A stretch of 64,000 nt of DNA from Arthrobacter sp. 35W (GTDB taxonomy: Bacteria > Actinomycetota > Actinomycetes > Actinomycetales > Micrococcaceae), in the NCBI RefSeq assembly GCF_000482545.1, contig NZ_KI519455.1:1363247-1427246 (forward strand). The letters run 5' to 3'. A model generated the notes under the pieces. The model worked only from the letters and a program-made list of their open reading frames with translations, was not told where the DNA came from and did not search any database. Position numbers and translations under genes: made by a program. Positions 1 through 64,000 of this stretch are shown in pieces. The number at the start of each line of letters is the position of its first letter. The first letter of the stretch is position 1.

Positions 1-1107
1 GTCGTGCTGGCCTGGGCGCTGGCCATCGGTGCAGTGACGGTGGTGCTGCAGCGCCTGCTCCGCTCGGCGTCGATCGTCGTGCAGATCCTGCTTGTTGTGC
101 TGGCGACCATGGCCATTCTGGTCGCTGGGGTGGTGAGTGCCTTCAACGCCATGTTCATCACCGCGGAGGACCTCCAAGTGATGTGGTTCATCCTGGCGAT
201 TGCCTCGGTCCTGGCCGTGGTGGTCGCCGTGCTGCTGGGCCTCGGCCTGGCCAGAAACACGAAGCGGTTGGCAGGCGACGCGGCCAGGATCGGCCGCGGC
301 GAGAGCCTGGCCCCGCAACGGAAAATGACCTCTGAGCTCTCCGCCCTCGCCGCGGAATTGGCCGCCACCAGCCGCAATCTGGAGGAATCCAGGCAGCGGG
401 AGCTGGCGGTGGAGAATGCGAGGCGCGAACTGGTGGCCTGGGTGTCCCACGACCTGCGCACTCCGCTGGCCAGCATGCGCGCCATGGCCGAGGCGCTGGA
501 GGACGGCGTTGCCGAGGACGTGTCCGCCTACCACCAACGCATCATCACCCAGGCAGACCAGATGGCCGTGCTGGTCAATGACCTGTTGGAGTTGTCCAAG
601 ATCCAGGCCGGCACCATGGTGTTGAAGAGTCAGCAGCTGGACCTTTACGACGTCGTCAGCGACGCGATTGCCGATCTTGCCCCCGTCGCCGCCAGCCGGG
701 CCATAGCCATCAATGGTGGCGCCGTCGCCCCGACCATGGTGGCGGCCGATGGAGCCTCATTGTCGCGGGCCATCCGCAATGTTGTCCTCAACGGCATCTT
801 GTACAGCGCACAGGGCAGCACTGTGTCCATTGCTGTGACGTCTACGGCCAGCGAGGCGGTGGTGGAGGTGAGCGATGGCTGCGGCGGCATCCCGGAAGAG
901 GATCTGCCCCGTATGCTCACTGCGGGCTGGCAGAAGGACTCCGGCCGGACCAAATCTCGCTACAGCGGTGCCGGCATCGGCCTGAGCATGGTCCACGGCA
1001 TCATCCAAGCCCACCACGGCACCCTGGAAGTTGCCAACATCGAGGGCGGCTGCCGGTTCCGTCTGCGGATTCCTGCCGGAGCGGAGAACCTGCGGCCGGT
1101 GGTCTGA
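1..1107 (+). CDS. Sensor histidine kinase, 5'-truncated by window edge
   Basis: Membrane histidine kinase of a two-component system that autophosphorylates and passes phosphate to a response regulator. The reading frame is open to base 1, so the N-terminus probably lies outside; a GTG at 4 is the first visible start. Two hydrophobic segments (about residues 1-50 and 60-80, counted from that GTG) are followed by a HAMP-like linker. The H box SHDLRTPLASM has its phospho-accepting His near residue 149. The HATPase domain shows an N box (NVVLNG), a G1 box (DGCGGIP) and a G2 box (GAGIGLSMV). The partner regulator is probably upstream, outside the window. It converges with the epimerase gene, leaving only five bases between them. 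The signal sensed cannot be deduced. Confidence 0.9.
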   Translation, partial: VVLAWALAIGAVTVVLQRLLRSASIVVQILLVVLATMAILVAGVVSAFNAMFITAEDLQVMWFILAIASVLAVVVAVLLGLGLARNTKRLAGDAARIGRGESLAPQRKMTSELSALAAELAATSRNLEESRQRELAVENARRELVAWVSHDLRTPLASMRAMAEALEDGVAEDVSAYHQRIITQADQMAVLVNDLLELSKIQAGTMVLKSQQLDLYDVVSDAIADLAPVAASRAIAINGGAVAPTMVAADGASLSRAIRNVVLNGILYSAQGSTVSIAVTSTASEAVVEVSDGCGGIPEEDLPRMLTAGWQKDSGRTKSRYSGAGIGLSMVHGIIQAHHGTLEVANIEGGCRFRLRIPAGAENLRPVV

Positions 1108-1112
1108 GCCCC

Positions 1113-2177
1113 TTAGTCCACGGCTCCGCGCAGTGGCGCAGTGGCGAATTCACGCATGCCGTCGTCGAAGCTGTGCCGGGGCGCCCAGCCTAGTTCCGCC
1201 TGGATCCGGGCCGAGCTGGCCGTGATGTGGCGGACGTCGCCGAGGCGGAATTCACCGGTGACCACAGGCTCCGGGCCTCCGCTCTGGGCGCTCAGGACCG
1301 CCGCCATGTGTCCAATGGTGTGGACCTCGCCAGCGCCCACGTTGTAGGCGCGGAATCCTCCGGGGTGGAGGGAGCCGCCGGACAGGGCCTCGGCGCTGCG
1401 CAGATTGGCCTGGGCCACATCTGCCACATGGATGAAGCTGCGTCGTTGGCCGCCGTCCTCAAAGACCCGTGGCGCCTCACCACGGGCCAGGGCCGAACGG
1501 AACAGGCTGGCCACACCTGCGTAGGGGGTGTTCCGGGGCATCCCGGGCCCGTAGACGTTGTGGTAGCGCAGCGCAACAGCCATGCCGCCCGTGGAGCGTG
1601 CCCATGCCGATGCCAGATTCTCCTGGGCCAGCTTGGAGGCGGCGTAGACGTTCCGGGGATCCAGCGCCGCGTCTTCGGTGACCAGCGCGGGCAGCAGGAT
1701 CCGGCCGGTGGCCGGGTCCCGTGGATCGAAAATTCCGTTCTGCAGATCCTCCACACGGCGCGGTCCGGGGCGCACCAGCCGGCCGGCCGGGTCAGTGTAG
1801 GCGCCCTCGCCATAGACCACCATGGAGGAGGCCAGCACCAGCCTGTCCGTACCGGCCGCGGCCATGCCCGCCAGCAGCACGGCCGTGCCGAGGTCGTTGT
1901 TGCGGATGTAGTCGGGCGCATCGGAGAAGTCCACGCCCAGCCCCACCTTGGCGCTCTGGTGTACGACGACGTCGATCCCGGCCAGCGCCGCGGCGACGGC
2001 TCCGGCGTCGCAGACATCGCCCACCAGCAGTCCGGCGGCCTGATTGGTCCGCGGCGGGCCGGGGTGGATCCCAGGGTCCAGCGAATCCAGGATCCGGACC
2101 TCCCAGCCGCGCGCCAGTGCGGCCTCGACGATGTGGCCGCCAATGAACCCGGCGCCGCCCGTGACCAGGATCCTCAC
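1113..2177 (-). CDS. NAD-dependent epimerase/dehydratase
   Basis: Extended short-chain dehydrogenase of 354 residues that probably modifies a nucleotide sugar. The N-terminus RILVTGGAGFIGGH is the Rossmann dinucleotide-binding loop (GxxGxxG). A Tyr-x-x-x-Lys motif occurs in NVYAASKLAQE and a Ser in VLASSMVVYGEG, the expected catalytic triad. The open frame runs much further upstream but only as antisense of the neighbouring gene. The GTG at 2177 directly precedes the nucleotide-binding loop and overlaps the upstream stop as GTGA, so it is the chosen start. The overlap implies translational coupling to the phosphorylase gene, although a metabolic link between the two is not obvious. The exact substrate is not predictable. 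Confidence 0.88.
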   Translation of the reverse strand: MRILVTGGAGFIGGHIVEAALARGWEVRILDSLDPGIHPGPPRTNQAAGLLVGDVCDAGAVAAALAGIDVVVHQSAKVGLGVDFSDAPDYIRNNDLGTAVLLAGMAAAGTDRLVLASSMVVYGEGAYTDPAGRLVRPGPRRVEDLQNGIFDPRDPATGRILLPALVTEDAALDPRNVYAASKLAQENLASAWARSTGGMAVALRYHNVYGPGMPRNTPYAGVASLFRSALARGEAPRVFEDGGQRRSFIHVADVAQANLRSAEALSGGSLHPGGFRAYNVGAGEVHTIGHMAAVLSAQSGGPEPVVTGEFRLGDVRHITASSARIQAELGWAPRHSFDDGMREFATAPLRGAVD

Positions 2178-3127
2178 GGTGCCGCACCCTCGCGGCGCGG
2201 CGCGGCACCCATCACGGCGGCCACGGCGGCGGCCGGCATCGGCCCGGCCCCCGCGGCTCCTGTGCCCACGGCCCCGGTGTCGACGCTGCCGCCGTCGCCG
2301 CTGGACGGACGCGAGGAGGCCAGCCACTGCGCCGCCAGGCCGACGGCGGTGGACAGCGCTGCCAGGATGCGCGGCTGCGCGGCCGCCAACCGGCCGAGCA
2401 CCAGCTCCGCCGTCACGGGCTCGGATCCGTCGTGGCCGGTGTCGGCATCGGTGATGAACGCCAGTGCAGCGAACGCCATGTTCAGCTCCGCCGCCAGCAC
2501 CGGCTCGGGGTATTGGGTCATGCTGACCAGATGGGCCCCAGCCTGGACCAGAGCGGCGGATTCGGCTCTGGTGGAGAACCGGGGACCCCTGATGACTGCC
2601 ACGGTGGCCGCAGGCTGGAAGGACTCGCCGCGCTCGTGGAGTGCTGCTGCCAGCAGGGCACGGAGCGCAGGGCTGAACGGCTCGGCGGCGGGCAGATGCT
2701 GCACACCCGTGGGCAGCGATCCGTCGTAAAAGGTGTCCGCCCGGCCCCAGGTCTTGTCCAGCACCTGGTCCGGCACGGCAAAGGTGCCCGTGGCATGCCC
2801 TGGCACCAGGGAGCCGACGGCGGCTGACGAGAGGACTGCGGCGACCCCCAGGCTCTTGAGTGCCCAGAGGTTGGCACGGTAGTTGATCTGCTGCGGCGCC
2901 ACGTCGTGGCCGCGGCCGTGCCGGCTGAGGAATGCAACGGCGGCACCGTCCGCCACCCCGCCGCCGTCCGCCGCGGCCAGCCGGGCAATCGTGATGGGAC
3001 TGGAGGGCGGGCCGAATGGCGTGGCCACATCCAGCGTCTGCAGAACGGTGGCGCCCGGCAGCCGGTACAGGCCAGTGCCGCCAATGACGCCGATGCGCGG
3101 TTCCAGCAATGGTTCGGAGGAGGTCAT
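2174..3127 (-). CDS. mtnP: S-methyl-5'-thioadenosine phosphorylase family protein
   Basis: Cytosolic phosphorylase of 317 residues in the MTAP/purine nucleoside phosphorylase family, which cleaves methylthioadenosine (or a related nucleoside) to free base and pentose-1-phosphate. Visible family motifs are the N-terminal IGVIGGTGLYRL, FLSRHGRGH for phosphate binding, NYRANLWALKSLGV, GPRFSTRAES and VSMTQYPEPVLAAE. The C-terminus is extended by about 40 Ala/Gly/Pro-rich residues after the catalytic fold, more than is usual. The ATG start at 3127 follows a 298-base spacer shared with the divergent monooxygenase gene. The family is certain; substrate preference (MTA versus other purine nucleosides) is not. 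Confidence 0.85.
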   Translation of the reverse strand: MTSSEPLLEPRIGVIGGTGLYRLPGATVLQTLDVATPFGPPSSPITIARLAAADGGGVADGAAVAFLSRHGRGHDVAPQQINYRANLWALKSLGVAAVLSSAAVGSLVPGHATGTFAVPDQVLDKTWGRADTFYDGSLPTGVQHLPAAEPFSPALRALLAAALHERGESFQPAATVAVIRGPRFSTRAESAALVQAGAHLVSMTQYPEPVLAAELNMAFAALAFITDADTGHDGSEPVTAELVLGRLAAAQPRILAALSTAVGLAAQWLASSRPSSGDGGSVDTGAVGTGAAGAGPMPAAAVAAVMGAAPRREGAAP

Positions 3128-3245
3128 GCACCCATCATGCCAACGGCAGCCCCGGCGCCGCGGGCGGAATCCTTACGAGTCCCGAACGCACCCCGGGATG
3201 GACGATTCGTCCTTTGTCTGCACACCCCTCCCCATCGAGTATGGA

Positions 3246-3257
3246 ATCGTATACGAT
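3246..3257. promoter_or_regulatory. GntR-like palindromic operator
   Basis: A perfect 12-base palindrome, ATCGTATACGAT, with the GTATAC core typical of FadR/VanR-type GntR operators. It lies 169 bases upstream of the monooxygenase start in the only large gap of this region. No GntR gene is present in the window, so the regulator would have to be encoded elsewhere. Confidence 0.5.
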
Positions 3258-3425
3258 GCTCGTGAAATGGAAACCGGGAGGTGCCAACCCTTGGCGAGGG
3301 GGACCTTTCCATGCATCTATGGCGCGCACCGCAGCTGCTCGCCAGTATTGAATCAACGATCCATCGCTGCCATCGGCAATACGCCGGTGGCGGCGGGCCA
3401 CGACACAACGAAGTGAGGACAGCCC

Positions 3426-5348
3426 GTGCAGTTCCACCACCACGGTTACGTATCCGGTGACCCGCGCGTCCAGCCGGCCGCCGGCGTCGGCATCGACCGG
3501 CCCGCGGAGCTCCCCGACGAGGTTGACGTGCTCATTGTGGGCACCGGGCCGGCCGGGATGCTCACGGCGGCGCAGCTGTCCCAATTCCCCAACGTCACCA
3601 CGCGGATTGTCGAGCGCCGCGGCGGGCGGCTCGCCATCGGCCAGGCCGATGGCATCCAGGCCCGCAGTGTGGAGACCTTCCAAGCTTTTGGTTTCGCCGA
3701 AAGGATCATCGCCGAGGCGTACCGCATCACCGAGATGGCCTTCTGGAAGCCGGACCACCAGGACCACACCCGCATTGTCCGCGCCGCCCGCCCCGTGGAT
3801 GATCCGACAGGCATCAGCGAGTTTCCGCACCTCATCGTGAACCAGGCGCGGGTGCTGGACTACTTCGCAGAATTCATGGCGGATGCGCCCACCCGCATGT
3901 CGCCCGACTACGGCCTGGAGTTCCACTCGCTTGAGGTCGACGGCGAGGGGGAGCACCCCGTCACCGTGACCCTCCTGCACACCGCCGGCCCCGATGAGGG
4001 CCAGCTGCGCACGGTCCGGGCGAAGTATGTGGTGGGGGCCGACGGCGCCCGGAGCAAGGTGCGCGAGGCCATTGGCTGCACAATGGCCGGAGACCAGGCC
4101 AACCATGCCTGGGGGGTCATGGATGTCCTCGCCGTCACGGACTTCCCCGACATCCGCACGAAGTGCGCCATCCAGTCCGGCGAAGGCGGCAGCATCCTGT
4201 TGATCCCGCGCGAGGGCGGCCACCTTTTCCGCATGTATGTCGACCTGGGCGAGGTCGACCCGCAGAACCATCATGCCGTGCGCAGCACCACCCTCGAGGA
4301 GATCATCGACAAGGCGAACAAGATCATGCATCCCTACACGCTTGACGTGCGCAACGTCCCCTGGCATAGCGTGTACGAGGTGGGGCACCGTCTCACCGAC
4401 AGGTTCGACGACGTCCGCCCCGAAGAGCTGGGCATCCGGACACCGCGCGTCTTCATCGCAGGCGATGCCTGCCACACTCACAGTGCCAAGGCCGGCCAGG
4501 GCATGAACGTCTCCATGCAGGATGGCTTCAATCTGGGCTGGAAGCTGGGGCATGTGCTCGAGGGCCGCAGTCCGGAGAGCCTGCTCTCGACGTATTCGGC
4601 CGAGCGGCAGGTGGTCGCGAAGAACCTCATCGATTTCGACAAGGAGTGGTCGACGATGATGGCGAAGAAGCCGGAGGAATTCAACAGCCCCTCCGAGCTG
4701 GAGGACTTCTACGTCAGCACCGCTGAGTTCCCGGCCGGATTCATGACCCAGTACGCCCCATCCATGATCATCGCCGGGCCCACGCACCAGGATCTGGCCA
4801 CCGGCTTCCCGATCGGCAAGCGCTTCAAGTCAGCGCCTGTCGTGCGGGTGTGCGACGCCAACCCGGTCCATCTGGGCCACCATGCGACGGCGGATGGCCG
4901 CTGGCGCATCTATGTATTCGCCGACGGGGCGGCGCCTGCAACTGCGCAGCCCCAGACCGTGCAGCCCCAAGCGCCGTCGGCCGTTGAAGAACTTGCCGAG
5001 TGGCTCGCCGCCGCACCGGATTCGCCCCTCGCCGCAACTCCCGAGGGGATCGATCCGAATGCGTGGTTCGACGTGTTGGTCATCTACCAGCAGGACCACA
5101 CGAACATCGACATCGGGGCCGTCTCCGCCGTGTTCAAACCGCAGGTCGGCCCGTTCCAGCTCACCGACTACGAGCGGGTCTACGCCATGGACCCGGCGGC
5201 GGACATCTTCGACCTGCGCGGACTGGACCGCGGCGGCGTCGTCGTCGTTGTCCGGCCGGACCAGTACGTGGCCAATGTGCTGCCACTGGCCGCGACGGCG
5301 GAGCTCGGCGCGTTTTTCGCGGGCCTGCTGAACGGCAGCGGGCACTAG
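3426..5348 (+). CDS. FAD-dependent aromatic hydroxylase, 3-hydroxybenzoate 4-monooxygenase-like
   Basis: Cytosolic class A flavoprotein monooxygenase of 640 residues, a typical length for the phenol hydroxylase/3-hydroxybenzoate 4-monooxygenase group, which adds a hydroxyl to an aromatic ring using NAD(P)H and O2. The N-terminal GTGPAGMLTAAQL is the FAD-binding loop, VVGADGARSKVREAIG the DG motif, and FIAGDACHTHSAKAGQGMN the GD motif that binds FAD ribityl. The C-terminal third is the thioredoxin-like domain of this group. The N-terminus MQFHHHGY and segments such as AWGVMDVLAVTDFPD resemble MobA-type 3-hydroxybenzoate 4-monooxygenase, whose product is protocatechuate. The GTG start is supported by a GAGG ribosome site about 7 bases upstream. 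No ring-cleavage gene is adjacent, so the substrate is inferred from family only. Confidence 0.85.
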   Translation: MQFHHHGYVSGDPRVQPAAGVGIDRPAELPDEVDVLIVGTGPAGMLTAAQLSQFPNVTTRIVERRGGRLAIGQADGIQARSVETFQAFGFAERIIAEAYRITEMAFWKPDHQDHTRIVRAARPVDDPTGISEFPHLIVNQARVLDYFAEFMADAPTRMSPDYGLEFHSLEVDGEGEHPVTVTLLHTAGPDEGQLRTVRAKYVVGADGARSKVREAIGCTMAGDQANHAWGVMDVLAVTDFPDIRTKCAIQSGEGGSILLIPREGGHLFRMYVDLGEVDPQNHHAVRSTTLEEIIDKANKIMHPYTLDVRNVPWHSVYEVGHRLTDRFDDVRPEELGIRTPRVFIAGDACHTHSAKAGQGMNVSMQDGFNLGWKLGHVLEGRSPESLLSTYSAERQVVAKNLIDFDKEWSTMMAKKPEEFNSPSELEDFYVSTAEFPAGFMTQYAPSMIIAGPTHQDLATGFPIGKRFKSAPVVRVCDANPVHLGHHATADGRWRIYVFADGAAPATAQPQTVQPQAPSAVEELAEWLAAAPDSPLAATPEGIDPNAWFDVLVIYQQDHTNIDIGAVSAVFKPQVGPFQLTDYERVYAMDPAADIFDLRGLDRGGVVVVVRPDQYVANVLPLAATAELGAFFAGLLNGSGH

Positions 5349-5384
5349 CGGGCGCTGCCGCCGGCCCAACCGGGGCTGGTGGAA

Positions 5385-6281
5385 TCACGTGCGGCCCGCG
5401 GCCTGCGGCTCCTTCGCTGGGGCCCTCTGGCGCTGGGGCGCGAGCACTGAGGCCAGCGCCCCAAGGATGATGGCAGCCCCGAGCACTTGGCTCCATGAGA
5501 GCGCCTGTCCGAGCGCGGCCCAGCCGAGCAGCACCGCAACGAGCGGGCTGAGCAGGCCCAGGAACGACGTCGAGCCGACGGGCAGCAGGGCGATCCCGCG
5601 GAACCACAGGGCGTAGGCCAGGGCCGTGCCGACGACGGCGAGGTAGGCGAAGCCTGCAAGGTTGGCTAGTGTGGGCGGCTCGGCGGGCAGTCCCTCGACC
5701 AGCAGGAGCGCGGGCAGCAGCAGGATCCCGCCACTGGTCAGCTGCCATGCGGTCAGGGCCAGCGGCGACTCCGGCCGCCCCCATTTCTTGCTCAGCACCA
5801 CGCCCGCTGCCATCGATGCCGCGCCGCCCAGTGCGGCCAGCACCCCCATCGCATCCAGGCGGGCCTGGGCCCCGAGCACGAGGATGCCGACGCCGGCCAC
5901 GCCCGCAGCCCCCGCCAGAATCTGCCGGCTGCGCAGCCGCTCGCCCAGGAACCGGCTGGCCAGCACCGTGAGGATCAATGGCTGCACGGCGCCCACGGTG
6001 GCGGCCACCCCGCCGGGCAGCAGGTAGGCGGCCACGAAGAGCAGGGCGAAGAAGGCTCCGATGTTCAGCAGGCCCAACACGGCCGATTTCCACCACCATG
6101 CCCCATGCGGCAGCTTCCGGGTGATGGCCAGCAGGATCAGTCCGGCGGGAAGGGCGCGGGCCGCGGCGTCGAGCAGGGGCGTGCCGGGTGGCAGGAATTG
6201 GCTGGTGACGATGTAGGTCGATCCCCAGGTGATGGGCGCGACGGCGGTTGCTGCGAGGATGAGGACTCTTTTGCTAAGCAC
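5385..6281 (-). CDS. EamA/DMT-family exporter
   Basis: Inner-membrane transporter of 298 residues with about ten hydrophobic segments arranged as two EamA repeats. Members export amino acids or small metabolites, or import drugs and nucleotide sugars; the substrate here is unknown. The N-terminal VAPITWGSTYIVTSQFLPP is characteristic of the first repeat. The start chosen is GTG at 6281, which lies inside the large inverted repeat shared with the divergent MarR gene and has no clear ribosome site, so a leaderless transcript repressed directly by MarR is plausible. The divergent pairing suggests efflux of a compound sensed by that MarR protein. Confidence 0.85.
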   Translation of the reverse strand: MLSKRVLILAATAVAPITWGSTYIVTSQFLPPGTPLLDAAARALPAGLILLAITRKLPHGAWWWKSAVLGLLNIGAFFALLFVAAYLLPGGVAATVGAVQPLILTVLASRFLGERLRSRQILAGAAGVAGVGILVLGAQARLDAMGVLAALGGAASMAAGVVLSKKWGRPESPLALTAWQLTSGGILLLPALLLVEGLPAEPPTLANLAGFAYLAVVGTALAYALWFRGIALLPVGSTSFLGLLSPLVAVLLGWAALGQALSWSQVLGAAIILGALASVLAPQRQRAPAKEPQAAGRT

Positions 6282-6309
6282 TTAGCGATAATAGCTAAGT
6301 GCTTAGCAA
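6271..6309. promoter_or_regulatory. MarR operator: perfect 16-bp inverted repeat
   Basis: The arms TTGCTAAGCACTTAGC (6271-6286) and GCTAAGTGCTTAGCAA (6294-6309) are exact reverse complements separated by the AT-rich spacer GATAATA. Each arm is itself nearly palindromic (GCTAAG-CA-CTTAGC), so the site looks like two adjacent dimer sites. It covers the start of the exporter gene and ends 17 bases before the MarR ATG, consistent with control of both genes. Confidence 0.8.
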
Positions 6310-6326
6310 ATTGCTAGAGTGGCACC

Positions 6327-6827
6327 ATGACCGATGCAGTCGATAGGATTCTTGGCCAGTGGCACCGCGAGCGGCCCGATCTGGATGTTTCGCCCATGGC
6401 CATCATTGGCCGGATGACCCGCACCATGAACGCTGCGGAGGCGCAGCTGGCCGGCACCTTCGCCCGGCATGGGCTCGACTCCGGATCGTTCGATGTGCTG
6501 GCCACGCTGCTGCGCTCGGGCAGCCCCTATGCGCTGAACCCGGCGGCCCTGGCGTCGTCGGCGATGGTCACCTCCAGCGCCATCGCCCAGCGGCTGAACA
6601 AGCTGGCCGACCGCGGCCTGGTGGCCCGGTCCAAGGACCCCGGTGACAAGCGCGGCACGGTGGTGACCCTGACGGCCGAGGGCAAAGCTCTGGTGGAGCG
6701 TGTTCTTCCGGACCATTTGGCCACGGAGCGGTCCCTCATTGCGGGGCTGGATGCCACGGAACAGGAGCAGTTCATTGAGCTGCTGGGCCGCATCGAGGCC
6801 AACGCAACCAACGCAACCAACGCCTAG
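6327..6827 (+). CDS. MarR-family transcriptional regulator
   Basis: Winged-helix repressor of 166 residues. The central segment (LNPAALASSAMVTSSAIAQRLN) is the DNA-recognition helix region and KDPGDKRGTVVTLT is the wing, both in standard MarR positions. It is divergent from an EamA exporter with a near-perfect double palindrome between them, so autoregulation and ligand-relieved repression of the exporter are likely. The ligand is not predictable. The C-terminus ends in an Asn-Ala-Thr microrepeat encoded by a 9-base tandem repeat. The ATG at 6327 lacks a strong ribosome site. Confidence 0.9.
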   Translation: MTDAVDRILGQWHRERPDLDVSPMAIIGRMTRTMNAAEAQLAGTFARHGLDSGSFDVLATLLRSGSPYALNPAALASSAMVTSSAIAQRLNKLADRGLVARSKDPGDKRGTVVTLTAEGKALVERVLPDHLATERSLIAGLDATEQEQFIELLGRIEANATNATNA

Positions 6828-6874
6828 GCCGCGCGTTCGCCCTTAAACGCCGGTTGGGATCGACATGGGCGGAG

Positions 6875-8179
6875 CTAGTGCGCGGCGGGTTCGGTTTCCG
6901 GCACCTCGGCGCCGACGGCGGTGCCGCGCCACTTCGCCAGGGCGTTCATGCCGTGGTAGATCACCAGGGCCGCGGCGGTGCCCAGGGCGATGCCGGCAAA
7001 CTGCAGCTGGCCGATGGTCCAGGTGTAGTCGGCGATGCCGATGATCAGTGCGACGGCGGCGGTGGTCAGGTTGACCTGGTTGGAGAAGCTGACCTTGTTC
7101 TGCACCCAGATGCGCACACCCAGCACGCCGATCATGCCGTAGAGCAGCGTTGCGGCGCCGCCCAGCACGCCCGGCGGCACGGTGGCGATCAGCGCACCGA
7201 ACTTGGGGGAGAAGCTCAGCACCAGGGCTGCGATGGCTGCCACCCAGTAGGCGGCGGTGGAGTAGACCTTGGTGGCGGCCATGACGCCGATGTTCTCCGC
7301 GTAGGTGGTGGTGCCGGAGCCGCCGCCAAACCCGGCCAGCGTGGTGGCAATGCCGTCGGAGATGAGGGCGCGGCCGGCGTACGGGTCAAGGTTCTTGCCG
7401 GTCATCAGCGCCACGGACTTCACGTGGCCGATGTTTTCTGCGACAAGCACCAGCACTACAGGGACAAAGAGGCCGACGACGGCGATGTGGAACGTGGGCG
7501 TCTGGAACTGCGGCAAGCCGATCCATGCGGCGGCGTCAATGGTGGAGAAGTCCACCTCGCCGCGCAGCAGGGCCACCAGGTAGCCCACCACGACGCCCAC
7601 CAGGATGGACAACCGGCCCAGAATGCCGCGGAACAGCACGCTGACCAGGATGATGACCACCAGCGTGATGGCCGCCGTCACGGGCGCCGCTACAAAGTTG
7701 TTCTTGGCCGCCGGCGCCAGGTTCAGGCCGATGAGGGCCACGATGGTGCCGGTGACGGCCGGGGGCATGAGCTTGTTGATCCAGCCCGCGCCGAACTTCT
7801 GCACCACCAGGCCGATGATGGCCAGGACGACGCCGGCCATCACCACGCCGCCGAGGGCGCCGCTGACGCCGAACTCCTGCTGCGAGGCCATGATGGGGGC
7901 GATGAAGGCGAAGCTGGAGCCCAGGTAGCTGGGGACCTTGCCGCGCGTCAGCACCAGGAACAGGAGGGTGCCGATGCCGGAGAAGAACAAGGTGGTGGCC
8001 GGCGGCATGCCGGTGATGATCGGCACCAGGAAGGTGGCGCCGAACATGGCCACCACATGCTGCAGGCCGATGCCGATGGTGCGCGGCCAGCTCAGGCGCT
8101 CGCCGGGGGAGACCACTTCGCCGGGGTGGATGGTTTTGCCGTCCCCGTGGACGGTCCAATTGGTTCCCAACAAGCTCAT
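6875..8179 (-). CDS. NCS2-family uracil/xanthine permease
   Basis: Inner-membrane nucleobase:cation symporter of 434 residues with many transmembrane segments. Typical NCS2 features are GIGLQHVVAMFGATFLVPIITG near residue 35, the YLGSSFAFIAPI segment in the third helix, and GGGSGTTTYAENIG, the conserved substrate-site motif of uracil permeases with its Glu. That last motif favours uracil over xanthine. The frame is open further upstream, but family alignment and an ATG at 8179 behind a purine-rich GAGAGGCAG set the start. No pyrimidine gene is adjacent. It is separated from the divergent ATPase gene by a 235-base gap. Confidence 0.88.
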   Translation of the reverse strand: MSLLGTNWTVHGDGKTIHPGEVVSPGERLSWPRTIGIGLQHVVAMFGATFLVPIITGMPPATTLFFSGIGTLLFLVLTRGKVPSYLGSSFAFIAPIMASQQEFGVSGALGGVVMAGVVLAIIGLVVQKFGAGWINKLMPPAVTGTIVALIGLNLAPAAKNNFVAAPVTAAITLVVIILVSVLFRGILGRLSILVGVVVGYLVALLRGEVDFSTIDAAAWIGLPQFQTPTFHIAVVGLFVPVVLVLVAENIGHVKSVALMTGKNLDPYAGRALISDGIATTLAGFGGGSGTTTYAENIGVMAATKVYSTAAYWVAAIAALVLSFSPKFGALIATVPPGVLGGAATLLYGMIGVLGVRIWVQNKVSFSNQVNLTTAAVALIIGIADYTWTIGQLQFAGIALGTAAALVIYHGMNALAKWRGTAVGAEVPETEPAAH

Positions 8180-8337
8180 ATGTCTCTGCCTCTCATGTGC
8201 CGCGCAAGGTGCAGGGCCACGGACAAGAATATCGGTCGTCAGATGTTCGATAGGCGGCAACTGCGGGCAGCCAAGCGCGCGGGACTGCCGATGGCACGTC
8301 CCGACATGGTCCGGGAACGCTGGAGAAATCACTCCTG

Positions 8338-8367
8338 TTGCAATGTCTACAGAAATCTAAGTATATG
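8338..8367 (+). promoter_or_regulatory. Candidate sigma-70-type promoter for the AAA ATPase gene
   Basis: TTGCAA (8338-8343) and TATATG (8362-8367) are spaced by 18 bases in a locally AT-rich stretch, about 48 bases upstream of the ATPase start codon. The AT content contrasts with the GC-rich surroundings. This is a pattern-based call only. Confidence 0.35.
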
Positions 8368-8414
8368 TAGTAAATTGCTATACCCAGGCAGATTTTGCTA
8401 GATCAGGAGGCCCG

Positions 8415-9578
8415 ATGGATCCCGTGCACAACCCATATTCGCCAGGGGCAGGCCGCAAGCCCGCTGCACTCGTCGGGCGAGACCAGCCCCGGGCGAATTG
8501 GAAGGTTGCCCTGGACAGGGTGGAAATTGGCAAGTCGGCCCAGCCGTTCGTGCTGTACGGACTCCGGGGTGTCGGCAAGACGGTGCTGTTGTCCGATTTC
8601 CGAAGGGCAGCAACCCGACGCGATTGGATTGTCGCGCAAGTTGAGGCGGGAGCGGGGAAGTCGCTGCGGGAGGCGCTCGGCGAAGCCCTGCACGCTTCGC
8701 TGGCCGACCTTGCGCGCCCATCCGCGGGGCGGCGTCTTATGAAGGCGCTCAAGACGGCGGTCAGTTTCAAAGCATCCTACGATTCGACTGGAACCTGGAA
8801 CTTCGGTGTCGACCTGGCAGGTGCCTCCGGCGGGGGTGCGGACACCGGAGTTCTTGAGACTGACCTTCGCAAACTCATCCACGACTTGGCCGCGGCGGCC
8901 CAGGAGGAAGGGGTTGGCCTGGCCATCCTGATCGATGAAGCACAAGACCTCAACCACTCGGAATTGGTGGCCATTTGTGCAATCGCGCACGCTGCGGCCC
9001 AGGACGAATGGAGCGTGCTCTTTGCCCTCGCCGGCCTGCCGAGCCTGCCCCGGGTGCTTGCGGAAGCAAAGTCCTACGCCGAGCGGTTCAACTACGAAAA
9101 GATCGAAGAGCTCCGCGGCGCCGTCGCCTCAGAGGCGTTGACCAAGCCTGCGGCCGAAGAGGATGTCATCTGGGACGATGCGGCCGTGGGGCTCATCGTC
9201 AAGGAAAGTGCAGGGTATCCGTATTTCTTGCAGCAATATGGCCAGGATGCGTGGAATGCTGCTGCCGGCTCCAAAATAACCTATGACGATGCTCGGGTCG
9301 GTGCGGCCAGCGGTAGGGCAGCGTTGGATAGTGGGTTCTTTCGAGCCCGCTGGGACCGCGCCACAAGAGCCGAACAGAGCTATCTTCGCGCGATGGCCGA
9401 AGACGGTGACGCTGGGAGTTCCTCGGGGGAAATCGCCGCGCGGCTTGGTCGGAGCTCGGCCAGTTTTGGTCCTGCACGTGCCAACCTGATTGCCAAAGGC
9501 CTTGTCTACGCGCCCGAGCATGGGGTTATCGCCTTCACAGTGCCTGGGATGGCGGGATTCATCACGCGGCAGAGCTGA
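8415..9578 (+). CDS. AAA-family ATPase with C-terminal winged-helix-like region
   Basis: Cytosolic P-loop ATPase of 387 residues. Walker A (GLRGVGKT) lies at residues 49-56 and Walker B (LAILIDEAQDL, with the DE pair) near residue 172. A sensor-like segment follows, and the last 70 residues (EDGDAGSSSGEIAARLGRSSASFG) look like a winged helix, the layout of Orc1/Cdc6-like and STAND-type ATPases. An AGGAGG ribosome site sits 4 bases before the ATG. The gene stands alone between a permease and a metal-resistance pair with no partner gene, and its third-position base usage looks slightly less GC-rich than that of its neighbours. The specific function is unknown; stress, defence or mobile-element roles are all possible. 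Confidence 0.75.
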   Translation: MDPVHNPYSPGAGRKPAALVGRDQPRANWKVALDRVEIGKSAQPFVLYGLRGVGKTVLLSDFRRAATRRDWIVAQVEAGAGKSLREALGEALHASLADLARPSAGRRLMKALKTAVSFKASYDSTGTWNFGVDLAGASGGGADTGVLETDLRKLIHDLAAAAQEEGVGLAILIDEAQDLNHSELVAICAIAHAAAQDEWSVLFALAGLPSLPRVLAEAKSYAERFNYEKIEELRGAVASEALTKPAAEEDVIWDDAAVGLIVKESAGYPYFLQQYGQDAWNAAAGSKITYDDARVGAASGRAALDSGFFRARWDRATRAEQSYLRAMAEDGDAGSSSGEIAARLGRSSASFGPARANLIAKGLVYAPEHGVIAFTVPGMAGFITRQS

Positions 9579-9591
9579 ACATTTCCTGCCG

Positions 9592-9900
9592 TCAGTGCGG
9601 CTGGTGGCCCTCGCTGGCCTGCAGTGCCAAGCCCAGCAGATCGTGCAATGCGTGCGCCAGGCCGGGGTGGGCCAGCTCGTAGCGCGAGCGGCGCCCCTCC
9701 GGAGCCACGCAGACCAGGCCGCAGTCGCGCAGGCAGGCCAAGTGGTTGGACATGCTCTGGCGTGAGACGGCGAACTTCTCCGCAAGCGCGGCCGGGTAGT
9801 TGGGGGCCTCGGCAAGATCGATCAGGATCTGGGCCCGCGTCGGATCCGACAGGGCGTAGCCAAAGCGGGCCAGCACGGCGGCGTTGCTAATGGTCTCCAT
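9592..9900 (-). CDS. ArsR/SmtB-family metal-sensing repressor, CmtR-like
   Basis: Winged-helix repressor of 102 residues that releases DNA when metal binds. The helix-turn-helix lies in YPAALAEKFAVSRQSMSNHL and the following helix carries LACLRDCGLV. The two cysteines of that CxxxC pair match the cadmium/lead ligands of mycobacterial CmtR, which uses a third cysteine in its C-terminal tail. Here the tail (LQASEGHQPH) has no cysteine but does have two histidines. The ATG at 9900 is preferred over the longer open frame because family homology begins there. It is divergent from a CDF efflux pump, the expected target. Confidence 0.9.
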   Translation of the reverse strand: METISNAAVLARFGYALSDPTRAQILIDLAEAPNYPAALAEKFAVSRQSMSNHLACLRDCGLVCVAPEGRRSRYELAHPGLAHALHDLLGLALQASEGHQPH

Positions 9901-9902
9901 TC

Positions 9903-9950
9903 TCAATATGGTACACCTGTCGCTGGATTCAGCTTTGGATGTACTATTGA
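9903..9950. promoter_or_regulatory. Intergenic imperfect inverted repeat, candidate ArsR operator
   Basis: TCAATA-TG-GTACA (9903-9915) and TGTAC-TATTGA (9940-9950) form an imperfect inverted repeat within the 53-base gap between the divergent ArsR and CDF genes. Either element could also supply -10-like hexamers. Position and symmetry support an operator; binding is inferred. Confidence 0.45.
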
Positions 9951-9953
9951 CCC

Positions 9954-10880
9954 ATGGCCGGACATGACCACTCACACAGCCATGCGCATGGCGCAGACTC
10001 GCACAAGGGCCGCCTTGCCGTGGCCCTTGGCATCACGCTGGCGGTGTTTGTGCTGCAGTTGGTGGGTTCGCTGCTGACCGGCTCCCTGGCCCTGCTGTTC
10101 GACTCGGCCCATGTGCTGACCGACGCCGGCGGGCTGGCCATGGCCCTGGTGGCCGCCCGGTTGATGGGCCGCCCGGCCACGGACCGCCGCACCTGGGGCT
10201 TTGCGCGGGCCGAGGTGCTGGCCGCCACCGCCCAGGCCGCGGTGCTGCTGGCCGTGGGCCTGGTGGTGCTGGTGGAGGGCGTCCAGCGGCTGTTCCATCC
10301 GACCGAGATTGCCTCCACTGAGATGGCCGTCTTCGGCGCCATCGGCCTGCTGGGCAACGTCATCTCCTTGGTGGTGCTATCCGGCGGGCGCGGCAGCAAC
10401 TTCAATATGCGGGCGGCATTCCTCGAGGTGCTCAACGATGCTCTGGGCTCCGTTGCCGTCATCGTGGCCGCCGCCGTCATCTACTTCACCGGCTGGCTGC
10501 AGGCCGACGCCATCGTCGCCATGCTGATCGGCGTGCTGATCCTGCCGCGCACGGTCAAACTGCTGCTGGAAACCATTAACGTGCTGCTGGAATCCACACC
10601 CAAGGGGCTGGACCTGGCCTCCATCCGCGAACACATCCTCGGCGTCGACCATGTCCGCGGCGTGCACGATCTGCACGTCAGCCAGATTGCCACCGGGCTG
10701 CCGGTGTTGACCGCCCACGTGGTGGTGGATCTGGAATGCTTCCACGACGGGCACGCGCCGCAGATGCTCGACGCGCTGCAGAAATGCGTGGCGGGGCACT
10801 TTGCCCTGAGCATCGAGCACTCGACGTTCCAACTCGAACCCGCCGGACACACCGACCACGAGCACGGCCTGCACCACTAG
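9954..10880 (+). CDS. CDF-family divalent metal cation efflux protein (CzcD-like)
   Basis: Inner-membrane metal/proton antiporter of 308 residues exporting zinc, cadmium or cobalt. It begins with a His-rich stretch (GHDHSHSHAHG). Six hydrophobic segments follow, with the metal-site motifs FDSAHVLTDAGG (HxxxD in helix 2) and LNDALGSVAV in helix 5. The C-terminal cytoplasmic domain runs from about residue 205 and ends in another His cluster (HTDHEHGLHH). The upstream divergent ArsR repressor presumably controls it in response to the same metal. Confidence 0.93.
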   Translation: MAGHDHSHSHAHGADSHKGRLAVALGITLAVFVLQLVGSLLTGSLALLFDSAHVLTDAGGLAMALVAARLMGRPATDRRTWGFARAEVLAATAQAAVLLAVGLVVLVEGVQRLFHPTEIASTEMAVFGAIGLLGNVISLVVLSGGRGSNFNMRAAFLEVLNDALGSVAVIVAAAVIYFTGWLQADAIVAMLIGVLILPRTVKLLLETINVLLESTPKGLDLASIREHILGVDHVRGVHDLHVSQIATGLPVLTAHVVVDLECFHDGHAPQMLDALQKCVAGHFALSIEHSTFQLEPAGHTDHEHGLHH

Positions 10881-10934
10881 GGCCCGGTGGTCGACGGCGG
10901 TGGCCGGGGACGCGGCCGTCTCGCCGGATTTCGG

Positions 10935-10971
10935 CTCCGCAGGCTCCGCTCAACCAGCGAAGCCTGCGGAG
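10935..10971. terminator. Bidirectional hairpin between CDF and pgm genes
   Basis: A 16-bp stem with one mismatch (10935-10950 with 10956-10971, loop CAACC) lies between two convergent genes. It has no T-tract, so factor-independent termination is only inferred from position. Confidence 0.5.
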
Positions 10972-10978
10972 ACCCGCG

Positions 10979-12640
<1,662 letters not shown>

Positions 12641-12838
12641 GCCTCCAGCATGACAGAGCGGGCCCGCTGTTGGCAGCGGGCACCCACAGTGTGGACCTCC
12701 ATGACGAACGACGTCGTTTGCCGCGGACGTTTCCGGCCCACCCATGCGCCTGAATTCCGTTGCGCTGGGTACGGTGCGGCCGTGGCCTGCTGGCCTAGGA
12801 TTGAAGTGAAACGCGATTTCATCTATGGGGAGCAGTCA

Positions 12839-13549
12839 ATGACGTACCAGCCAGAACAGCCGGATCCGAACTTGCCGAAGGTTCCGCCGCCCTTTGCCCC
12901 GCCGGGCCCGACGCCGGGCCCGACGCCGGAACCCACTCAAGCGCCCACGCCCGGCCAGTCCGCTGGACCGTTCTTCGGCGATGCGCCCACCGACCCCTAT
13001 GCCAAGCCGGCCTACGACGCTCCGGTCCCGCCGGCCAATCCGTATGGCGCCCCGGAGGCATCGGCCCAGCCGCCTGTGGACCCCTACGGACAGCAGCCCT
13101 ATGGGCAGCAGCCCGCCGATCCGCAGGCACCGTATGGCCAGCAGCCCTATGGGCAGCCCGGCCAGCCCGGTCCCTACGGACAGCAGCCGTATGCACAGCA
13201 GCCCGCACCGTACGGACAGCAGCCCTATGCGCAGCAGCCGTACGGCCAGCCGGCCTACTACGCCCCTGCCTCCACCGGCCCCAAGGCCCTGAGCATCACC
13301 TCGATGGTGCTGGGTCTGGCCTCTCTGGTGCTGGGCTTCGGCTTCCTCATCCTGCCCCAGATCGCCGGCATCATCACCGGCCACATGGCGATGAAGAAGG
13401 AGGCGCCGCAGGGCAAGGCCTTCTATCTCACCGGCCTGATCAGCAGCTACCTGGCCCTGGTGGGCTATGTGCTGGTCTGGGTGCTGATCATCGTCAGCCT
13501 CGCCATCGCTGCCGAACACGGCTACAGCGAGTACACCTACAAGTACTAA
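12839..13549 (+). CDS. Pro/Gln/Tyr-rich DUF4190-like membrane protein
   Basis: Predicted membrane protein of 236 residues. The first 140 residues are low-complexity, rich in Pro, Gln, Gly and Tyr, with repeated [11 protein letters not shown]-type units. The C-terminal part holds two hydrophobic segments separated by a short loop containing [20 protein letters not shown], the DUF4190 pattern of actinobacterial proteins of unknown function. A GGGGAG ribosome site lies 6 bases before the ATG. The repeats could let the N-terminal tail associate with other proteins or the wall, but no function is established. A strong hairpin terminator follows. Confidence 0.8.
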
Positions 13550-13564
13550 CCACGCCCAAAGCAA

Positions 13565-13599
13565 ACGGCGGCCCCCACCTCAAAGGTGGGGGCCGCCGT
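13565..13599. terminator. 16-bp perfect hairpin terminator
   Basis: ACGGCGGCCCCCACCT and its exact reverse complement flank the loop CAA, between the DUF4190 gene and the convergent peptide transporter gene. Nearly the same stem recurs at 20529-20568. Confidence 0.75.
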
Positions 13600-13674
13600 C
13601 GTTCAAGGGTGGGCCCACGCTTGCCAGGTTCCCGGAAAATCGCGCCAGCGATTGTCTGGGCCGGCGAGTGGGGA

Positions 13675-15177
13675 CTAGTGGACGCCCGCCATCAGCTTCT
13701 TGATGGGCTTGGCGGCCAGCGCCAGCACCACACCGAGGGCGATTGCGACCAGGCCGATGACCGTGAAGTACGGGGCGTCATTGGCCGAGTCGTAGTACGC
13801 GGCGAAGACGCCGGACAGTGCCGTGCCGAGCGAGACCGAGAGGAAGAACAGCGCCACCATCTGGGTCTTGAAGGCCTCGGGGGCCAGCTTCGTGGCCAGC
13901 GACAGCCCCACCGGGGACAGCATGAGCTCGGCGATGGTGAAGAGCAGCAGGATGCCGGCCAGGGCCATCAGGGGCACGGCGGCCATGCCGGACAGCGGGA
14001 TGAAGGCCAGGTAGGCCAGGCCCATGACCACCAGGGCGGTGGCGAACTTGTAAGGCGTGATCGGCTGGCGCGAGCCCAGCTTGGTCCACAGGGCGGCGAA
14101 TGCACCGGCCAGCAGAATGATGAAGATGGGGTTGATCGACTGGACCCAGGTGGGCGGCATTTCCCAGCCGAAGATCGTCCGGTCCAGGCGCTGGTCCGCA
14201 TACACGGCCAGCACGGTGAACTGCTGCTGGAACAGCGACCAGAACGCGGCGCTGGCGATGAACAGCGGAATGAAGGAGAACACCCGGCTGCGCTCGGGGC
14301 CCTGGAGCTTCTTCGAGGACAGGATCACCACGAAGTAGGCGATGGTGGCGGCCACGACGAAGCCCACGATGACCCACTTGAGGTTCGCTGCCGTGATCAG
14401 GCCGGTGGCCACTGCCAGCACAATGAGCACGACGGCGGCGGCGGCAATGGTGCCGACCAGCGTGAACTTGCTGCGGGGGAGCGGGTTGGGCACGTGGTGG
14501 GCCGATTCCGGCAGGTTCTTGCGGGTCAGCGCGTACTGGGTCAGGCCCAGTGCCATGCCGACGGCGGCGGCACCGAAGCCGATGTGGAAGCCGAAGTTGA
14601 CCTGCAGCCAGCCGGTCACCAGCGGGCCGATCAGGCCACCGATGTTGATGCCCATGTAGAAAATGGAGAAGCCCGCATCGCGGCGGTCGTCATTTTCCTT
14701 GTAGAGCGTTCCCACCAGGGACGTGGCGTTGGCCTTGAGGCCACCGGAGCCGATGCCCACCAGGATCAGACCGGCGGCGAGTCCCGCAGCGCCGGGCAGG
14801 ACGGCGAGGGCAATGTGGCCGGCCATGATCAGGATGGCGCTGTAGAACAGCACGCGCTCCGAGCCGAGCAGCCGGTCGGCAACCCAGGCGCCCAGGATGG
14901 TGGACAGATACACACCACCGCCGTACGCGCCAACGATGCCCAGAGCGACGGTTTCGTCGATGCCCAGACCGCCCTGCGTGGCGGTGTAGTACATGTAGTA
15001 GGCCAGAATGCCCTGCATGCCGTAGAACGAGAAACGCTCCCACAGCTCAACACTGAAGAGGTTCAGGAGCATCTTGGGTTGGCCGAAGAACGACCTGTCT
15101 TGGGTTTCTGGGGACTCTTGCCCCGCGATTGTAGGCTTCACAGGCCCAATTTTCGCATCATTACCCGGCTGCGTCAC
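13675..15177 (-). CDS. POT/PTR-family proton-dependent oligopeptide transporter
   Basis: Inner-membrane major-facilitator protein of 500 residues that imports di- and tripeptides with protons (DtpT-like). The diagnostic ELWERFSFYGM in helix 1, GGLKANATSLVGTLY in helix 4 and FYMGINIGGLIGPLVTG in helix 5 are the conserved POT signatures. About 14 hydrophobic segments are visible. The start is GTG at 15177; the first 35 residues are a hydrophilic cytoplasmic tail. It is convergent with the DUF4190 gene and divergent from the rhodanese gene. Confidence 0.92.
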   Translation of the reverse strand: MTQPGNDAKIGPVKPTIAGQESPETQDRSFFGQPKMLLNLFSVELWERFSFYGMQGILAYYMYYTATQGGLGIDETVALGIVGAYGGGVYLSTILGAWVADRLLGSERVLFYSAILIMAGHIALAVLPGAAGLAAGLILVGIGSGGLKANATSLVGTLYKENDDRRDAGFSIFYMGINIGGLIGPLVTGWLQVNFGFHIGFGAAAVGMALGLTQYALTRKNLPESAHHVPNPLPRSKFTLVGTIAAAAVVLIVLAVATGLITAANLKWVIVGFVVAATIAYFVVILSSKKLQGPERSRVFSFIPLFIASAAFWSLFQQQFTVLAVYADQRLDRTIFGWEMPPTWVQSINPIFIILLAGAFAALWTKLGSRQPITPYKFATALVVMGLAYLAFIPLSGMAAVPLMALAGILLLFTIAELMLSPVGLSLATKLAPEAFKTQMVALFFLSVSLGTALSGVFAAYYDSANDAPYFTVIGLVAIALGVVLALAAKPIKKLMAGVH

Positions 15178-15244
15178 ATTTGGGGAAAGGGGCTGGCGAT
15201 ATTCTTAAGGTTCCACCACCGAAAAAACAGGAGAAGTGCACGCC

Positions 15245-15571
15245 GTGTCCGAGGTTATGAACGTCACCGTAGAGCAGCTGGGCGAAGGCGCCCTGATCCT
15301 TGATGTCCGCGAGGACTACGAATGGGAGGCCGGGCATGTTGACGGCGCCCTGCACATCCCCCTGGAGCAACTGCCGGCACGCCTGGAGGAGCTGGACCCC
15401 GACGTCGATGTGAACGTCATCTGCCGCACCGGCGGCCGCTCCTTCCGCGCCACCACCTGGCTGACGGAGAACGGCTACAGCGCCTTCAACGTCACGGGCG
15501 GCATGGGTGCGTGGCAGGACGCCGAGTTCCCCATGGTTTCCGACAACGGCCAGGCCCCCCGCGTCCTCTAG
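15245..15571 (+). CDS. Rhodanese-like sulfurtransferase domain protein
   Basis: Single-domain rhodanese of 108 residues that can carry sulfane sulfur on its active-site cysteine. The active loop is CRTGGRS, with the catalytic Cys first and the anion-binding Arg at the end. LILDVREDYEWEAGHVDGALHIPL is the standard N-terminal CH2A-like region. Of several in-frame starts, GTG at 15245 is preferred because the AGGAG site (15229-15233) is too close to the earlier GTG at 15236; ATG at 15257 remains possible. No sulfur-metabolism gene is adjacent, so the role is probably general sulfur relay or detoxification. Confidence 0.88.
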   Translation: MSEVMNVTVEQLGEGALILDVREDYEWEAGHVDGALHIPLEQLPARLEELDPDVDVNVICRTGGRSFRATTWLTENGYSAFNVTGGMGAWQDAEFPMVSDNGQAPRVL

Positions 15572-15725
15572 GACCCCTGCACTGCAACGCCGCGCCCGCT
15601 CCCGGAACAGGGGGTGGGCGCAGCTGTTTAATTGGCCCGTCCATCCTCTGTTCGGCGCGGTGCGGCGTGCGTATGCTGTGCATACCCCATGGCGGGGCGG
15701 TGGCTCATAGGAAAGGGGATGCGCG

Positions 15726-15896
15726 ATGCCTGCCAACAAGGTAAACGACAGCAATGATGATGGCACCATCGTCAATCCTGGCGCCCAATATGTGCGCGAC
15801 GATTCGGTGGGGGATTCTGCGGACGAGGCCAATGATCTGCGCTTCGGCGAAGAAGAGACCCTGATCCGCGAACAGAGCCACCACCGGGACGCCTGA
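15726..15896 (+). CDS. Small acidic hypothetical protein (56 aa)
   Basis: A short open frame beginning MPANKVNDSNDDGTIVNP and ending SHHRDA. An AAGGGG ribosome site lies about 8 bases before the ATG. The product is strongly acidic and lacks hydrophobic segments, so it is likely cytosolic and partly disordered. GC-biased third codon positions support coding. No family is recognised and no function is proposed. It follows the rhodanese gene after about 150 bases and converges with the lipid kinase gene, leaving nine bases. Confidence 0.6.
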   Translation: MPANKVNDSNDDGTIVNPGAQYVRDDSVGDSADEANDLRFGEEETLIREQSHHRDA

Positions 15897-15905
15897 GGCC
15901 TGCGC

Positions 15906-16967
15906 CTATTCGGTGGGCGCGGGGACGCGGACCAGCAGGGCCGCCGGCTCCACCGTGACAGTCACATCCGTCGCCTGGCCGGCCGGATCGCCGTCGAGCT
16001 GGGTTTCAACAGGCATGGTCGTGCGCACCGTCACCGACTTGGACCGGTAGAAATCGATCACCGGCGGGCCGCCCTTGTGCTGGAACAGGATCTTTCCGCC
16101 CATGGCCATCCAGCCTAGGGCGCTGCGGGGGCTGACCACCACCACGTCCAGGACGCCGTCGTCGATCAACGCATTGGGGATGAAGTCGATGCCGCCGGGC
16201 AGCAGTCCGCAATTGGCAAACATCACCGAGCGGACCTTGCGCTGCTGGGCCGGGGCGTCGTCCATGGCAATGCTGACCTTCCGTCGGCGACCCACCATGT
16301 GGCGCATGCCTGCCTCGGAATATGCCAGCCAGCCAACATGCTTCTTCAGCTGGTCGTTGGTGTCGCCCATGACCTCGGCATCCATGCCCAGACCGGCAAT
16401 CACCAAAAAGGCATGTTTGCTGGCGGCGCCGGTGACGGCGTTCTCCGTTTCCATCAGGGCGGTGTCGATCCGGCGCTGGTGGCCAAAGAGTGCAGTTTGG
16501 ACGTTGGAATGGATGTCATTGACGTCCAGGCCGATGTTGCGGGCCAGCAGGTTGCCGGTGCCCAGCGGGATGAGGCCGAGCGGAACGTCGGTGTGCCGCA
16601 GCACCTCGCCCACGGCGCGGACGGTGCCATCGCCGCCGCCGGCGATGACGACGTCGGCCCCGTACTCCAGAGCCTGGCGCGCCTGGGCATAGCCGGGGTC
16701 CTCGGCGGTGGTTTCAAGGAAGAGCGGCTCGGCCCAGCCGGCCAGCGACGCCGAACGGGTGATGAAGACGCGGGCATCGGCGGCACCGGCCTTGACCGGG
16801 TTCAGGATGACGGCGACCTTCTGGCGGCCGAGGTGGACCTTGTGCGGGGACTGGGCGACGGCGCTGCGCGTGTGGCGCTGGGCCAGCTTGCGGACGCCCC
16901 ACCAACTGAACAGCACGAACAACACGCAGGCGAGCACAATGATGAGGACAACGACCTGAGTTGGCAT
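15906..16967 (-). CDS. Diacylglycerol kinase-family lipid kinase (YegS/BmrU-like)
   Basis: Membrane-associated lipid kinase of 353 residues that probably phosphorylates diacylglycerol or a related lipid in phospholipid recycling. It starts with one transmembrane helix (VVVLIIVLACVLFVLFSWW), then VAVILNPVKAGA. The catalytic nucleotide loop is VIAGGGDGTVRAVGEVL, and LIPLGTGNLLARNIGL is the second family signature. The C-terminal DAGK domain ends with the usual beta-strand region. The ATG at 16967 is chosen because the hydrophobic helix follows directly; the frame extends upstream only as antisense of serS. It is divergent from serS across 51 bases. Confidence 0.9.
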   Translation of the reverse strand: MPTQVVVLIIVLACVLFVLFSWWGVRKLAQRHTRSAVAQSPHKVHLGRQKVAVILNPVKAGAADARVFITRSASLAGWAEPLFLETTAEDPGYAQARQALEYGADVVIAGGGDGTVRAVGEVLRHTDVPLGLIPLGTGNLLARNIGLDVNDIHSNVQTALFGHQRRIDTALMETENAVTGAASKHAFLVIAGLGMDAEVMGDTNDQLKKHVGWLAYSEAGMRHMVGRRRKVSIAMDDAPAQQRKVRSVMFANCGLLPGGIDFIPNALIDDGVLDVVVVSPRSALGWMAMGGKILFQHKGGPPVIDFYRSKSVTVRTTMPVETQLDGDPAGQATDVTVTVEPAALLVRVPAPTE

Positions 16968-17018
16968 GGTTCCACCACAATAGCCTGTGCCCGCTGTGCA
17001 ATTGGATACCCTTAGACG

Positions 17019-18311
17019 GTGATCGATGTCAGAGACCTCAGCGAAAACCCCGACCGTTACCGAGCCAGCCAGCGTTTGCGCGGCGCCGATGAGTCGGTGG
17101 TGGACGCGATCATCTCCGCTGATGCCTCCCGCAAGAGCTCCATCACCGCCTACGAGGCCCTGCGTGCCGAGCAGAATGCATTCGGCAAGAAGGTTGCCGC
17201 CGCCAAGGGCGAGGAGAAGCAGGCCCTGCTGGCCGAGGTGAAGGAACTGGCCATCGCGGTCAAGGCCGCCTCCGCCGCCGCCGATGCCGCCGCCGCCGAG
17301 CAGGACGCCCTGGTGCGCGCCCTGCCGAACCTCGTGGCCGACGGCGTTCCCGAGGGTGGCGAGGACGACTACGTGGTCCTGAAGACCGTGGGCACGCCCC
17401 GCGAATTCCCCGATTTTGAACCGCGCGACCACCTGGAGATCGGCGAGCTCATCGGCGCCATCGACATGGAGCGCGGTGCCAAGGTTTCCGGATCCCGCTT
17501 CTACTTCCTCAAGGGCGTTGGCGCGCGCCTGGAGATGGCCCTGCTGCAGCTGGCCATGGACCAGGCCATTGCCGCCGGCTTCACGCCCATGATCACCCCG
17601 ACGCTGGTGCGCCCGGAGACCATGGCCGGCACCGGCTTCGACGTCAAGCACGACGCCGAGATCTACCGCCTGGCCGAGGACGACCTGTACCTGGTGGGCA
17701 CCTCCGAGGTGGCCCTGGCCGGCTACCACGGCGATGAAATCATCGATGTGGCCGACGCCCCCATCCGCTACGCCGGCTGGTCCTCCTGCTACCGCCGCGA
17801 GGCCGGTTCGCACGGCAAGGACACCCGCGGCATCATCCGCGTGCACCAGTTCAACAAGGTGGAGATGTTCACCTACACCACCGTTGAAGAGGCCGCCGCC
17901 GAGCACGATCGCCTGCTGGCCTGGGAAGAAGAGATGCTGGCCAAGGTGGAGCTGCCGTACCGCGTCATCGACACCGCTGCCGGCGATCTGGGCAACTCCG
18001 CATCCCGCAAGTTCGACTGCGAGGCGTGGGTCCCCACCCAGGGCGCATACCGCGAGCTGACCTCCACCTCCAACTGCACCACCTACCAGGCGCGCCGCCT
18101 GAACATCCGCGAACGCCAGAACGCCGACGAAGGAGGAAAGCCGGGCGGCAAGGGCACCACCCGCGCCGTTGCCACCCTGAACGGCACGCTGGCCACCACG
18201 CGCTGGATCGTGGCGATCCTCGAGCACCACCAGAATGCCGACGGCTCGGTCAACGTCCCCGTTGCCCTGCGCAAGTACCTCGGCGGCCTGGAAGTCTTCC
18301 CGGTCCTCTAA
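17019..18311 (+). CDS. serS: Seryl-tRNA synthetase
   Basis: Cytosolic class II synthetase of 430 residues, the standard length, charging tRNA-Ser and tRNA-Sec type acceptors with serine. The N-terminal 100 residues form the coiled-coil arm (Ala/Glu/Lys-rich). The catalytic domain contains motif 2 ([28 protein letters not shown]) in part and motif 3 near the end ([15 protein letters not shown]). The start is GTG at 17019 with no ribosome site. A -10-like GATACC ends 8 bases upstream, so the mRNA is probably leaderless, as for lysS in this window. It is followed by a REP-like palindrome. Confidence 0.97.
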
Positions 18312-18317
18312 AGTTCC

Positions 18318-18386
18318 AAAATCGCGCCTGTTCGTCATTTTCGCGCCCGGTCACCCGGCGCGAAAATGACGAACAGGCGCGATTTT
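18318..18386. repeat. REP-like palindrome, family A copy 1
   Basis: The left arm begins AAAATCGCGCCTGTTCGTC and pairs over about 32 bases with the right arm, with one bulged C and the loop TCAC. It lies between the stop codons of serS and the convergent AbiEi-like gene. The same sequence recurs at 19462-19530 and 25810-25874. It could act as a bidirectional terminator as well as a repeat. Confidence 0.85.
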
Positions 18387-18400
18387 CTTGGGTTGTGGGG

Positions 18401-19402
18401 TCATTCTGGACGTAGGCCGGCCCTGCGCAGGCGGCGGGAGAGAGCCTCGAGGTCCTTGGCCACGTCCCAATCCCACCGGACAACGCCATAGCCCAGGGCG
18501 CGGATCCTGTCCTCCCGATCCTTCTCCGTCACAACTGCCTCTGCCGGGGTGCGTCCGTTGAGAAGTTCGCTGCGCAGATACTTGCCGCGGCCATCGAATT
18601 CTCCGACCAGGTTCAAATGCGGCCAATAGAAGTCGGCCCGGGCAGTGAAGCCTCGCCTGTCGGTGATGTCGAATTGCAGTACGGGAGGCGGAAACCCGAG
18701 CGCATGGATGTTGGCCCGTGACAGCGATTCACCGGCAGATTCACTCAACGGGTTGGCGAACTCCAAGGCCTCTCCCACCCTCATGCGGCGGCATTTCGGC
18801 TTGAAGATGCGGGCGGTGTCCCGAACGTTTTCCATGAATCCGGCCCGTTGCTCCTCCGGAAGCTGGCGCAGGGCGTGGTCGGCGGCAGCAATCGCCTGGG
18901 CCCACTCTTCATAGCCAAGCACGTCGGCCAACGTCCGTGCCAGCGATGTTACAGGCGTCCCCGCCAATATTTCCCAGTGGCCGGTGGGAAGGTCTTTCCG
19001 CTGCACATGCAGCCCAAACCCATTCCGCCCGCCAAGTCCGCCGCCGTTGCCCGCAGTGGCCACCGTGGCTTTGGACCCACTTCGTTCTGTACGAGATCCC
19101 GGGCCCGTGCCATAGGCGAAGATTTCCTGCGGCAGGGACAGCACTGGCAGACCCCACAGGTGCGCCGCCGTCAGCCGTGACAACGCGATCGCAGGATGCG
19201 TCAACAGGAGAGCCTCTGCACTGAGGCGGTACCTATTCCACGGGGATGCCGACTGCCAGTCGGCGACGGCGGCGTAAACTCCGCGCTGGAGGCGGACCAG
19301 GGATCCGCCGTCGTACTGCCTGTTCAGAACCTTTTCGTTCGCGTGCGCGGCGATCAGGAGGCGAGTCGTTGAAAGCTGTGGAAGTGGGGACATGGACAGC
19401 AT
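18401..19402 (-). CDS. AbiEi-like N-domain with C-terminal nuclease-like (DUF559/VSR-type) domain
   Basis: Cytosolic protein of 333 residues, a type common in Actinobacteria. The N-terminal half (LVRLQRGVYAAVADWQ ... ALSRLTAAHLWGLPV) resembles the winged-helix AbiEi antitoxin region. The C-terminal 100 residues (RADFYWPHLNLVGEFDGRGKY, then EKDREDRIRALGYGVVRWDW) have the D...ExD pattern of DUF559/VSR PD-(D/E)XK-like nucleases. No AbiEii toxin gene is adjacent, so it is probably a stand-alone protein rather than half of a toxin pair. ATG 19402 or 19393 are both possible starts. The gene is bracketed by two copies of the same REP-like palindrome. Function in defence is inference only. Confidence 0.72.
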   Translation of the reverse strand: MLSMSPLPQLSTTRLLIAAHANEKVLNRQYDGGSLVRLQRGVYAAVADWQSASPWNRYRLSAEALLLTHPAIALSRLTAAHLWGLPVLSLPQEIFAYGTGPGSRTERSGSKATVATAGNGGGLGGRNGFGLHVQRKDLPTGHWEILAGTPVTSLARTLADVLGYEEWAQAIAAADHALRQLPEEQRAGFMENVRDTARIFKPKCRRMRVGEALEFANPLSESAGESLSRANIHALGFPPPVLQFDITDRRGFTARADFYWPHLNLVGEFDGRGKYLRSELLNGRTPAEAVVTEKDREDRIRALGYGVVRWDWDVAKDLEALSRRLRRAGLRPE

Positions 19403-19461
19403 CGTGGCCCATCCGTATGGCTTAAAACGGGCCAGAACCGCGAATGTGGATAAGCATGGTG

Positions 19462-19530
19462 AAAATCGCGCCTGTTGATAAGAATCGCGGCCGCGCACCG
19501 GGCGCGAAAATGACGAACGGGCGCGGATTT
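19462..19530. repeat. REP-like palindrome, family A copy 2 (diverged)
   Basis: It shares AAAATCGCGCCTGTT at the left and GGCGCGAAAATGACGAACGG at the right with copy 1, but the left arm has diverged so the hairpin is imperfect. It lies upstream of the AbiEi-like gene, in the gap to the divergent HAD gene. A downstream GGGCCGCGG is shared with copy 3. Confidence 0.75.
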
Positions 19531-19660
19531 CCAAGGGCCGCGGCGGGGGTTGTGGATAGTTACCCACAGTGGGGAGAAGCTGTGAGTATTTACCCGGTGT
19601 TCACCCAGGCTGTGTTCCGGGCTACAGCGCTCTGCCGGGGCCATCTGGTTCACTTGAACC

Positions 19661-20512
19661 ATGACAACTTTGACTGAAAACTCAGTCTCTGGCATCGATG
19701 ACCAGAGGAACAACACGAACACGACCCACCTGGTGGCCCTGGATGTCGACGGCACGCTGGTGGACCACGACGGCCACATGAGCGAGGCCGTCCGCGAGGC
19801 CGCGCGCCGTACGGTGGCCGCCGGACACCATGTCATCATCGCCACCGGGCGCTCGCTGGGCGCCATGCTGCCGGTGATCGAGCAGATCGGTTTGGAGCGC
19901 GGCTACGGCGTCTGCTCCAACGGCGGCGTGACCATCCGCCTGGACCCCAGCCTGGACCTTGGCTACGAGGTCATTGACCGTGAAACCTTCGACCCGGCCC
20001 CGGCCCTGGCCACGCTGCGGGACCGCGTCCCGGGCGCACGCTACGCGCTGGAGGACGAGGACGGGAACTTCCTGTCCACCGAACGCTTCCAGGACTCCAG
20101 CTTTGGCATCGAGGCGCAGGGCGTGGACTTCCACCAGCTGATGAACACCCGGGCCGTCCGCGTGGTGGTCAACAGCGTCGACGCGAGCACCGAGGAATTC
20201 ACCGCGGCAGTGGCCAACTGCGGCCTGCAGGGCGTGGCCTACTCGGTGGGTTGGACCGCGTGGCTGGACATCGCCGCCGCCGGCGTCACCAAGGCCACGG
20301 CCCTGGAAAAGCTGCGCCAGCGCCTGGACGTCCACCCGTACCTGACGGTGGCCGTGGGCGACGGCGGCAACGACCTTGAGATGCTGGCCTGGGCCGGCCG
20401 CGGCGTGGCCATGGGCCAGGCCGACGACTACGTGAAGGCCGCGGCCAACGAGGTCACCGCCTCGGTGTACGACGACGGTGCCGCGCACGTGCTGCGCAGC
20501 CTGCTGCCCTAG
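19661..20512 (+). CDS. Cof-type HAD-IIB phosphatase
   Basis: Cytosolic phosphatase of 283 residues acting on small phosphorylated metabolites such as sugar phosphates. Motif I with the nucleophile Asp is VALDVDGTLVDHDGHM, motif II is IIATGRSLGA, and motif IV is VAVGDGGNDLEMLAWAGRGVAMGQA, all in the type IIB arrangement. The cap domain lies between residues about 90 and 200. A GGTTCA-CT-TGAACC inverted repeat (19647-19660) sits directly before the ATG where a ribosome site would be expected, so initiation may be leaderless or regulated there. Substrate is unknown. Confidence 0.88.
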   Translation: MTTLTENSVSGIDDQRNNTNTTHLVALDVDGTLVDHDGHMSEAVREAARRTVAAGHHVIIATGRSLGAMLPVIEQIGLERGYGVCSNGGVTIRLDPSLDLGYEVIDRETFDPAPALATLRDRVPGARYALEDEDGNFLSTERFQDSSFGIEAQGVDFHQLMNTRAVRVVVNSVDASTEEFTAAVANCGLQGVAYSVGWTAWLDIAAAGVTKATALEKLRQRLDVHPYLTVAVGDGGNDLEMLAWAGRGVAMGQADDYVKAAANEVTASVYDDGAAHVLRSLLP

Positions 20513-20528
20513 CTTCCCAGCCCTCAGC

Positions 20529-20568
20529 ACGACGGCGGCCCCCACCAAAAGGTGGGGGCCGCCGTCGT
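20529..20568. terminator. 18-bp perfect hairpin terminator
   Basis: ACGACGGCGGCCCCCACC and its exact complement flank the loop AAAA, between the convergent HAD and ppa genes. The stem is almost identical to that at 13565-13599. Confidence 0.78.
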
Positions 20569-20584
20569 CGTACCCGGAAAGAGA

Positions 20585-21073
20585 CTAGTGCTTGGTGTCT
20601 CCGAAGCGCTTGATGGAGGCTTCCAGCTCGGCCTCTGCGGCGGCGCGGTCGGCCCAGCCCTCGGCCTTGACCCACTTGCCGGGCTCCAGGTCCTTGTAGC
20701 GGGTGAAGAAGTGCTCGATTTCCTTGATCAGGAACTCATCCACGTCGGAGATTTCCTGGATGTGGTCGAAGCGCTTGTCGTCAACGACGCACAGCACCTT
20801 GGCGTCTCCACCGCCGTCATCGGTCATGTTGAAGACGCCGATCGGACGGGCCTCCACCACAACGCCGGGGTGCAGGTCGAAGTCCTGCAGCAGCACCAGG
20901 GCGTCCAGCGGATCGCCGTCTTCGCCCAGGGTGTTGTCGAAGAAGCCGTAGTGCGTGGGGTACTGCATGGACGTGAACAGCACGCGGTCCAGGCGGACGC
21001 GGCCGGTCTCGTGGTCGACTTCGTACTTGACGCGGGATCCGCGCGGGATCTCGATGGTGACGTCGTGCTTCAT
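20585..21073 (-). CDS. ppa: Inorganic pyrophosphatase
   Basis: Cytosolic family I enzyme of 162 residues hydrolysing pyrophosphate to two phosphates, which pulls biosynthetic reactions forward. The signature [12 protein letters not shown] carries the metal-binding aspartates, and [12 protein letters not shown] and [16 protein letters not shown] are family blocks. The ATG at 21073 has an AGGAG ribosome site five bases upstream in the sense direction; the longer open frame upstream shows no family similarity. It is divergent from dacB across 240 bases, the same neighbourhood as in mycobacteria. Confidence 0.96.
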
Positions 21074-21313
21074 AACTGCTCCTAAGCTGGGGATCGGCCT
21101 GGTGCCGGATCCTAAACGAGGCGGCTGGGATGCGTGCCGGCGCCGGCCGGGCGCGGGCGCGGCAAACGGGCGCGGCGGCATTCCGTCTAGTATGAGGATA
21201 TAGGCGCGCGCTTGCTGCGCCGAAACCTGCCCCTGTCACATCCAGCGGGCCGCCTGGGCCGTTTCGCACCGGCCTGCCCTTAAATTGAGCCGACCGCAAG
21301 GATTGCCACACCC

Positions 21314-22732
21314 ATGAGCCGTACGTCCAAGACCGTGACGGGCGTGGTGCTGGCCGCTGTGATTGGTGCCCTGGCCGTTCCCGTGGGGCTGAACCTCGCC
21401 CCGGCCTTCCTGGACGGTGTCACAAGTGCCTCCGTCCAGACCTCCGTGCCGGCGCAGCAGCAGCTGCCAACGGCGCTGGCCACGGTGGGTGGCATCGCCG
21501 ATTTGTCGCAGAACGCGCCGCTGCCTTCCGCCGATTCGCTGGCCAAGGCACTTGACGCCGCCCTGGCCACGGACAAGGGGACCTTCACGGCCTACGTCCA
21601 GGACGGTGCCACCGGGGCCGAGCTGTACAACCGCAATGCCTCCGCCGGCCGCATCCCCGCCTCGAATCTGAAACTTGTCACGGCATTGGCGGCGTTGAAG
21701 ACCCTCGGCGCCGACACCACGCTTCCCACCACCGTGCTGGCCGGCTCCACGCCGGCCACCGTGGTGATCCGCGGCGGCGGCGACTCCCTGCTGGGCCCCG
21801 GGACGAGCGACAGCACCAGCGTGGTGGGCCGCGCCGGCCTGGCCACCCTGGCCCAGCAGACGGCCGCCGCGCTCAAGACCGCGGGCACGCAGGGCCCCGT
21901 CACCATCGCCGTCGACGACACGCTGTTCTCCGGCCCGGCGCTGAACCCCAATTGGCTCCAGGGCGACATCGACGCCGGCGAGATCGCCCCCATCTTCCCG
22001 CTGGCCCTGGATGCGGCCCGGCCATACCCTGCCGGTTCCACAGGCGCGCGCCCGGAGGACTCGGCCATGACCGTGGGCCAGGCCTTCGCCGACGCGCTGG
22101 CCGCCGCCGGAGTGCAGGTGGCCCCCGGGGTGTCCCGTGGAACCGCCGGCGACGGCGCCGCGACGCTGGGCAGCGTCTCCTCGGCGAGTGTGGGCGAGCA
22201 GGTCCAATACCTGCTCCAGCAGTCCGACAACTATGTGGCCGAGGTGCTGGGCCGGCTGGTGGCCGTGGCCGCCGGCAAGCCGGGCTCCTCCACCGCGGCC
22301 TCGGAGGCCATCCGCAGCGCCGTGGCCACGGTGGGGCTGGACATCAAGGGTCTGGTGCTGGACGACAGCTCCGGGCTGGCCGCCGGCAACCGGGTGAGCG
22401 CCCGCCAGATGACGGCGGCCGTCACGTTGATGGCCGAGGACCCGAATCCGGATCTGCGCCAGGGCCTGGGCGGACTGCCCATCGCCGGCCTCAGCGGCAC
22501 GCTGAACAACCGCTACCAGGACGTGGACACGGTGGCCGGGGCCGGGCTGGTCCGGGCCAAGACCGGCACCTTGAACGAGGTCCTCTCGCTCTCCGGCTAC
22601 GTCGTTGATGCCGATGGGCGCCTGCTGGTGTTCTCCTTCATCGGCAATTCATTCACCGAGGGCAGCTCCGCTGCCAAGCCATTGGTGGATGCGGCGGCCA
22701 CGGTGCTGGCCGGCTGCGGCTGCAAGGGCTGA
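21314..22732 (+). CDS. dacB: D-alanyl-D-alanine carboxypeptidase/endopeptidase (PBP4 family)
   Basis: Exported, membrane-attached or periplasmic-side peptidase of 472 residues that trims peptidoglycan stem peptides. An N-terminal hydrophobic signal/anchor (TGVVLAAVIGALAVPVG) is followed by the three penicillin-binding motifs: SNLK (Ser117, Lys120), SDN (Ser304-Asn306) and KTG (Lys416-Gly418). Spacing between the first two motifs fits the PBP4 type with an inserted domain. It heads the cluster dacB-DUF2342-tilS-hpt-ftsH, conserved across Actinobacteria. Confidence 0.93.
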   Translation: MSRTSKTVTGVVLAAVIGALAVPVGLNLAPAFLDGVTSASVQTSVPAQQQLPTALATVGGIADLSQNAPLPSADSLAKALDAALATDKGTFTAYVQDGATGAELYNRNASAGRIPASNLKLVTALAALKTLGADTTLPTTVLAGSTPATVVIRGGGDSLLGPGTSDSTSVVGRAGLATLAQQTAAALKTAGTQGPVTIAVDDTLFSGPALNPNWLQGDIDAGEIAPIFPLALDAARPYPAGSTGARPEDSAMTVGQAFADALAAAGVQVAPGVSRGTAGDGAATLGSVSSASVGEQVQYLLQQSDNYVAEVLGRLVAVAAGKPGSSTAASEAIRSAVATVGLDIKGLVLDDSSGLAAGNRVSARQMTAAVTLMAEDPNPDLRQGLGGLPIAGLSGTLNNRYQDVDTVAGAGLVRAKTGTLNEVLSLSGYVVDADGRLLVFSFIGNSFTEGSSAAKPLVDAAATVLAGCGCKG

Positions 22733-22807
22733 GCGCAGCCAGCCCCGGCTGGCGGCGTCCGCTGTCGGCTGACACCAAGCGGCACCGGCCTGTCAGCCTA
22801 GTGTGGT

Positions 22808-23941
22808 GTGATGGAGGGCATGGACTCGAAGAGCACCCCAGCGGGCCCGCGCGGCTCCGACCTGATCAATTGGGAGTTGGCCGCCCGCACGGCCGCCACC
22901 CTGGCCCCTGCCGGACCGCTGCTGAGCGGATCCGAGATCGGCGCTGCGGTGGACAACCTGCGCACCATGGCGGACCGCAGCGTGCCGTACGTCCACGACA
23001 TCACTGGGCTCGATGCGGCCAAGGACCTGCGGGATTCCCAGGTTCTGGTGGTGGACCGCGCCTCGTGGGCCAAGGCCAACACCCAAAGCTTTGCCGTGAT
23101 GATGGGCCCCGTGCTCGATGCGCTGGCGCAGAAGCAGACCTCCACGTCAAAGCCACTCAACACGGCGCTCAGCGGCACCGTCACGGGCGCCCAGCTGGGC
23201 GCCGTCCTGGCCTTCCTCTCCTCCAAGGTCCTGGGCCAGTACGATCCCTTCTCCGCCGGCACGGGCACCGGGCTCAGCGGTGGGCGCCTGCTGCTGGTGG
23301 CCCCGAACATCATCACCGTGGAGCGCGAGCTCACCGTGGACCCGTCCGATTTCCGGCTCTGGGTCTGCCTGCATGAACAAACCCACCGGGTGCAGTTCGC
23401 GGCGGCGCCGTGGCTGCGTGGCCACATGCTCTCAGAGATCGAGAAACTCGGTTCGCTGCTGGTGGGCGACACCGAGACCCTCGGCGAGCGGCTGGGCGCC
23501 GCCCTGAAGTCCATCGGGAACCGCCCGGAGGCGGACACCGCGCCCGAGAACGCCAGCCGCGGCGGCGTGCTGGACCTCTTGCAGGATCCGGAGCAGAAGG
23601 CGGCACTGTCGCATGTGACGGCCGTGATGAGCCTGCTGGAGGGCCACGCCAATGTGGTGATGGACGCCGTCGACGCCAGCATCGTGCCCACCGTCAAGAC
23701 CATCCGCCAACGCTTCAATGCCCGGGGCAGGGACCGCGGCGCGGTGGAGAAGTTCATCCGCCACCTGCTGGGCCTGGACGCCAAGATGCGCCAGTACAGC
23801 GACGGCGCCCGCTTTGTGCGCTCCGTCGTCGCCTTGGTGGGCATGGAGGGCTTCAACCACGTCTGGACCAGCGCGGAGCACCTGCCCACCGAAGCCGAGA
23901 TCCACAATGCCCGCCTTTGGGTGGACCGGATGGGCCTCTAG
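22808..23941 (+). CDS. Zinc-dependent metalloprotease-like protein (DUF2342)
   Basis: Protein of 377 residues in the family often labelled 'coenzyme F420 biosynthesis-associated', though no F420 role is shown. The zinc-ligand motif HEQTH (His189-His193, numbered from the GTG at 22808) lies in RLWVCLHEQTHRVQFAAAPW, and a downstream Glu-rich helix could give the third ligand. There is no signal peptide, so it is cytosolic. Starts at GTG 22808, ATG 22811 and ATG 22820 are all possible. Its fixed position between dacB and tilS is conserved in Actinobacteria. Substrate is unknown. Confidence 0.85.
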   Translation: MMEGMDSKSTPAGPRGSDLINWELAARTAATLAPAGPLLSGSEIGAAVDNLRTMADRSVPYVHDITGLDAAKDLRDSQVLVVDRASWAKANTQSFAVMMGPVLDALAQKQTSTSKPLNTALSGTVTGAQLGAVLAFLSSKVLGQYDPFSAGTGTGLSGGRLLLVAPNIITVERELTVDPSDFRLWVCLHEQTHRVQFAAAPWLRGHMLSEIEKLGSLLVGDTETLGERLGAALKSIGNRPEADTAPENASRGGVLDLLQDPEQKAALSHVTAVMSLLEGHANVVMDAVDASIVPTVKTIRQRFNARGRDRGAVEKFIRHLLGLDAKMRQYSDGARFVRSVVALVGMEGFNHVWTSAEHLPTEAEIHNARLWVDRMGL

Positions 23942-25171
23942 GTGGTGCCAGCATCTGCCGAAGGCACAACACCTCCGGCAGTGCCCGCGCCGGCTCCAGT
24001 GCCGGCGTACCCGGCCGGGCAGAAGTCTCCGCGGCCCCGGCTGGATCCGGTGGTGGCCAAGGCCCGCAACATGGTTGCGGCCCTGCTGGGCATTTCCAGC
24101 ACCGGGCGGATCCGGCCAGCGGCCGAGCCGCCGCTGGTGCTGGTGGCCTGCAGCGGCGGCCCGGACTCCCTGGCCCTGGCGGCGGTGGCGGCGTTCTTTG
24201 TGCACCGCGGCGAGGTCCGCGTGGGGGCCGTGGTGGTGGACCACCAGCTGCAGCCCGGCAGCGCCGAGGTGGCGGCCGGGGCCGCTGCGGCGCTGCGTGG
24301 ACTGGGGCTGGACCCTGTGCAGATCCGCACCGTGGACGTGGCGCACGACGGCGATGGCCCGGAGGCCTCGGCCCGCACCGCCCGCTACGGCGCCCTGGAC
24401 GAGGCCGCCCGGGAGCTGGGTGCCTCGGAGGTCCTGCTCGGCCACACCCTGGACGACCAGGCCGAATCCGTGCTGCTGGGCCTGGTCCGGGGCTCGGGGA
24501 CCCGCTCGCTGGCCGGCATTCCCCAGCGTAGGGGGATCTACCTGCGTCCACTGCTGGGGCTGCGCCGCGAAGAAACTCTGGAGATTTGCGACACTCTCGG
24601 ATTGGATCCCTGGCACGATCCGACCAATGCCGATCCGGCGTTCATGCGCTCCCGGGTGCGCACCGTAGTGCTGCCCTTCCTTGCGGAGCAGCTGGGTGCC
24701 GGAATCGCGCCCTCGCTCTACCGCTCCGCCCGGATCCTGGCCGCCGATGCGGACTATCTTGATGAGCTGGCGGGGGCGGAATTCGCCCGCCTTGCCGAGC
24801 AGCTGCCCGCCCCCGCCGGGGACGAGGATAAGAACAACGACGACGGCGCCCCGGCCTGGGCCGCGGATGCCACGGCGCCACAACGGCTGCTACAAGAACT
24901 GCCGCAGGAAGTGCGCCTGCCCGAGGACGCGCTGCGGGCGCTGGCCCCGGCCCTGCGCCAGCGGGTCCTGGCCCTCGCCGTCGTCGCCCTTGGTGGCAGC
25001 CAGCCCAGCTACGAACGACTGCTGGCGGCCCAGTCGCTGCTGGAGCGGCGGGGCTCCGCGGGACCGGTGGAGCTGGCGGGGAAAGTCAGTGTGAGCCGGA
25101 TCCCGCGCAGCCAGGGGAGTCCCCATGAGGGTTCCGGCTATGGGAAACTAGTGTTTAGACGCAATGCCTAA
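23942..25171 (+). CDS. tilS: tRNA(Ile)-lysidine synthetase
   Basis: Cytosolic N-type ATP pyrophosphatase of 409 residues that converts the wobble cytidine of tRNA-Ile(CAU) to lysidine, changing its decoding from AUG to AUA. The PP-loop SGGPDS lies at residues 71-76, and [21 protein letters not shown] and [22 protein letters not shown] are TilS signatures. The first 60 residues are a Pro/Ala-rich extension. The GTG start directly abuts the previous stop, so translation is coupled. Confidence 0.95.
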
Positions 25172-25239
25172 GACCACCGCCGGCGCATGAAGCCGGGGGC
25201 GGCGCACAAACTAAAGCCCTTCAACACCAGGAGCCATTG

Positions 25240-25791
25240 GTGGATTCACAAGACGTCCAAGCCGATCTCAAGCACGTTCTCTACACCAAGGAACAGATCC
25301 AGGACCGCGTAGCAGAGCTCGCAGCCCAGATTGATGCAGACTACGAAGGCCGCGACGTCCTGCTGGTGGGCGTACTCAAGGGCGCCGTCATGATCATGGC
25401 CGATCTGGCCCGTGCCCTGCACAGCCACGTGACCATGGACTGGATGGCAGTGTCCTCCTACGGTTCCGGCACCCAGTCCTCCGGCGTCGTGCGCATCCTC
25501 AAGGACCTCGAAACGGACCTGATGGGCAAGCACGTGCTGATCGTTGAGGACATCATCGATTCCGGCCTGACCCTGTCCTGGCTCAAGGCCAACCTGGTCT
25601 CCCGCGGCCCGGCCTCGGTGGAAATCTGCACCCTGCTGCGCAAGCCCGATGCCGCCAAGGTCGAGATCGACGTCAAGTACGTCGGCTACGACATCCCCAG
25701 CGAATTCGTCGTCGGCTACGGCCTGGACTTCGCCGAGCGGTACCGAAATCTGGACTTCATCGGCACGCTGGCTCCGCACATCTACGAGTAG
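25240..25791 (+). CDS. hpt: Hypoxanthine phosphoribosyltransferase
   Basis: Cytosolic purine-salvage enzyme of 183 residues that joins hypoxanthine or guanine to PRPP. The PRPP-binding loop is [17 protein letters not shown], and [18 protein letters not shown] and the late [16 protein letters not shown] are family motifs. A TTG at 25237 is in frame, but GTG at 25240 lies 6 bases after an AGGAG site and is the better start. It sits between tilS and ftsH as in other Actinobacteria; a REP-like palindrome separates it from ftsH. Confidence 0.96.
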
Positions 25792-25809
25792 AGCCCCCAG
25801 CTCCACCAC

Positions 25810-25874
25810 AATCGCGCCTGTTCGTCATTTCCGCGCCCGCCACCCGGGCGCGGAAATGAGGAAGAGGCGCGATT
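25810..25874. repeat. REP-like palindrome, family A copy 3
   Basis: The left arm AATCGCGCCTGTTCGTCATT pairs with its right arm over 30 bases with two mismatches, between hpt and ftsH. It matches copies 1 and 2 closely and, like copy 2, is followed by GGGCCGCGG. No nuclease-like gene is adjacent here. Confidence 0.83.
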
Positions 25875-26066
25875 TTCGTTGGGGGCCGCGGTGAAAATCC
25901 GGTTATGCCCACAGGGAACTATTGCCGTTCCCCGCACGTGTTCCATAGCGAACGGTGTAAAGCTAGTAGCGTGGGCGTGCCTTGGCACAGCCGACGCACA
26001 ATGAGTATCAAAACTCTGTCATGTAGTGAACGTTGATCGGGAGGGACGAGGCACGGCCTCGAGCAC

Positions 26067-28151
26067 ATGAACTTCAAGAATATCTTCAAGGGTCCGATCA
26101 TTTGGATCGTTGCAGTGGTGGCGCTCCTCCTGATTGCCTTCGCCCTGCTGTCCGGCGGCGGGTCCGCCCGGATCAACACCTCCGACGCGCTGGACCTGCT
26201 GTCCAAGAAGGAAGTGGCCTCGGCCAAGGTCTTCGGCTCAGAGGGCCGCGTCGACATGGTGCTCAAGAACGACTACACCACCCCCGACGGCCACGCCGTG
26301 GGCAAGAACGTGCAGTTCTACTTCGGCAGCTACCGCGCGGACACGATGGTCACCGCCATCGACAACGCGAACCTGACGGACTTTGACGACCAGCCCGTCC
26401 AGAGCAACTTCCTCTCCAGCCTCCTCAGCCTGATCCTGCCGATCGTGATCCTGGGTGCCATCTTCTGGTTCCTGCTCTCGCGCATGCAGGGCGGCGGATC
26501 CAAGGTGATGCAGTTCGGCAAGTCCAAGGCGAAGCTGATCACCAAGGACCACCCGCAGGTGACGTTCGTGGATGTTGCAGGCGCCGACGAGGCCGTCGAG
26601 GAACTGCACGAAATCAAGGACTTCCTGCAGAATCCCGCCAAATTCCAGGCCGTGGGCGCCAAGATCCCCAAGGGCGTGCTGCTCTACGGTCCTCCCGGAA
26701 CCGGTAAGACGCTGCTGGCGCGCGCCGTGGCCGGCGAGGCTGGCGTGCCCTTCTACTCGATCTCCGGTTCGGACTTCGTGGAGATGTTTGTCGGTGTGGG
26801 TGCCTCCCGTGTCCGCGACCTCTTCGAGCAGGCCAAGGCCAACTCCCCGGCCATCATCTTCGTTGACGAGATCGACGCCGTCGGACGCCACCGTGGTGCC
26901 GGCATCGGCGGCGGCAATGACGAGCGCGAGCAGACCCTCAACCAGCTGCTGGTGGAGATGGACGGCTTCGACGTCAAGACCAACGTCATCCTGATCGCCG
27001 CCACCAACCGCCCCGATGTGCTGGACCCGGCCCTGCTGCGTCCGGGCCGCTTCGACCGCCAGATCCCGGTGGAGGCCCCCGACCGGCTGGGCCGCCAGCA
27101 GATCCTGCAGGTCCATGCCAAGGGCAAGCCGATGGCTCCCGGCGTGGACTTGAACGCCGTCGCCAAGAAGACCCCGGGCTACACCGGCGCCGACCTGGCC
27201 AACGTCCTCAACGAGGCCGCGCTGCTGACCGCCCGCTCCAACGCCCAGCTCATCGACGACCGCGCCCTGGACGAGGCCATCGACCGCGTCATGGCCGGCC
27301 CGCAGAAGCGCACCCGCGTCATGAAGGAGCTGGAGCGCAAGATCACCGCGTACCACGAGGGTGGACACGCCCTGGTGGCCGCGGCCATGCACCACACGGC
27401 ACCCGTCACCAAGATCACCATCCTGCCCCGCGGCCGCGCCCTGGGCTACACCATGGTGGTTCCGGAGGACGACAAGTACTCGGTGACCCGCAATGAGCTG
27501 CTGGACCAGATGGCCTACGCCATGGGTGGCCGCGTGGCCGAGGAGATCGTGTTCCACGACCCCTCCACCGGTGCCTCCAACGACATCGAAAAGGCCACCG
27601 GCACCGCCCGGAAGATGGTCACGCAGTACGGCATGAGCGAGCGCATCGGCGCCGTGAAGCTGGGCACCGGCGGCGGCGAGCCCTTCCTGGGCCGCGACGC
27701 CGGGCACGACCGCGACTACTCCGAGTCCGTGGCATCCATCATCGATGAAGAGGTCCGCCGCCTCATCGACCAGGCCCACGACGAGGCCTACGCCGTGCTG
27801 ATCGAGAACCGCGATGTGCTGGACCGGCTGGCGCTGGAACTGCTGGAGCGCGAAACCCTGAACCAGGGCGAGATTGCCGCCATCTTCCACGATCTGCGCA
27901 AACACGAACCGCGTGAAGTGTGGCTGTCCAAGGACTCCCGCCCCGTCTCCTCCATTCCGCCCGTGGTGACGGACAAGGAGCGCAGGGATGCCCTCGAGGC
28001 AGGCGAGCCCAACCCTGACATGGTGCTGCCGCAGGACCAGCTGGCCAAGGCCCACCTGCAGGGTGCCATCGACGTCTCCGGCCCCATGCCGGGTGCCACA
28101 CCAGGTCATGAAGGCGGGGAGCAGCTCCCGCCGCACACCCACGGCGGATAG
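26067..28151 (+). CDS. ftsH: ATP-dependent zinc metalloprotease FtsH
   Basis: Membrane AAA+ protease of 694 residues that degrades misassembled membrane proteins and some soluble regulators. Two transmembrane helices (about residues 9-30 and 112-135) flank a short external domain. The AAA domain has Walker A GPPGTGKT starting at residue 208, Walker [12 protein letters not shown] and the [21 protein letters not shown]. The protease site is HEGGH (His430, Glu431, His434), with Gly in place of the commoner Ala. The C-terminal tail is extended and acidic or His-rich at the end. It heads the folate gene run. Confidence 0.97.
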
Positions 28152-28161
28152 GATCGCATCC

Positions 28162-28785
28162 GTGACCTATTACGACGAAGACCAGCCCGACGCCGCCGAC
28201 AGTGCCGCTTCCGGGGCCGGCTCTGTGGATCTGCCGCGCATCGAGAAGGCTGTGCGGGAGATCCTGCTGGCCATCGGTGAGGACCCGGAGCGCAGCGGCC
28301 TGCAGGATACGCCCAAGCGTGTCGCCAAGGCCTACGCAGAGGTGTTCTCCGGGCTCCACCAGGACCCGGCGGACATCCTCTCCACCACCTTTGACATTGC
28401 CCATGAGGAAATGGTGCTGGTGAAGGACATCCCCTTCTACTCCACCTGTGAGCACCACCTGGTGCCGTTCCACGGCTTTGCGCACGTTGGCTACATCCCG
28501 TCCCTGGACGGGCGCGTCACCGGGCTGAGCAAGCTGGCCCGGCTGGTGGATGTCTTCGCCAAACGCCCCCAGGTGCAGGAGCGGCTGACCACGCAGATTG
28601 TGGAGGCGCTGGTCAACCACCTCAAGCCCCGCGGCGCCATTGTGGTGGTGGAGTGCGAGCACATGTGCATGTCCATGCGCGGCGTGCGCAAGCCCGGCGC
28701 CAAGACCGTCACCAGTGCGGTGCGCGGTCTGCTTCATGAGCCGGCCACACGCGCCGAAGCCATGAGCCTGATCCTCGGAAGGTAA
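28162..28785 (+). CDS. folE: GTP cyclohydrolase I
   Basis: Cytosolic enzyme of 207 residues catalysing the first step of folate synthesis, GTP to dihydroneopterin triphosphate. The zinc ligands appear in [12 protein letters not shown] (Cys, His) and [11 protein letters not shown] (Cys), and [23 protein letters not shown] is a family block. GTG at 28162 is chosen because the frame upstream is antisense/out-of-frame ftsH. It starts 10 bases after ftsH and is followed by folP, folB and folK. Confidence 0.96.
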
Positions 28786-28794
28786 CAAATTTCA

Positions 28795-29790
28795 ATGGAC
28801 TCCCTCGCAGCAGCGCCCGGCACAGGCCCGGCCACCTCCCCCCTGCCCGTGATCCGCGGAACGCGGAAGGTGGCCAGGTTCGAGGACCTCCCGACCGACC
28901 GCACGGTGGTCATGGGCATTCTGAACTGCACTCCGGATTCCTTCAGCGACGGCGGGGAGTACACCTCGCTGGACACCGCCATCGCCCACGGCCTGCGCAT
29001 GTACTACGGCGGCGCGGACATCATCGACGTCGGCGGCGAGTCCACCCGGCCCGGTGCCGAAGATGTGGACGAGGTGGAGGAGCAGAAGCGCATTCTGCCC
29101 GTCATCGAGACGCTGGTGAAGGCCGGCGCCCTGGTGTCGGTGGACACCCGCCATGCCTCCACAGCCGCCCTGGCGATCGACGCCGGTGCCGGACTGATCA
29201 ACGATGTATCAGGCATGCATGTCCATGAGGACATGGTGGCCCTGATCGCCGAGCGCAAGGTCCCGTATGTGCTGATGCACTCCCGCGGAGATTCGCGGGC
29301 GATGGATTCGCTCACCCAGTACGGCGACGTCGTTGAGGACGTGCTGCGCGAGCTGCGCGATGTGCGCGAACGCTTCTACGCCGCCGGCGTCGCGCCGGAA
29401 CAGATCATCCTGGATCCGGGCATCGGTTTCTCCAAGAATGCGGACCAGAACTGGGAGCTGCTGGCCAATCTGGACCGGCTGCACGAGTTGGGCAACCGCA
29501 TCCTGGTGGGCACCTCCCGCAAGCGCTTCCTGGGCTCGCTGCTGACCAGCGCCGGCAAGGCCGCCGCCCCGAAGGAGCGCGACAACGCCACCTCCGCCAC
29601 CACCGCGCTGGCCGCAGTGCAGGGCGTGTGGGGTGTGCGGGTGCACGATGTCTCCGCCAGCCTGGACGCCGCCAAGGTTGCCTCCCGCCAGCGCCGCGCC
29701 CTGCACAGGCCCGCCGTGGCTGCCGCCCAGGAGTTGGGCGCAGCCCCGGCTGCCGAAGCGCAGATCTCCGCAGGCCAGGGCGGGCTGTGA
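28795..29790 (+). CDS. folP: Dihydropteroate synthase
   Basis: Cytosolic TIM-barrel enzyme of 331 residues condensing dihydropterin pyrophosphate with p-aminobenzoate; target of sulfonamides. The signature VMGILNCTPDSFSDGG is at residues about 38-53, DIIDVGGESTRPGA follows, and ILDPGIGFSKNADQNWELL and GTSRKRFLG are later active-site blocks. A GGAAGG ribosome site is about 11 bases upstream of the ATG. The C-terminus carries about 35 extra residues. Its stop overlaps the folB start as GTGA. Confidence 0.96.
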   Translation: MDSLAAAPGTGPATSPLPVIRGTRKVARFEDLPTDRTVVMGILNCTPDSFSDGGEYTSLDTAIAHGLRMYYGGADIIDVGGESTRPGAEDVDEVEEQKRILPVIETLVKAGALVSVDTRHASTAALAIDAGAGLINDVSGMHVHEDMVALIAERKVPYVLMHSRGDSRAMDSLTQYGDVVEDVLRELRDVRERFYAAGVAPEQIILDPGIGFSKNADQNWELLANLDRLHELGNRILVGTSRKRFLGSLLTSAGKAAAPKERDNATSATTALAAVQGVWGVRVHDVSASLDAAKVASRQRRALHRPAVAAAQELGAAPAAEAQISAGQGGL

Positions 29791-30158
29791 GCCTTCGCGA
29801 CCGGATCACCCTCACCGGGGTGAGCGCCACCGGCTACCACGGAGTTTTTGAGCACGAAAAGCGCGACGGCCAGCCCTTTGTGGTCGATGCCGTGCTGTAC
29901 ACGGACATCTCGGCCGCTGCGGCGACTGACGATCTGAAGAAGACGGCCCACTACGGCGAGGTGGCCGAGGCGATCGTTGAGCTGATCACCGGCGAGCCCT
30001 TCGACCTGATCGAGACGCTGACCGAGCGCCTTGCCGCCAAGATCCTGGACGGCTTCCCCGTGGTGGCCGCCGTCGACGTCACGGTGCACAAGCCCAAGGC
30101 GCCCATCACCGTGGCCTTTGGCGATGTCACCATCAGCATCCACCGGGAGCGGGCGTGA
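29787..30158 (+). CDS. folB: Dihydroneopterin aldolase
   Basis: Cytosolic enzyme of 123 residues cleaving dihydroneopterin to hydroxymethyl-dihydropterin. ITLTGVSATGYHGVFEHEKRDGQPFVVD is the substrate-binding region in part, with the conserved Glu in HGVFEHE, and HYGEVAEAI and LIETLTERLAAKIL follow in order. The GTG start overlaps the folP stop and the stop overlaps the folK start (both GTGA), showing tight translational coupling within the folate operon. Confidence 0.95.
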   Translation: MSLRDRITLTGVSATGYHGVFEHEKRDGQPFVVDAVLYTDISAAAATDDLKKTAHYGEVAEAIVELITGEPFDLIETLTERLAAKILDGFPVVAAVDVTVHKPKAPITVAFGDVTISIHRERA

Positions 30159-30673
30159 GCGCATCCGCACCACTGGTGCGGGCCGTTCTGGCCCTGGGCA
30201 GCAACCTGGGCGAGCGGGAGGACACGCTGTCCTCCGCCGTCGCCGAGCTCACGGCGCCGGACTCCGTGCGCCTGCTGCGCTCCTCGCCGGTGGTCGCCAC
30301 CAAGCCCGTGGGCGGTCCGGGCGGACAGCCGGACTTTTTGAACATGGTCATTGAGGTCGAGACCTCGCTGGACCCCTACGCCCTGCTGGCGCACTGCCAC
30401 AGCGTGGAGCACAGCCACCAGCGCGTCCGCGAGGTCCGCTGGGGTGCCCGCACTCTGGACGTGGACATCATCACCTACGGTGATCTGGTGAACGACGACG
30501 AGACGCTGACGGTGCCGCACCCGCGGGCCGCACAGCGCGCGTTTGTGCTGCACCCGTGGCGGCTGATGGACCCGGCGGCAACGTTGGGCGGCGTCGCCGT
30601 TGCGGAGCTGGCCGAGCAGGCTGCCGACATGGCGGACATCAGAGAGCTGGCGGGCCCGCCGGAGACGGACTAG
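30155..30673 (+). CDS. folK: 2-amino-4-hydroxy-6-hydroxymethyldihydropteridine pyrophosphokinase
   Basis: Cytosolic kinase of 172 residues that pyrophosphorylates hydroxymethyl-dihydropterin, the step before FolP. ALGSNLGEREDTLSSAV is the N-terminal signature, QPDFLNMVIEVETSLDPYALL binds pterin, and RWGARTLDVDIITYGD carries the catalytic acidic residues; VPHPRAAQRAFVLHPW completes the active site. It is the last folate gene of the run; DUF3180 follows after 75 bases. Confidence 0.96.
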   Translation: MSASAPLVRAVLALGSNLGEREDTLSSAVAELTAPDSVRLLRSSPVVATKPVGGPGGQPDFLNMVIEVETSLDPYALLAHCHSVEHSHQRVREVRWGARTLDVDIITYGDLVNDDETLTVPHPRAAQRAFVLHPWRLMDPAATLGGVAVAELAEQAADMADIRELAGPPETD

Positions 30674-30748
30674 CTGTACCGGCAGTGATTGCCGGCGAAC
30701 GGTTGTACGGTTGAATCAAGAATTGCGAGCAGGTGGGGTGAGGGACGG

Positions 30749-31261
30749 ATGAAGAGCACGCTTCGGACCATCAGGCCCGCATGGCTGGCCGTGGTGGCCC
30801 TCGTGTCGGGGGCTGTCGGCTGGGTGGCCACGGTGCTGGCCAACCGGGCCAGCCTTGCCACCCCCGTTCTGCCGTGGAGTTCACTGCTGACCATGGGCGT
30901 CATCGTGGTGCTGACGGTGTCGCTGGGCATGCGGGTCCGCGCCTGGCGCAATGGCGACCGCAAGCGCATGCTCAACCCGATTCTGGCCGCCCGCACCCTG
31001 GTGCTCGCGCAGGCCTGCGCCTACGCCGGCGCGCTGCTCTTTGGCTGGCATACCGGCATTTTTGCGGACCAGATCCCCACCCTGGGCATGCGGGGAAACC
31101 TGGACATCGTCTGGCAGAACCTGGCCCTGATTGGTGGGAGCATCGTCATGGTCGCCACCGGGCTGATCGTGGAGCGCTTCTGCAAGCTGCCGCCGGAGGA
31201 TTCCGAGCCGAAGGACGCCGCCCCCAAGCCCAAGCCGGCCGGTGAGGGCGAGTATGCGTAG
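30749..31261 (+). CDS. DUF3180 membrane protein
   Basis: Predicted four-helix membrane protein of 170 residues with a Pro/Lys-rich cytoplasmic tail (about the last 25 residues). The family is unique to Actinobacteria and sits invariably after folK, as in mycobacteria, but no function is established. The ATG at 30749 follows a purine-rich stretch (GGGTGAGGG). Its stop overlaps the start of the next gene. Confidence 0.88.
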   Translation: MKSTLRTIRPAWLAVVALVSGAVGWVATVLANRASLATPVLPWSSLLTMGVIVVLTVSLGMRVRAWRNGDRKRMLNPILAARTLVLAQACAYAGALLFGWHTGIFADQIPTLGMRGNLDIVWQNLALIGGSIVMVATGLIVERFCKLPPEDSEPKDAAPKPKPAGEGEYA

Positions 31262-31763
31262 CCAGCTGGCTCCGCAGGGAGTGGAATTCACCCGCGTCTC
31301 GGAAAACCTCATCACGGCCCGCCGGATCGCCCGCGGCATCACCTTTGTGGTGCTCGTGGCCGCGGCGGCGATGCCGCTGCTGCTGCGGTCGCTGGGCGCC
31401 TGGAGCGGCTACCCGGCATGGCTGGCGTGGCTGCTGCCGGCCGCCACGCTGGCGGCCGTCGTCTGGGCCTTTGCGCTGATTCCCCGCCAGGTGCGGGCCA
31501 TTGGCTATGCCGAGCGCAATGACGATCTGCTGATCCGCCAGGGCATCTACTTTGAACGCCTGATGGTGGTGCCCTACGGCCGCATGCAGTACGTGGACGT
31601 CACCGTGGGCCCGCTGGAGCGCGCCCTGGGGCTGAGCAGCCTCAAGCTGCACACCGCCTCACCCTCCACCAACGCGGCGCTTCCCGGGCTGCCCGCCACC
31701 GAGGCCGCCCGGCTGCGCGAGCAGCTCACCGCCCGCGGTGAGGCCAAGCTGGCCGGACTGTGA
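31254..31763 (+). CDS. Bacterial PH-domain membrane protein (YdbS-like)
   Basis: Membrane protein of 169 residues with two transmembrane helices (about 27-47 and 55-75) followed by a bacterial pleckstrin-homology domain (bPH2; RNDDLLIRQGIYFERLMVVPYGRMQYVDV). The start ATG overlaps the DUF3180 stop by eight bases, and its stop overlaps the next gene as GTGA. Together with the following protein it resembles the paired YdbS/YdbT proteins of Firmicutes, whose exact role is not known. Confidence 0.88.
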   Translation: MRSQLAPQGVEFTRVSENLITARRIARGITFVVLVAAAAMPLLLRSLGAWSGYPAWLAWLLPAATLAAVVWAFALIPRQVRAIGYAERNDDLLIRQGIYFERLMVVPYGRMQYVDVTVGPLERALGLSSLKLHTASPSTNAALPGLPATEAARLREQLTARGEAKLAGL

Positions 31764-33328
31764 GCCAGCCCGACGACGCAGCGGCGGGGTTTGGAACGGA
31801 CGGCCCCGAGACGTGGCACCACGTGCACCCGGTGTCGCCCTTCGTGCGCGGCTGGGTGGCGGTGCTGGCCGTCCTGTTCATCTTTGGCCGCAACGGCATG
31901 GAGGATCTGTTCCGCGGGTTGGCCAACGGCGGCGACTACGCCCCCAACACGGCACCCGTCTGGGTGATTCTGAGCATCGTGGGCGCCGCCGTCGTCGTCT
32001 TCGGTATCTCCTTCTACCTGTCTTGGCGCTTCACCCGCTACCAGGTCACTGACGAGTACGTGCACATCAACTCCGGCGTCGTGTTCCGCCAGCAACGCAA
32101 GGCCCGCATCGAGCGCGTGCAGGCGATCGACGTCGTGCAGCCGCTGCTGGCCCGCGTCTTTGGGCTGGCCGAACTGAAGTTTGACGTCGCCGACGGCGGG
32201 AAGTCGGCCATGAAGCTGGCCTTCCTCAAGCTGGACGAGGCCAGGCGGCTGCGCAGCGCCATACTGGCCCGTGCCGCGGGGCTGCCAGCGGATCCGCAGG
32301 GCCCCGCCGTCGTGGTGGAGGCGCCCGAGCAGGTGGTGCTGGCCCTGACCCCCGGGCGTGTGGTGGGCTCCGTGCTGCTCTCCGGGATCACTGTCATGGC
32401 CCTGGTGCTCAGCGCCGGCGTGGCCCTGCTGGTGGTGCGGACGGGATCCGTGGCGGTGCTGGCTGCCTTCATTCCGATGGTCCTGGGTGTGGTGGCGGCC
32501 TACTGGCAGCGCTTCACCACTGACTTCAACTTCCGCGTGGCCGTCTCGCCCGATGGTGTGCGGCTGCACTACGGGATGCTGGAAACGCGGTCGCAGACCA
32601 TCCCGCCGGGCCGCGTGCAGGCCGTGGGCCTCAGCCAGGGTCCGGTGTGGCGCATGCTGGGCTGGTACAAGATCCATGTGAATGTGGCCGGCTACGGGGC
32701 CGACGCCCGCGAGGGCGGCACGCGCACGGTGGTGCTGCCGGTGGGCACCCAGGCGGAGGCCATGGTGGTGCTGGGGCTGCTGTTCCCGGATCCGGGTGTG
32801 GACAATCCCCACGAGGTCTTCGCCGCCGGACTGAATGGCACGGGGGACGCGCAGGGGTTCATCCACTCGCCGCCCGCCGCACGCTGGATCGACCCGCTGG
32901 CGTGGCGCCGGACCGCCTACCGGGCCACGGCCACCGCGCTGCTGTGCCGCCACGGCATCCTGTACCGGCGCCTGCAGGTGGTGCCGCACGAGCGTACGCA
33001 GTCGCTGAGCCTGTACCAGGGTCCAATCATGCGGGCGCTGGGTCTGGTGGACTTCGAGCTGCATTCCACGGCTGGCCCGGTGCGTCCGGTGGTGCACCAT
33101 ATGGACCTTGCTGCGGCCCACCAGCTGTTCGACGAGCAGGCCGCCCGCGCCGCCGTCGCCCGCCGCATCCACCGCAGCGAACGCTGGATGGAAGCTGCGC
33201 CCGCTCCGCTGGTCGAGCTTGTCGAGACCGCCTCTTCCGCTCCGGCGGCTAGCGCTGCCCCGGTGGCCGAGCTTGTCGAGACCAAGGTGCCGGGGAGCGA
33301 GACCAAGGACGCCGGGTCCGCCCCATGA
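31760..33328 (+). CDS. Multi-PH-domain membrane protein (YdbT-like)
   Basis: Membrane protein of 522 residues with helices near residues 30-50, 70-95 and 190-250 and three bPH2-type modules (for example TDEYVHINSGVVFRQQRKARIERVQAIDV, LHYGMLETRSQTIPPGRVQAVGL and CRHGILYRRLQVVPHERTQSLSLYQG, each quoted in part). It forms an overlapping pair with the preceding YdbS-like gene. The last 40 residues contain two VELVET-like blocks (LVELVET, VAELVET) encoded by a 19-base repetitive DNA motif, so the tail appears derived from an intragenic repeat insertion and is probably disordered. Confidence 0.87.
   Translation: MSQPDDAAAGFGTDGPETWHHVHPVSPFVRGWVAVLAVLFIFGRNGMEDLFRGLANGGDYAPNTAPVWVILSIVGAAVVVFGISFYLSWRFTRYQVTDEYVHINSGVVFRQQRKARIERVQAIDVVQPLLARVFGLAELKFDVADGGKSAMKLAFLKLDEARRLRSAILARAAGLPADPQGPAVVVEAPEQVVLALTPGRVVGSVLLSGITVMALVLSAGVALLVVRTGSVAVLAAFIPMVLGVVAAYWQRFTTDFNFRVAVSPDGVRLHYGMLETRSQTIPPGRVQAVGLSQGPVWRMLGWYKIHVNVAGYGADAREGGTRTVVLPVGTQAEAMVVLGLLFPDPGVDNPHEVFAAGLNGTGDAQGFIHSPPAARWIDPLAWRRTAYRATATALLCRHGILYRRLQVVPHERTQSLSLYQGPIMRALGLVDFELHSTAGPVRPVVHHMDLAAAHQLFDEQAARAAVARRIHRSERWMEAAPAPLVELVETASSAPAASAAPVAELVETKVPGSETKDAGSAP
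33211..33283 (+). repeat. Two direct copies of a 19-base repeat inside the YdbT-like coding sequence
   Basis: GGTCGAGCTTGTCGAGACC at 33211-33229 recurs with one change at 33265-33283, in frame and spaced by 54 bases. The motif is partly self-complementary and is translated as VELVET. Such GGTCTCGACAAGCTC-type motifs are dispersed repeats in several Actinobacteria (general knowledge, not checked here). Confidence 0.7.
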
Positions 33329-33343
33329 CTGGCAATTGCATCC

Positions 33344-33405
33344 GGGACGCCGTTTCCCGTTTGGGACGCGGCAACTACTGCGTCCTGGACGGGAAACGGC
33401 GTCGC
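33344..33405. repeat. Long intergenic hairpin (type B)
   Basis: Arms 33344-33369 and 33380-33405 pair over 26 positions, centred on GACGCCGTTTCCCGT, with one mismatch and three G-U-compatible changes; the loop is 10 bases. It separates the YdbT-like and DUF2520 genes on the same strand, so it may attenuate or terminate transcription, or be a REP-type element. Confidence 0.75.
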
Positions 33406-33469
33406 GGGCGGCCGGGGACCGGGATGAAGGCGCAGCAGAACGATTTGGACGATGCACAGGAGATGGAAC

Positions 33470-34438
33470 GTGGCCGTTAAGCCGGGCCGGTTGGGCGTGG
33501 GGATCATTGGTGCCGGGAAGGTGGGCGCCGTGCTGGGGGCTGCGCTGCGCGCGGCGGGACACGCCGTCGTCGGCGTCTCTGCCGTGTCCGAGGAGTCCCG
33601 GGACAGGGCGGAGAACCTGCTGCCCGGTGTCCCCGTGCTGGAAATCCCGGAAATTGTGGAACGTTCCGAGCTGGTGCTGCTGGCCGTCCCCGACGACGCG
33701 CTCCCGGCCCTCGTGGACGGGCTGGCGAAGACCGGTGCGTGGCAGGCGGGGCAGCTGGTGGCGCACACTTCGGGCCGGTTCGGCACCTCCGTGCTGGCGC
33801 CCGCGAAGGCCGCCGGGGCCATCGCCCTGGCCCTGCACCCCGCCATGACCTTCACCGGCATGAGCCTGGACCTGGCGCGGCTGGCCGATTGCAGCTTCGG
33901 CGTCACGGCAGATCCGGCCATGCTGCCGATCGCCCAGGCGCTCGTGGTGGAGATGGGCGCCGAGCCCGTGGTCATCGCCGAGGCGGACCGCGTGCTCTAC
34001 CACGCGGCCCTGGCCCATTCCTCAAACCATTTGGTGACGCTGGTGGCGCAGGCCGCGCAGCTGCTGGGCGACATCGGCGTCGAGGCGCCGAGCCGCCTGC
34101 TGGGCCCGCTGCTGCGGGCCTCGCTGGAGAATGCCCTGGCCTCGGGGGAGTCGGCCCTCACCGGTCCCGTGGCCCGCGGCGACGCCGGGACCGTGGCCGC
34201 CCACGCCGCCACGCTGCGCGAGCATGCCCTGGACACCGGGAACGGGGACATCCTTGAGTCCTATCTGGCCATGAGCACGGCCACCGCCGCCCGCGCCGCC
34301 CGCCGCGGTCTGCTGGGGCCGGAGCGCTATCTGGCCGTCCAGGCCGCGCTGTCCTCGGACGACACAGCAGCCGACGCCGCTGCCAATGACGCTGCCAATG
34401 ACGCAGACAACACCGACACCGGCAACAGCCAGAACTAG
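33470..34438 (+). CDS. Rossmann-fold and DUF2520 domain protein
   Basis: Cytosolic protein of 322 residues. The N-terminal dinucleotide-binding domain has [18 protein letters not shown], and the C-terminal DUF2520 domain (from about residue 140) contains [19 protein letters not shown], resembling the 6-phosphogluconate dehydrogenase-like helical fold. Its invariable position just before panC in Actinobacteria suggests a link to pantothenate synthesis, possibly a ketopantoate reductase-like step, but this is not proven. GTG at 33470 lies 7 bases after an AGGAG site and is preferred over the upstream in-frame start. The C-terminus is Asp/Asn/Ala low-complexity. Confidence 0.88.
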
Positions 34439-34454
34439 AAGGACAACGGCAGTC

Positions 34455-35345
34455 ATGACCATCACTCTTGCCACCACCATCGCCGAGCTCAAGGCCTCCG
34501 CAGCCGCGCTGCTGGCCGCCAAGGCTGCCCCCGGGACGGCCGGCAGCCTTGGCCTGGTGCCCACCATGGGCGCCCTGCACGCCGGGCACGCCGAACTGGC
34601 GCGGACGGCCGTGGCCGCGAACGACGTCGTCGTCGCCACCATCTTCGTGAACCCGCTGCAATTCGGCGACGCCGTCGATCTGGAGCGCTACCCGCGCACC
34701 CTGGAGGCCGACATGGCCCTGCTTGACGGCGTGGGCGTTGACCTGGTGTTCGCCCCCTCGGTGGAGGAGATGTACCCCGGCGGCGAGCCGATGGTGCGCA
34801 TCACCGCAGGAGAGCTGGGCGGGAAGTTCGAGGGTGCCTCGCGTCCGGGGCACTTCGACGGCGCCCTGACGGTGGTCTCCAAGCTTCTGCACCTGGGCAT
34901 GGGCCCGCAGGCAGCGTACCGGGCCTATTTTGGCCAAAAGGACGCCCAGCAGGTGGCCCTGGTGCAGCGCATGGTGGTTGATATGAACTTCCCGGTGGAG
35001 ATTGCCGCCGTGCCGATCGTGCGCGACGCCGACGGCCTGGCGCTGTCCAGCCGGAACCGCTTCCTCTCCGACGACGAGCGCCAGGCGGCGCTGGTGCTCT
35101 CGCGGGCGCTGCGCCTGCTCAAGGAGCGCGCGGACGCCCACGAACCCCTGGACCTCGAGTCCGCCGAGGCGCTGGTGCGCAGCGCCCCCGGTGTGGAGCT
35201 GGACTACTTTGAGGTGGTGGACCCCGGCACGCTTGCGCCGCGCGCGGAGAACTGCCGCGAGACGCCGTTCACCGGCCAGGCGCTGGCCCTGGTCGCCGCC
35301 GCCGTCGGCCCCGTCCGCCTGATCGACAACATGCTGCTCGGCTAA
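34455..35345 (+). CDS. panC: Pantoate-beta-alanine ligase
   Basis: Cytosolic enzyme of 296 residues joining pantoate and beta-alanine with ATP to make pantothenate. The adenylate-forming signature [15 protein letters not shown] contains the HxGH motif; [42 protein letters not shown] and [15 protein letters not shown] (the KMSKS equivalent) follow. ATG 34455 is chosen from family alignment. panB and panD are not adjacent, and the usual downstream panD-coaX pair is absent. Confidence 0.96.
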
Positions 35346-35360
35346 AGGCCCGTTGAACGC

Positions 35361-35423
35361 CGTTGAGCCGTGGGATATGGCCCGTTAGACGTCGTCTAAT
35401 GGGCCATATCCCACGGCTCAACG
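35361..35423. repeat. 31-bp near-perfect palindrome (type C) between convergent genes
   Basis: CGTTGAGCCGTGGGATATGG begins the left arm (35361-35391), which matches the complement of 35393-35423 at 30 of 31 positions; the one change is G-U compatible. It lies between the panC and rbsK stops, so bidirectional termination is likely, but no T-tract follows and the length is unusual for a terminator. Confidence 0.85.
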
Positions 35424-35451
35424 AGGGGGATTCCCTGCGGAAGCGAAGGTC

Positions 35452-36399
35452 CTAGCGGAAGTCCGCCACTTCGGCGGCGGAGGGGTAGGCCGTCTGCGTG
35501 CCCTTGCGGGTCGCGGCCATGGCCGCCGCCACGGAGGCGTAGCGGGCCGCATCCACCAGCGTGTCGCCGGCCGCCAGGCGCGCGGCCACGGCACCGGTGA
35601 AGGCATCGCCGGCACCCGTGGTGTCCACGGCGTCCACCTTCGTGGGGGCAATGCGGACCACCGGGGTGCTGGTGCGCGAATCCAGCACCACGGAACCCTG
35701 CGAGCCGAGGGTCACCAGCACCTGGGCCAGTCCGTGCCCGGCAAAGCGCTCTACGGCCGGCTCCCACTCGGCCTCGGGGGCGTCGGGGGAGGGCATCTCG
35801 AAGCCGCCCAGGAACTGGGACGCCTCGTGGGCATTGACCAGCAGGACGTCCGTCAGCGTGGCCAGTGCGGCCGGGATCTGGGCGTACGGCGAGAGGTTCA
35901 GCAGCACCCGCGCCCCGCCGTCGTGCCCGGCCTGGGCAGCGGCCTGGACCGTCTCCAGCGGCACCTCAAGGCAGAGGCCGACGACGGCGGCGCCGTCGAA
36001 CGCTTCGGCGCCCACATGCTCCGGAGCCAGCGTTCCGTTGGCCCCGGCGGCGATGATGATGGAGTTTTCCCCCGCGGCATCGACGGAGATCACGGCGACG
36101 CCGGTGGGCTCCGCGGTGCGCCGGACACGGGTAACGTCCACGCCGGCACCGGCCGTGGAGGCCAGCAGCATGGCGCCGTTCGCGTCCTCGCCCACAGCGC
36201 CGATCAGGGTGACGTGGCCGCCCAGGCGGGCCGCGGCCACGGCCTGGTTGGCGCTCTTGCCGCCGGGGTTCACGGCAAAGCCGTTGCCGTGCAGCGTCTC
36301 GCCGGGCAGCGGGAGCCGCTCGGTGTAGATGGTCAGGTCCGCGTTCAGCGAGCCGACCACCACGATGCGGCCGGTTGCGGGGTTCTCGGTGGTGGTCAT
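35452..36399 (-). CDS. rbsK: Ribokinase
   Basis: Cytosolic PfkB-family kinase of 315 residues phosphorylating ribose to ribose-5-phosphate. The N-terminal VVVGSLNADLTIYTERLPLPGETL and GGKSANQAVAAARLGG and the C-terminal anion-hole motif DTTGAGDAFTGAVAARLA are diagnostic. It is the last gene of the uriH-uriT-rbsK operon, starting one base after the transporter stop codon, and would use the ribose released by the nucleoside hydrolase. The same gene set forms the uridine/ribose operon of Corynebacterium glutamicum. Confidence 0.94.
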   Translation of the reverse strand: MTTTENPATGRIVVVGSLNADLTIYTERLPLPGETLHGNGFAVNPGGKSANQAVAAARLGGHVTLIGAVGEDANGAMLLASTAGAGVDVTRVRRTAEPTGVAVISVDAAGENSIIIAAGANGTLAPEHVGAEAFDGAAVVGLCLEVPLETVQAAAQAGHDGGARVLLNLSPYAQIPAALATLTDVLLVNAHEASQFLGGFEMPSPDAPEAEWEPAVERFAGHGLAQVLVTLGSQGSVVLDSRTSTPVVRIAPTKVDAVDTTGAGDAFTGAVAARLAAGDTLVDAARYASVAAAMAATRKGTQTAYPSAAEVADFR

Positions 36400-36400
36400 G

Positions 36401-37825
36401 CTAGGCGTGCACCTCGGCGTCGACGGGCTTGGGGATCAGCATCGAGGCGGCCAGCGCCAGCGCCGTCACCACGAGGGACACGACCACGGTGGCCAGGTAG
36501 GAACCCGTGCCGCCCATGGACCCGGCGGCCACGAGCACGGCCGGCAGCACCAGGAAGCTCAGCCCGGCGCCCAGGTTGAAGGCGCCGGCGTTCATGCCCG
36601 GCAGGAAGCCCGGGTTGCCCTTGGGGGAGAGGACGACGCCGAGGCCGTTGAGCATGATGTTCACGGTGCCGGCGTACATGATGCCCAGCAGCACGGTGCC
36701 GGTGATCATCAGCGGCAGGCTGTGCAGGCCGAAGAAGCCGATGATGGCTAGGGCCACCAGCGAGCCCACCAGTCCGATGCGCAGCACCTTGGTGTAGCCC
36801 AGCGTGGGGGCGAGGCGGCCGCTCAGCGGGCCGATGACCCAGCCCAGCAGGGCGTAGGGGGTGAGGATCAGCAGGGACATCTCCGTGGCGCCGATGCCGA
36901 AGCCCGGGTCGGCGGCCTGGACGAAGGCGGGAACGATGCCATTGATGACGGCGAAGATGCCCGTCATGGTCAGCGTGGTGGTCAGCAGCGGGGCCCAGGT
37001 GGCGCGCTGGCGCAGGTGCACCGTCTCCACCATGGGGTGCTTGGAGCGCTTTTCCGTGTTCCAGAACAGGGCGAACGCGATGACGGCGACGGCGGCCAGC
37101 CCCAGGGACCAGGCCAGCGTCTCGCCGGAGAAGCCGCCCAGCAGGCCGGAGGCCTGGTTGAGCGCAATCAGCAGGGCGCCGACGGCGATGACGATGAAGA
37201 ACACGCCCGCCCAGTCCATCTTGGTGCCCGCGCCGGGCTTGCTCTCGGTGGCCAGCCAGATGATCAGTGCGGTGGCGACGACGGCCAGGGCCACCATCAG
37301 CCAGAAGATGCTGCGGAAGCCGTAGTGCTCGGCGAAGTAGCCGCCCACGAAGGAGTCGACGCCGGCGATGCCGCCATTGACAGCGGTGATGAGGCCCATC
37401 AGCACGCCGTACTTCTTCGGCTCGCTCACGGCGGAGCGGAGCATGATCAGGCACAGCGGCACGGTGGGGCCGCTGACGCCCTGGATGATGCGGCCCACGA
37501 AAAGCCAGGTGACATCCGGTGCCAGCGCGGAGATGACCGAACCAACGGCCATCATCACCATCATGGCGATGAGGATCTTCTTGCGGCCCACAATGTCGCT
37601 CAGGCGCGGCAGGAACAGCGAGAACAGTGCTGCGGCCGTGAAGAAGGAGGTCTGGGAGAGGCCGATGACGGCCTGGTTGGTGTTCAGTTCCTCACCCATG
37701 GTGACCAGGGCGGGGCTGAGCATGGAGGCGTTGAGCTGGAACGCCACGCAGGCGGCCAGCAGGGCGGTCATGAGGGCCGCGATGTTGGCCGTTCCGGTCT
37801 TGGTGCCGGTTGCAGACGCGCTCAC
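36401..37825 (-). CDS. uriT: MFS transporter, probable uridine/nucleoside importer
   Basis: Inner-membrane major-facilitator protein of 474 residues with about 12-14 hydrophobic segments. PRLSDIVGRKKILIAM is the loop 2-3 signature of the family and VGRIIQGVSGPTVPL lies in helix 4. Sequence alone does not give the substrate; the position between a nucleoside hydrolase and a ribokinase makes uridine or ribonucleoside uptake likely, as for UriT of Corynebacterium. GTG 37825 overlaps the hydrolase stop as GTGA. Confidence 0.85.
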   Translation of the reverse strand: MSASATGTKTGTANIAALMTALLAACVAFQLNASMLSPALVTMGEELNTNQAVIGLSQTSFFTAAALFSLFLPRLSDIVGRKKILIAMMVMMAVGSVISALAPDVTWLFVGRIIQGVSGPTVPLCLIMLRSAVSEPKKYGVLMGLITAVNGGIAGVDSFVGGYFAEHYGFRSIFWLMVALAVVATALIIWLATESKPGAGTKMDWAGVFFIVIAVGALLIALNQASGLLGGFSGETLAWSLGLAAVAVIAFALFWNTEKRSKHPMVETVHLRQRATWAPLLTTTLTMTGIFAVINGIVPAFVQAADPGFGIGATEMSLLILTPYALLGWVIGPLSGRLAPTLGYTKVLRIGLVGSLVALAIIGFFGLHSLPLMITGTVLLGIMYAGTVNIMLNGLGVVLSPKGNPGFLPGMNAGAFNLGAGLSFLVLPAVLVAAGSMGGTGSYLATVVVSLVVTALALAASMLIPKPVDAEVHA

Positions 37826-38787
37826 AGCTCGACCTCGCCGATGTTGACGAGGGCGTCGGTGACCAGGTTCCAGAACTTGGCGTGGTCCAGGTCCACGGCC
37901 ACGGAGGTCTTGCAGTCGGCGGGGGCCGGGGCGCGGAAATCGGCCACCGTCATGCCCAGCGTCAGCGTGCCGGTGAGCTCAATGTCCACGGGCACCTTGC
38001 GGGTGGTCATCACGGTGGGGTCGATGACGTAGGCGACGGCGCAGGGATCGTGCACCGGCGGGTAGTCGAAGCCCTGGGCATCCTTGTACGTCTTGGTGAA
38101 GAACTCCATCAGCTCCATCACGAACTTGGCCGGCTTGGTGCCGACGGCCTCGATCTGGGCCACCACCTCGGGGGTGGCCAGCGCCTGGTGGGTCAGATCC
38201 AGACCGACCATGACCACGGGCCAGCCCGCGTTGAACACGATGTGGGCGGCCTCGGGGTCGATGATGATGTTGAACTCCGCGACGGCGCTCCAGTTGCCCA
38301 CGTGGTAGCCGCCGCCCATCAGGACAACTTCCTTCACGCGCTCCACGATGCGCGGTTCCTTGCGTGCAGCCATGGCGATGTTGGTCAAACCGGCGGTCGG
38401 GACCAGCGTGACGGTGCCCGGTTCGTGGGCCATGATCGTCTCAATGATGAGGTCGACGGCGTGGCGCGGATCCAGCTCGATGGTGGACTTTGGCTGGGCG
38501 GGGCCGTCCATGCCGGTTTCGCCGTGGATGTCCGGCGCCGTTTCGATGGCGCGCACCAGCGGGCGGTCGCAGCCTGCGGCGAACGGAACGCCGGTGATGC
38601 CGGCGATGGTGCCAACGGACAGGGCGTTGCGGGTGACCTTTTCCAGCGTCTGGTTGCCGACGACGGTGGTCACGGCAAGCAGGTCGATGTTCGGGTTTCC
38701 GTGCGCCAGCAGCAGTGCGACAGCGTCATCGTGGCCGGGGTCGCAGTCGAGAATGATCTTGCGGACCGTTGAAGAGGGGGCAGTCAT
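37822..38787 (-). CDS. uriH: Ribonucleoside (uridine-preferring) hydrolase
   Basis: Cytosolic enzyme of 321 residues splitting nucleosides into free base and ribose. The calcium-binding signature DCDPGHDDAVALLLA is at the N-terminus, and VLMGGGYHVGNWSAVAEFNIIIDPEAA and VHDPCAVAYVIDP carry further active-site residues of the inosine-uridine hydrolase family. ATG 38787 lies 6 bases after GGAG; the in-frame GTG at 38799 has no ribosome site. It is the first gene of the operon, 96 bases from two LacI-type operators. Confidence 0.92.
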   Translation of the reverse strand: MTAPSSTVRKIILDCDPGHDDAVALLLAHGNPNIDLLAVTTVVGNQTLEKVTRNALSVGTIAGITGVPFAAGCDRPLVRAIETAPDIHGETGMDGPAQPKSTIELDPRHAVDLIIETIMAHEPGTVTLVPTAGLTNIAMAARKEPRIVERVKEVVLMGGGYHVGNWSAVAEFNIIIDPEAAHIVFNAGWPVVMVGLDLTHQALATPEVVAQIEAVGTKPAKFVMELMEFFTKTYKDAQGFDYPPVHDPCAVAYVIDPTVMTTRKVPVDIELTGTLTLGMTVADFRAPAPADCKTSVAVDLDHAKFWNLVTDALVNIGEVEL

Positions 38788-38881
38788 GGTGTTCTCCACG
38801 TCTTTGGGGGCTTTTCATTGGACCTCGCACAGGGGCGGCGCGGGGTCTTCTATTGGCAGTGTGGCATCCATTTCCATGCCG

Positions 38882-38920
38882 CGTCAAGCGCTTGACGTGA
38901 TTTACGTCAAGCGTTTGATG
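38882..38920. promoter_or_regulatory. Two tandem LacI-type operators (UriR boxes)
   Basis: CGTCAAGCGCTTGACG (38882-38897) is a perfect 16-base palindrome with the central CG of LacI operators; CGTCAAGCGTTTGATG (38905-38920) is a close variant 23 bases further. They lie between the divergent uriH and lacI-type genes, 44 bases before the regulator ATG. Confidence 0.85.
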
Positions 38921-38963
38921 TTCAGGTGGGGGCGCGGGGCGGCAATCCGGCTACGATCGATGC

Positions 38964-40106
38964 ATGGGGTCCACAGAATCATCAGCGCACCGCGCGGTGC
39001 ATGCCGCGCACGACGGCGCGCCCGGCAATGTCCCCGGGACTGTCACGGCCGGCTCCGGTGCCGACGGCCCCTCGGGGGCATCCGACGGCGGCGGAGGGGC
39101 ACCGCTGGCCGGGCAGCGCATCACGGCAGCCATGGTGGCCGCCCGGGCCGGAGTCTCCACAGCCACCGTCTCCCTGGTGGCCAACGCCAAGACCGAGGGC
39201 CGGGTCTCGGCGGAAAATATTGCGAAGGTCACCCGGGCCATCGATGAACTCGGCTACGTGGTGGACGGCATCGGCAGCTCCCTGGCCCGGGGCGGCTCCA
39301 ATCTGGTGATCCTTGCGGCCCCGGACATCGCCAACCCCTTCTTCGCCAAGGTCATCGGCGGCGTCCGCGCCGCACTCGGAACCGACTACCAGCTCCTGCT
39401 GGCCGTCAGCGACCCGGGCATGCTCCCAGTCCCGGCGGAGGTCCGCCAGCTGCTGTCGCTGCGCCCCGCCGGGCTGCTGGTGGACGCCCCCAATGCCGCC
39501 TTCCTGGACCAGCTGAACAGCACGGCCCCCGTGGTGCTGATGGATGCGCCGGGCGTGGAGGGCTACGCGCCCTCGGTGAACCTCGACGTCGGGCACGGCG
39601 CCCGCGAGCTGGCCCAGCATCTGGCCGCCCTGGGCCACCGCACCGTGGCGTATCTGGACAGCACCGGCGGTTCCGCTACCTTCCGGGTGCGCCGGGAGGC
39701 CTTCCTGGCCCGGGCCGCTGAGAGCGGCATGACGGTGGCCGCGGTCGCCAACACTCCCATCGACGTCGGCGCCGCGGCGGCAGCCTTTGCCGCCGCCTGG
39801 CCGCGCTGGCAGCGCGAGGGCGTCACCGCCGTCGTCTGCTGCACCGACACCCACGCCTATGGTGTGCTGCAGGAGGCCCGCGCCGCCGGAGTGGCGATTC
39901 CGCGGGAGCTGGCCGTGACGGGCTTTGACGATCTGCCCTACTCGGCCACCAGCAACCCGTCCCTGACCAGCGTCCATCTGCCGGCCACCATGCTGGGGCG
40001 GCGGGCCGGCGAGCAGCTGAAGTCCCTGATGCAGGGGCGGCCGCTGGCGGCGCCGCAGCTCACGCTGGCCGGGCGGCTGATCCAGCGCGCCTCGACCATC
40101 GGTTGA
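38964..40106 (+). CDS. uriR: LacI-family regulator of the uridine/ribose operon
   Basis: Repressor of 380 residues. The helix-turn-helix is ITAAMVAARAGVSTATVSLVANAK and the hinge helix lies near ARGGSN. The ligand-binding domain shows the usual LVILAAPDIANPFFAKVIGGV and FDDLPYSATSNPSLTSVHLP. About 50 Gly/Ala/Ser-rich residues precede the DNA-binding domain, an unusual extension; no better internal ATG is present, although GTG at later positions is possible. Divergence from the uri operon and the tandem palindromes support local control, with ribose or uridine as the likely inducer. Confidence 0.87.
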   Translation: MGSTESSAHRAVHAAHDGAPGNVPGTVTAGSGADGPSGASDGGGGAPLAGQRITAAMVAARAGVSTATVSLVANAKTEGRVSAENIAKVTRAIDELGYVVDGIGSSLARGGSNLVILAAPDIANPFFAKVIGGVRAALGTDYQLLLAVSDPGMLPVPAEVRQLLSLRPAGLLVDAPNAAFLDQLNSTAPVVLMDAPGVEGYAPSVNLDVGHGARELAQHLAALGHRTVAYLDSTGGSATFRVRREAFLARAAESGMTVAAVANTPIDVGAAAAAFAAAWPRWQREGVTAVVCCTDTHAYGVLQEARAAGVAIPRELAVTGFDDLPYSATSNPSLTSVHLPATMLGRRAGEQLKSLMQGRPLAAPQLTLAGRLIQRASTIG

Positions 40107-40183
40107 CACCGCGCAAAGCGCTCACACCCCGGTGCACAGCCTCTCTCACATCCGGCTCGGAGCGGACATCCAGCTAAAGCCAC

Positions 40184-40189
40184 TAAACT
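40184..40189 (+). promoter_or_regulatory. -10 element of a probable leaderless lysS promoter
   Basis: TAAACT ends 8 bases before the GTG start of lysS and no ribosome site lies between, the geometry of leaderless transcripts common in Actinobacteria. Confidence 0.5.
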
Positions 40190-40197
40190 TGGAAACC

Positions 40198-41697
40198 GTG
40201 AGTGCTGAAAATACCCCAATCCCTGAAGCAAGCGACGTCTCCGAGCAGATGCACATCCGCATGGAGAAGCGTGCCAAGCTGCTCCAGCAAGGCGGCCAGG
40301 CCTATCCCGTGGGCGTGGCCCGCACCCACACCCTCGAGGAGATCCGGGCCAAATATGGCCATCTGGATCCCGATGAGGCGACCGGCGAGATTGCCGGCAT
40401 CACCGGGCGCGTGGTGTTTGTCCGCAACACCGGCAAGCTCTGCTTCGCCACGCTGCAGTCCGGCGACGGTGAGCGCCTGCAGGTAATGCTCTCCCTGGCC
40501 AACGTTGGCGAGGAATCCCTGGCGGACTGGAAGTCCCTGGTGGATCTGGGCGACCACGTCTTTGTGCATGGTGAAATCATCAGCTCCAAGCGCGGCGAGC
40601 TGTCCGTCATGGCCGACAGCTGGGCCATGGCCTCCAAGGCCCTGCGCCCGCTGCCTGTGCTGCACGCGGAGCTCTCCGAGGAGATGCGCGTCCGCCAGCG
40701 CTACGTGGACCTGATCGTGCGCGAAAACGCCCGCAAGCAGGTCAAGACCCGCTCGGCCATCGTCAAGGCCATCCGCGACACCCTGCACGGCGAGGATTAC
40801 ATCGAACTGGAGACGCCCATCCTCCAGCTGGTGCACGGCGGCGCCGCGGCCCGCCCGTTCCACACCCACATGAATGCCTTTGACCAGCCGATGACGCTGC
40901 GCATTGCCATTGAGCTGTACCTCAAGCGCGCCGTTGTGGGTGGCATGGACAAGGTATTTGAGGTGGGGCGCATTTTCCGCAATGAAGGTGTCGACTCCAC
41001 GCACAGCCCCGAATTCACCATGCTTGAGGCATATGAAGCCTATGGCGACCAATTCACCATGGCGAAGACCATGCAGCGCATTATTCTGGCCGCCGCCGAT
41101 GCCGCCGGATCGCGCACCATTGAAACTCCGCGCGGCGTCATTAATCTCGACGGCGAGTGGCCGTGGCTTCCCGTATACAAGGGATTGTCCGACGGCGTCG
41201 GCATGGAAATCACACCCGACACCAGCGCCGAAGAATTGCGGGCCATTGCCGCCAAGCATGAAGTAAAGATCGATCCGGCCTGGGATGCTGAAAAGCTGGT
41301 GGTCGAGCTCTTTGGTGAGATTGTTGAGCCCACCATTATCCAGCCGACATTTGTCTGCGATTACCCGCCGTCGGCCCAGCCGCTGGCCCGCCAGCACCGG
41401 AATGACTCCCGCTTGATTGAAGCCTGGGATTTGATCATTGACGGCAAGGAAACCGGCACGGCATTCTCCGAGCTGGTGGACCCGGTGGTCCAGCGTGAGC
41501 GCCTGACCCGCCAGTCGCTGGCGGCGGCGGCCGGCGACCACGAGGCCATGCAGCTCGACGAGGACTTCCTGCGGGCCCTGGAATACGGCGCCCCGCCCAT
41601 GGGTGGTCTGGGTCTGGGCGTTGACCGCCTGGTCATGCTGTTCACGGGCGTGGGAATTCGTGAAGCCATTCTCTTCCCGCTGATGAAACCCGAGTAG
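40198..41697 (+). CDS. lysS: Lysyl-tRNA synthetase (class II)
   Basis: Cytosolic class II synthetase of 499 residues. The N-terminal OB-fold anticodon-binding domain spans about residues 55-165. The catalytic domain has motif 1 around VRENARKQVKTRSAIVKAIRD, motif 2 around EVGRIFRNEGVDSTHSPEFTMLEAYEAYGD (in part) and motif 3 in GAPPMGGLGLGVDRLVMLFTG. The active-site segment reads LVHGGAAARPFHTHMNAFD rather than the commoner IPGGAxARPFxTHHNALD. The middle of the gene (about 40,880-41,470) uses more A/T-ending codons than its ends. Position before a small membrane protein, lsr2 and clpC is conserved in Actinobacteria. Confidence 0.94.
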   Translation: MSAENTPIPEASDVSEQMHIRMEKRAKLLQQGGQAYPVGVARTHTLEEIRAKYGHLDPDEATGEIAGITGRVVFVRNTGKLCFATLQSGDGERLQVMLSLANVGEESLADWKSLVDLGDHVFVHGEIISSKRGELSVMADSWAMASKALRPLPVLHAELSEEMRVRQRYVDLIVRENARKQVKTRSAIVKAIRDTLHGEDYIELETPILQLVHGGAAARPFHTHMNAFDQPMTLRIAIELYLKRAVVGGMDKVFEVGRIFRNEGVDSTHSPEFTMLEAYEAYGDQFTMAKTMQRIILAAADAAGSRTIETPRGVINLDGEWPWLPVYKGLSDGVGMEITPDTSAEELRAIAAKHEVKIDPAWDAEKLVVELFGEIVEPTIIQPTFVCDYPPSAQPLARQHRNDSRLIEAWDLIIDGKETGTAFSELVDPVVQRERLTRQSLAAAAGDHEAMQLDEDFLRALEYGAPPMGGLGLGVDRLVMLFTGVGIREAILFPLMKPE

Positions 41698-41710
41698 AAG
41701 GGGCAACGTT

Positions 41711-41854
41711 GTGGAATACCTTGCCGTAATTATCCCGTCGCTGGGTGTTGGTGCGCTTTTCTACTTTGCTATGAAGGCGATCTTCAATGCCGACAGGTCC
41801 GAGCGTGATGCTCTGGCCCGCGCCGAACAGGAGCATGTGGACAACGGCGAATAG
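41711..41854 (+). CDS. Small single-pass membrane protein (47 aa)
   Basis: A 47-residue open frame beginning MEYLAVIIPSLGVGALFYFA. One N-terminal transmembrane helix is followed by a charged tail (NADRSERDALARAEQEHVDN). An AGAAGGGG ribosome site lies 7 bases before the GTG. It starts 13 bases after lysS, so it is probably co-transcribed. Comparable tiny genes occur between lysS and lsr2 in related genomes (general knowledge). No function is known. Confidence 0.72.
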   Translation: MEYLAVIIPSLGVGALFYFAMKAIFNADRSERDALARAEQEHVDNGE

Positions 41855-41886
41855 CTTTTCGCTATTCACTGGCGCTATTGCCGCTG

Positions 41887-41915
41887 TTGACGCTAAGCAC
41901 CTGCTACTTCATACT
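41887..41915 (+). promoter_or_regulatory. Sigma-70-type promoter of lsr2
   Basis: TTGACG (41887-41892) and CATACT (41910-41915) with a 17-base spacer, about 55 bases upstream of the lsr2 ATG. The surrounding stretch is AT-rich compared with the rest of the window. Confidence 0.65.
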
Positions 41916-41969
41916 TGAACTGAAATTTATCCCAATTTCATATCCGAGTGTGAGGAATAGGAACCGTCC

Positions 41970-42299
41970 ATGGCACAAAAAGTCGAGATCACGCTTGTTG
42001 ATGACCTAGATGGCAACAGCGCAGATGAAACTGTGCGCTTTGCCTTGGATGGAGTCAATTACGAGATTGACCTGTCCGACGCCAATGCCGCTGCATTGCG
42101 CGGCACTTTGGAGCACTTCATTGCCAAGGGCCGCCGCGTTGCAGGACGTCCGGTCCGTGCGCCCAAGGCCGCTGCCCCGGCCCGCAGCAATGAAGTCGGT
42201 TTGATCCGCGCGTGGGCCAAGAGCAACGGCTACCCGGTCCGCGACCGAGGCCGCATCCAGGCCGAAATCCGTGAGGCGTACTACGCCGCGCAGGGCTAG
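41970..42299 (+). CDS. lsr2: Lsr2 nucleoid-associated protein
   Basis: Small DNA-bridging protein of 109 residues that coats AT-rich and foreign DNA and silences it, the actinobacterial counterpart of H-NS. The N-terminal oligomerisation domain contains VEITLVDDLDG and TVRFALDGVNYEIDLSDANA. A basic linker rich in Pro and Ala precedes the C-terminal DNA-binding domain with the minor-groove RGR motif in VRDRGRIQAEIREAY. An AGGAA site lies 6 bases before the ATG. It has its own promoter and a strong terminator. Confidence 0.97.
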   Translation: MAQKVEITLVDDLDGNSADETVRFALDGVNYEIDLSDANAAALRGTLEHFIAKGRRVAGRPVRAPKAAAPARSNEVGLIRAWAKSNGYPVRDRGRIQAEIREAYYAAQG

Positions 42300-42326
42300 G
42301 ACCTTTCGGGTCCACCACGGCTGAAC

Positions 42327-42366
42327 AACGCAGAATGCCGGCCCCACGGGGCCGGCATTCTGCGTT
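42327..42366 (+). terminator. 18-bp hairpin terminator after lsr2
   Basis: AACGCAGAATGCCGGCCC pairs perfectly with its complement across the loop CACG; the right arm ends in TTT. It isolates lsr2 from clpC. Confidence 0.85.
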
Positions 42367-42508
42367 TGCGGGCCCATCCCATGGACGCTCATGGACCCGC
42401 CGGCGGGTGCTCCGCAAGAGGTTCGTATTTCCCCTGTGGCGAACACGCCCCCACACGGGACTTGTTCTGCGTAGCATCAAGGTACGCAGTAGCTAGGAGT
42501 GTGGCGAA

Positions 42509-44998
<2,490 letters not shown>

Positions 44999-45018
44999 AC
45001 CTACTGCACCACCGCATT

Positions 45019-45048
45019 CGGCGGCCTCCCTTCGGTGGGAGGCCGCCG
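45019..45048 (+). terminator. 12-bp hairpin terminator after clpC
   Basis: CGGCGGCCTCCC pairs with GGGAGGCCGCCG across a TTCGGT loop, 20 bases after the clpC stop; it marks the boundary between core genes and the galactan locus. Confidence 0.75.
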
Positions 45049-45147
45049 TTGGCGTTTAACGCCCTGCGGGAGCATCCGGTGCACTCGTTGGACTGTGGCG
45101 TGCGCCACAGAAAGAAATGTGTTGCCTGGCTCTGGACGTCACGGTAT

Positions 45148-45179
45148 GTTTACGTAAACTTAACCGTGTTCACGCAAAC
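45148..45179. promoter_or_regulatory. Two tandem LacI-type operators before the galactan locus
   Basis: GTTTACGTAAAC (45148-45159) is a perfect palindrome with a central CG; GTTCACGCAAAC (45168-45179) is a variant 20 bases downstream. The second overlaps a possible -35 (TTCACG), with GATACT as -10 at 45192-45197 just before the start codon. No LacI-family gene lies next to it in the window. Confidence 0.75.
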
Positions 45180-45202
45180 ATGAGCCGATTGGATACTTGA
45201 CA

Positions 45203-48200
45203 ATGTTGTCGACCTCGACTGCACCATCGCGGCACCGCTTTGCCGCGTTGTTGGCCACAGGCGCCATAGCCTTAACGTCTTTACAGCTTGTTCCCACCGC
45301 CGCCATGGCCGCGGAAAACCCCACCGTGTTGACCCCCAACCCCGCGCAGGCCGGCCCGGCCTTCAAAGGCTGGGGCACCAGCCTGGTCTGGATGGCCAAC
45401 GCCACGGGCAACTACCCGGCCGCCATCCGCAATGACCTGATTGACAAGGTCTTTGGCGACGACGGCCTGAACCTCAACATCGCCCGCTACAACATCGGCG
45501 GCGGCAACGCCAGCAACATCCCCGACTACCTCCGCCCGGGTGGAGCCGTCCAGGGCTGGTGGAATCCCAACGCAAACCTGAGCGACGGCTCAGGTCCCAT
45601 CACCTCCAGCTACGCGGACCGCAACCGGTACCTCGCAGCGTGGACCGGCGACAACGCCTCGGACTACAACTTCAATGCCGACGCCTCGCAGCGCGCATGG
45701 GTTTCTGCCATCAAGGACAAGGTGACCACCTGGGAGGCCTTCAGCAACTCGCCGCCCTACTTCATGACGGAGAGCGGCTACGTCAGCGGCGGGCAGGACC
45801 CCAACGCCGACCAGATCAAGCCCGGCGCCATTGGCAAGTTCACCAAGTACCTCAAGACGGCCGCACAGCAGGTGGAGCAGTCCGCCGGAATCAAGTTCGA
45901 CACCATCAACCCGCTCAACGAGCCCAACACCAACTACTGGAAGACCACCTTCGGCGGCAACGGCCTGCCCAACGGCGGCGGCCAGGAAGGCGCCCACGCG
46001 GGCCCCGGCCTCCAGTCGCAGGTGCTGACGGCCATGGCCGCCGAGCTCGCCAAGCCGGGAACCACCACCACAGCCAAGGTGTCAGGTCCCGATGAGACGT
46101 CTCCCACCGGCTTCATTACCGACTGGAACGGGTGGACGGCGCAAACCAAGCAGGCCGTCAGCCAGCTCAACGTCCACACCTACTCCACCGGCGACCGCCT
46201 CGGCGTCCGGGACATCGCCAAGGCAGCCGACAAGCCGCTGTCCATGAGCGAGGTCGAGGGCAACTGGGGCGGCGACTCCTGGAACCCCACCAGCATCGAT
46301 AACGGCCTGGGCATGGCATCGCGCATCACCGATGACCTGCGCGAGCTCGACCCGGAGTCCTGGGTCTTGTGGCAGCCCGTTGAAGACCTCTACAACATGC
46401 AGCTCGGCGAGAAGAAAAACTGGGGCTCCGTCTTCATCGACTTCGATTGCAACGCCGACGGCAAGTCCGCCCGGCGGATCGCCGCCGGAGAGGCGGACCC
46501 GACATGCCGCACCACTGTGAACTCGAAGTACAACACCATCCGCAATTTCACCCACTACATTGCCCCCGGCGACCGCATCATCCCCACCAGCGACGGGAAG
46601 ACCACCTCGGCGCTGAAGCAGGACGGTTCGGGGCTGACCATGGTGCACACCAACGATTCCGATCAGGCACACACCGTCAAGCTGGACCTGTCCCGATTTG
46701 CCACCATTGCACCGGGTGCCACGGTTACTCCTATCACCACCACCGAGTCCCCCGCGGGCAGCCCGACGGCCAACGCCCTGGTCTCCGGCACGCCCGTCGC
46801 GATCGACGCCGGCAGCCGATCGGCCACGCTGACCGTCCCCGCGAAGTCCGTCACCACCTTCGTCATCACCGGCGCCACCGGTGTTGCCGCCGCGGCTCCG
46901 GCAGTGCTGGATGGCCAGTCCTACAGCTTCGTCGGGGTCCAGAGCGGACGGGCCGTGACGGCCTCCACCGGCTCGCCGGCAACGGTGCTGGGCGATTCCG
47001 TCGCCGGGGCCAACCAGGTGTGGAAGGCCACCCGGATTGTCGATGAAGAGGGCACCACGCGCGACCGTTTCGCCCTGCGGCTCGCCGACGGCCGCACCCT
47101 GGCCGCCGACGCCAACGGAACGACGCTGCGGACGCTCACCGATGCGCAGGCCCTCGCGGACACCTCGGCCCAGTGGATGGTCAGCACCACCGATGGAACC
47201 TCCTTCAGCCTGCTCAATGCGGGCCGCGGACAGGTCCTGGACGTCTCCAACCAGTCAACGGCCAACGGATCCTGGATTGGCCTGTGGACCTCCAATGGCG
47301 GCGCCAACCAGGCGTTCACCCTGCGCAATGCCAGTGAAGGCACCGGTTACAACAGCTTCCGTCCCGGCCAGGATTGGCGCGACAACAACGGCAATCTGAT
47401 CCAGGCCCACGGCGGCCAGGTGGTCACCTCCAAGGACGCTGCCGGCCGCACCATCTACTACCTGTACGGCGAGGACCGCACCAACGGCTACCACTCGTCC
47501 CCGGGCGTGCACGCCTACAGCTCCTACGACCTCTACAACTGGAAGGATGAGGGCGTGGCGCTGAAGGCCATGACCTCCCAGGCCCAGTTCACCACCGATC
47601 CCTACTTCCAGACGCTCTATGCCGGGTACACCACCGAGCAGAAGAACGCCGTCTACCGCGACCTGGGAACCGTGCCGTCCGGCGACAAGCTGCCGCCGAT
47701 CCTTGAGCGGCCCAAGGTCATCTACAACGCCGCCACCCACAAGTGGGTCATGTGGGTCCATGCCGACGGTCCAACCGATCAGTACAACGTGCAGTACGCC
47801 AAGGCCAACGCCGGCGTCGCCATCTCCGACACGCCCTTCGGCCCGTTCAAGTACATCGACAGCTACCGCCTGAACAAGGCGGCAGCGGGAGACCCCACCA
47901 ACAAGGCGCCGAACAACCCGGGCATGGCCCGCGACATGAATCTCTTCGTGGATGACGATGGCACCGGCTACATCATCTACTCCAGCGAAGAGAACAAGAC
48001 GATGTTCATTTCGAAGCTCAACGCCGACTACACCAACCTTTCCGCCTCGCCGGACACGGCAGTGGAGGGCGTCGACTTCCGGCGTGCGTTTGTCAACGAT
48101 TCCCGCGAAGCACCGGCCATTTTCAAGTACCAGGGCCGTTACTTCATCATTTCCTCGGGGACCAGTGGTTGGTCGCCGAACCCGTCCAGATTTGGCACGG

Positions 48201-49501
48201 CCACCAGCATGCTCGGCGAGTGGAGTGACGCGGGCGACCCTTTCAGCAGTGATGTCTCATGGAACTCCAACAACTCGCAGCCGACATCCGTCATTCCGGT
48301 CGATCCCGCCAACGGCAAGTTCATCTACATGGGAGACCGTTGGAACGGCGGATCCGACCAGGCACTGGCCACCGCCCCCATGGTGTGGCTGCCCATTCAA
48401 ATGGGTGAGGGGGGCAAGTCGCTCAGCGTCGTTTCACCTTCCGAATGGCGTCTGGCAGATCTCGATTCCAACGCGGTCTGGAATGTCACGGGCGTTCCTT
48501 CCAGTCTGGCCATGGGCCAAACGTTCAGTGTCAACACCGTCACCGTGACCCAGAATGGCCAGAGCTCCTCCCAGGCTGTGACTTGGCAGGTCAGGGGAAA
48601 CACCAACACCGCGGGGTCCATCACTGTCACGGGCACCCTCCCAGGATTTGGCGGGCGCACCTTCACCCGCACCATTCCGGTGCTGCCTGTGGGAGTGCGC
48701 TATGCCGTGAACGCTGGCGGGAAGACGACGGCGGACTGGTCCGCGCTGATGGCCGCCGCTGCGCAAACCGGCCCGGTTCTGAACAGCAAAGCCGACCAGC
48801 CGTACGGCGTCGACCCTGTCACGGGGAAGACCTGGGGCTATGAAAGCGAAGGCAGCGGGGCCAGCGGCACCGACGTTGGTGACATATTCTCAACCCTGCG
48901 CTATGCAGCTTCCGGGCGCGATCTGACCTACAAGTTCAACGATCTGGCTCCGGGAACCTACACGGTCTACGCGGGCTACTATGATCCGTGGGCCCAGTGG
49001 GACGACCGCGGTGCCAAGGTGACAGTCAACGGTGCGGTGGTCGAGGCCGACCACGACTACAGCGGCGACTACCAGACCGGCACGTACCAGAACGTCACGG
49101 TGGGTGCCGATGGCAAGCTCTCCTTCGCCCTCAGCCCCACCCGCGGTCCGGACGTGCAACTGAGCTGGCTGATGATCGCCAACCCGGTCCCGACGGTCCC
49201 GGCGGCCCCGGCGCTGAACGTCTCCGTGGCGGCAACCGCCAAATGTGTTTCGGGGAAGGTCATGGTGACGGTCCAGGCGACCAACAATGCCACGGTGCCC
49301 GTCCAGATTGGCTTCACCTCGACGTACGGGACGAAGTCGTTCGCCGACGTCAAGCCCGGCAAGAACGCCGTGAACGCCTTCGCCACCCGGGCTGCGACCA
49401 TCCCCGCCGGTGTCGTGACGGTCCAGGCGGCCGGCACCGTAAACGGCCAGCCGGCCACCGTGTCCAAGGACGCTGCGTACCCCGCAACATCCTGCAACTA
49501 A
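45203..49501 (+). CDS. Secreted GH30 galactanase fused to GH43 exo-beta-1,3-galactanase-like module
   Basis: Extracellular multidomain enzyme of 1,432 residues. A Sec signal ends about residue 36 (PTAAMA). The GH30 module (about 40-555) has the acid/base Glu in NPLNEPNTNYW and the nucleophile Glu in PLSMSEVEGNWGG; ARYNIGGG matches the endo-beta-1,6-galactanase subgroup. A beta-trefoil-like domain (569-710) precedes the GH43 module (about 718-1082) with AHGGQVVTSKD, RDMNLFVDDDGTGYIIYSSEE and YMGDRWNGG, resembling subfamily 24 exo-beta-1,3-galactanases. A Big-type domain (1091-1163), a carbohydrate-binding-like domain (1165-1330) and a Cys-bracketed C-terminal domain (1338-1432) follow. Together the two catalytic modules could attack both side chains and backbone of type II arabinogalactan. 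ATG 45203 follows a -10 closely, so the transcript may be leaderless. Confidence 0.88.
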   Translation: MLSTSTAPSRHRFAALLATGAIALTSLQLVPTAAMAAENPTVLTPNPAQAGPAFKGWGTSLVWMANATGNYPAAIRNDLIDKVFGDDGLNLNIARYNIGGGNASNIPDYLRPGGAVQGWWNPNANLSDGSGPITSSYADRNRYLAAWTGDNASDYNFNADASQRAWVSAIKDKVTTWEAFSNSPPYFMTESGYVSGGQDPNADQIKPGAIGKFTKYLKTAAQQVEQSAGIKFDTINPLNEPNTNYWKTTFGGNGLPNGGGQEGAHAGPGLQSQVLTAMAAELAKPGTTTTAKVSGPDETSPTGFITDWNGWTAQTKQAVSQLNVHTYSTGDRLGVRDIAKAADKPLSMSEVEGNWGGDSWNPTSIDNGLGMASRITDDLRELDPESWVLWQPVEDLYNMQLGEKKNWGSVFIDFDCNADGKSARRIAAGEADPTCRTTVNSKYNTIRNFTHYIAPGDRIIPTSDGKTTSALKQDGSGLTMVHTNDSDQAHTVKLDLSRFATIAPGATVTPITTTESPAGSPTANALVSGTPVAIDAGSRSATLTVPAKSVTTFVITGATGVAAAAPAVLDGQSYSFVGVQSGRAVTASTGSPATVLGDSVAGANQVWKATRIVDEEGTTRDRFALRLADGRTLAADANGTTLRTLTDAQALADTSAQWMVSTTDGTSFSLLNAGRGQVLDVSNQSTANGSWIGLWTSNGGANQAFTLRNASEGTGYNSFRPGQDWRDNNGNLIQAHGGQVVTSKDAAGRTIYYLYGEDRTNGYHSSPGVHAYSSYDLYNWKDEGVALKAMTSQAQFTTDPYFQTLYAGYTTEQKNAVYRDLGTVPSGDKLPPILERPKVIYNAATHKWVMWVHADGPTDQYNVQYAKANAGVAISDTPFGPFKYIDSYRLNKAAAGDPTNKAPNNPGMARDMNLFVDDDGTGYIIYSSEENKTMFISKLNADYTNLSASPDTAVEGVDFRRAFVNDSREAPAIFKYQGRYFIISSGTSGWSPNPSRFGTATSMLGEWSDAGDPFSSDVSWNSNNSQPTSVIPVDPANGKFIYMGDRWNGGSDQALATAPMVWLPIQMGEGGKSLSVVSPSEWRLADLDSNAVWNVTGVPSSLAMGQTFSVNTVTVTQNGQSSSQAVTWQVRGNTNTAGSITVTGTLPGFGGRTFTRTIPVLPVGVRYAVNAGGKTTADWSALMAAAAQTGPVLNSKADQPYGVDPVTGKTWGYESEGSGASGTDVGDIFSTLRYAASGRDLTYKFNDLAPGTYTVYAGYYDPWAQWDDRGAKVTVNGAVVEADHDYSGDYQTGTYQNVTVGADGKLSFALSPTRGPDVQLSWLMIANPVPTVPAAPALNVSVAATAKCVSGKVMVTVQATNNATVPVQIGFTSTYGTKSFADVKPGKNAVNAFATRAATIPAGVVTVQAAGTVNGQPATVSKDAAYPATSCN

Positions 49502-49503
49502 GT

Positions 49504-49543
49504 CCATGGTGGCGGCCCGCTCCGCGGCGGGCCGCCACCATGG
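49504..49543 (+). terminator. 17-bp perfect hairpin after the GH30-GH43 gene
   Basis: CCATGGTGGCGGCCCGC and its exact complement flank the loop TCCGCG, three bases after the stop. Similar hairpins follow the GH95 and second GH43 genes. Without a T-tract it may attenuate or protect the mRNA rather than terminate fully. Confidence 0.65.
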
Positions 49544-49622
49544 CACCGTCGATGCTCCACCTTTTCAATGCACCACCCGTTCAGTCCGGTCGATGGCCGG
49601 GCTTCTGCAAAGGATTTTCCAG

Positions 49623-50246
49623 ATGAACAGAATTGGATTTGCCGCGCGTTGCACCACTGCGGCCGTGGGTACGGCGCTGCTGCTGGGCGTTGCCGGCATG
49701 GCGATGGCCGAAGAGAACCACGGCAACAAGGATGTGGATGTCAGCGTTGGCATCACCGCCCTGCCCGGCGGCGGCGCGTTGGCCATGAGTGTTGCCGGCA
49801 CCACGACAACCCTTACCGAGACGGGTTCGACGGCGACCGTGCGCCAGTTCACGGGCTCGCTGCCGACTGTCACTGTCACTGACACCCGGGCACCGGCGGA
49901 CATACCCGCCGGGGCCAGCTGGTACGTGCTGGGCACCTCGACCGATTTCACCGGTGACAATGGCCAGCCTGCGATCAGTGCCGCCCACCTGGGGTGGACG
50001 CCGGACCTCATCAACGGTGGCGATTCGGGGCTGGTGGCCGAGGGTGATCGGGTGGACACCGTGATGGAGACCGGGCCGAATGCCGTGGGTCTGGTTGACC
50101 GGGAGCTGCTCGCGATGGCCTTCGATTCCGGTGCCATCGCCTCCGAGGGGCAGTGGACGGCCACCGCGGGCCTGTTCCTGCGCACACCGGCGACGGTCGC
50201 TGCAGGCGACTACACCGCGAGACTGACCCTGTCCCTGTTCGAATAA
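49623..50246 (+). CDS. WxL-like secreted cell-surface protein (copy 1)
   Basis: Secreted protein of 207 residues. A Sec signal (TAAVGTALLLGVAGMAMA) ends near residue 28. The mature part is beta-rich, Thr/Ala/Gly-rich, with LPTVTVTDTRAPADIPAGASWYVLGTSTDF and a C-terminal AAGDYTARLTLSLFE, resembling the WxL domain of Gram-positive surface proteins (tryptophan-containing strand, then a final LTWxL-like strand, here LTLSL). WxL proteins bind the cell wall and work with DUF916 proteins, and one is encoded downstream. It is paralogous to the gene at 56115. The ATG follows the repeated leader TTCTGCAAAGGATTTTCC. The WxL assignment is by resemblance. Confidence 0.68.
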   Translation: MNRIGFAARCTTAAVGTALLLGVAGMAMAEENHGNKDVDVSVGITALPGGGALAMSVAGTTTTLTETGSTATVRQFTGSLPTVTVTDTRAPADIPAGASWYVLGTSTDFTGDNGQPAISAAHLGWTPDLINGGDSGLVAEGDRVDTVMETGPNAVGLVDRELLAMAFDSGAIASEGQWTATAGLFLRTPATVAAGDYTARLTLSLFE

Positions 50247-50277
50247 CCGGCAACGACGCCGACAGAAAGAGACCATC

Positions 50278-53169
50278 GTGACAATTGCAAGCACCCCGCT
50301 CAACCGGCGGGGATTCCTCGCCACCACGGCACTGGCTGTCGGCGCCGTCGCCTTCCCCTTTTCACAGCGTGCGGCCGCTGCCCCGCCAGGGTCCGCCGTC
50401 CTCCCAGAGCGCGGAATCTATGACACCGTCCCCGCTTCGTCCTGGTCCGAAGGGTTCGTGTCGGGCAATGGCGAGTACGGGGCCATCTTCCATGGCACGC
50501 CGGGCGCCGAGAGGGTTGTCTTCAACCACCACCGCTTCGTACTGCCCAACGGCACGCGTGGGATGAAGGCCCCCTACCTCGCCGACCGCCTGTCCCAGGT
50601 CCAGGACAAGGCCATGGGAGGGGACTACTGGGGCGCGGCATCGACGTTTGCGTCAGGCTGGGACCTGCAGTGGACGCAGTCGTTCCACCCAGGCTACGAA
50701 CTGCTGATCACCAGCGCAGACCTGTCGACATACAACGACTACGCGCGGACCACGAACTTCAGGACCGGCGAGGTGGCCACCTCGTGGTCCGACAATGCCG
50801 GCCTCTGGAAGCGCAGGGCCTTCGTGTCCAGGGCCAGCACCGCCGTCGTCCAGGAACTCCTGCCGGCGGCGAACGGCACGATCAATACGGTGCTCAGCAT
50901 CAATACCAACCTCGACGCCGTGCCGTCCTCCGTCTCCTACGGGACCACAGCAACCGTCAGCGGGCGCAACGGGTACCTGGGGCTGCGGGGCACCTACCCG
51001 GCCGGCCAGGGAGCCTTCGGATATGAGGGCGTGACGCGCGTCATCGTCACGGGAACCGGTTCGTCCATCACGACGGATGGGTCGACGCTGACCATCGCCA
51101 AGGCCACCAAGGTGATCCTGTTGACCAAGCTGGGACGGTACGAGTCGGCCAGCGAATGGAACAGCAAGCCGCTGCACGCTGCCCTGGGCGTTCTGCTGGC
51201 CGATTACGATGCCCTGCTGCGCAAGCACACGCCGCTGCACCAGGCACTCTTCGACAAATCCTCGCTGCAGCTCAATGTTTCCCAGGAGGACCGCGCACTG
51301 TCCACCAGCGAGCTCAATGCGCGCCAGAATTCGGACCGCTCCACCATCGACCTCGCCCTGTTGGAGCGGATGTACGACTCCGGACGGTACTTCTTTGCCA
51401 GCTCCAGCGGCGTCCTGCCGCCACGCCTGACGGGCATCTGGACCGGCAGCTGGGATGGGGCCTGGGCCGATGACTTCACCACTGACGCCAACATCAACCT
51501 CCAGGTTGCCGGCGGCAACATCCTCAACCACGGCGATGCGATGAAGGGCTACTTCGATCTGGTCCTCGGCCAGCTCAATGACTGGCGCAGCAATGCCACC
51601 CGGATGTACGGGGCCCGCGGGTTCCTGGCCCCGAGCCGGACCGATGGTGAGCACGGCAACATGCTCCACTTCAATGGTGATTTCCCCGGCCAGACCTGGA
51701 CCGGCGGCGCCGACTGGATGCTCTACCCGCTGCTGGAGTACTACCAAGTCACCGGTGACGAGGCCTTCATGAGGGACAAGCTCGGACCGGCCTTGATGGA
51801 ACTGGCACTCTTCTACGAGGACTACCTGTCCCGGACGGATGCGCAGGGGAAGGCGGTCTTTGTGCCGTCCTTCTCGATGGAAAACTCGCCGTCGAACACC
51901 GGCCAGATGGTGTCCATCAATGCCACCGGGGAGATCATGGCGGGCCGCCATGCCCTGGAGTCGGCCATTCTGGCGGCAAATACGCTCAACCGTGAGCAGG
52001 GGGCCGGCCAGGGCGTGGCCCGGTGGACGGCGCTGCTGGCCAAGCTCCCCAGCTACACCATCAATGGCGACGAAGCCCTGGCCGAATGGTCCTGGCCCGG
52101 GCTGAACGACCGCTACAACCACCGGCATGTCCACCACATGTATGGGGCCTGGCCGCTCCACGAGGTCAACCCGGAGGACAAGCCCGCTCTGGTGCGCGCA
52201 TCGCACCGTGCACTGGAATTGCGCGGCGATGAGAACTACTCGGCGCATGGCAGCCTGCACCGCGCGTTGGCTTCCGCCCGGCTCAAGGATGGTGCCGGTG
52301 TCTACACCAACATCAAGAAGGTGCTGGGCAACAACATGGTGCTGCCCTCGCTCATGACCACACACAATCCCGGGCTGCACATCTACAACTCGGATGCAGC
52401 CAACTCACTCCCCGCAATTCTGGCCGAAGCGTTGATCTACAGCCGCCCCGGCATGTTGGAACTCCTGCCCGCCCTGCCCGAACAACTGTCCAAGGGTTCC
52501 ATCCAGGGTGTCCGTGGACGCAACCGGGTGCTCGTGGAGAACCTCGTGTGGGACACAGCTGCCCGAACCGTGCAGGCCACGCTCACCTCCGACATCAACC
52601 AGAGCCTTGAGCTGGTGTGCCGCAGGGGGATCACCGCCATCACCGCTTCCGCAGGGGTGTTGGGCGCATCCTCGATCGGTGGCCATGCCCGCACCCTGCA
52701 ACTGTCGGCCGGCGTGTCCACCGTCATCCAGATCAGCCTCCTGCCGACGCTCGTCAAGGTGGTCAACCGTATGAGTGGAAAGGCCATGGACGTCGATGGC
52801 CAATCCACCAGCGACGGCGCCGCCGTCATCCAGTGGCCCTGGGGCGGCGGTGACAACCAGAAATGGAAGCTGGTTCCTGTCCACGACGGATCGTTCCGCA
52901 TCGTCAGCGTCAAGAGCGGAAAAGTGCTCGACAATCCGGCGTCGTCAGCGGCCAACGGCACGCAATTGGACCAGTGGAGCGACACCTACGGCCCCAACCA
53001 ATGGTGGAAGCTGGTTCCCACCGGGAGCGGCTCCTACTACCGTTTGGTGAACGTCTCCAGCGGACTGCCCCTGGACGTGGCGGGGGCTTCCACCTCCGAC
53101 GGCGCGCGCTTGGTCCAGGCGACTGCCACCAGCTCCCAAAGCCAGGAGTGGAGCCTCGACGCCGTCTAG
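50278..53169 (+). CDS. Secreted GH95 alpha-L-fucosidase/galactosidase with ricin-type lectin domain
   Basis: Extracellular enzyme of 963 residues. The N-terminus NRRGFLATTALAVGAVAF is a Tat signal, so it is probably exported folded. The GH95 N-domain begins YDTVPASSWSEGFVSGNGEYGA; the catalytic (alpha/alpha)6 barrel contains TTDANINLQVAGGN, matching the paired asparagines of GH95, PSFSMENSPS with the likely catalytic Glu, and HVHHMYGAWPLHEVNP. A C-terminal CBM13/ricin-type trefoil (about 825-963) shows three QxW-like repeats (NQKWKL, NQWWKL, SQEWSL). GH95 enzymes remove terminal alpha-L-fucose or alpha-L-galactose, which occurs on arabinogalactan proteins. Unlike the other enzymes here it lacks the shared C-terminal domain. 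Confidence 0.88.
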   Translation: MTIASTPLNRRGFLATTALAVGAVAFPFSQRAAAAPPGSAVLPERGIYDTVPASSWSEGFVSGNGEYGAIFHGTPGAERVVFNHHRFVLPNGTRGMKAPYLADRLSQVQDKAMGGDYWGAASTFASGWDLQWTQSFHPGYELLITSADLSTYNDYARTTNFRTGEVATSWSDNAGLWKRRAFVSRASTAVVQELLPAANGTINTVLSINTNLDAVPSSVSYGTTATVSGRNGYLGLRGTYPAGQGAFGYEGVTRVIVTGTGSSITTDGSTLTIAKATKVILLTKLGRYESASEWNSKPLHAALGVLLADYDALLRKHTPLHQALFDKSSLQLNVSQEDRALSTSELNARQNSDRSTIDLALLERMYDSGRYFFASSSGVLPPRLTGIWTGSWDGAWADDFTTDANINLQVAGGNILNHGDAMKGYFDLVLGQLNDWRSNATRMYGARGFLAPSRTDGEHGNMLHFNGDFPGQTWTGGADWMLYPLLEYYQVTGDEAFMRDKLGPALMELALFYEDYLSRTDAQGKAVFVPSFSMENSPSNTGQMVSINATGEIMAGRHALESAILAANTLNREQGAGQGVARWTALLAKLPSYTINGDEALAEWSWPGLNDRYNHRHVHHMYGAWPLHEVNPEDKPALVRASHRALELRGDENYSAHGSLHRALASARLKDGAGVYTNIKKVLGNNMVLPSLMTTHNPGLHIYNSDAANSLPAILAEALIYSRPGMLELLPALPEQLSKGSIQGVRGRNRVLVENLVWDTAARTVQATLTSDINQSLELVCRRGITAITASAGVLGASSIGGHARTLQLSAGVSTVIQISLLPTLVKVVNRMSGKAMDVDGQSTSDGAAVIQWPWGGGDNQKWKLVPVHDGSFRIVSVKSGKVLDNPASSAANGTQLDQWSDTYGPNQWWKLVPTGSGSYYRLVNVSSGLPLDVAGASTSDGARLVQATATSSQSQEWSLDAV

Positions 53170-53175
53170 GTGATA

Positions 53176-53205
53176 CTGGCGGCTCGTCATTTGACGGGCC
53201 GCCAG
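53176..53205 (+). terminator. 14-bp hairpin after the GH95 gene
   Basis: CTGGCGGCTCGTCA pairs with TGACGGGCCGCCAG with one G-U position, seven bases after the stop. It occupies the same position as the hairpins after the flanking GH43 genes. Confidence 0.55.
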
Positions 53206-53257
53206 CGCCCCCCCATTTTGTCCGGACCGGTGCCGGATTTCTGCAAAGGATTTAGTG

Positions 53258-55996
53258 ATGTACAGAATCGCTTTCGCCGCGAGGTGGTCGGCCATTGCCG
53301 CGGCTACAGCATTGTCCTTCGGCATCGCCGGCATGGCGATGGCTGCCCCTGTCGTTGTCAATGCCGGAACCGGCACGGCAGCACCAACGGTGGCCGCCGA
53401 GGCACCCGGGGTCCAGGATGGACAATCGTACAGTTTCGTTGGTGTTCAAAGCGGCAGGGCCGTGACGGCGTCCACCGGCTCCCCGGCGACAATCCTTGGT
53501 GACAACGTCGCCGCGCCCACGCAGGTCTGGAGGACCACCCTCATCGCCGATGAGGCCGGCACCACGAATGACCGCTTTGTCCTCAGGCTCGCCGATGGCC
53601 GTGTCTTGGCAGCCGATGCCAACGGGACGGTCCTGCGCACGATCACCGATGAGGAGGCAGCCGCGGATGCTTTGGCCCAGTGGCTGTTCAACTCTACGGA
53701 CGGAACCTCGTTCAGCATCCGCAACGCCGGACGCAATCGGGTACTTGATGTTTCAAACCAATCCACGCAGTCCGGGGCCTGGATTGGCCTGTGGACCTTC
53801 AACGGAGGGGCGAACCAGGCGTTCACCCTGCGGAAGGCAAGCGAGGGTGAGGACTATGACAGCTTCAGGAACGGCCAGGACTGGCGGGACAACAATGGAA
53901 AGGTGATCCAGGCCCACGGAGGCCAGGTTGTCACATCGAAAGACGAATCGGGACGGACGATCTACTACCTGTACGGGGAGGACCACACCTTCGGCTACAG
54001 CGACTCCCCTGGTGTGCACGGGTATAGTTCCTACGATCTGTACAACTGGAAAGACGAAGGCGTCGCCCTCAGGGCTCTGTCGTCGCGAGAGCAGATCGAC
54101 ACGGATCCGTATTTCACCGCGCTCTACGGGAATTACAGCCAGGAGCAGCGAGCCGCGATATATCGGGATCTGGTAACTACCCGCACGGATCCTCAGATGC
54201 CCGCGGCCACCATGTGGCGTCCCAAGGTGATTCACAATGAGGCCACCGGAAAATGGGTGATGTGGTTCCATTCCTCCGGCCCCTCCGAGACATCAAATGC
54301 GATCTATGCAAAGGCCCGCGGCGGCGTGGCAATTTCCGATTCGCCCTTTGGGCCGTTCCGCTACATCGACAGTTACCCGCTGCATCACGCCGACCCCTCG
54401 GATCCCACGAACCACGCACCCAACAACCCCGGTATGGCGCGGGACATGAATCTCTTCGTGGACGATGACGGTACTGGATACATCATCTACTCCAGTGAAG
54501 AGAACCAGACGATGTTCATTTCCAAGCTGAATGCCGACTACACCTACCTTTCGGCTCCACCAGAGTCTGCTGTCGAAGGTGTTGACTACAAGCGCATATT
54601 CGTCGGATGGTCCCGGGAAGCCCCGGCGATGTTCCGCCATGGCGATCGCTACTTCCTCCTCACGTCGGGCACCAGGGATTGGACCCCCAATCCCACACAG
54701 TATGCAACGACAACCAATATTCTTGGTGACTGGACTGCCCTGGGAGACCCCTTCCCGGGTTGGGCACAGCACAACGCTTGGGACACGCAGCCCACATCCG
54801 TGATTCCTGTGGACCGTGAAAAAGGAAAGTACATCTACATGGGTGACCGCTGGAATGGCGGAACGGACCTGGCCAACGCGCAGATGGTGTGGCTTCCACT
54901 GGACATGGCGGAGGGAGGCGATGATTTTTCCGTGGTTCTCAAGGATGAATGGAAACTTGAAGACCTCGACGACCATGCCGTCTGGGACGTGTCCGGCATC
55001 CCCGCAAGCCTCACCGTCGGCTCGGCCTTCAACGTCAGCACTGTGACTGTCACGCAGAACGGCCAGAGCAGCACCCAGGCTGTGCAGTGGCAGGTCAGCG
55101 GAAACACCAGCGCTCCCGGCATCATCACGGCCACCGGCACGCTTCCCGGTTTCGGCGGCCGGACCTTCACCCGCGCCATCCCGGTGGTGCCGGTGGGCGT
55201 CCGCTATGCGGTGAACGCCGGTGGAAAGGCGACGGCGGACTGGACAGCGCTGATGGCAGCCGGGTCGGCGTCGGGCCCGGTGCTCAACAGCACCGCAGAC
55301 CAGCCGTACGGGGTTGACCCGGCAACGGGGAAGACCTGGGGCTATGAAAGTGGGGGCAGCGGCGTTGAAGGCACTGCCGACGGCGACCTGTTCACGACGC
55401 TGCGCTATGCCACCGGTGGGCGCGATCTGACCTACCGTTTCAACGATCTGGCACCGGGCACCTACACGGTCTATGCCGGCTACTACGATCCGTGGGCCCA
55501 GTGGGATGACCGCGGCGCCAAGGTGGCTGTCAACGGTTCCGTGGTCGAGGCCGACCATGACTACAGCGGGGACTACCAGTCCGCTGCCTACCAGAACGTC
55601 ACGGTGGGTGCCGATGGCAAGCTCTCGTTTGCCCTCAGCCCCACGAGGGGGACGAATGTGCAGCTGAGCTGGCTGATGATCGCCAACCCGGTCCCCGCGG
55701 CGCCACAGCTGGACGTCTCCGTGGTGGCCAGTGCCAAGTGTGTGGCTGACAAGGTCATGGTGACGGTCCAGGCGACCAACAATGCGGCGGTGCCCGTCCA
55801 GCTCAACTTCACGTCAGGTTACGGAACGAAGTCGTTCGCCGAGGTCAAACCCGGTAAGAATGCGGTGCAGGCCTTTGCGACCCGGGCTGCCACCATCCCG
55901 GCCGGTGTCGTGGCGGTCCAGGCGACCGGCACCGTGAATGGCCAGCCGGCCACTGTGTCCAAGGATGCTGCGTTCCCCGCAACATCCTGCAACTAA
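53258..55996 (+). CDS. Secreted GH43 exo-beta-1,3-galactanase-like enzyme
   Basis: Extracellular enzyme of 912 residues. A Sec signal ends near residue 29 (GIAGMAMA). Domain order is beta-trefoil-like (54-195), GH43 (about 203-568; AHGGQVVTSKD, MARDMNLFVDDDGTGYIIYSSEE, YMGDRWNGG), Big-type (about 576-648), carbohydrate-binding-like (650-815) and the Cys-bracketed C-terminal domain (818-912). It is a paralogue of the second half of the GH30-GH43 gene. ATG 53258 is preferred to GTG 53255 because it aligns with the MNRIGFAAR starts of the WxL-like genes and lies 7 bases after AAGGA. It probably removes galactose from beta-1,3-galactan main chains, bypassing branches. Confidence 0.87.
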   Translation: MYRIAFAARWSAIAAATALSFGIAGMAMAAPVVVNAGTGTAAPTVAAEAPGVQDGQSYSFVGVQSGRAVTASTGSPATILGDNVAAPTQVWRTTLIADEAGTTNDRFVLRLADGRVLAADANGTVLRTITDEEAAADALAQWLFNSTDGTSFSIRNAGRNRVLDVSNQSTQSGAWIGLWTFNGGANQAFTLRKASEGEDYDSFRNGQDWRDNNGKVIQAHGGQVVTSKDESGRTIYYLYGEDHTFGYSDSPGVHGYSSYDLYNWKDEGVALRALSSREQIDTDPYFTALYGNYSQEQRAAIYRDLVTTRTDPQMPAATMWRPKVIHNEATGKWVMWFHSSGPSETSNAIYAKARGGVAISDSPFGPFRYIDSYPLHHADPSDPTNHAPNNPGMARDMNLFVDDDGTGYIIYSSEENQTMFISKLNADYTYLSAPPESAVEGVDYKRIFVGWSREAPAMFRHGDRYFLLTSGTRDWTPNPTQYATTTNILGDWTALGDPFPGWAQHNAWDTQPTSVIPVDREKGKYIYMGDRWNGGTDLANAQMVWLPLDMAEGGDDFSVVLKDEWKLEDLDDHAVWDVSGIPASLTVGSAFNVSTVTVTQNGQSSTQAVQWQVSGNTSAPGIITATGTLPGFGGRTFTRAIPVVPVGVRYAVNAGGKATADWTALMAAGSASGPVLNSTADQPYGVDPATGKTWGYESGGSGVEGTADGDLFTTLRYATGGRDLTYRFNDLAPGTYTVYAGYYDPWAQWDDRGAKVAVNGSVVEADHDYSGDYQSAAYQNVTVGADGKLSFALSPTRGTNVQLSWLMIANPVPAAPQLDVSVVASAKCVADKVMVTVQATNNAAVPVQLNFTSGYGTKSFAEVKPGKNAVQAFATRAATIPAGVVAVQATGTVNGQPATVSKDAAFPATSCN

Positions 55997-56001
55997 ATCC
56001 A

Positions 56002-56035
56002 TGGTGGTGGCCCGCTCCACCGCGGGCCACCACCA
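56002..56035 (+). terminator. 14-bp perfect hairpin after the second GH43 gene
   Basis: TGGTGGTGGCCCGC and its complement flank the loop TCCACC, five bases after the stop. It corresponds to the hairpin at 49504-49543, with compensating changes in both arms (GGCGGC/GCCGCC versus GGTGGC/GCCACC), which suggests the structure is under selection. Confidence 0.65.
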
Positions 56036-56114
56036 GGCTCCTTCAACGTTCCACCTTGATTGCTCCACCCGTTCAGTGCGGCCGACGGCCGGGCTTCTGC
56101 AAAGGATTTTCCTG

Positions 56115-56747
56115 ATGAACAGAATTGGATTTGCCGCACGCGCCTCGACAGTGGCCGTGGGCACGGCGCTGCTGCTTGGCGTTGCCGGCATGGCAATGGC
56201 CGAAGAGAACCACGGCGACAAGGATGTGGATGTCAGTGTTGGCATCACTGCATTGCCTGTCGGCGAGGCGTTGGCCATGACCGTTTCGGGCACCACGCCG
56301 GGGACCACGACCCTCGGTGAGGAGGGCTCGACGGCCACGATGCGCCAATTCAACAGCACGCTGCCGACCGTCACCGTCACGGACACCCGGGACCCGGGGG
56401 ACATCCCCGCCGGGGCGGGCTGGTACGTGCTGGGAACCGCCACCGATTTCACCGGCGACGCCGGCCAGCCTGCCATCAGCGCCTCCCACCTGGGCTGGGC
56501 ACCGAGGATCCTCAGCGGCGGAGAGTCGGGCCAGGTTGTCGAGGGCGAGCGGGTGGACACGGTGATGGACTCCGCTCCCATCACCTCTGGCCTGGTTGAC
56601 CAGGAGCTGCTCGCGCTGGCCATCGATTCTGGTGCCATTGCCTCCGAGCGGCAGTGGACGGTCACCGCGGACCTGTTCCTTCGCGTCCCTGTGACCGTCG
56701 CCGCGGGCGACTACACCTCCACGCTGACCCTCTCGCTGTTCGAATAA
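56115..56747 (+). CDS. WxL-like secreted cell-surface protein (copy 2)
   Basis: Secreted protein of 210 residues, paralogous to the product of 49623-50246 along its full length. The Sec signal (MNRIGFAARASTVAVGTALL, ending GMAMA) is nearly identical, followed by EENHGDKDVDVSVGITALP and LPTVTVTDTRDPGDIPAGAGWYVLGTATDF, and the C-terminal AAGDYTSTLTLSLFE. It precedes a DUF916 protein and a LAXTG protein, the gene order of csc-type WxL clusters, and probably forms a wall-bound complex with them. Confidence 0.7.
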   Translation: MNRIGFAARASTVAVGTALLLGVAGMAMAEENHGDKDVDVSVGITALPVGEALAMTVSGTTPGTTTLGEEGSTATMRQFNSTLPTVTVTDTRDPGDIPAGAGWYVLGTATDFTGDAGQPAISASHLGWAPRILSGGESGQVVEGERVDTVMDSAPITSGLVDQELLALAIDSGAIASERQWTVTADLFLRVPVTVAAGDYTSTLTLSLFE

Positions 56748-56770
56748 CCAACCAGGAATTGCCACCACCC

Positions 56771-57856
56771 ATGGAAACCACCTCCCGGGCACACGTCCAC
56801 CCCACCCTCTTGCACCGGATCGCCATCGGCATCCTGGTGCTGTTCGCAATCGTGGCGGCCGGCCTTGCCGGCATCCCCGCAGCCTCCGCCACCAGCGGCG
56901 ATGCGGGTGGAGACCCCATTACCTGGGCCGTGGGCCCATCCAATGAGACGGCGCCGGACGGGAGGTCATGGGTTGAACTGAAGCTCGATCCCGGCGCTGG
57001 CGCCAGCGACCGGTTCGCGGTGCGGAACCTCGGCAACCGGGAAGTCACGTTTGCCCTGACGGCCGCTGACGGATATCTGACGCCGACGGGGCGTTTCAAC
57101 ATGCTCCCCTCGGACAAGAAATCCGTGGATTCCGGCACCTGGATCTCCATGGACAAGACCGTCACCGTGGCGGCAGGTGGCACAGCAGTGGTGCCTTTCA
57201 CCGTCACGGTGCCGGCGAATGCGACACCCGGCGACCATGCGGCGGGCATCGCAGCTTCGATCTTCTCGGAGGGCGCCCCGGACGGTGCCCGGGTGGGTGT
57301 GGAGAGCCGGATCGGCTTCCGCGTCATGACCCGGGTGGCAGGGGAGGTCCAGCCGCGCCTCGAGGTGCAGGCAGCGGGTGGCTACGACGGGACCTGGAAC
57401 CCATTCCAGCCCGGATCCGCCACCATTGCTGTGGACCTTGTGAACAGCGGAAACGTCCGGCTGACAGTTGACGCCTCCGCCATGTTCAACGGCGTGCGCG
57501 CCCCCAGCGACGGAACCGAGGCGGCCCGGCCCATCGAGCTGCTGCCCGGGGACCGGCGCACCATCCAGCTCCACGAGGGTGGTGTGTGGCCGCTGGGCAT
57601 CGTCTCGGTGCCGGTGACCGTTGCCCAAGGCGTGACGGCCCTGGACGGCTCGGTCAATGACCTCGATCCGATCGTCCGGGACGTCGCCATCTGGGCCATC
57701 CCGTGGCCGCAAATGATTGTTCTCCTTGCCCTGGCCCTGGTGGTTTTCGGCATCTTCTGGGGACGCCGCCGCCGGTCCAAAGAGCTGGCCCGCCTGGTGG
57801 CCGAAGCGCGCGAAACCGGGCGCCGTGAGGCAGAGCTCCAGCAGGAGGTTGTGTGA
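56771..57856 (+). CDS. DUF916-like WxL-interacting membrane protein
   Basis: Membrane-anchored surface protein of 361 residues. An N-terminal signal (IAIGILVLFAIVAAGLAGIPAASA) precedes a DUF916-type beta domain (ITWAVGPSNETAPDGRSWVEL ... TVTVPANATPGDHAAGIAASIF, quoted in part), a second beta domain (about 200-310) and a C-terminal transmembrane helix (MIVLLALALVVFGIFW) with a basic, helical cytoplasmic tail. In Firmicutes such proteins bind peptidoglycan and partner WxL proteins. The start is ATG 56771, 23 bases after the WxL-like gene; the stop overlaps the LAXTG gene as GTGA, so the two are coupled. Confidence 0.78.
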   Translation: METTSRAHVHPTLLHRIAIGILVLFAIVAAGLAGIPAASATSGDAGGDPITWAVGPSNETAPDGRSWVELKLDPGAGASDRFAVRNLGNREVTFALTAADGYLTPTGRFNMLPSDKKSVDSGTWISMDKTVTVAAGGTAVVPFTVTVPANATPGDHAAGIAASIFSEGAPDGARVGVESRIGFRVMTRVAGEVQPRLEVQAAGGYDGTWNPFQPGSATIAVDLVNSGNVRLTVDASAMFNGVRAPSDGTEAARPIELLPGDRRTIQLHEGGVWPLGIVSVPVTVAQGVTALDGSVNDLDPIVRDVAIWAIPWPQMIVLLALALVVFGIFWGRRRRSKELARLVAEARETGRREAELQQEVV

Positions 57857-58140
57857 GGGTCTCCACGGTGGTGGCCGCTGCCCTGCTGGGGTTGGCAGCA
57901 GCCTGCTTCGCGTCGCCCGCACTGGCCTCGGAACCCGACCCCTCCGACGTCGTACTCCATGTCCGCATTGCCCCGGTCCCGGCGCCGGCCCCGGAATGCG
58001 GGGGCGGCCGTGGATGCCCTGGGCCGGAACTTGCGGCGACGGGCGCCGATCTGCGCGGCGCACTGCTGGCAGGCACCGCCGCGATCGGTGGCGGCATCTA
58101 CGTGAGGATCTCTGCACAACGGCGCGGCCGCTCCAATTGA
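57853..58140 (+). CDS. Small LAXTG sortase-substrate protein
   Basis: Surface protein of 95 residues. A signal peptide (VVAAALLGLAAACFASPALA) is followed by a short mature region with a Cys pair (Cys49, Cys55) in a Gly-rich turn. The C-terminus is a sortase signal: LAATG at residues 60-64, a hydrophobic segment (about 69-85) and a basic tail (RISAQRRGRSN). LAXTG is the motif used by class E sortases of high-GC Gram-positives. Small LPXTG proteins are a regular partner of WxL/DUF916 genes. No sortase gene is in the window. Confidence 0.8.
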   Translation: MRVSTVVAAALLGLAAACFASPALASEPDPSDVVLHVRIAPVPAPAPECGGGRGCPGPELAATGADLRGALLAGTAAIGGGIYVRISAQRRGRSN

Positions 58141-58208
58141 CGGGCGGCCCGCCTCTTACCGCTCTACCCACCCGCCATCCACGCACCACTCTTTAGAGAA
58201 AGTGCCCC

Positions 58209-61200
58209 ATGACAATGATGTCGTCGTACCGAAGGTCGGACATCACGTCCGCCGTCATGGCTGTGGCAGTTGCCGCACTCATGGCCACCTGCATTGCCCT
58301 CCCGGCCCCGGCCCACGCAGACGCCGGTCCGCTGCCCACACCCGCGACGGCGGGATACGGATCCGGAACACCGATCCAGGCCGACGCTTCGACGTCGGCC
58401 CAGCACGCCGCCGCGCGCACCATTGTCGACGTCACAGCGTTTGGCGCCGACCCGACAGGGCAGGCGGATTCCGCCGAGGCGATCGCCAAGGCGGTTGACC
58501 ATGCCCGCGACGCCGGTGGCCCGACGACGATCGTCTTCCCCCGCGGCACGTACCAGATCTACCCGGAGAAGACCGAGAAGCGCGAGCTCTACGTCTCGAA
58601 CACGACCGGGGCCGACAGTGCGTACCGGATGAAGAACATCGCCATCCTCATCGAGGACATGTCCGATGTGGTGGTGGACGGGCAGGGTTCACAGTTCGCC
58701 TTCCACGGCGCCCAGACGCAGTTCGCCTCGATCCGCTCAGAGAACGTGAGCTTCACGAATTTCACGACGGACTGGGTCGCGCCGGCCACCGTCGACCTGA
58801 CGGTCCTGGACGCGGGCGTGAAGGACGGCGTCCCCTTCCGCGACATCCAGGTTCCGCCTGGCACCGGCTATCAGCTCAATGGCAGCACGGCGACGTTCGT
58901 TGGCGAAACCAGCCCGTACACCGGCAACCCGTACTGGACCTTCGGGCCGAACTCCGCAGGCAATGGCTGGAACCAGGTGCGCCACCTCGCCTCGGGGGAG
59001 ACGGTCCGCTCCGCCGCGCCGATCTGGAACTACTCCACAGGCGTGGCCGAACTGGGCGGGAACCGGCTTCGGGTCTCCTACAGCGGCAGCACTGATCCCG
59101 GCGGGCGGGGCGATGTGTACGAGATGCGCAACAGCGTCAGGGACCACCCCGCCGTCCTGGCCTTCGAGAGCACGAACACGGACCTGAAGAACCTCGGACT
59201 GGGCTATCTGCATGGATTCGGCGTGGTGGCCCAGATGTCGACAAACGTCACCGTCGACGGCGTGCGCTTCCGCAGCCAGGACGGCACCTGGCGGCAGACC
59301 TCGGGCTTCGCGGACTATCTGCAGATGTCCTCGGTGGCCGGGAAGGTCCAGATCCTGAACAGTCTCTTCGACAACCCGCACGATGATCCGATCAATGTGC
59401 ACGGAACCTACGTCCAGGTGAAGAACGTGGACGTCGCCAACAAGCGGGTCACGCTCGAGTACATGCACAATGAGACCGCCGGGTTCCCGCAGTTCTACGC
59501 CGGCAACACCTTGCAGTTCGTCAACCGCGCCACCATGCTCCCCGCCGCGGGCACGTCCTATGCCGTGACGGCCGTCAGCGGTCCGACGGGCTACGACCAC
59601 AACACCAGCCTGACCCAGATGACAGTCACCCTGGACCGGGCCCCCGAGGCCATCCAAGCGGACTCCTTCGTAGCGGAAAACCTCACCTACACCCCCGAGG
59701 TCCACATCGCCGGGAACAGCTTCGTCTCGGTGCCCACCCGGGGAATCCTGGTCACCACGCCCAAGCCGGTGCTCATCGAAAAGAACCTCTTCGACCAGAT
59801 GTCGATGGCCAGCATCTACGTCTCCGGCGATGCCCGCGGCTGGTACGAATCCGGCGCCGTCCAAGACCTCACCATCCGGGAGAACATCTTTGACCGGCCG
59901 GCCACCAGCAGCCCGGTGGTGTTCGTGGAACCGACCAACACCTCCACCGAGGCGGGCCGCACGGTGCACCGCGGCATCCACCTCGAGGACAACCGGTTCA
60001 ATTTGCTGCCCGGCACACAGCTGCTGAACGCCAGCTCGGTCTCGGACGTCACCATCACGGGCAACCACATCGGCTGGTACGGCCCCACCACCGCCCCGGA
60101 CCCCGCACGGACATCCTCCACGCCGCTGTATGCCCTGAAGGCCAGCGCTCGCGTGCAGCTCTCCGGCAACAGCTATGCTCCCGGCTTCAACGTGCGGGTC
60201 AATACCAACGGCATGGCTGCCTCCGAGATCACGGGTACCGACCCATTCGCTGTCAACCAGGATGCCCCTGTGGCCGCGCCGGTGACACCGCTGGCCAATG
60301 GGCTGGGCTGGATCCGCGAGAACCGCGCCACGTGGGCACCCGTTGCCCTGGATGCCGTCCGCCTTTCCGCGGGAAGCACCGGGCTCTGGGCTACCCAGAA
60401 CGGTGCGGAGAACATTCTGCTGCGCAACGCTGGCGCGGCCGCACCGGCCACCGTGGTGGCCAAGCTCAGCGGCGCGACCAAATCCTCCTACGAGGAGGCC
60501 GGGTTGGTCATCTACCTCAACGATGACAACTACGTGGCACTGCAGCGCAAGCACGCCAACGGCAGCCCCGTGCTCGCCGTCGTGACCGAATCCAACGGAT
60601 CGCCCAATGAGAACACCAAGATTGCCGCACCCAGCGGTACCGACGTGTGGCTGAAGCTGGCCCGCCAGGGCAGCAGCTTCACCGGCAGCTATTCAACCAA
60701 CGGCACCGACTTCACCACCATCGGCACCATTACCAATGCCGCCGTCGCCGGTGCGCCGTCCCGGGCCGGCGTCATGGCGGACGGATCGACCACCCAGGGA
60801 ACATCCTTCGTGTTCAGCGGATTGGCAGTGGACGGGTCGGCGGTACCCTTCTTCGACACGGTCCCGCCGCCCATCCAACTGTCGGCAGCACTGGGCACCG
60901 CTGCCTGGAACGGCGTGGACTTCGGCAACCCCGTGGCCACCCGCGCCTGGGTGGCAACGACACCCGCCGGCACCACCTCGGTGTCGGGGCTGCTGCCGGC
61001 CGCCGATCCCGGCACCTCGGTCCGGTTGACGCTCAATGGCCGCGCCCTCGCCGCCGGCCCGGGCGGCGCCGTCGTTGTTCCGCTGGCGGCGGGGGCAAAT
61101 GTGGTTGAGGCCCGCACCGTAGGTGCCAATGGCGACAGCCAGACCTACCGGTGGACCATCGTGTCCCTGCAGCCCGGCGTCGTGGTCAACACGATGCAGC

Positions 61201-61499
61201 CGGCGTCGACCCTGAATGTGGCACTCACGGCGGCAACGCGGTGTGTGGCCGGGAAGGTGCTGGTGACCGTCCAGGCGGCGAACAACGAGGCTGTTCCGGT
61301 GTCTGTGGTGTTCACCTCGGCCTACGGAGCGAAGTCGTTTGCCGGGGTGGGGGCGGGCAAGAACGCCGTGCAGGCCTTTACGACCCGTGAGAAATCGGTG
61401 CCGGCAGGCATGGTCGCAGTGGCGCTGACGGCCACCGTGGCCGGTGCCCCCGTATCGGTCCAGGCGCAGACCCCGTATGCCGGGACATCCTGCAGCTAG
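58209..61499 (+). CDS. Secreted GH110 alpha-1,3-galactosidase-like enzyme
   Basis: Extracellular enzyme of 1,096 residues. A Sec signal ends about residue 38 (APAHA). A right-handed beta-helix (about 70-690) carries VDVTAFGADPTGQADSAEAI, VRDHPAVLAFE and the GH110 block FDNPHDDPINVHGTYVQVKNV, the region with catalytic acids in alpha-1,3-galactosidases. A concanavalin-like DUF1349-type domain (about 695-875) and a cadherin-like strand domain (885-985) precede the shared Cys-bracketed C-terminal domain (1002-1096). Alpha-galactose caps occur on arabinose side chains of gum arabic-type polymers, a plausible target. ATG 58209 is followed by two further in-frame ATGs, so the exact start is uncertain. 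Confidence 0.82.
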   Translation: MTMMSSYRRSDITSAVMAVAVAALMATCIALPAPAHADAGPLPTPATAGYGSGTPIQADASTSAQHAAARTIVDVTAFGADPTGQADSAEAIAKAVDHARDAGGPTTIVFPRGTYQIYPEKTEKRELYVSNTTGADSAYRMKNIAILIEDMSDVVVDGQGSQFAFHGAQTQFASIRSENVSFTNFTTDWVAPATVDLTVLDAGVKDGVPFRDIQVPPGTGYQLNGSTATFVGETSPYTGNPYWTFGPNSAGNGWNQVRHLASGETVRSAAPIWNYSTGVAELGGNRLRVSYSGSTDPGGRGDVYEMRNSVRDHPAVLAFESTNTDLKNLGLGYLHGFGVVAQMSTNVTVDGVRFRSQDGTWRQTSGFADYLQMSSVAGKVQILNSLFDNPHDDPINVHGTYVQVKNVDVANKRVTLEYMHNETAGFPQFYAGNTLQFVNRATMLPAAGTSYAVTAVSGPTGYDHNTSLTQMTVTLDRAPEAIQADSFVAENLTYTPEVHIAGNSFVSVPTRGILVTTPKPVLIEKNLFDQMSMASIYVSGDARGWYESGAVQDLTIRENIFDRPATSSPVVFVEPTNTSTEAGRTVHRGIHLEDNRFNLLPGTQLLNASSVSDVTITGNHIGWYGPTTAPDPARTSSTPLYALKASARVQLSGNSYAPGFNVRVNTNGMAASEITGTDPFAVNQDAPVAAPVTPLANGLGWIRENRATWAPVALDAVRLSAGSTGLWATQNGAENILLRNAGAAAPATVVAKLSGATKSSYEEAGLVIYLNDDNYVALQRKHANGSPVLAVVTESNGSPNENTKIAAPSGTDVWLKLARQGSSFTGSYSTNGTDFTTIGTITNAAVAGAPSRAGVMADGSTTQGTSFVFSGLAVDGSAVPFFDTVPPPIQLSAALGTAAWNGVDFGNPVATRAWVATTPAGTTSVSGLLPAADPGTSVRLTLNGRALAAGPGGAVVVPLAAGANVVEARTVGANGDSQTYRWTIVSLQPGVVVNTMQPASTLNVALTAATRCVAGKVLVTVQAANNEAVPVSVVFTSAYGAKSFAGVGAGKNAVQAFTTREKSVPAGMVAVALTATVAGAPVSVQAQTPYAGTSCS

Positions 61500-61506
61500 A
61501 TTAAAC

Positions 61507-61547
61507 AGGAAGGGCGGCCAACCATCTTCTGGTTGGCCGCCCTTCCT
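61507..61547. terminator. 18-bp perfect bidirectional terminator
   Basis: AGGAAGGGCGGCCAACCA and its complement flank the loop TCTTC between the convergent GH110 and GH35 genes; the right arm runs into TTT and the left arm is preceded by T/A-rich sequence. Confidence 0.85.
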
Positions 61548-61557
61548 TTGTGCCGTT

Positions 61558-64000
61558 TTAGCTGCAGGTGGTTGCCTCGTAGCTGTGGGCCGAGGAGTGC
61601 AGTACGGCACCGGCTGCCTTGCCGACCACCGTGATCTGCCCGGTGGCCAGGGCAGCCACGCGGCTGTTGAACGCAGCCGATGCGGACTTGCCGGGCTGGA
61701 CGGCGGCAAAGGACTTGGATCCGATCGGTGTCTGGACCTCGATGTCGATGGCCCTGTCGCCGGCGTTGCGCACGGCCACGCTCACATACACCTTGCCGGC
61801 CACGCACTTGGTGGCCACCGCCGGCTCCAGGACACCAGCGGCCCACTCGGCCTCGCGGATCGGCTGCCAGTCCCAGCCCGGCAGCGCCGGCATGGCCCCT
61901 GCGGGCTTGTCCACCCCGGAGATTCCGTTGTCCCACCCATCGATCTGCACCACCAGATCGGCACGGGCCCCGGCGTCCAGGCGGTTCAAATCGACCGTCC
62001 ACCGTTCACCGTGGTAGAAATCGTTGGTGATAGTGGTGCCTGCTCCGATCAGGAATGCGCTGCCGCCCCGGTAGTCCAGCACGATGCGGGCCGCGGCGAG
62101 GCCGGCCAACGACGCCGGGTCGCTGGTGATCCGCCATCGGTTGCCGCTCTCCGGGGTGATGGTGGGCGCCGCTCCTGCGGCAGGGAGGTCCACCCGGTAC
62201 TGCGCAAACAGGCCCGAGGTGGAGACCGGGGCCCACCCCGACGGCGGGCGCAGCCCGGCCGTGGGCAGCATCTCGACGGATACCGTGCCGCCGGCGGGGC
62301 CTGCGAACCGCAGCGTCGGCTTCACACCCGCCAGCTTGCCGCCGGAGGCAACAACGAGCCGGGCCCTGCCATCGACATCGACGACGGCGGCGTTGAGCGA
62401 CTCCTGCTCGGTGAGCACCACAATCCGTGCGGCCGGCAGTCCGCTGCTGCCACGGACAATGAGGGAGCTGCGCTGGCCGCCGGGCAGGCGGACGAGCAGT
62501 TCGCTGCCCACCACGTCGCGACCGGTGGTGCCGGTCTCGTCGTCGACGACGACAGTGCTGCCGAAGGCCAGCGTCCGGCTGGTCCAGTCCGGGGCCCAGT
62601 AGACCCAGGTGGGCAGGTCGCCGCCGTCGAGCTTCGCCAGCGGCTCGACGGTTGCCCAGCGAAGGTCGACGCCGTTGAGGTCTGTTTTGAACGGGAAGAA
62701 GTTGTACCGGTCAACCGGCATGGTCAGAGGGGCCTCGGGGAACGGGATGGTTTCCGTGGGGGTGGTGATGCGGATCTGCAGCCCAGTCTGGGGGACCATG
62801 GCGACGTTGCGCTGGGTGTTGTTGACGAAAATGAAGCCTCGGCCAGCGCCATCGAAGCGGCCGATGAACCGGGGGCGCCAAGTGACCGTCGGGTCAAGGA
62901 CCTGGCCCGGATCCCGGGAGAACCTGGTCTTGACGAGCTCGTCGGCGCTTGTCTGCAGGAAAGTGTGCAGGCGGCGGTACTGGGCATAGGATTCCCGGGT
63001 TTGGCCGAACTCGCCAATGGGAGCTTGGAAGTCATAGGTCAGCGGCCAGCTGTCCGACTGGCCGGGGATCTGCGTACCGCCGTGGAACATGTAGTAGCCC
63101 AGATAGTTCGAGCCGCGGCCGACGCTGTCATACGCCTGGCCCACCACGTACTTGGCCTCCACCCGGAAGCGGGTGTTGCCCCGCATGGGGCTGCCGGTGC
63201 CGAGCTCACAATAGCCGCGGGGGTAGTCCAGGGTGTTGTAGTAGGTGCCGCCGATGTCCGTGTTTGCCGTCCACTCGTCGGTGCCAAAGACGTAGCCCGA
63301 AACGGCTCCGGTGCCGCCCTGGGATTCCCATCCACGGTAGCTGTAGGAGCCCTGCAGCGGGATGGCGGTGTTCTTCTCGAAGTGCGAGTTTGCCGTCACA
63401 GTGTAGAACGGTGCCAGCAACCCATGGCTCTCGCACATCTGCCTCAGCCGCGTAATGTGTGCGGCATCCCCCGAGGCGAACTCGTTCTCCAGCTGGATGC
63501 CGACAATGGGGCCGCCGTCCTTGGCCCAGAGGCCGGACAGCTGTTCGGCAATCTTCGCCAGATAGACGTCCGCCTTGGCCAGATACCCCGCATCATTGCT
63601 CCGGGAGCCGTTCAGGGCAAAGGAGGGGATCCCGCCGTTGGTGGTCTCTGCATTGATGTACGGGCCGGGCCTCAGCCACAGCTGCAGCCCCTGCCTTTGT
63701 GCGGCCTGGACGAAGGCGCGGAGGTTCCTCCGGCCGGAGAAGTCCCACGTGCCCTCGGAGGTTTCGTGCTGGCTCCAGAAGACATAGGTCGCCACAATCG
63801 TGACACCTGCGGCCCGGAGCTTTCCCAGCTCGCGTTCCCACGTGGCTTCGGGCGAGCGGACGTAGTGGAATTCACCGCTGACGGGGAACCACGGCTTGCC
63901 ATCGCGGGAGAAGCCATTGCGCGTCACGCCATAGGCCACTCCGCCCGCTACGCCGCCGGCATTGGGGATGGGATCGTCGGTGCGGTTCTCACGGTTCGAG
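61558..64000 (-). CDS. Secreted GH35 beta-galactosidase, 5'-truncated by window edge
   Basis: The frame is open through the last base, reading NRTDDPIPNAGG upstream of the first internal start at 63939, so the signal peptide lies outside. At least 814 residues are visible. The TIM barrel has PVSGEFHYVRSPEATWERELGK (in part), the acid/base Glu in VGIQLENEF and the nucleophile Glu in FGTDEW. Beta-sandwich domains follow, and the protein ends in a version of the shared Cys-bracketed domain (61561-61829; TKCVAGKVYV ... EATTCS). It would release galactose from beta-linked galactan oligomers. It faces the other genes of the locus across a terminator. Confidence 0.87.
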   Translation of the reverse strand, partial: SNRENRTDDPIPNAGGVAGGVAYGVTRNGFSRDGKPWFPVSGEFHYVRSPEATWERELGKLRAAGVTIVATYVFWSQHETSEGTWDFSGRRNLRAFVQAAQRQGLQLWLRPGPYINAETTNGGIPSFALNGSRSNDAGYLAKADVYLAKIAEQLSGLWAKDGGPIVGIQLENEFASGDAAHITRLRQMCESHGLLAPFYTVTANSHFEKNTAIPLQGSYSYRGWESQGGTGAVSGYVFGTDEWTANTDIGGTYYNTLDYPRGYCELGTGSPMRGNTRFRVEAKYVVGQAYDSVGRGSNYLGYYMFHGGTQIPGQSDSWPLTYDFQAPIGEFGQTRESYAQYRRLHTFLQTSADELVKTRFSRDPGQVLDPTVTWRPRFIGRFDGAGRGFIFVNNTQRNVAMVPQTGLQIRITTPTETIPFPEAPLTMPVDRYNFFPFKTDLNGVDLRWATVEPLAKLDGGDLPTWVYWAPDWTSRTLAFGSTVVVDDETGTTGRDVVGSELLVRLPGGQRSSLIVRGSSGLPAARIVVLTEQESLNAAVVDVDGRARLVVASGGKLAGVKPTLRFAGPAGGTVSVEMLPTAGLRPPSGWAPVSTSGLFAQYRVDLPAAGAAPTITPESGNRWRITSDPASLAGLAAARIVLDYRGGSAFLIGAGTTITNDFYHGERWTVDLNRLDAGARADLVVQIDGWDNGISGVDKPAGAMPALPGWDWQPIREAEWAAGVLEPAVATKCVAGKVYVSVAVRNAGDRAIDIEVQTPIGSKSFAAVQPGKSASAAFNSRVAALATGQITVVGKAAGAVLHSSAHSYEATTCS

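Follow-up and report, generated by a model that had tools for sequence, protein, structure and literature searches.

A candidate WxL/WxLIP-type enzyme-display locus with a shared C-terminal enzyme module in Arthrobacter sp. 35W

Introduction

The closest described systems are the csc clusters (cscA–D) of Lactobacillus and its relatives, which include a WxLIP (CscA), a small WxL protein (CscB), a large WxL protein (CscC) and a mini LPXTG protein (CscD). A role in the use of plant carbohydrates has been proposed for the csc surface complexes of lactobacilli and relatives, and in excerpts of the same paper the mini LPXTG proteins are left to 'as yet unknown interactions' (Siezen et al., 2006; PMC1534035). 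WxL and WxLIP proteins are also described from Enterococcus (Hassan and Williamson, 2022; Hassan et al., 2023), where a strand of the WxLIP is predicted to complete the WxL domain (PMC10599100). In Actinomycetota, DUF916 proteins and metallophosphatases adjoin Ang-2 genes in the Ang-2 / HupE-UreJ_2 neighbourhoods; excerpts of that report mention no WxL-like domain on the phosphatase, no tail module and no glycoside hydrolase cargo (Nat Commun 2025, PMC12537917). The cohesin–dockerin system of cellulosomes offers an analogy, in that one C-terminal tag recurs across many catalytic types and is paired with a separate partner. Among the matches listed from the open-licence PMC literature, in the excerpts returned, we found no description of WxL proteins together with tail-module enzymes in Actinobacteria.

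Here we analyse a locus in a 64,000-nucleotide stretch of the genome of Arthrobacter sp. 35W (the window). Like the csc clusters it encodes a WxLIP, small WxL-like proteins and a mini sorting-signal protein, all secreted. It differs from them in its actinobacterial host, in its LAXTG-type motif, in the lack of a detectable large WxL protein (the WxL-like profile matches two small genes alone in the window) and in having separate enzymes with a common tail module, the actinobacterial long form being often an enzyme–WxL fusion.

Results and discussion

Layout of the locus

An ORF check of the window upheld the gene order and coordinates that a first-pass annotation, made from the letters alone, had given for 49623–58140. 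Features lie on the plus strand unless stated, and signal sequences were judged by eye. Upstream lies a secreted GH30 + GH43 + ricin-B enzyme with a Sec-type signal (45197–49501; PF14587, PF04616, PF14200), ending in a docking-type module (49205–49498) found with our own HMM and matched in the class search at G000:C2:1412454. It is followed by WxL-like protein 1 (207 aa, 49623–50246), by a GH95 enzyme with a ricin-B domain and a twin-arginine-like signal (50278–53169; PF22124, PF14498), and by a secreted GH43 enzyme (53258–55996; PF04616), whose module (55700–55993) was identified by the module search and modelled with AF2. The signal peptide of the GH43 enzyme is similar to those of the WxL-like genes (fourth match in the WxL-like search, E 2.9e-4). 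WxL-like protein 2 (210 aa, 56115–56747), separated from the first by these two genes, is directly followed by the WxLIP gene (361 aa, 56771–57856), which overlaps that of the 95-residue, CscD-like mini-protein (57853–58140) as GTGA (57853–57856), again as first annotated. Beyond it are a secreted beta-helix / GH43_C2 / DUF1349 protein assigned by Pfam (58209–61499; module at 61203–61496, by the module search) and, on the minus strand, a GH35 enzyme with a twin-arginine-like signal (61558–63999; PF01301) that is cut by the window end (in L029 it has 1004 aa) and bears a module, also from that search, at 61561–61842 (minus strand). This makes five enzyme-type genes within 49623–58140 or next to it. 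An ABC transporter and a LacI-type regulator were seen by eye near the locus.

Family assignments

The 361-residue protein, first annotated as a DUF916-like membrane protein, matches the peptidoglycan-binding domain PF06030 (DUF916) above its gathering score (32.2 against 27.3 bits, E 1.2e-7), and all 22 aligned relatives match it at E<=0.1. The family profile (A5) matches the solved EfmWxLIP1 (9i25/9i1y) with E 1.8e-5, and a C-terminal hydrophobic stretch followed by RRRR, recognised by eye, has the form of a C-terminal transmembrane helix. On these sequence grounds the product is a WxLIP relative. It shares PF06030, the transmembrane helix and an adjoining small WxL gene with the Enterococcus system, from which it differs in the host-binding domain PF11797, which is unmatched in the window protein and matched in 2 of the 22 relatives at E<=0.1.

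The kinship of the two small proteins is more distant. Neither matches the Pfam WxL model PF13731 in a direct scan, and searches of Pfam, NCBIfam and PDB sequences, whether with the proteins themselves or with a profile of them, gave nothing of use; the link to WxL required a chain of profiles. A profile built from fused actinobacterial relatives alone recovers WxL-like 2 (P0002) with E 1.6e-25 and WxL-like 1 (P0001) with E 7.4e-23. In other genomes, PF13731 places coincide with those of the WxL-like profile (A2) in at least 30 of the 68 listed, 30 being a lower bound because a subset of the A2 places was used; the shared places include 10 of the 27 PF13731 places that exceed the Pfam cut-off. 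PF13731 is matched at E<=0.1 by 6 of the 54 rows of the WxL-like alignment (A4), and one relative (L027:8492) scores 24.8 bits against it (cut-off 25). Another, L032, was considered as a clean bridge to the Pfam family, and is borderline at 25.1 bits with its neighbours in frame or 21.9 bits, so the bridge rests on the shared places. The D-x-R expected before the first W-x-L motif is present as D-T-R, and the W is invariant; the fused actinobacterial domains have the D (W-8) and R (W-6) that are described for WxL. In the window proteins W-Y-V stands in the place of the first W-x-L motif and L-T-L in that of the second, the absence of the second W-x-L being a difference from the Enterococcus proteins. 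The profile chain makes both proteins divergent WxL relatives. The first-pass reading of them as WxL-like holds at the level of remote homology and fails at the level of the Pfam model and the motifs. The csc-like order it described is found in the WxLIP, small WxL-like and mini-protein genes; as a csc cluster it is not canonical, with no large WxL protein found and PF11797 unmatched. The genome holds a third WxL-like copy, with a signal region that looks frameshifted, which adjoins module enzymes; no WxLIP was found within its fetched stretch.

A common tail module

Four of the five locus enzymes, the GH95 being the exception, end in an unnamed module of ~97 residues with two cysteines. No Pfam or NCBIfam model names it in the proteins scanned. 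It occurs singly in all 128 proteins in which it was found, is no more than 7 residues away from the C-terminus in ~95% of them, and is carried on unrelated catalytic domains in Pfam scans. The first-pass annotation had tied the locus to arabinogalactan or plant galactan, a specificity that the cargo in relatives' loci contradicts: it includes nucleotidase, carboxypeptidase, phosphodiesterase, GH59, GH53 and GH127 proteins. The AF2 model of the GH43 module (residues from 55703) has a pLDDT of 97.6 and seven strands arranged as a generic sandwich; Foldseek placed archaeal Fusexin1 first (E 2.5e-3), then a glycosidase, a channel and other sandwiches. These matches gave no functional lead.

Linkage across Actinobacteria

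A module gene lies directly upstream on the same strand in 67 of 80 stand-alone WxL-like loci, compared with 41 of 978 other genes. These 80 are the best-scoring loci and are related, so that the counts are not independent events. Each of the 18 name groups shows the direct adjacency in half of its loci or more; in Rathayibacter the figure is 9 of 17. The first-pass annotation had named the absence of the arrangement from other genomes as evidence against itself; the association with secreted enzymes recurs, and as it recurs so widely the adjacency of WxL-like and module genes is beyond chance. A WxLIP is absent from the fetched flanks of 36 of the 80 loci, some of which end at a contig edge.

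Across 394 genomes of the class, WxL-like domains were found in 78, the module in 34 and PF06030 in 83, with the reservation that 9 or 12 first-look candidates were scored for WxL-like and module in most genomes, so copies may be missed. Module genomes tend to hold WxL-like genes (27/34, odds ratio 23), and WxL-like genomes a WxLIP (65/78, odds ratio 83). Two formats can be told apart. Copies in short frames lie within 2.5 kb of module genes in 24 of 37 cases, and those in long frames, often enzyme-fused, have a WxLIP nearby in 72 of 107 and a module in 2 of 107, counts that omit six short or contig-edge rows and the unlisted rows. A catalytic Pfam domain was found in 12 of the 23 long WxL-like proteins scanned, and none in the other 11.

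The tail module and the enzyme–WxL fusions, neither of them described in the first-pass annotation, strengthen the idea of display. On balance we consider it probable, if by no wide measure, that the locus is an actinobacterial WxL/WxLIP-type enzyme-display system with two formats, in which the WxL-like domain is either fused to an enzyme or made as a protein of its own on which the tail module docks. In the window, the Ig-like module at the C-terminus of the secreted enzymes would be dedicated to docking on the small WxL-like protein, the membrane-anchored WxLIP would keep that protein on the cell surface, and the sortase-anchored LAATG mini-protein may assist the WxLIP. In other actinobacteria the same WxL-like domain is joined without a dock to an enzyme or to some other secreted domain and lies beside a WxLIP, with a module almost never near. 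Weighing against this reading are the loci with no WxLIP in the fetched flanks, the third WxL-like copy, the Rathayibacter count, the GH95 enzyme without a module, the module genomes in which WxL-like was unmatched, the long WxL-like proteins with no catalytic domain and the relatedness of the 80 loci. Holding the enzymes at the surface may benefit the use of galactan-type polymers. The cellulosome comparison has its limits: the WxL-like protein consists of one domain, a scaffoldin with several cohesins was not seen, and no dockerin or cohesin was matched by Pfam among the window proteins scanned.

If this is right, many soil and plant actinomycetes, among them Arthrobacter, Agromyces, Rathayibacter, Microbacterium and Micromonospora species, hold secreted enzymes on the cell by an undescribed route that relies on an exchangeable C-terminal tag, which could be put to the test as a means of surface display in high-GC Gram-positives. 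The WxL/WxLIP theme would extend from what is mainly a topic of gut-Firmicute adhesion to an enzyme-holding system, and an explanation would be on offer for the mini LPXTG proteins.

Alternative readings

Autonomous binding tails are common among secreted enzymes, and the two sets of genes could be neighbours whose products never touch, the module being an autonomous wall- or glycan-binding tail and the WxL-like protein and WxLIP a separate, co-expressed surface layer. The GH95 enzyme without a module would fit this, as would the 7 of 34 module genomes in which WxL-like was unmatched even with a second search included; two of these (G163, G444) carry several modules and PF06030. Such a tail would not, however, predict the near-absence of the module beside long-frame WxL-like genes, and the direct upstream adjacency with varied cargo also speaks against it. 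We regard this as the foremost rival, yet rather unlikely.

The small WxL-like protein might instead be a surface glycan binder, SusD-like in function, that passes substrate to the enzymes, with display secondary. The setting in polysaccharide-use loci, with the transporter and regulator close by, is in keeping with this, and excerpts of Siezen et al. (2006; PMC1534035) suggest sugar binding by csc proteins. It is improbable in view of the module's presence in these loci on nucleotidase, peptidase and phosphodiesterase proteins, for which one would not expect a glycan, and the solved structures that the WxL-like fold matches best, though weakly, are pilin-type sandwiches, not lectins. These matches were obtained with an AF2 model of the mature part of WxL-like 2 (pLDDT 89.9), in which the conserved N-terminal alternating strand (DVDVSVGI, 56223–56246, located by alignment and model) is unpaired. 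Several of the top hits are donor-strand pilins (best E 1.7e-3, none <=1e-3), with GH123 domains among them in the top ten and rmsd mostly 5–15 Å; chains of the EfmWxLIP1 entries are absent among the 50 matches listed. That the WxL-like proteins build a donor-strand fibre or layer on the WxLIP and LAXTG mini-protein, with the enzymes incidental, is suggested by those pilins and the unpaired strand, but is very improbable, as it leaves the module linkage unexplained and GH123 domains share the same top matches.

Returning to display by a docked module, we considered the N-terminal strand as the partner of the tail module; we dropped this idea, since the same strand is retained in fused WxL-like domains, from which the module is missing.

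The mini-protein

The mini-protein has, by eye, an LAATG motif (58030–58044), a hydrophobic stretch and a basic tail, as in the first-pass description; NCBIfam NF058583 (LAXTG_small_WW) matches it weakly (16.1 bits, cut-off 65). One sortase was found in the genome (G000:C2:1097154), and its pabA- and PASTA-like neighbours, seen by eye, may hint at class E. LAXTG recognition is given as class E sortase specificity in excerpts of PMC5148588.

A broader idea, tentative and in our judgement doubtful, is that WxL proteins are held by donor-strand exchange, and that CscD-type LPXTG/LAXTG mini-proteins copy the WxL N-terminal strand, so that in Bacillota as well as Actinomycetota a short strand linked to the wall by sortase would capture WxL subunits; in Actinobacteria the holder would serve modular enzyme display, with the tail module as the dockerin counterpart. 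The weak donor-strand pilin matches and the unpaired N-terminal strand described above speak for it. Mini-proteins also resemble the WxL N-terminus in several clusters, for example in E. mundtii and E. raffinosus. The pair test covered 16 mini-protein/WxL pairs (L077, L079, L080 and L210, a near copy of L165, were excluded; L220 was represented by the third of its three small WxL proteins, chosen after reading them, L217 by the second of its two, and the L215 mini-protein, annotated in two pieces, by the first piece). Cluster-specific strand pairing gave p 0.004 in the Bacillota sets and failed in Actinobacteria (p 0.69), and the shuffle p was >=0.05 in 10 of the 16 pairs. The window's own pair, with the strand DVVLHVRI (57946–57969) picked out in the mini-protein by motif only, was not significant (z 0.3, rank 10 of 28). 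Window ranks were tested for 13 of the 16 pairs, and in 9 of these 13 clusters the best-matching WxL window starts at one of the first 10 residues; in one further cluster, added later, the N-terminal window ranked top for one of two WxL proteins. A strand motif occurs in 11 of 11 actinobacterial mini-proteins, 52 of 54 WxL-like N-termini and 277 of 10232 control windows, figures we do not count as a test since the motif was defined after the sequences had been seen.

Mini-proteins are uncommon beside WxLIP genes. An ORF with a sorting signal lies within 0.9 kb downstream of 6 of 45 WxLIP genes, the window included, compared with 6 of 1059 other genes, and a mini-protein was seen in 10 of the 22 Bacillota stretches examined.

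The locus and its WxLIP

The hydrolase locus comes after lysS- and clpC-like genes seen by eye at about 40–45 kb of the window. It begins with a GH30+GH43 enzyme (45197–49501), followed by the small secreted protein WxL-like 1 (207 residues; 49623–50246), a GH95 (50278–53169), a GH43 (53258–55996), WxL-like 2 (210 residues; 56115–56747), the DUF916-like membrane protein WxLIP (56771–57856), an LAATG mini-protein (57853–58140) and a beta-helix/GH43_C2 protein (58209–61499). The last gene, a GH35, lies on the strand opposite to the rest and extends past the window end, beyond which a sugar-type ABC transporter, a LacI-like regulator and further enzyme-like genes were seen by eye. The gene set and order reported in the first-pass annotation were confirmed. 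The WxL-like genes and the GH43 are alike at the N-terminus (38% over residues 1–87), which suggests a local duplication of the signal region.

The DUF916 assignment of the 56771–57856 protein was borne out by Pfam (PF06030, 32.2 bits; the cut-off is 27.3). All 22 aligned relatives match PF06030 (E ≤ 0.1), only 2 of the 22 match PF11797, the host-binding half, and the window protein has no PF11797 match; a profile built from the 22 matches the solved Enterococcus EfmWxLIP1 (E 1.8e-5). Among 149 genomes from the family to which Arthrobacter sp. 35W belongs, 12 have a PF06030 match, and the search also rings in the control Thermotoga maritima, outside Gram-positive bacteria. In one fetched stretch (L026:7918–9444, minus strand), a WxLIP carries further on, by eye, another secretion-like segment as well as an alternating strand and an LPETG signal, and looks as if WxLIP and mini-protein were fused.

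A new enzyme tail

The locus belongs to the WxL/WxLIP kind, and four of its five enzymes carry a new, widespread tail. This C-terminal module is some 97 residues long, contains two cysteines and is common to the GH30/43, the GH43, the GH35 and the beta-helix protein. In the scanned proteins neither Pfam nor NCBIfam gives it a name; its AlphaFold2 model has seven strands (pLDDT 97.6). A search of 93 loci found it in 128 proteins, always as one C-terminal copy, ending a median of 1 residue from the protein end (95th percentile 7). The 125 module proteins of at least 300 residues form 31 clusters, and members of 21 were scanned for cargo domains. These comprise glycoside hydrolases (GH43, GH127, GH59, GH53, GH30, GH35 and GH20) as well as 5′-nucleotidase, zinc carboxypeptidase, type I phosphodiesterase and ThuA/GSDH domains; the second largest cluster, with 15 members, has a representative that shows binding-type domains only, and three scanned representatives had no domain match at 1e-5.

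The first-pass annotation had proposed a survey for recurrence of the WxL-like/enzyme adjacency, and the adjacency does recur. Scanning contigs with A2, our alignment of the WxL-like family, gave 235 relatives, of which the best-scoring 80, loci of stand-alone WxL-like genes that are partly related to one another, were kept and their genes called with our own gene caller. A module-bearing gene lies directly upstream on the same strand in 67 of these 80 loci, against a background of 41 of 978 other genes, and within four genes in 75; the next gene downstream is WxLIP in 39, and 44 have one anywhere in the fetched stretch. The upstream module occurs in at least half of the loci of each of 18 name groups (lowest in Rathayibacter, 9 of 17), whose genera we take to belong to Micrococcaceae, Microbacteriaceae, Micromonosporaceae, Streptosporangiaceae and Frankiaceae.

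The 4.66 Mb Arthrobacter sp. 35W genome (4 contigs) holds one PF06030 gene, three WxL-like copies and one sortase. The third copy (L017:9997–10533; G000:C1:1174157), its signal region apparently frameshifted, adjoins GH35 and GH20 enzymes bearing the module, and no WxLIP was found near it in the 20 kb fetched.

Relation of the small proteins to WxL

The naming of the two small proteins as WxL stood in part: they are relatives by profile, although neither matches the Pfam WxL model (PF13731) or contains the two W-x-L motifs. In several of the 12 same-family genomes the PF06030 gene adjoins large proteins with a similar C-terminal domain. In L019, L022 and L025 these are alkaline phosphatases and in L024 a metallophosphatase; those of L018 and L023 have no Pfam match. 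A profile built from seven such fused domains, none from the window, retrieves the small window proteins at 1.6e-25 and 7.4e-23 and, over the 80 loci, no other gene type below 1e-3. The domain of L032, which is among the seven, straddles the Pfam WxL cut-off of 25, scoring 25.1 bits with neighbours in frame and 21.9 otherwise. The PF13731 listing for the class sample has 68 places, 27 of them above the cut-off; A2 hit at least 30 of the 68, of which 10 belong to those 27. The fused forms have D at W-8 and R at W-6 before the first tryptophan, the spacing described for WxL proper (PMC9772566). In the stand-alone forms shown, five residues are inserted at this point. Judged by sequence, WxL-like 1 and 2 are divergent WxL relatives.

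Two formats in Actinomycetes

One set of 394 genomes from the class, the window's own included, was searched with A2, with the module alignment A3 and with PF06030, giving matches in 78 (WxL-like), 34 (module) and 83 genomes, respectively. WxL-like matches occur in 27 of the 34 module genomes (odds ratio 23, p 3e-15), the other seven having none, second search included, and WxLIP in 65 of the 78 WxL-like genomes (odds ratio 83, p 3e-44), kinship being ignored in both tests. We used 144 WxL-like places, drawn from the listed rows after six that were short or at an edge had been dropped. The 37 in short frames (at most 330 residues) have a module within 2.5 kb in 24 cases, all upstream, and within 10 kb in 32, with WxLIP within 2.5 kb in 13. 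Of the 107 in longer frames, 72 lie within 2.5 kb of a WxLIP and just two that close to a module, both of them probably stand-alone WxL-like genes in long frames. There are therefore either WxL fusions with WxLIP, or module-bearing enzymes with a separate WxL-like gene.

Catalytic domains were found on 12 of 23 long proteins scanned (metallophosphatase 6, alkaline phosphatase 3, and one each of M64 peptidase, glycerophosphodiesterase and GH18); the remaining 11 showed at most an HtaA domain or a repeat. Enzymes of this second format, with a C-terminal WxL-like domain and adjoining WxLIP, are seen at L019:6965–8878, L024:10812–12719, L154, L156–L158, L160, L193 and L204 (phosphatases, M64 peptidase, GH18, glycerophosphodiesterase), and L170:4329–5990 is an HtaA (haem-binding type) protein of the same build. 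Two same-genus genomes are set up differently, with a pair of small WxL-type proteins and WxLIP (L027:8492–10883, L028:8194–10566), and no module protein was found near these in 20 kb fetched.

How the enzymes may be held

In the model of a mature WxL-like protein (pLDDT 89.9) the N-terminal stretch, with the conserved alternating pattern DVDVSVGI, is unpaired. Foldseek gave no solved match at 1e-3 or below; the donor-strand pilins CfaB, CsuA/B and FimG are among the best, weakly (E 1.7e-3 to 1.3e-2, TM 0.36–0.48), with GH123 domains ranked between them. For the Enterococcus proteins, a published prediction has the WxL sandwich completed by a strand of WxLIP (PMC10599100), and the WxL N-terminal strand has been singled out as a candidate for rearrangement (PMC9772566). 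From the unpaired strand, the pilin-type matches and the Enterococcus prediction, we think that WxLIP would hold the WxL-like protein via a shared strand, and that the latter would hold the enzyme via the module, a second half which we infer from gene linkage only; docking is proposed mainly because fused WxL and module nearly exclude each other. The earlier idea that the complex displays the enzymes is strengthened but unproven.

Mini-proteins

The label csc, after the WxL surface clusters of Bacillota, fits the locus in part. There CscD are very short LPXTG proteins with no role assigned to them (PMC1534035). In several clusters the mature start of the mini-protein resembles that of an adjoining small WxL protein (KEVQQVETEGSIRFTG and DEVRKVTTEGKIEFRP in E. 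mundtii; NYDSNGVTAF and NYDSNGVITF in E. raffinosus). Sixteen pairs gave a mean shuffle z of 2.4, with p of 0.05 or more in 10, and in 9 of the 13 cases tested the best-matching WxL window begins no later than residue 10. The pairing proved specific to the cluster in Bacillota (p 0.004) and was not seen to be so in Actinobacteria (p 0.69); in one cluster added afterwards, the first WxL protein gave rank 1 of 33 and the second rank 32 of 34. The window's own pair tested negative (z 0.3, rank 10 of 28), sharing the alternating pattern alone. We treat the likeness as a lead rather than an established result. WxL clusters on Enterococcus plasmids have neighbouring genes that are annotated as lytic polysaccharide monooxygenase (L212:11260–12312, L224:2561–3925).
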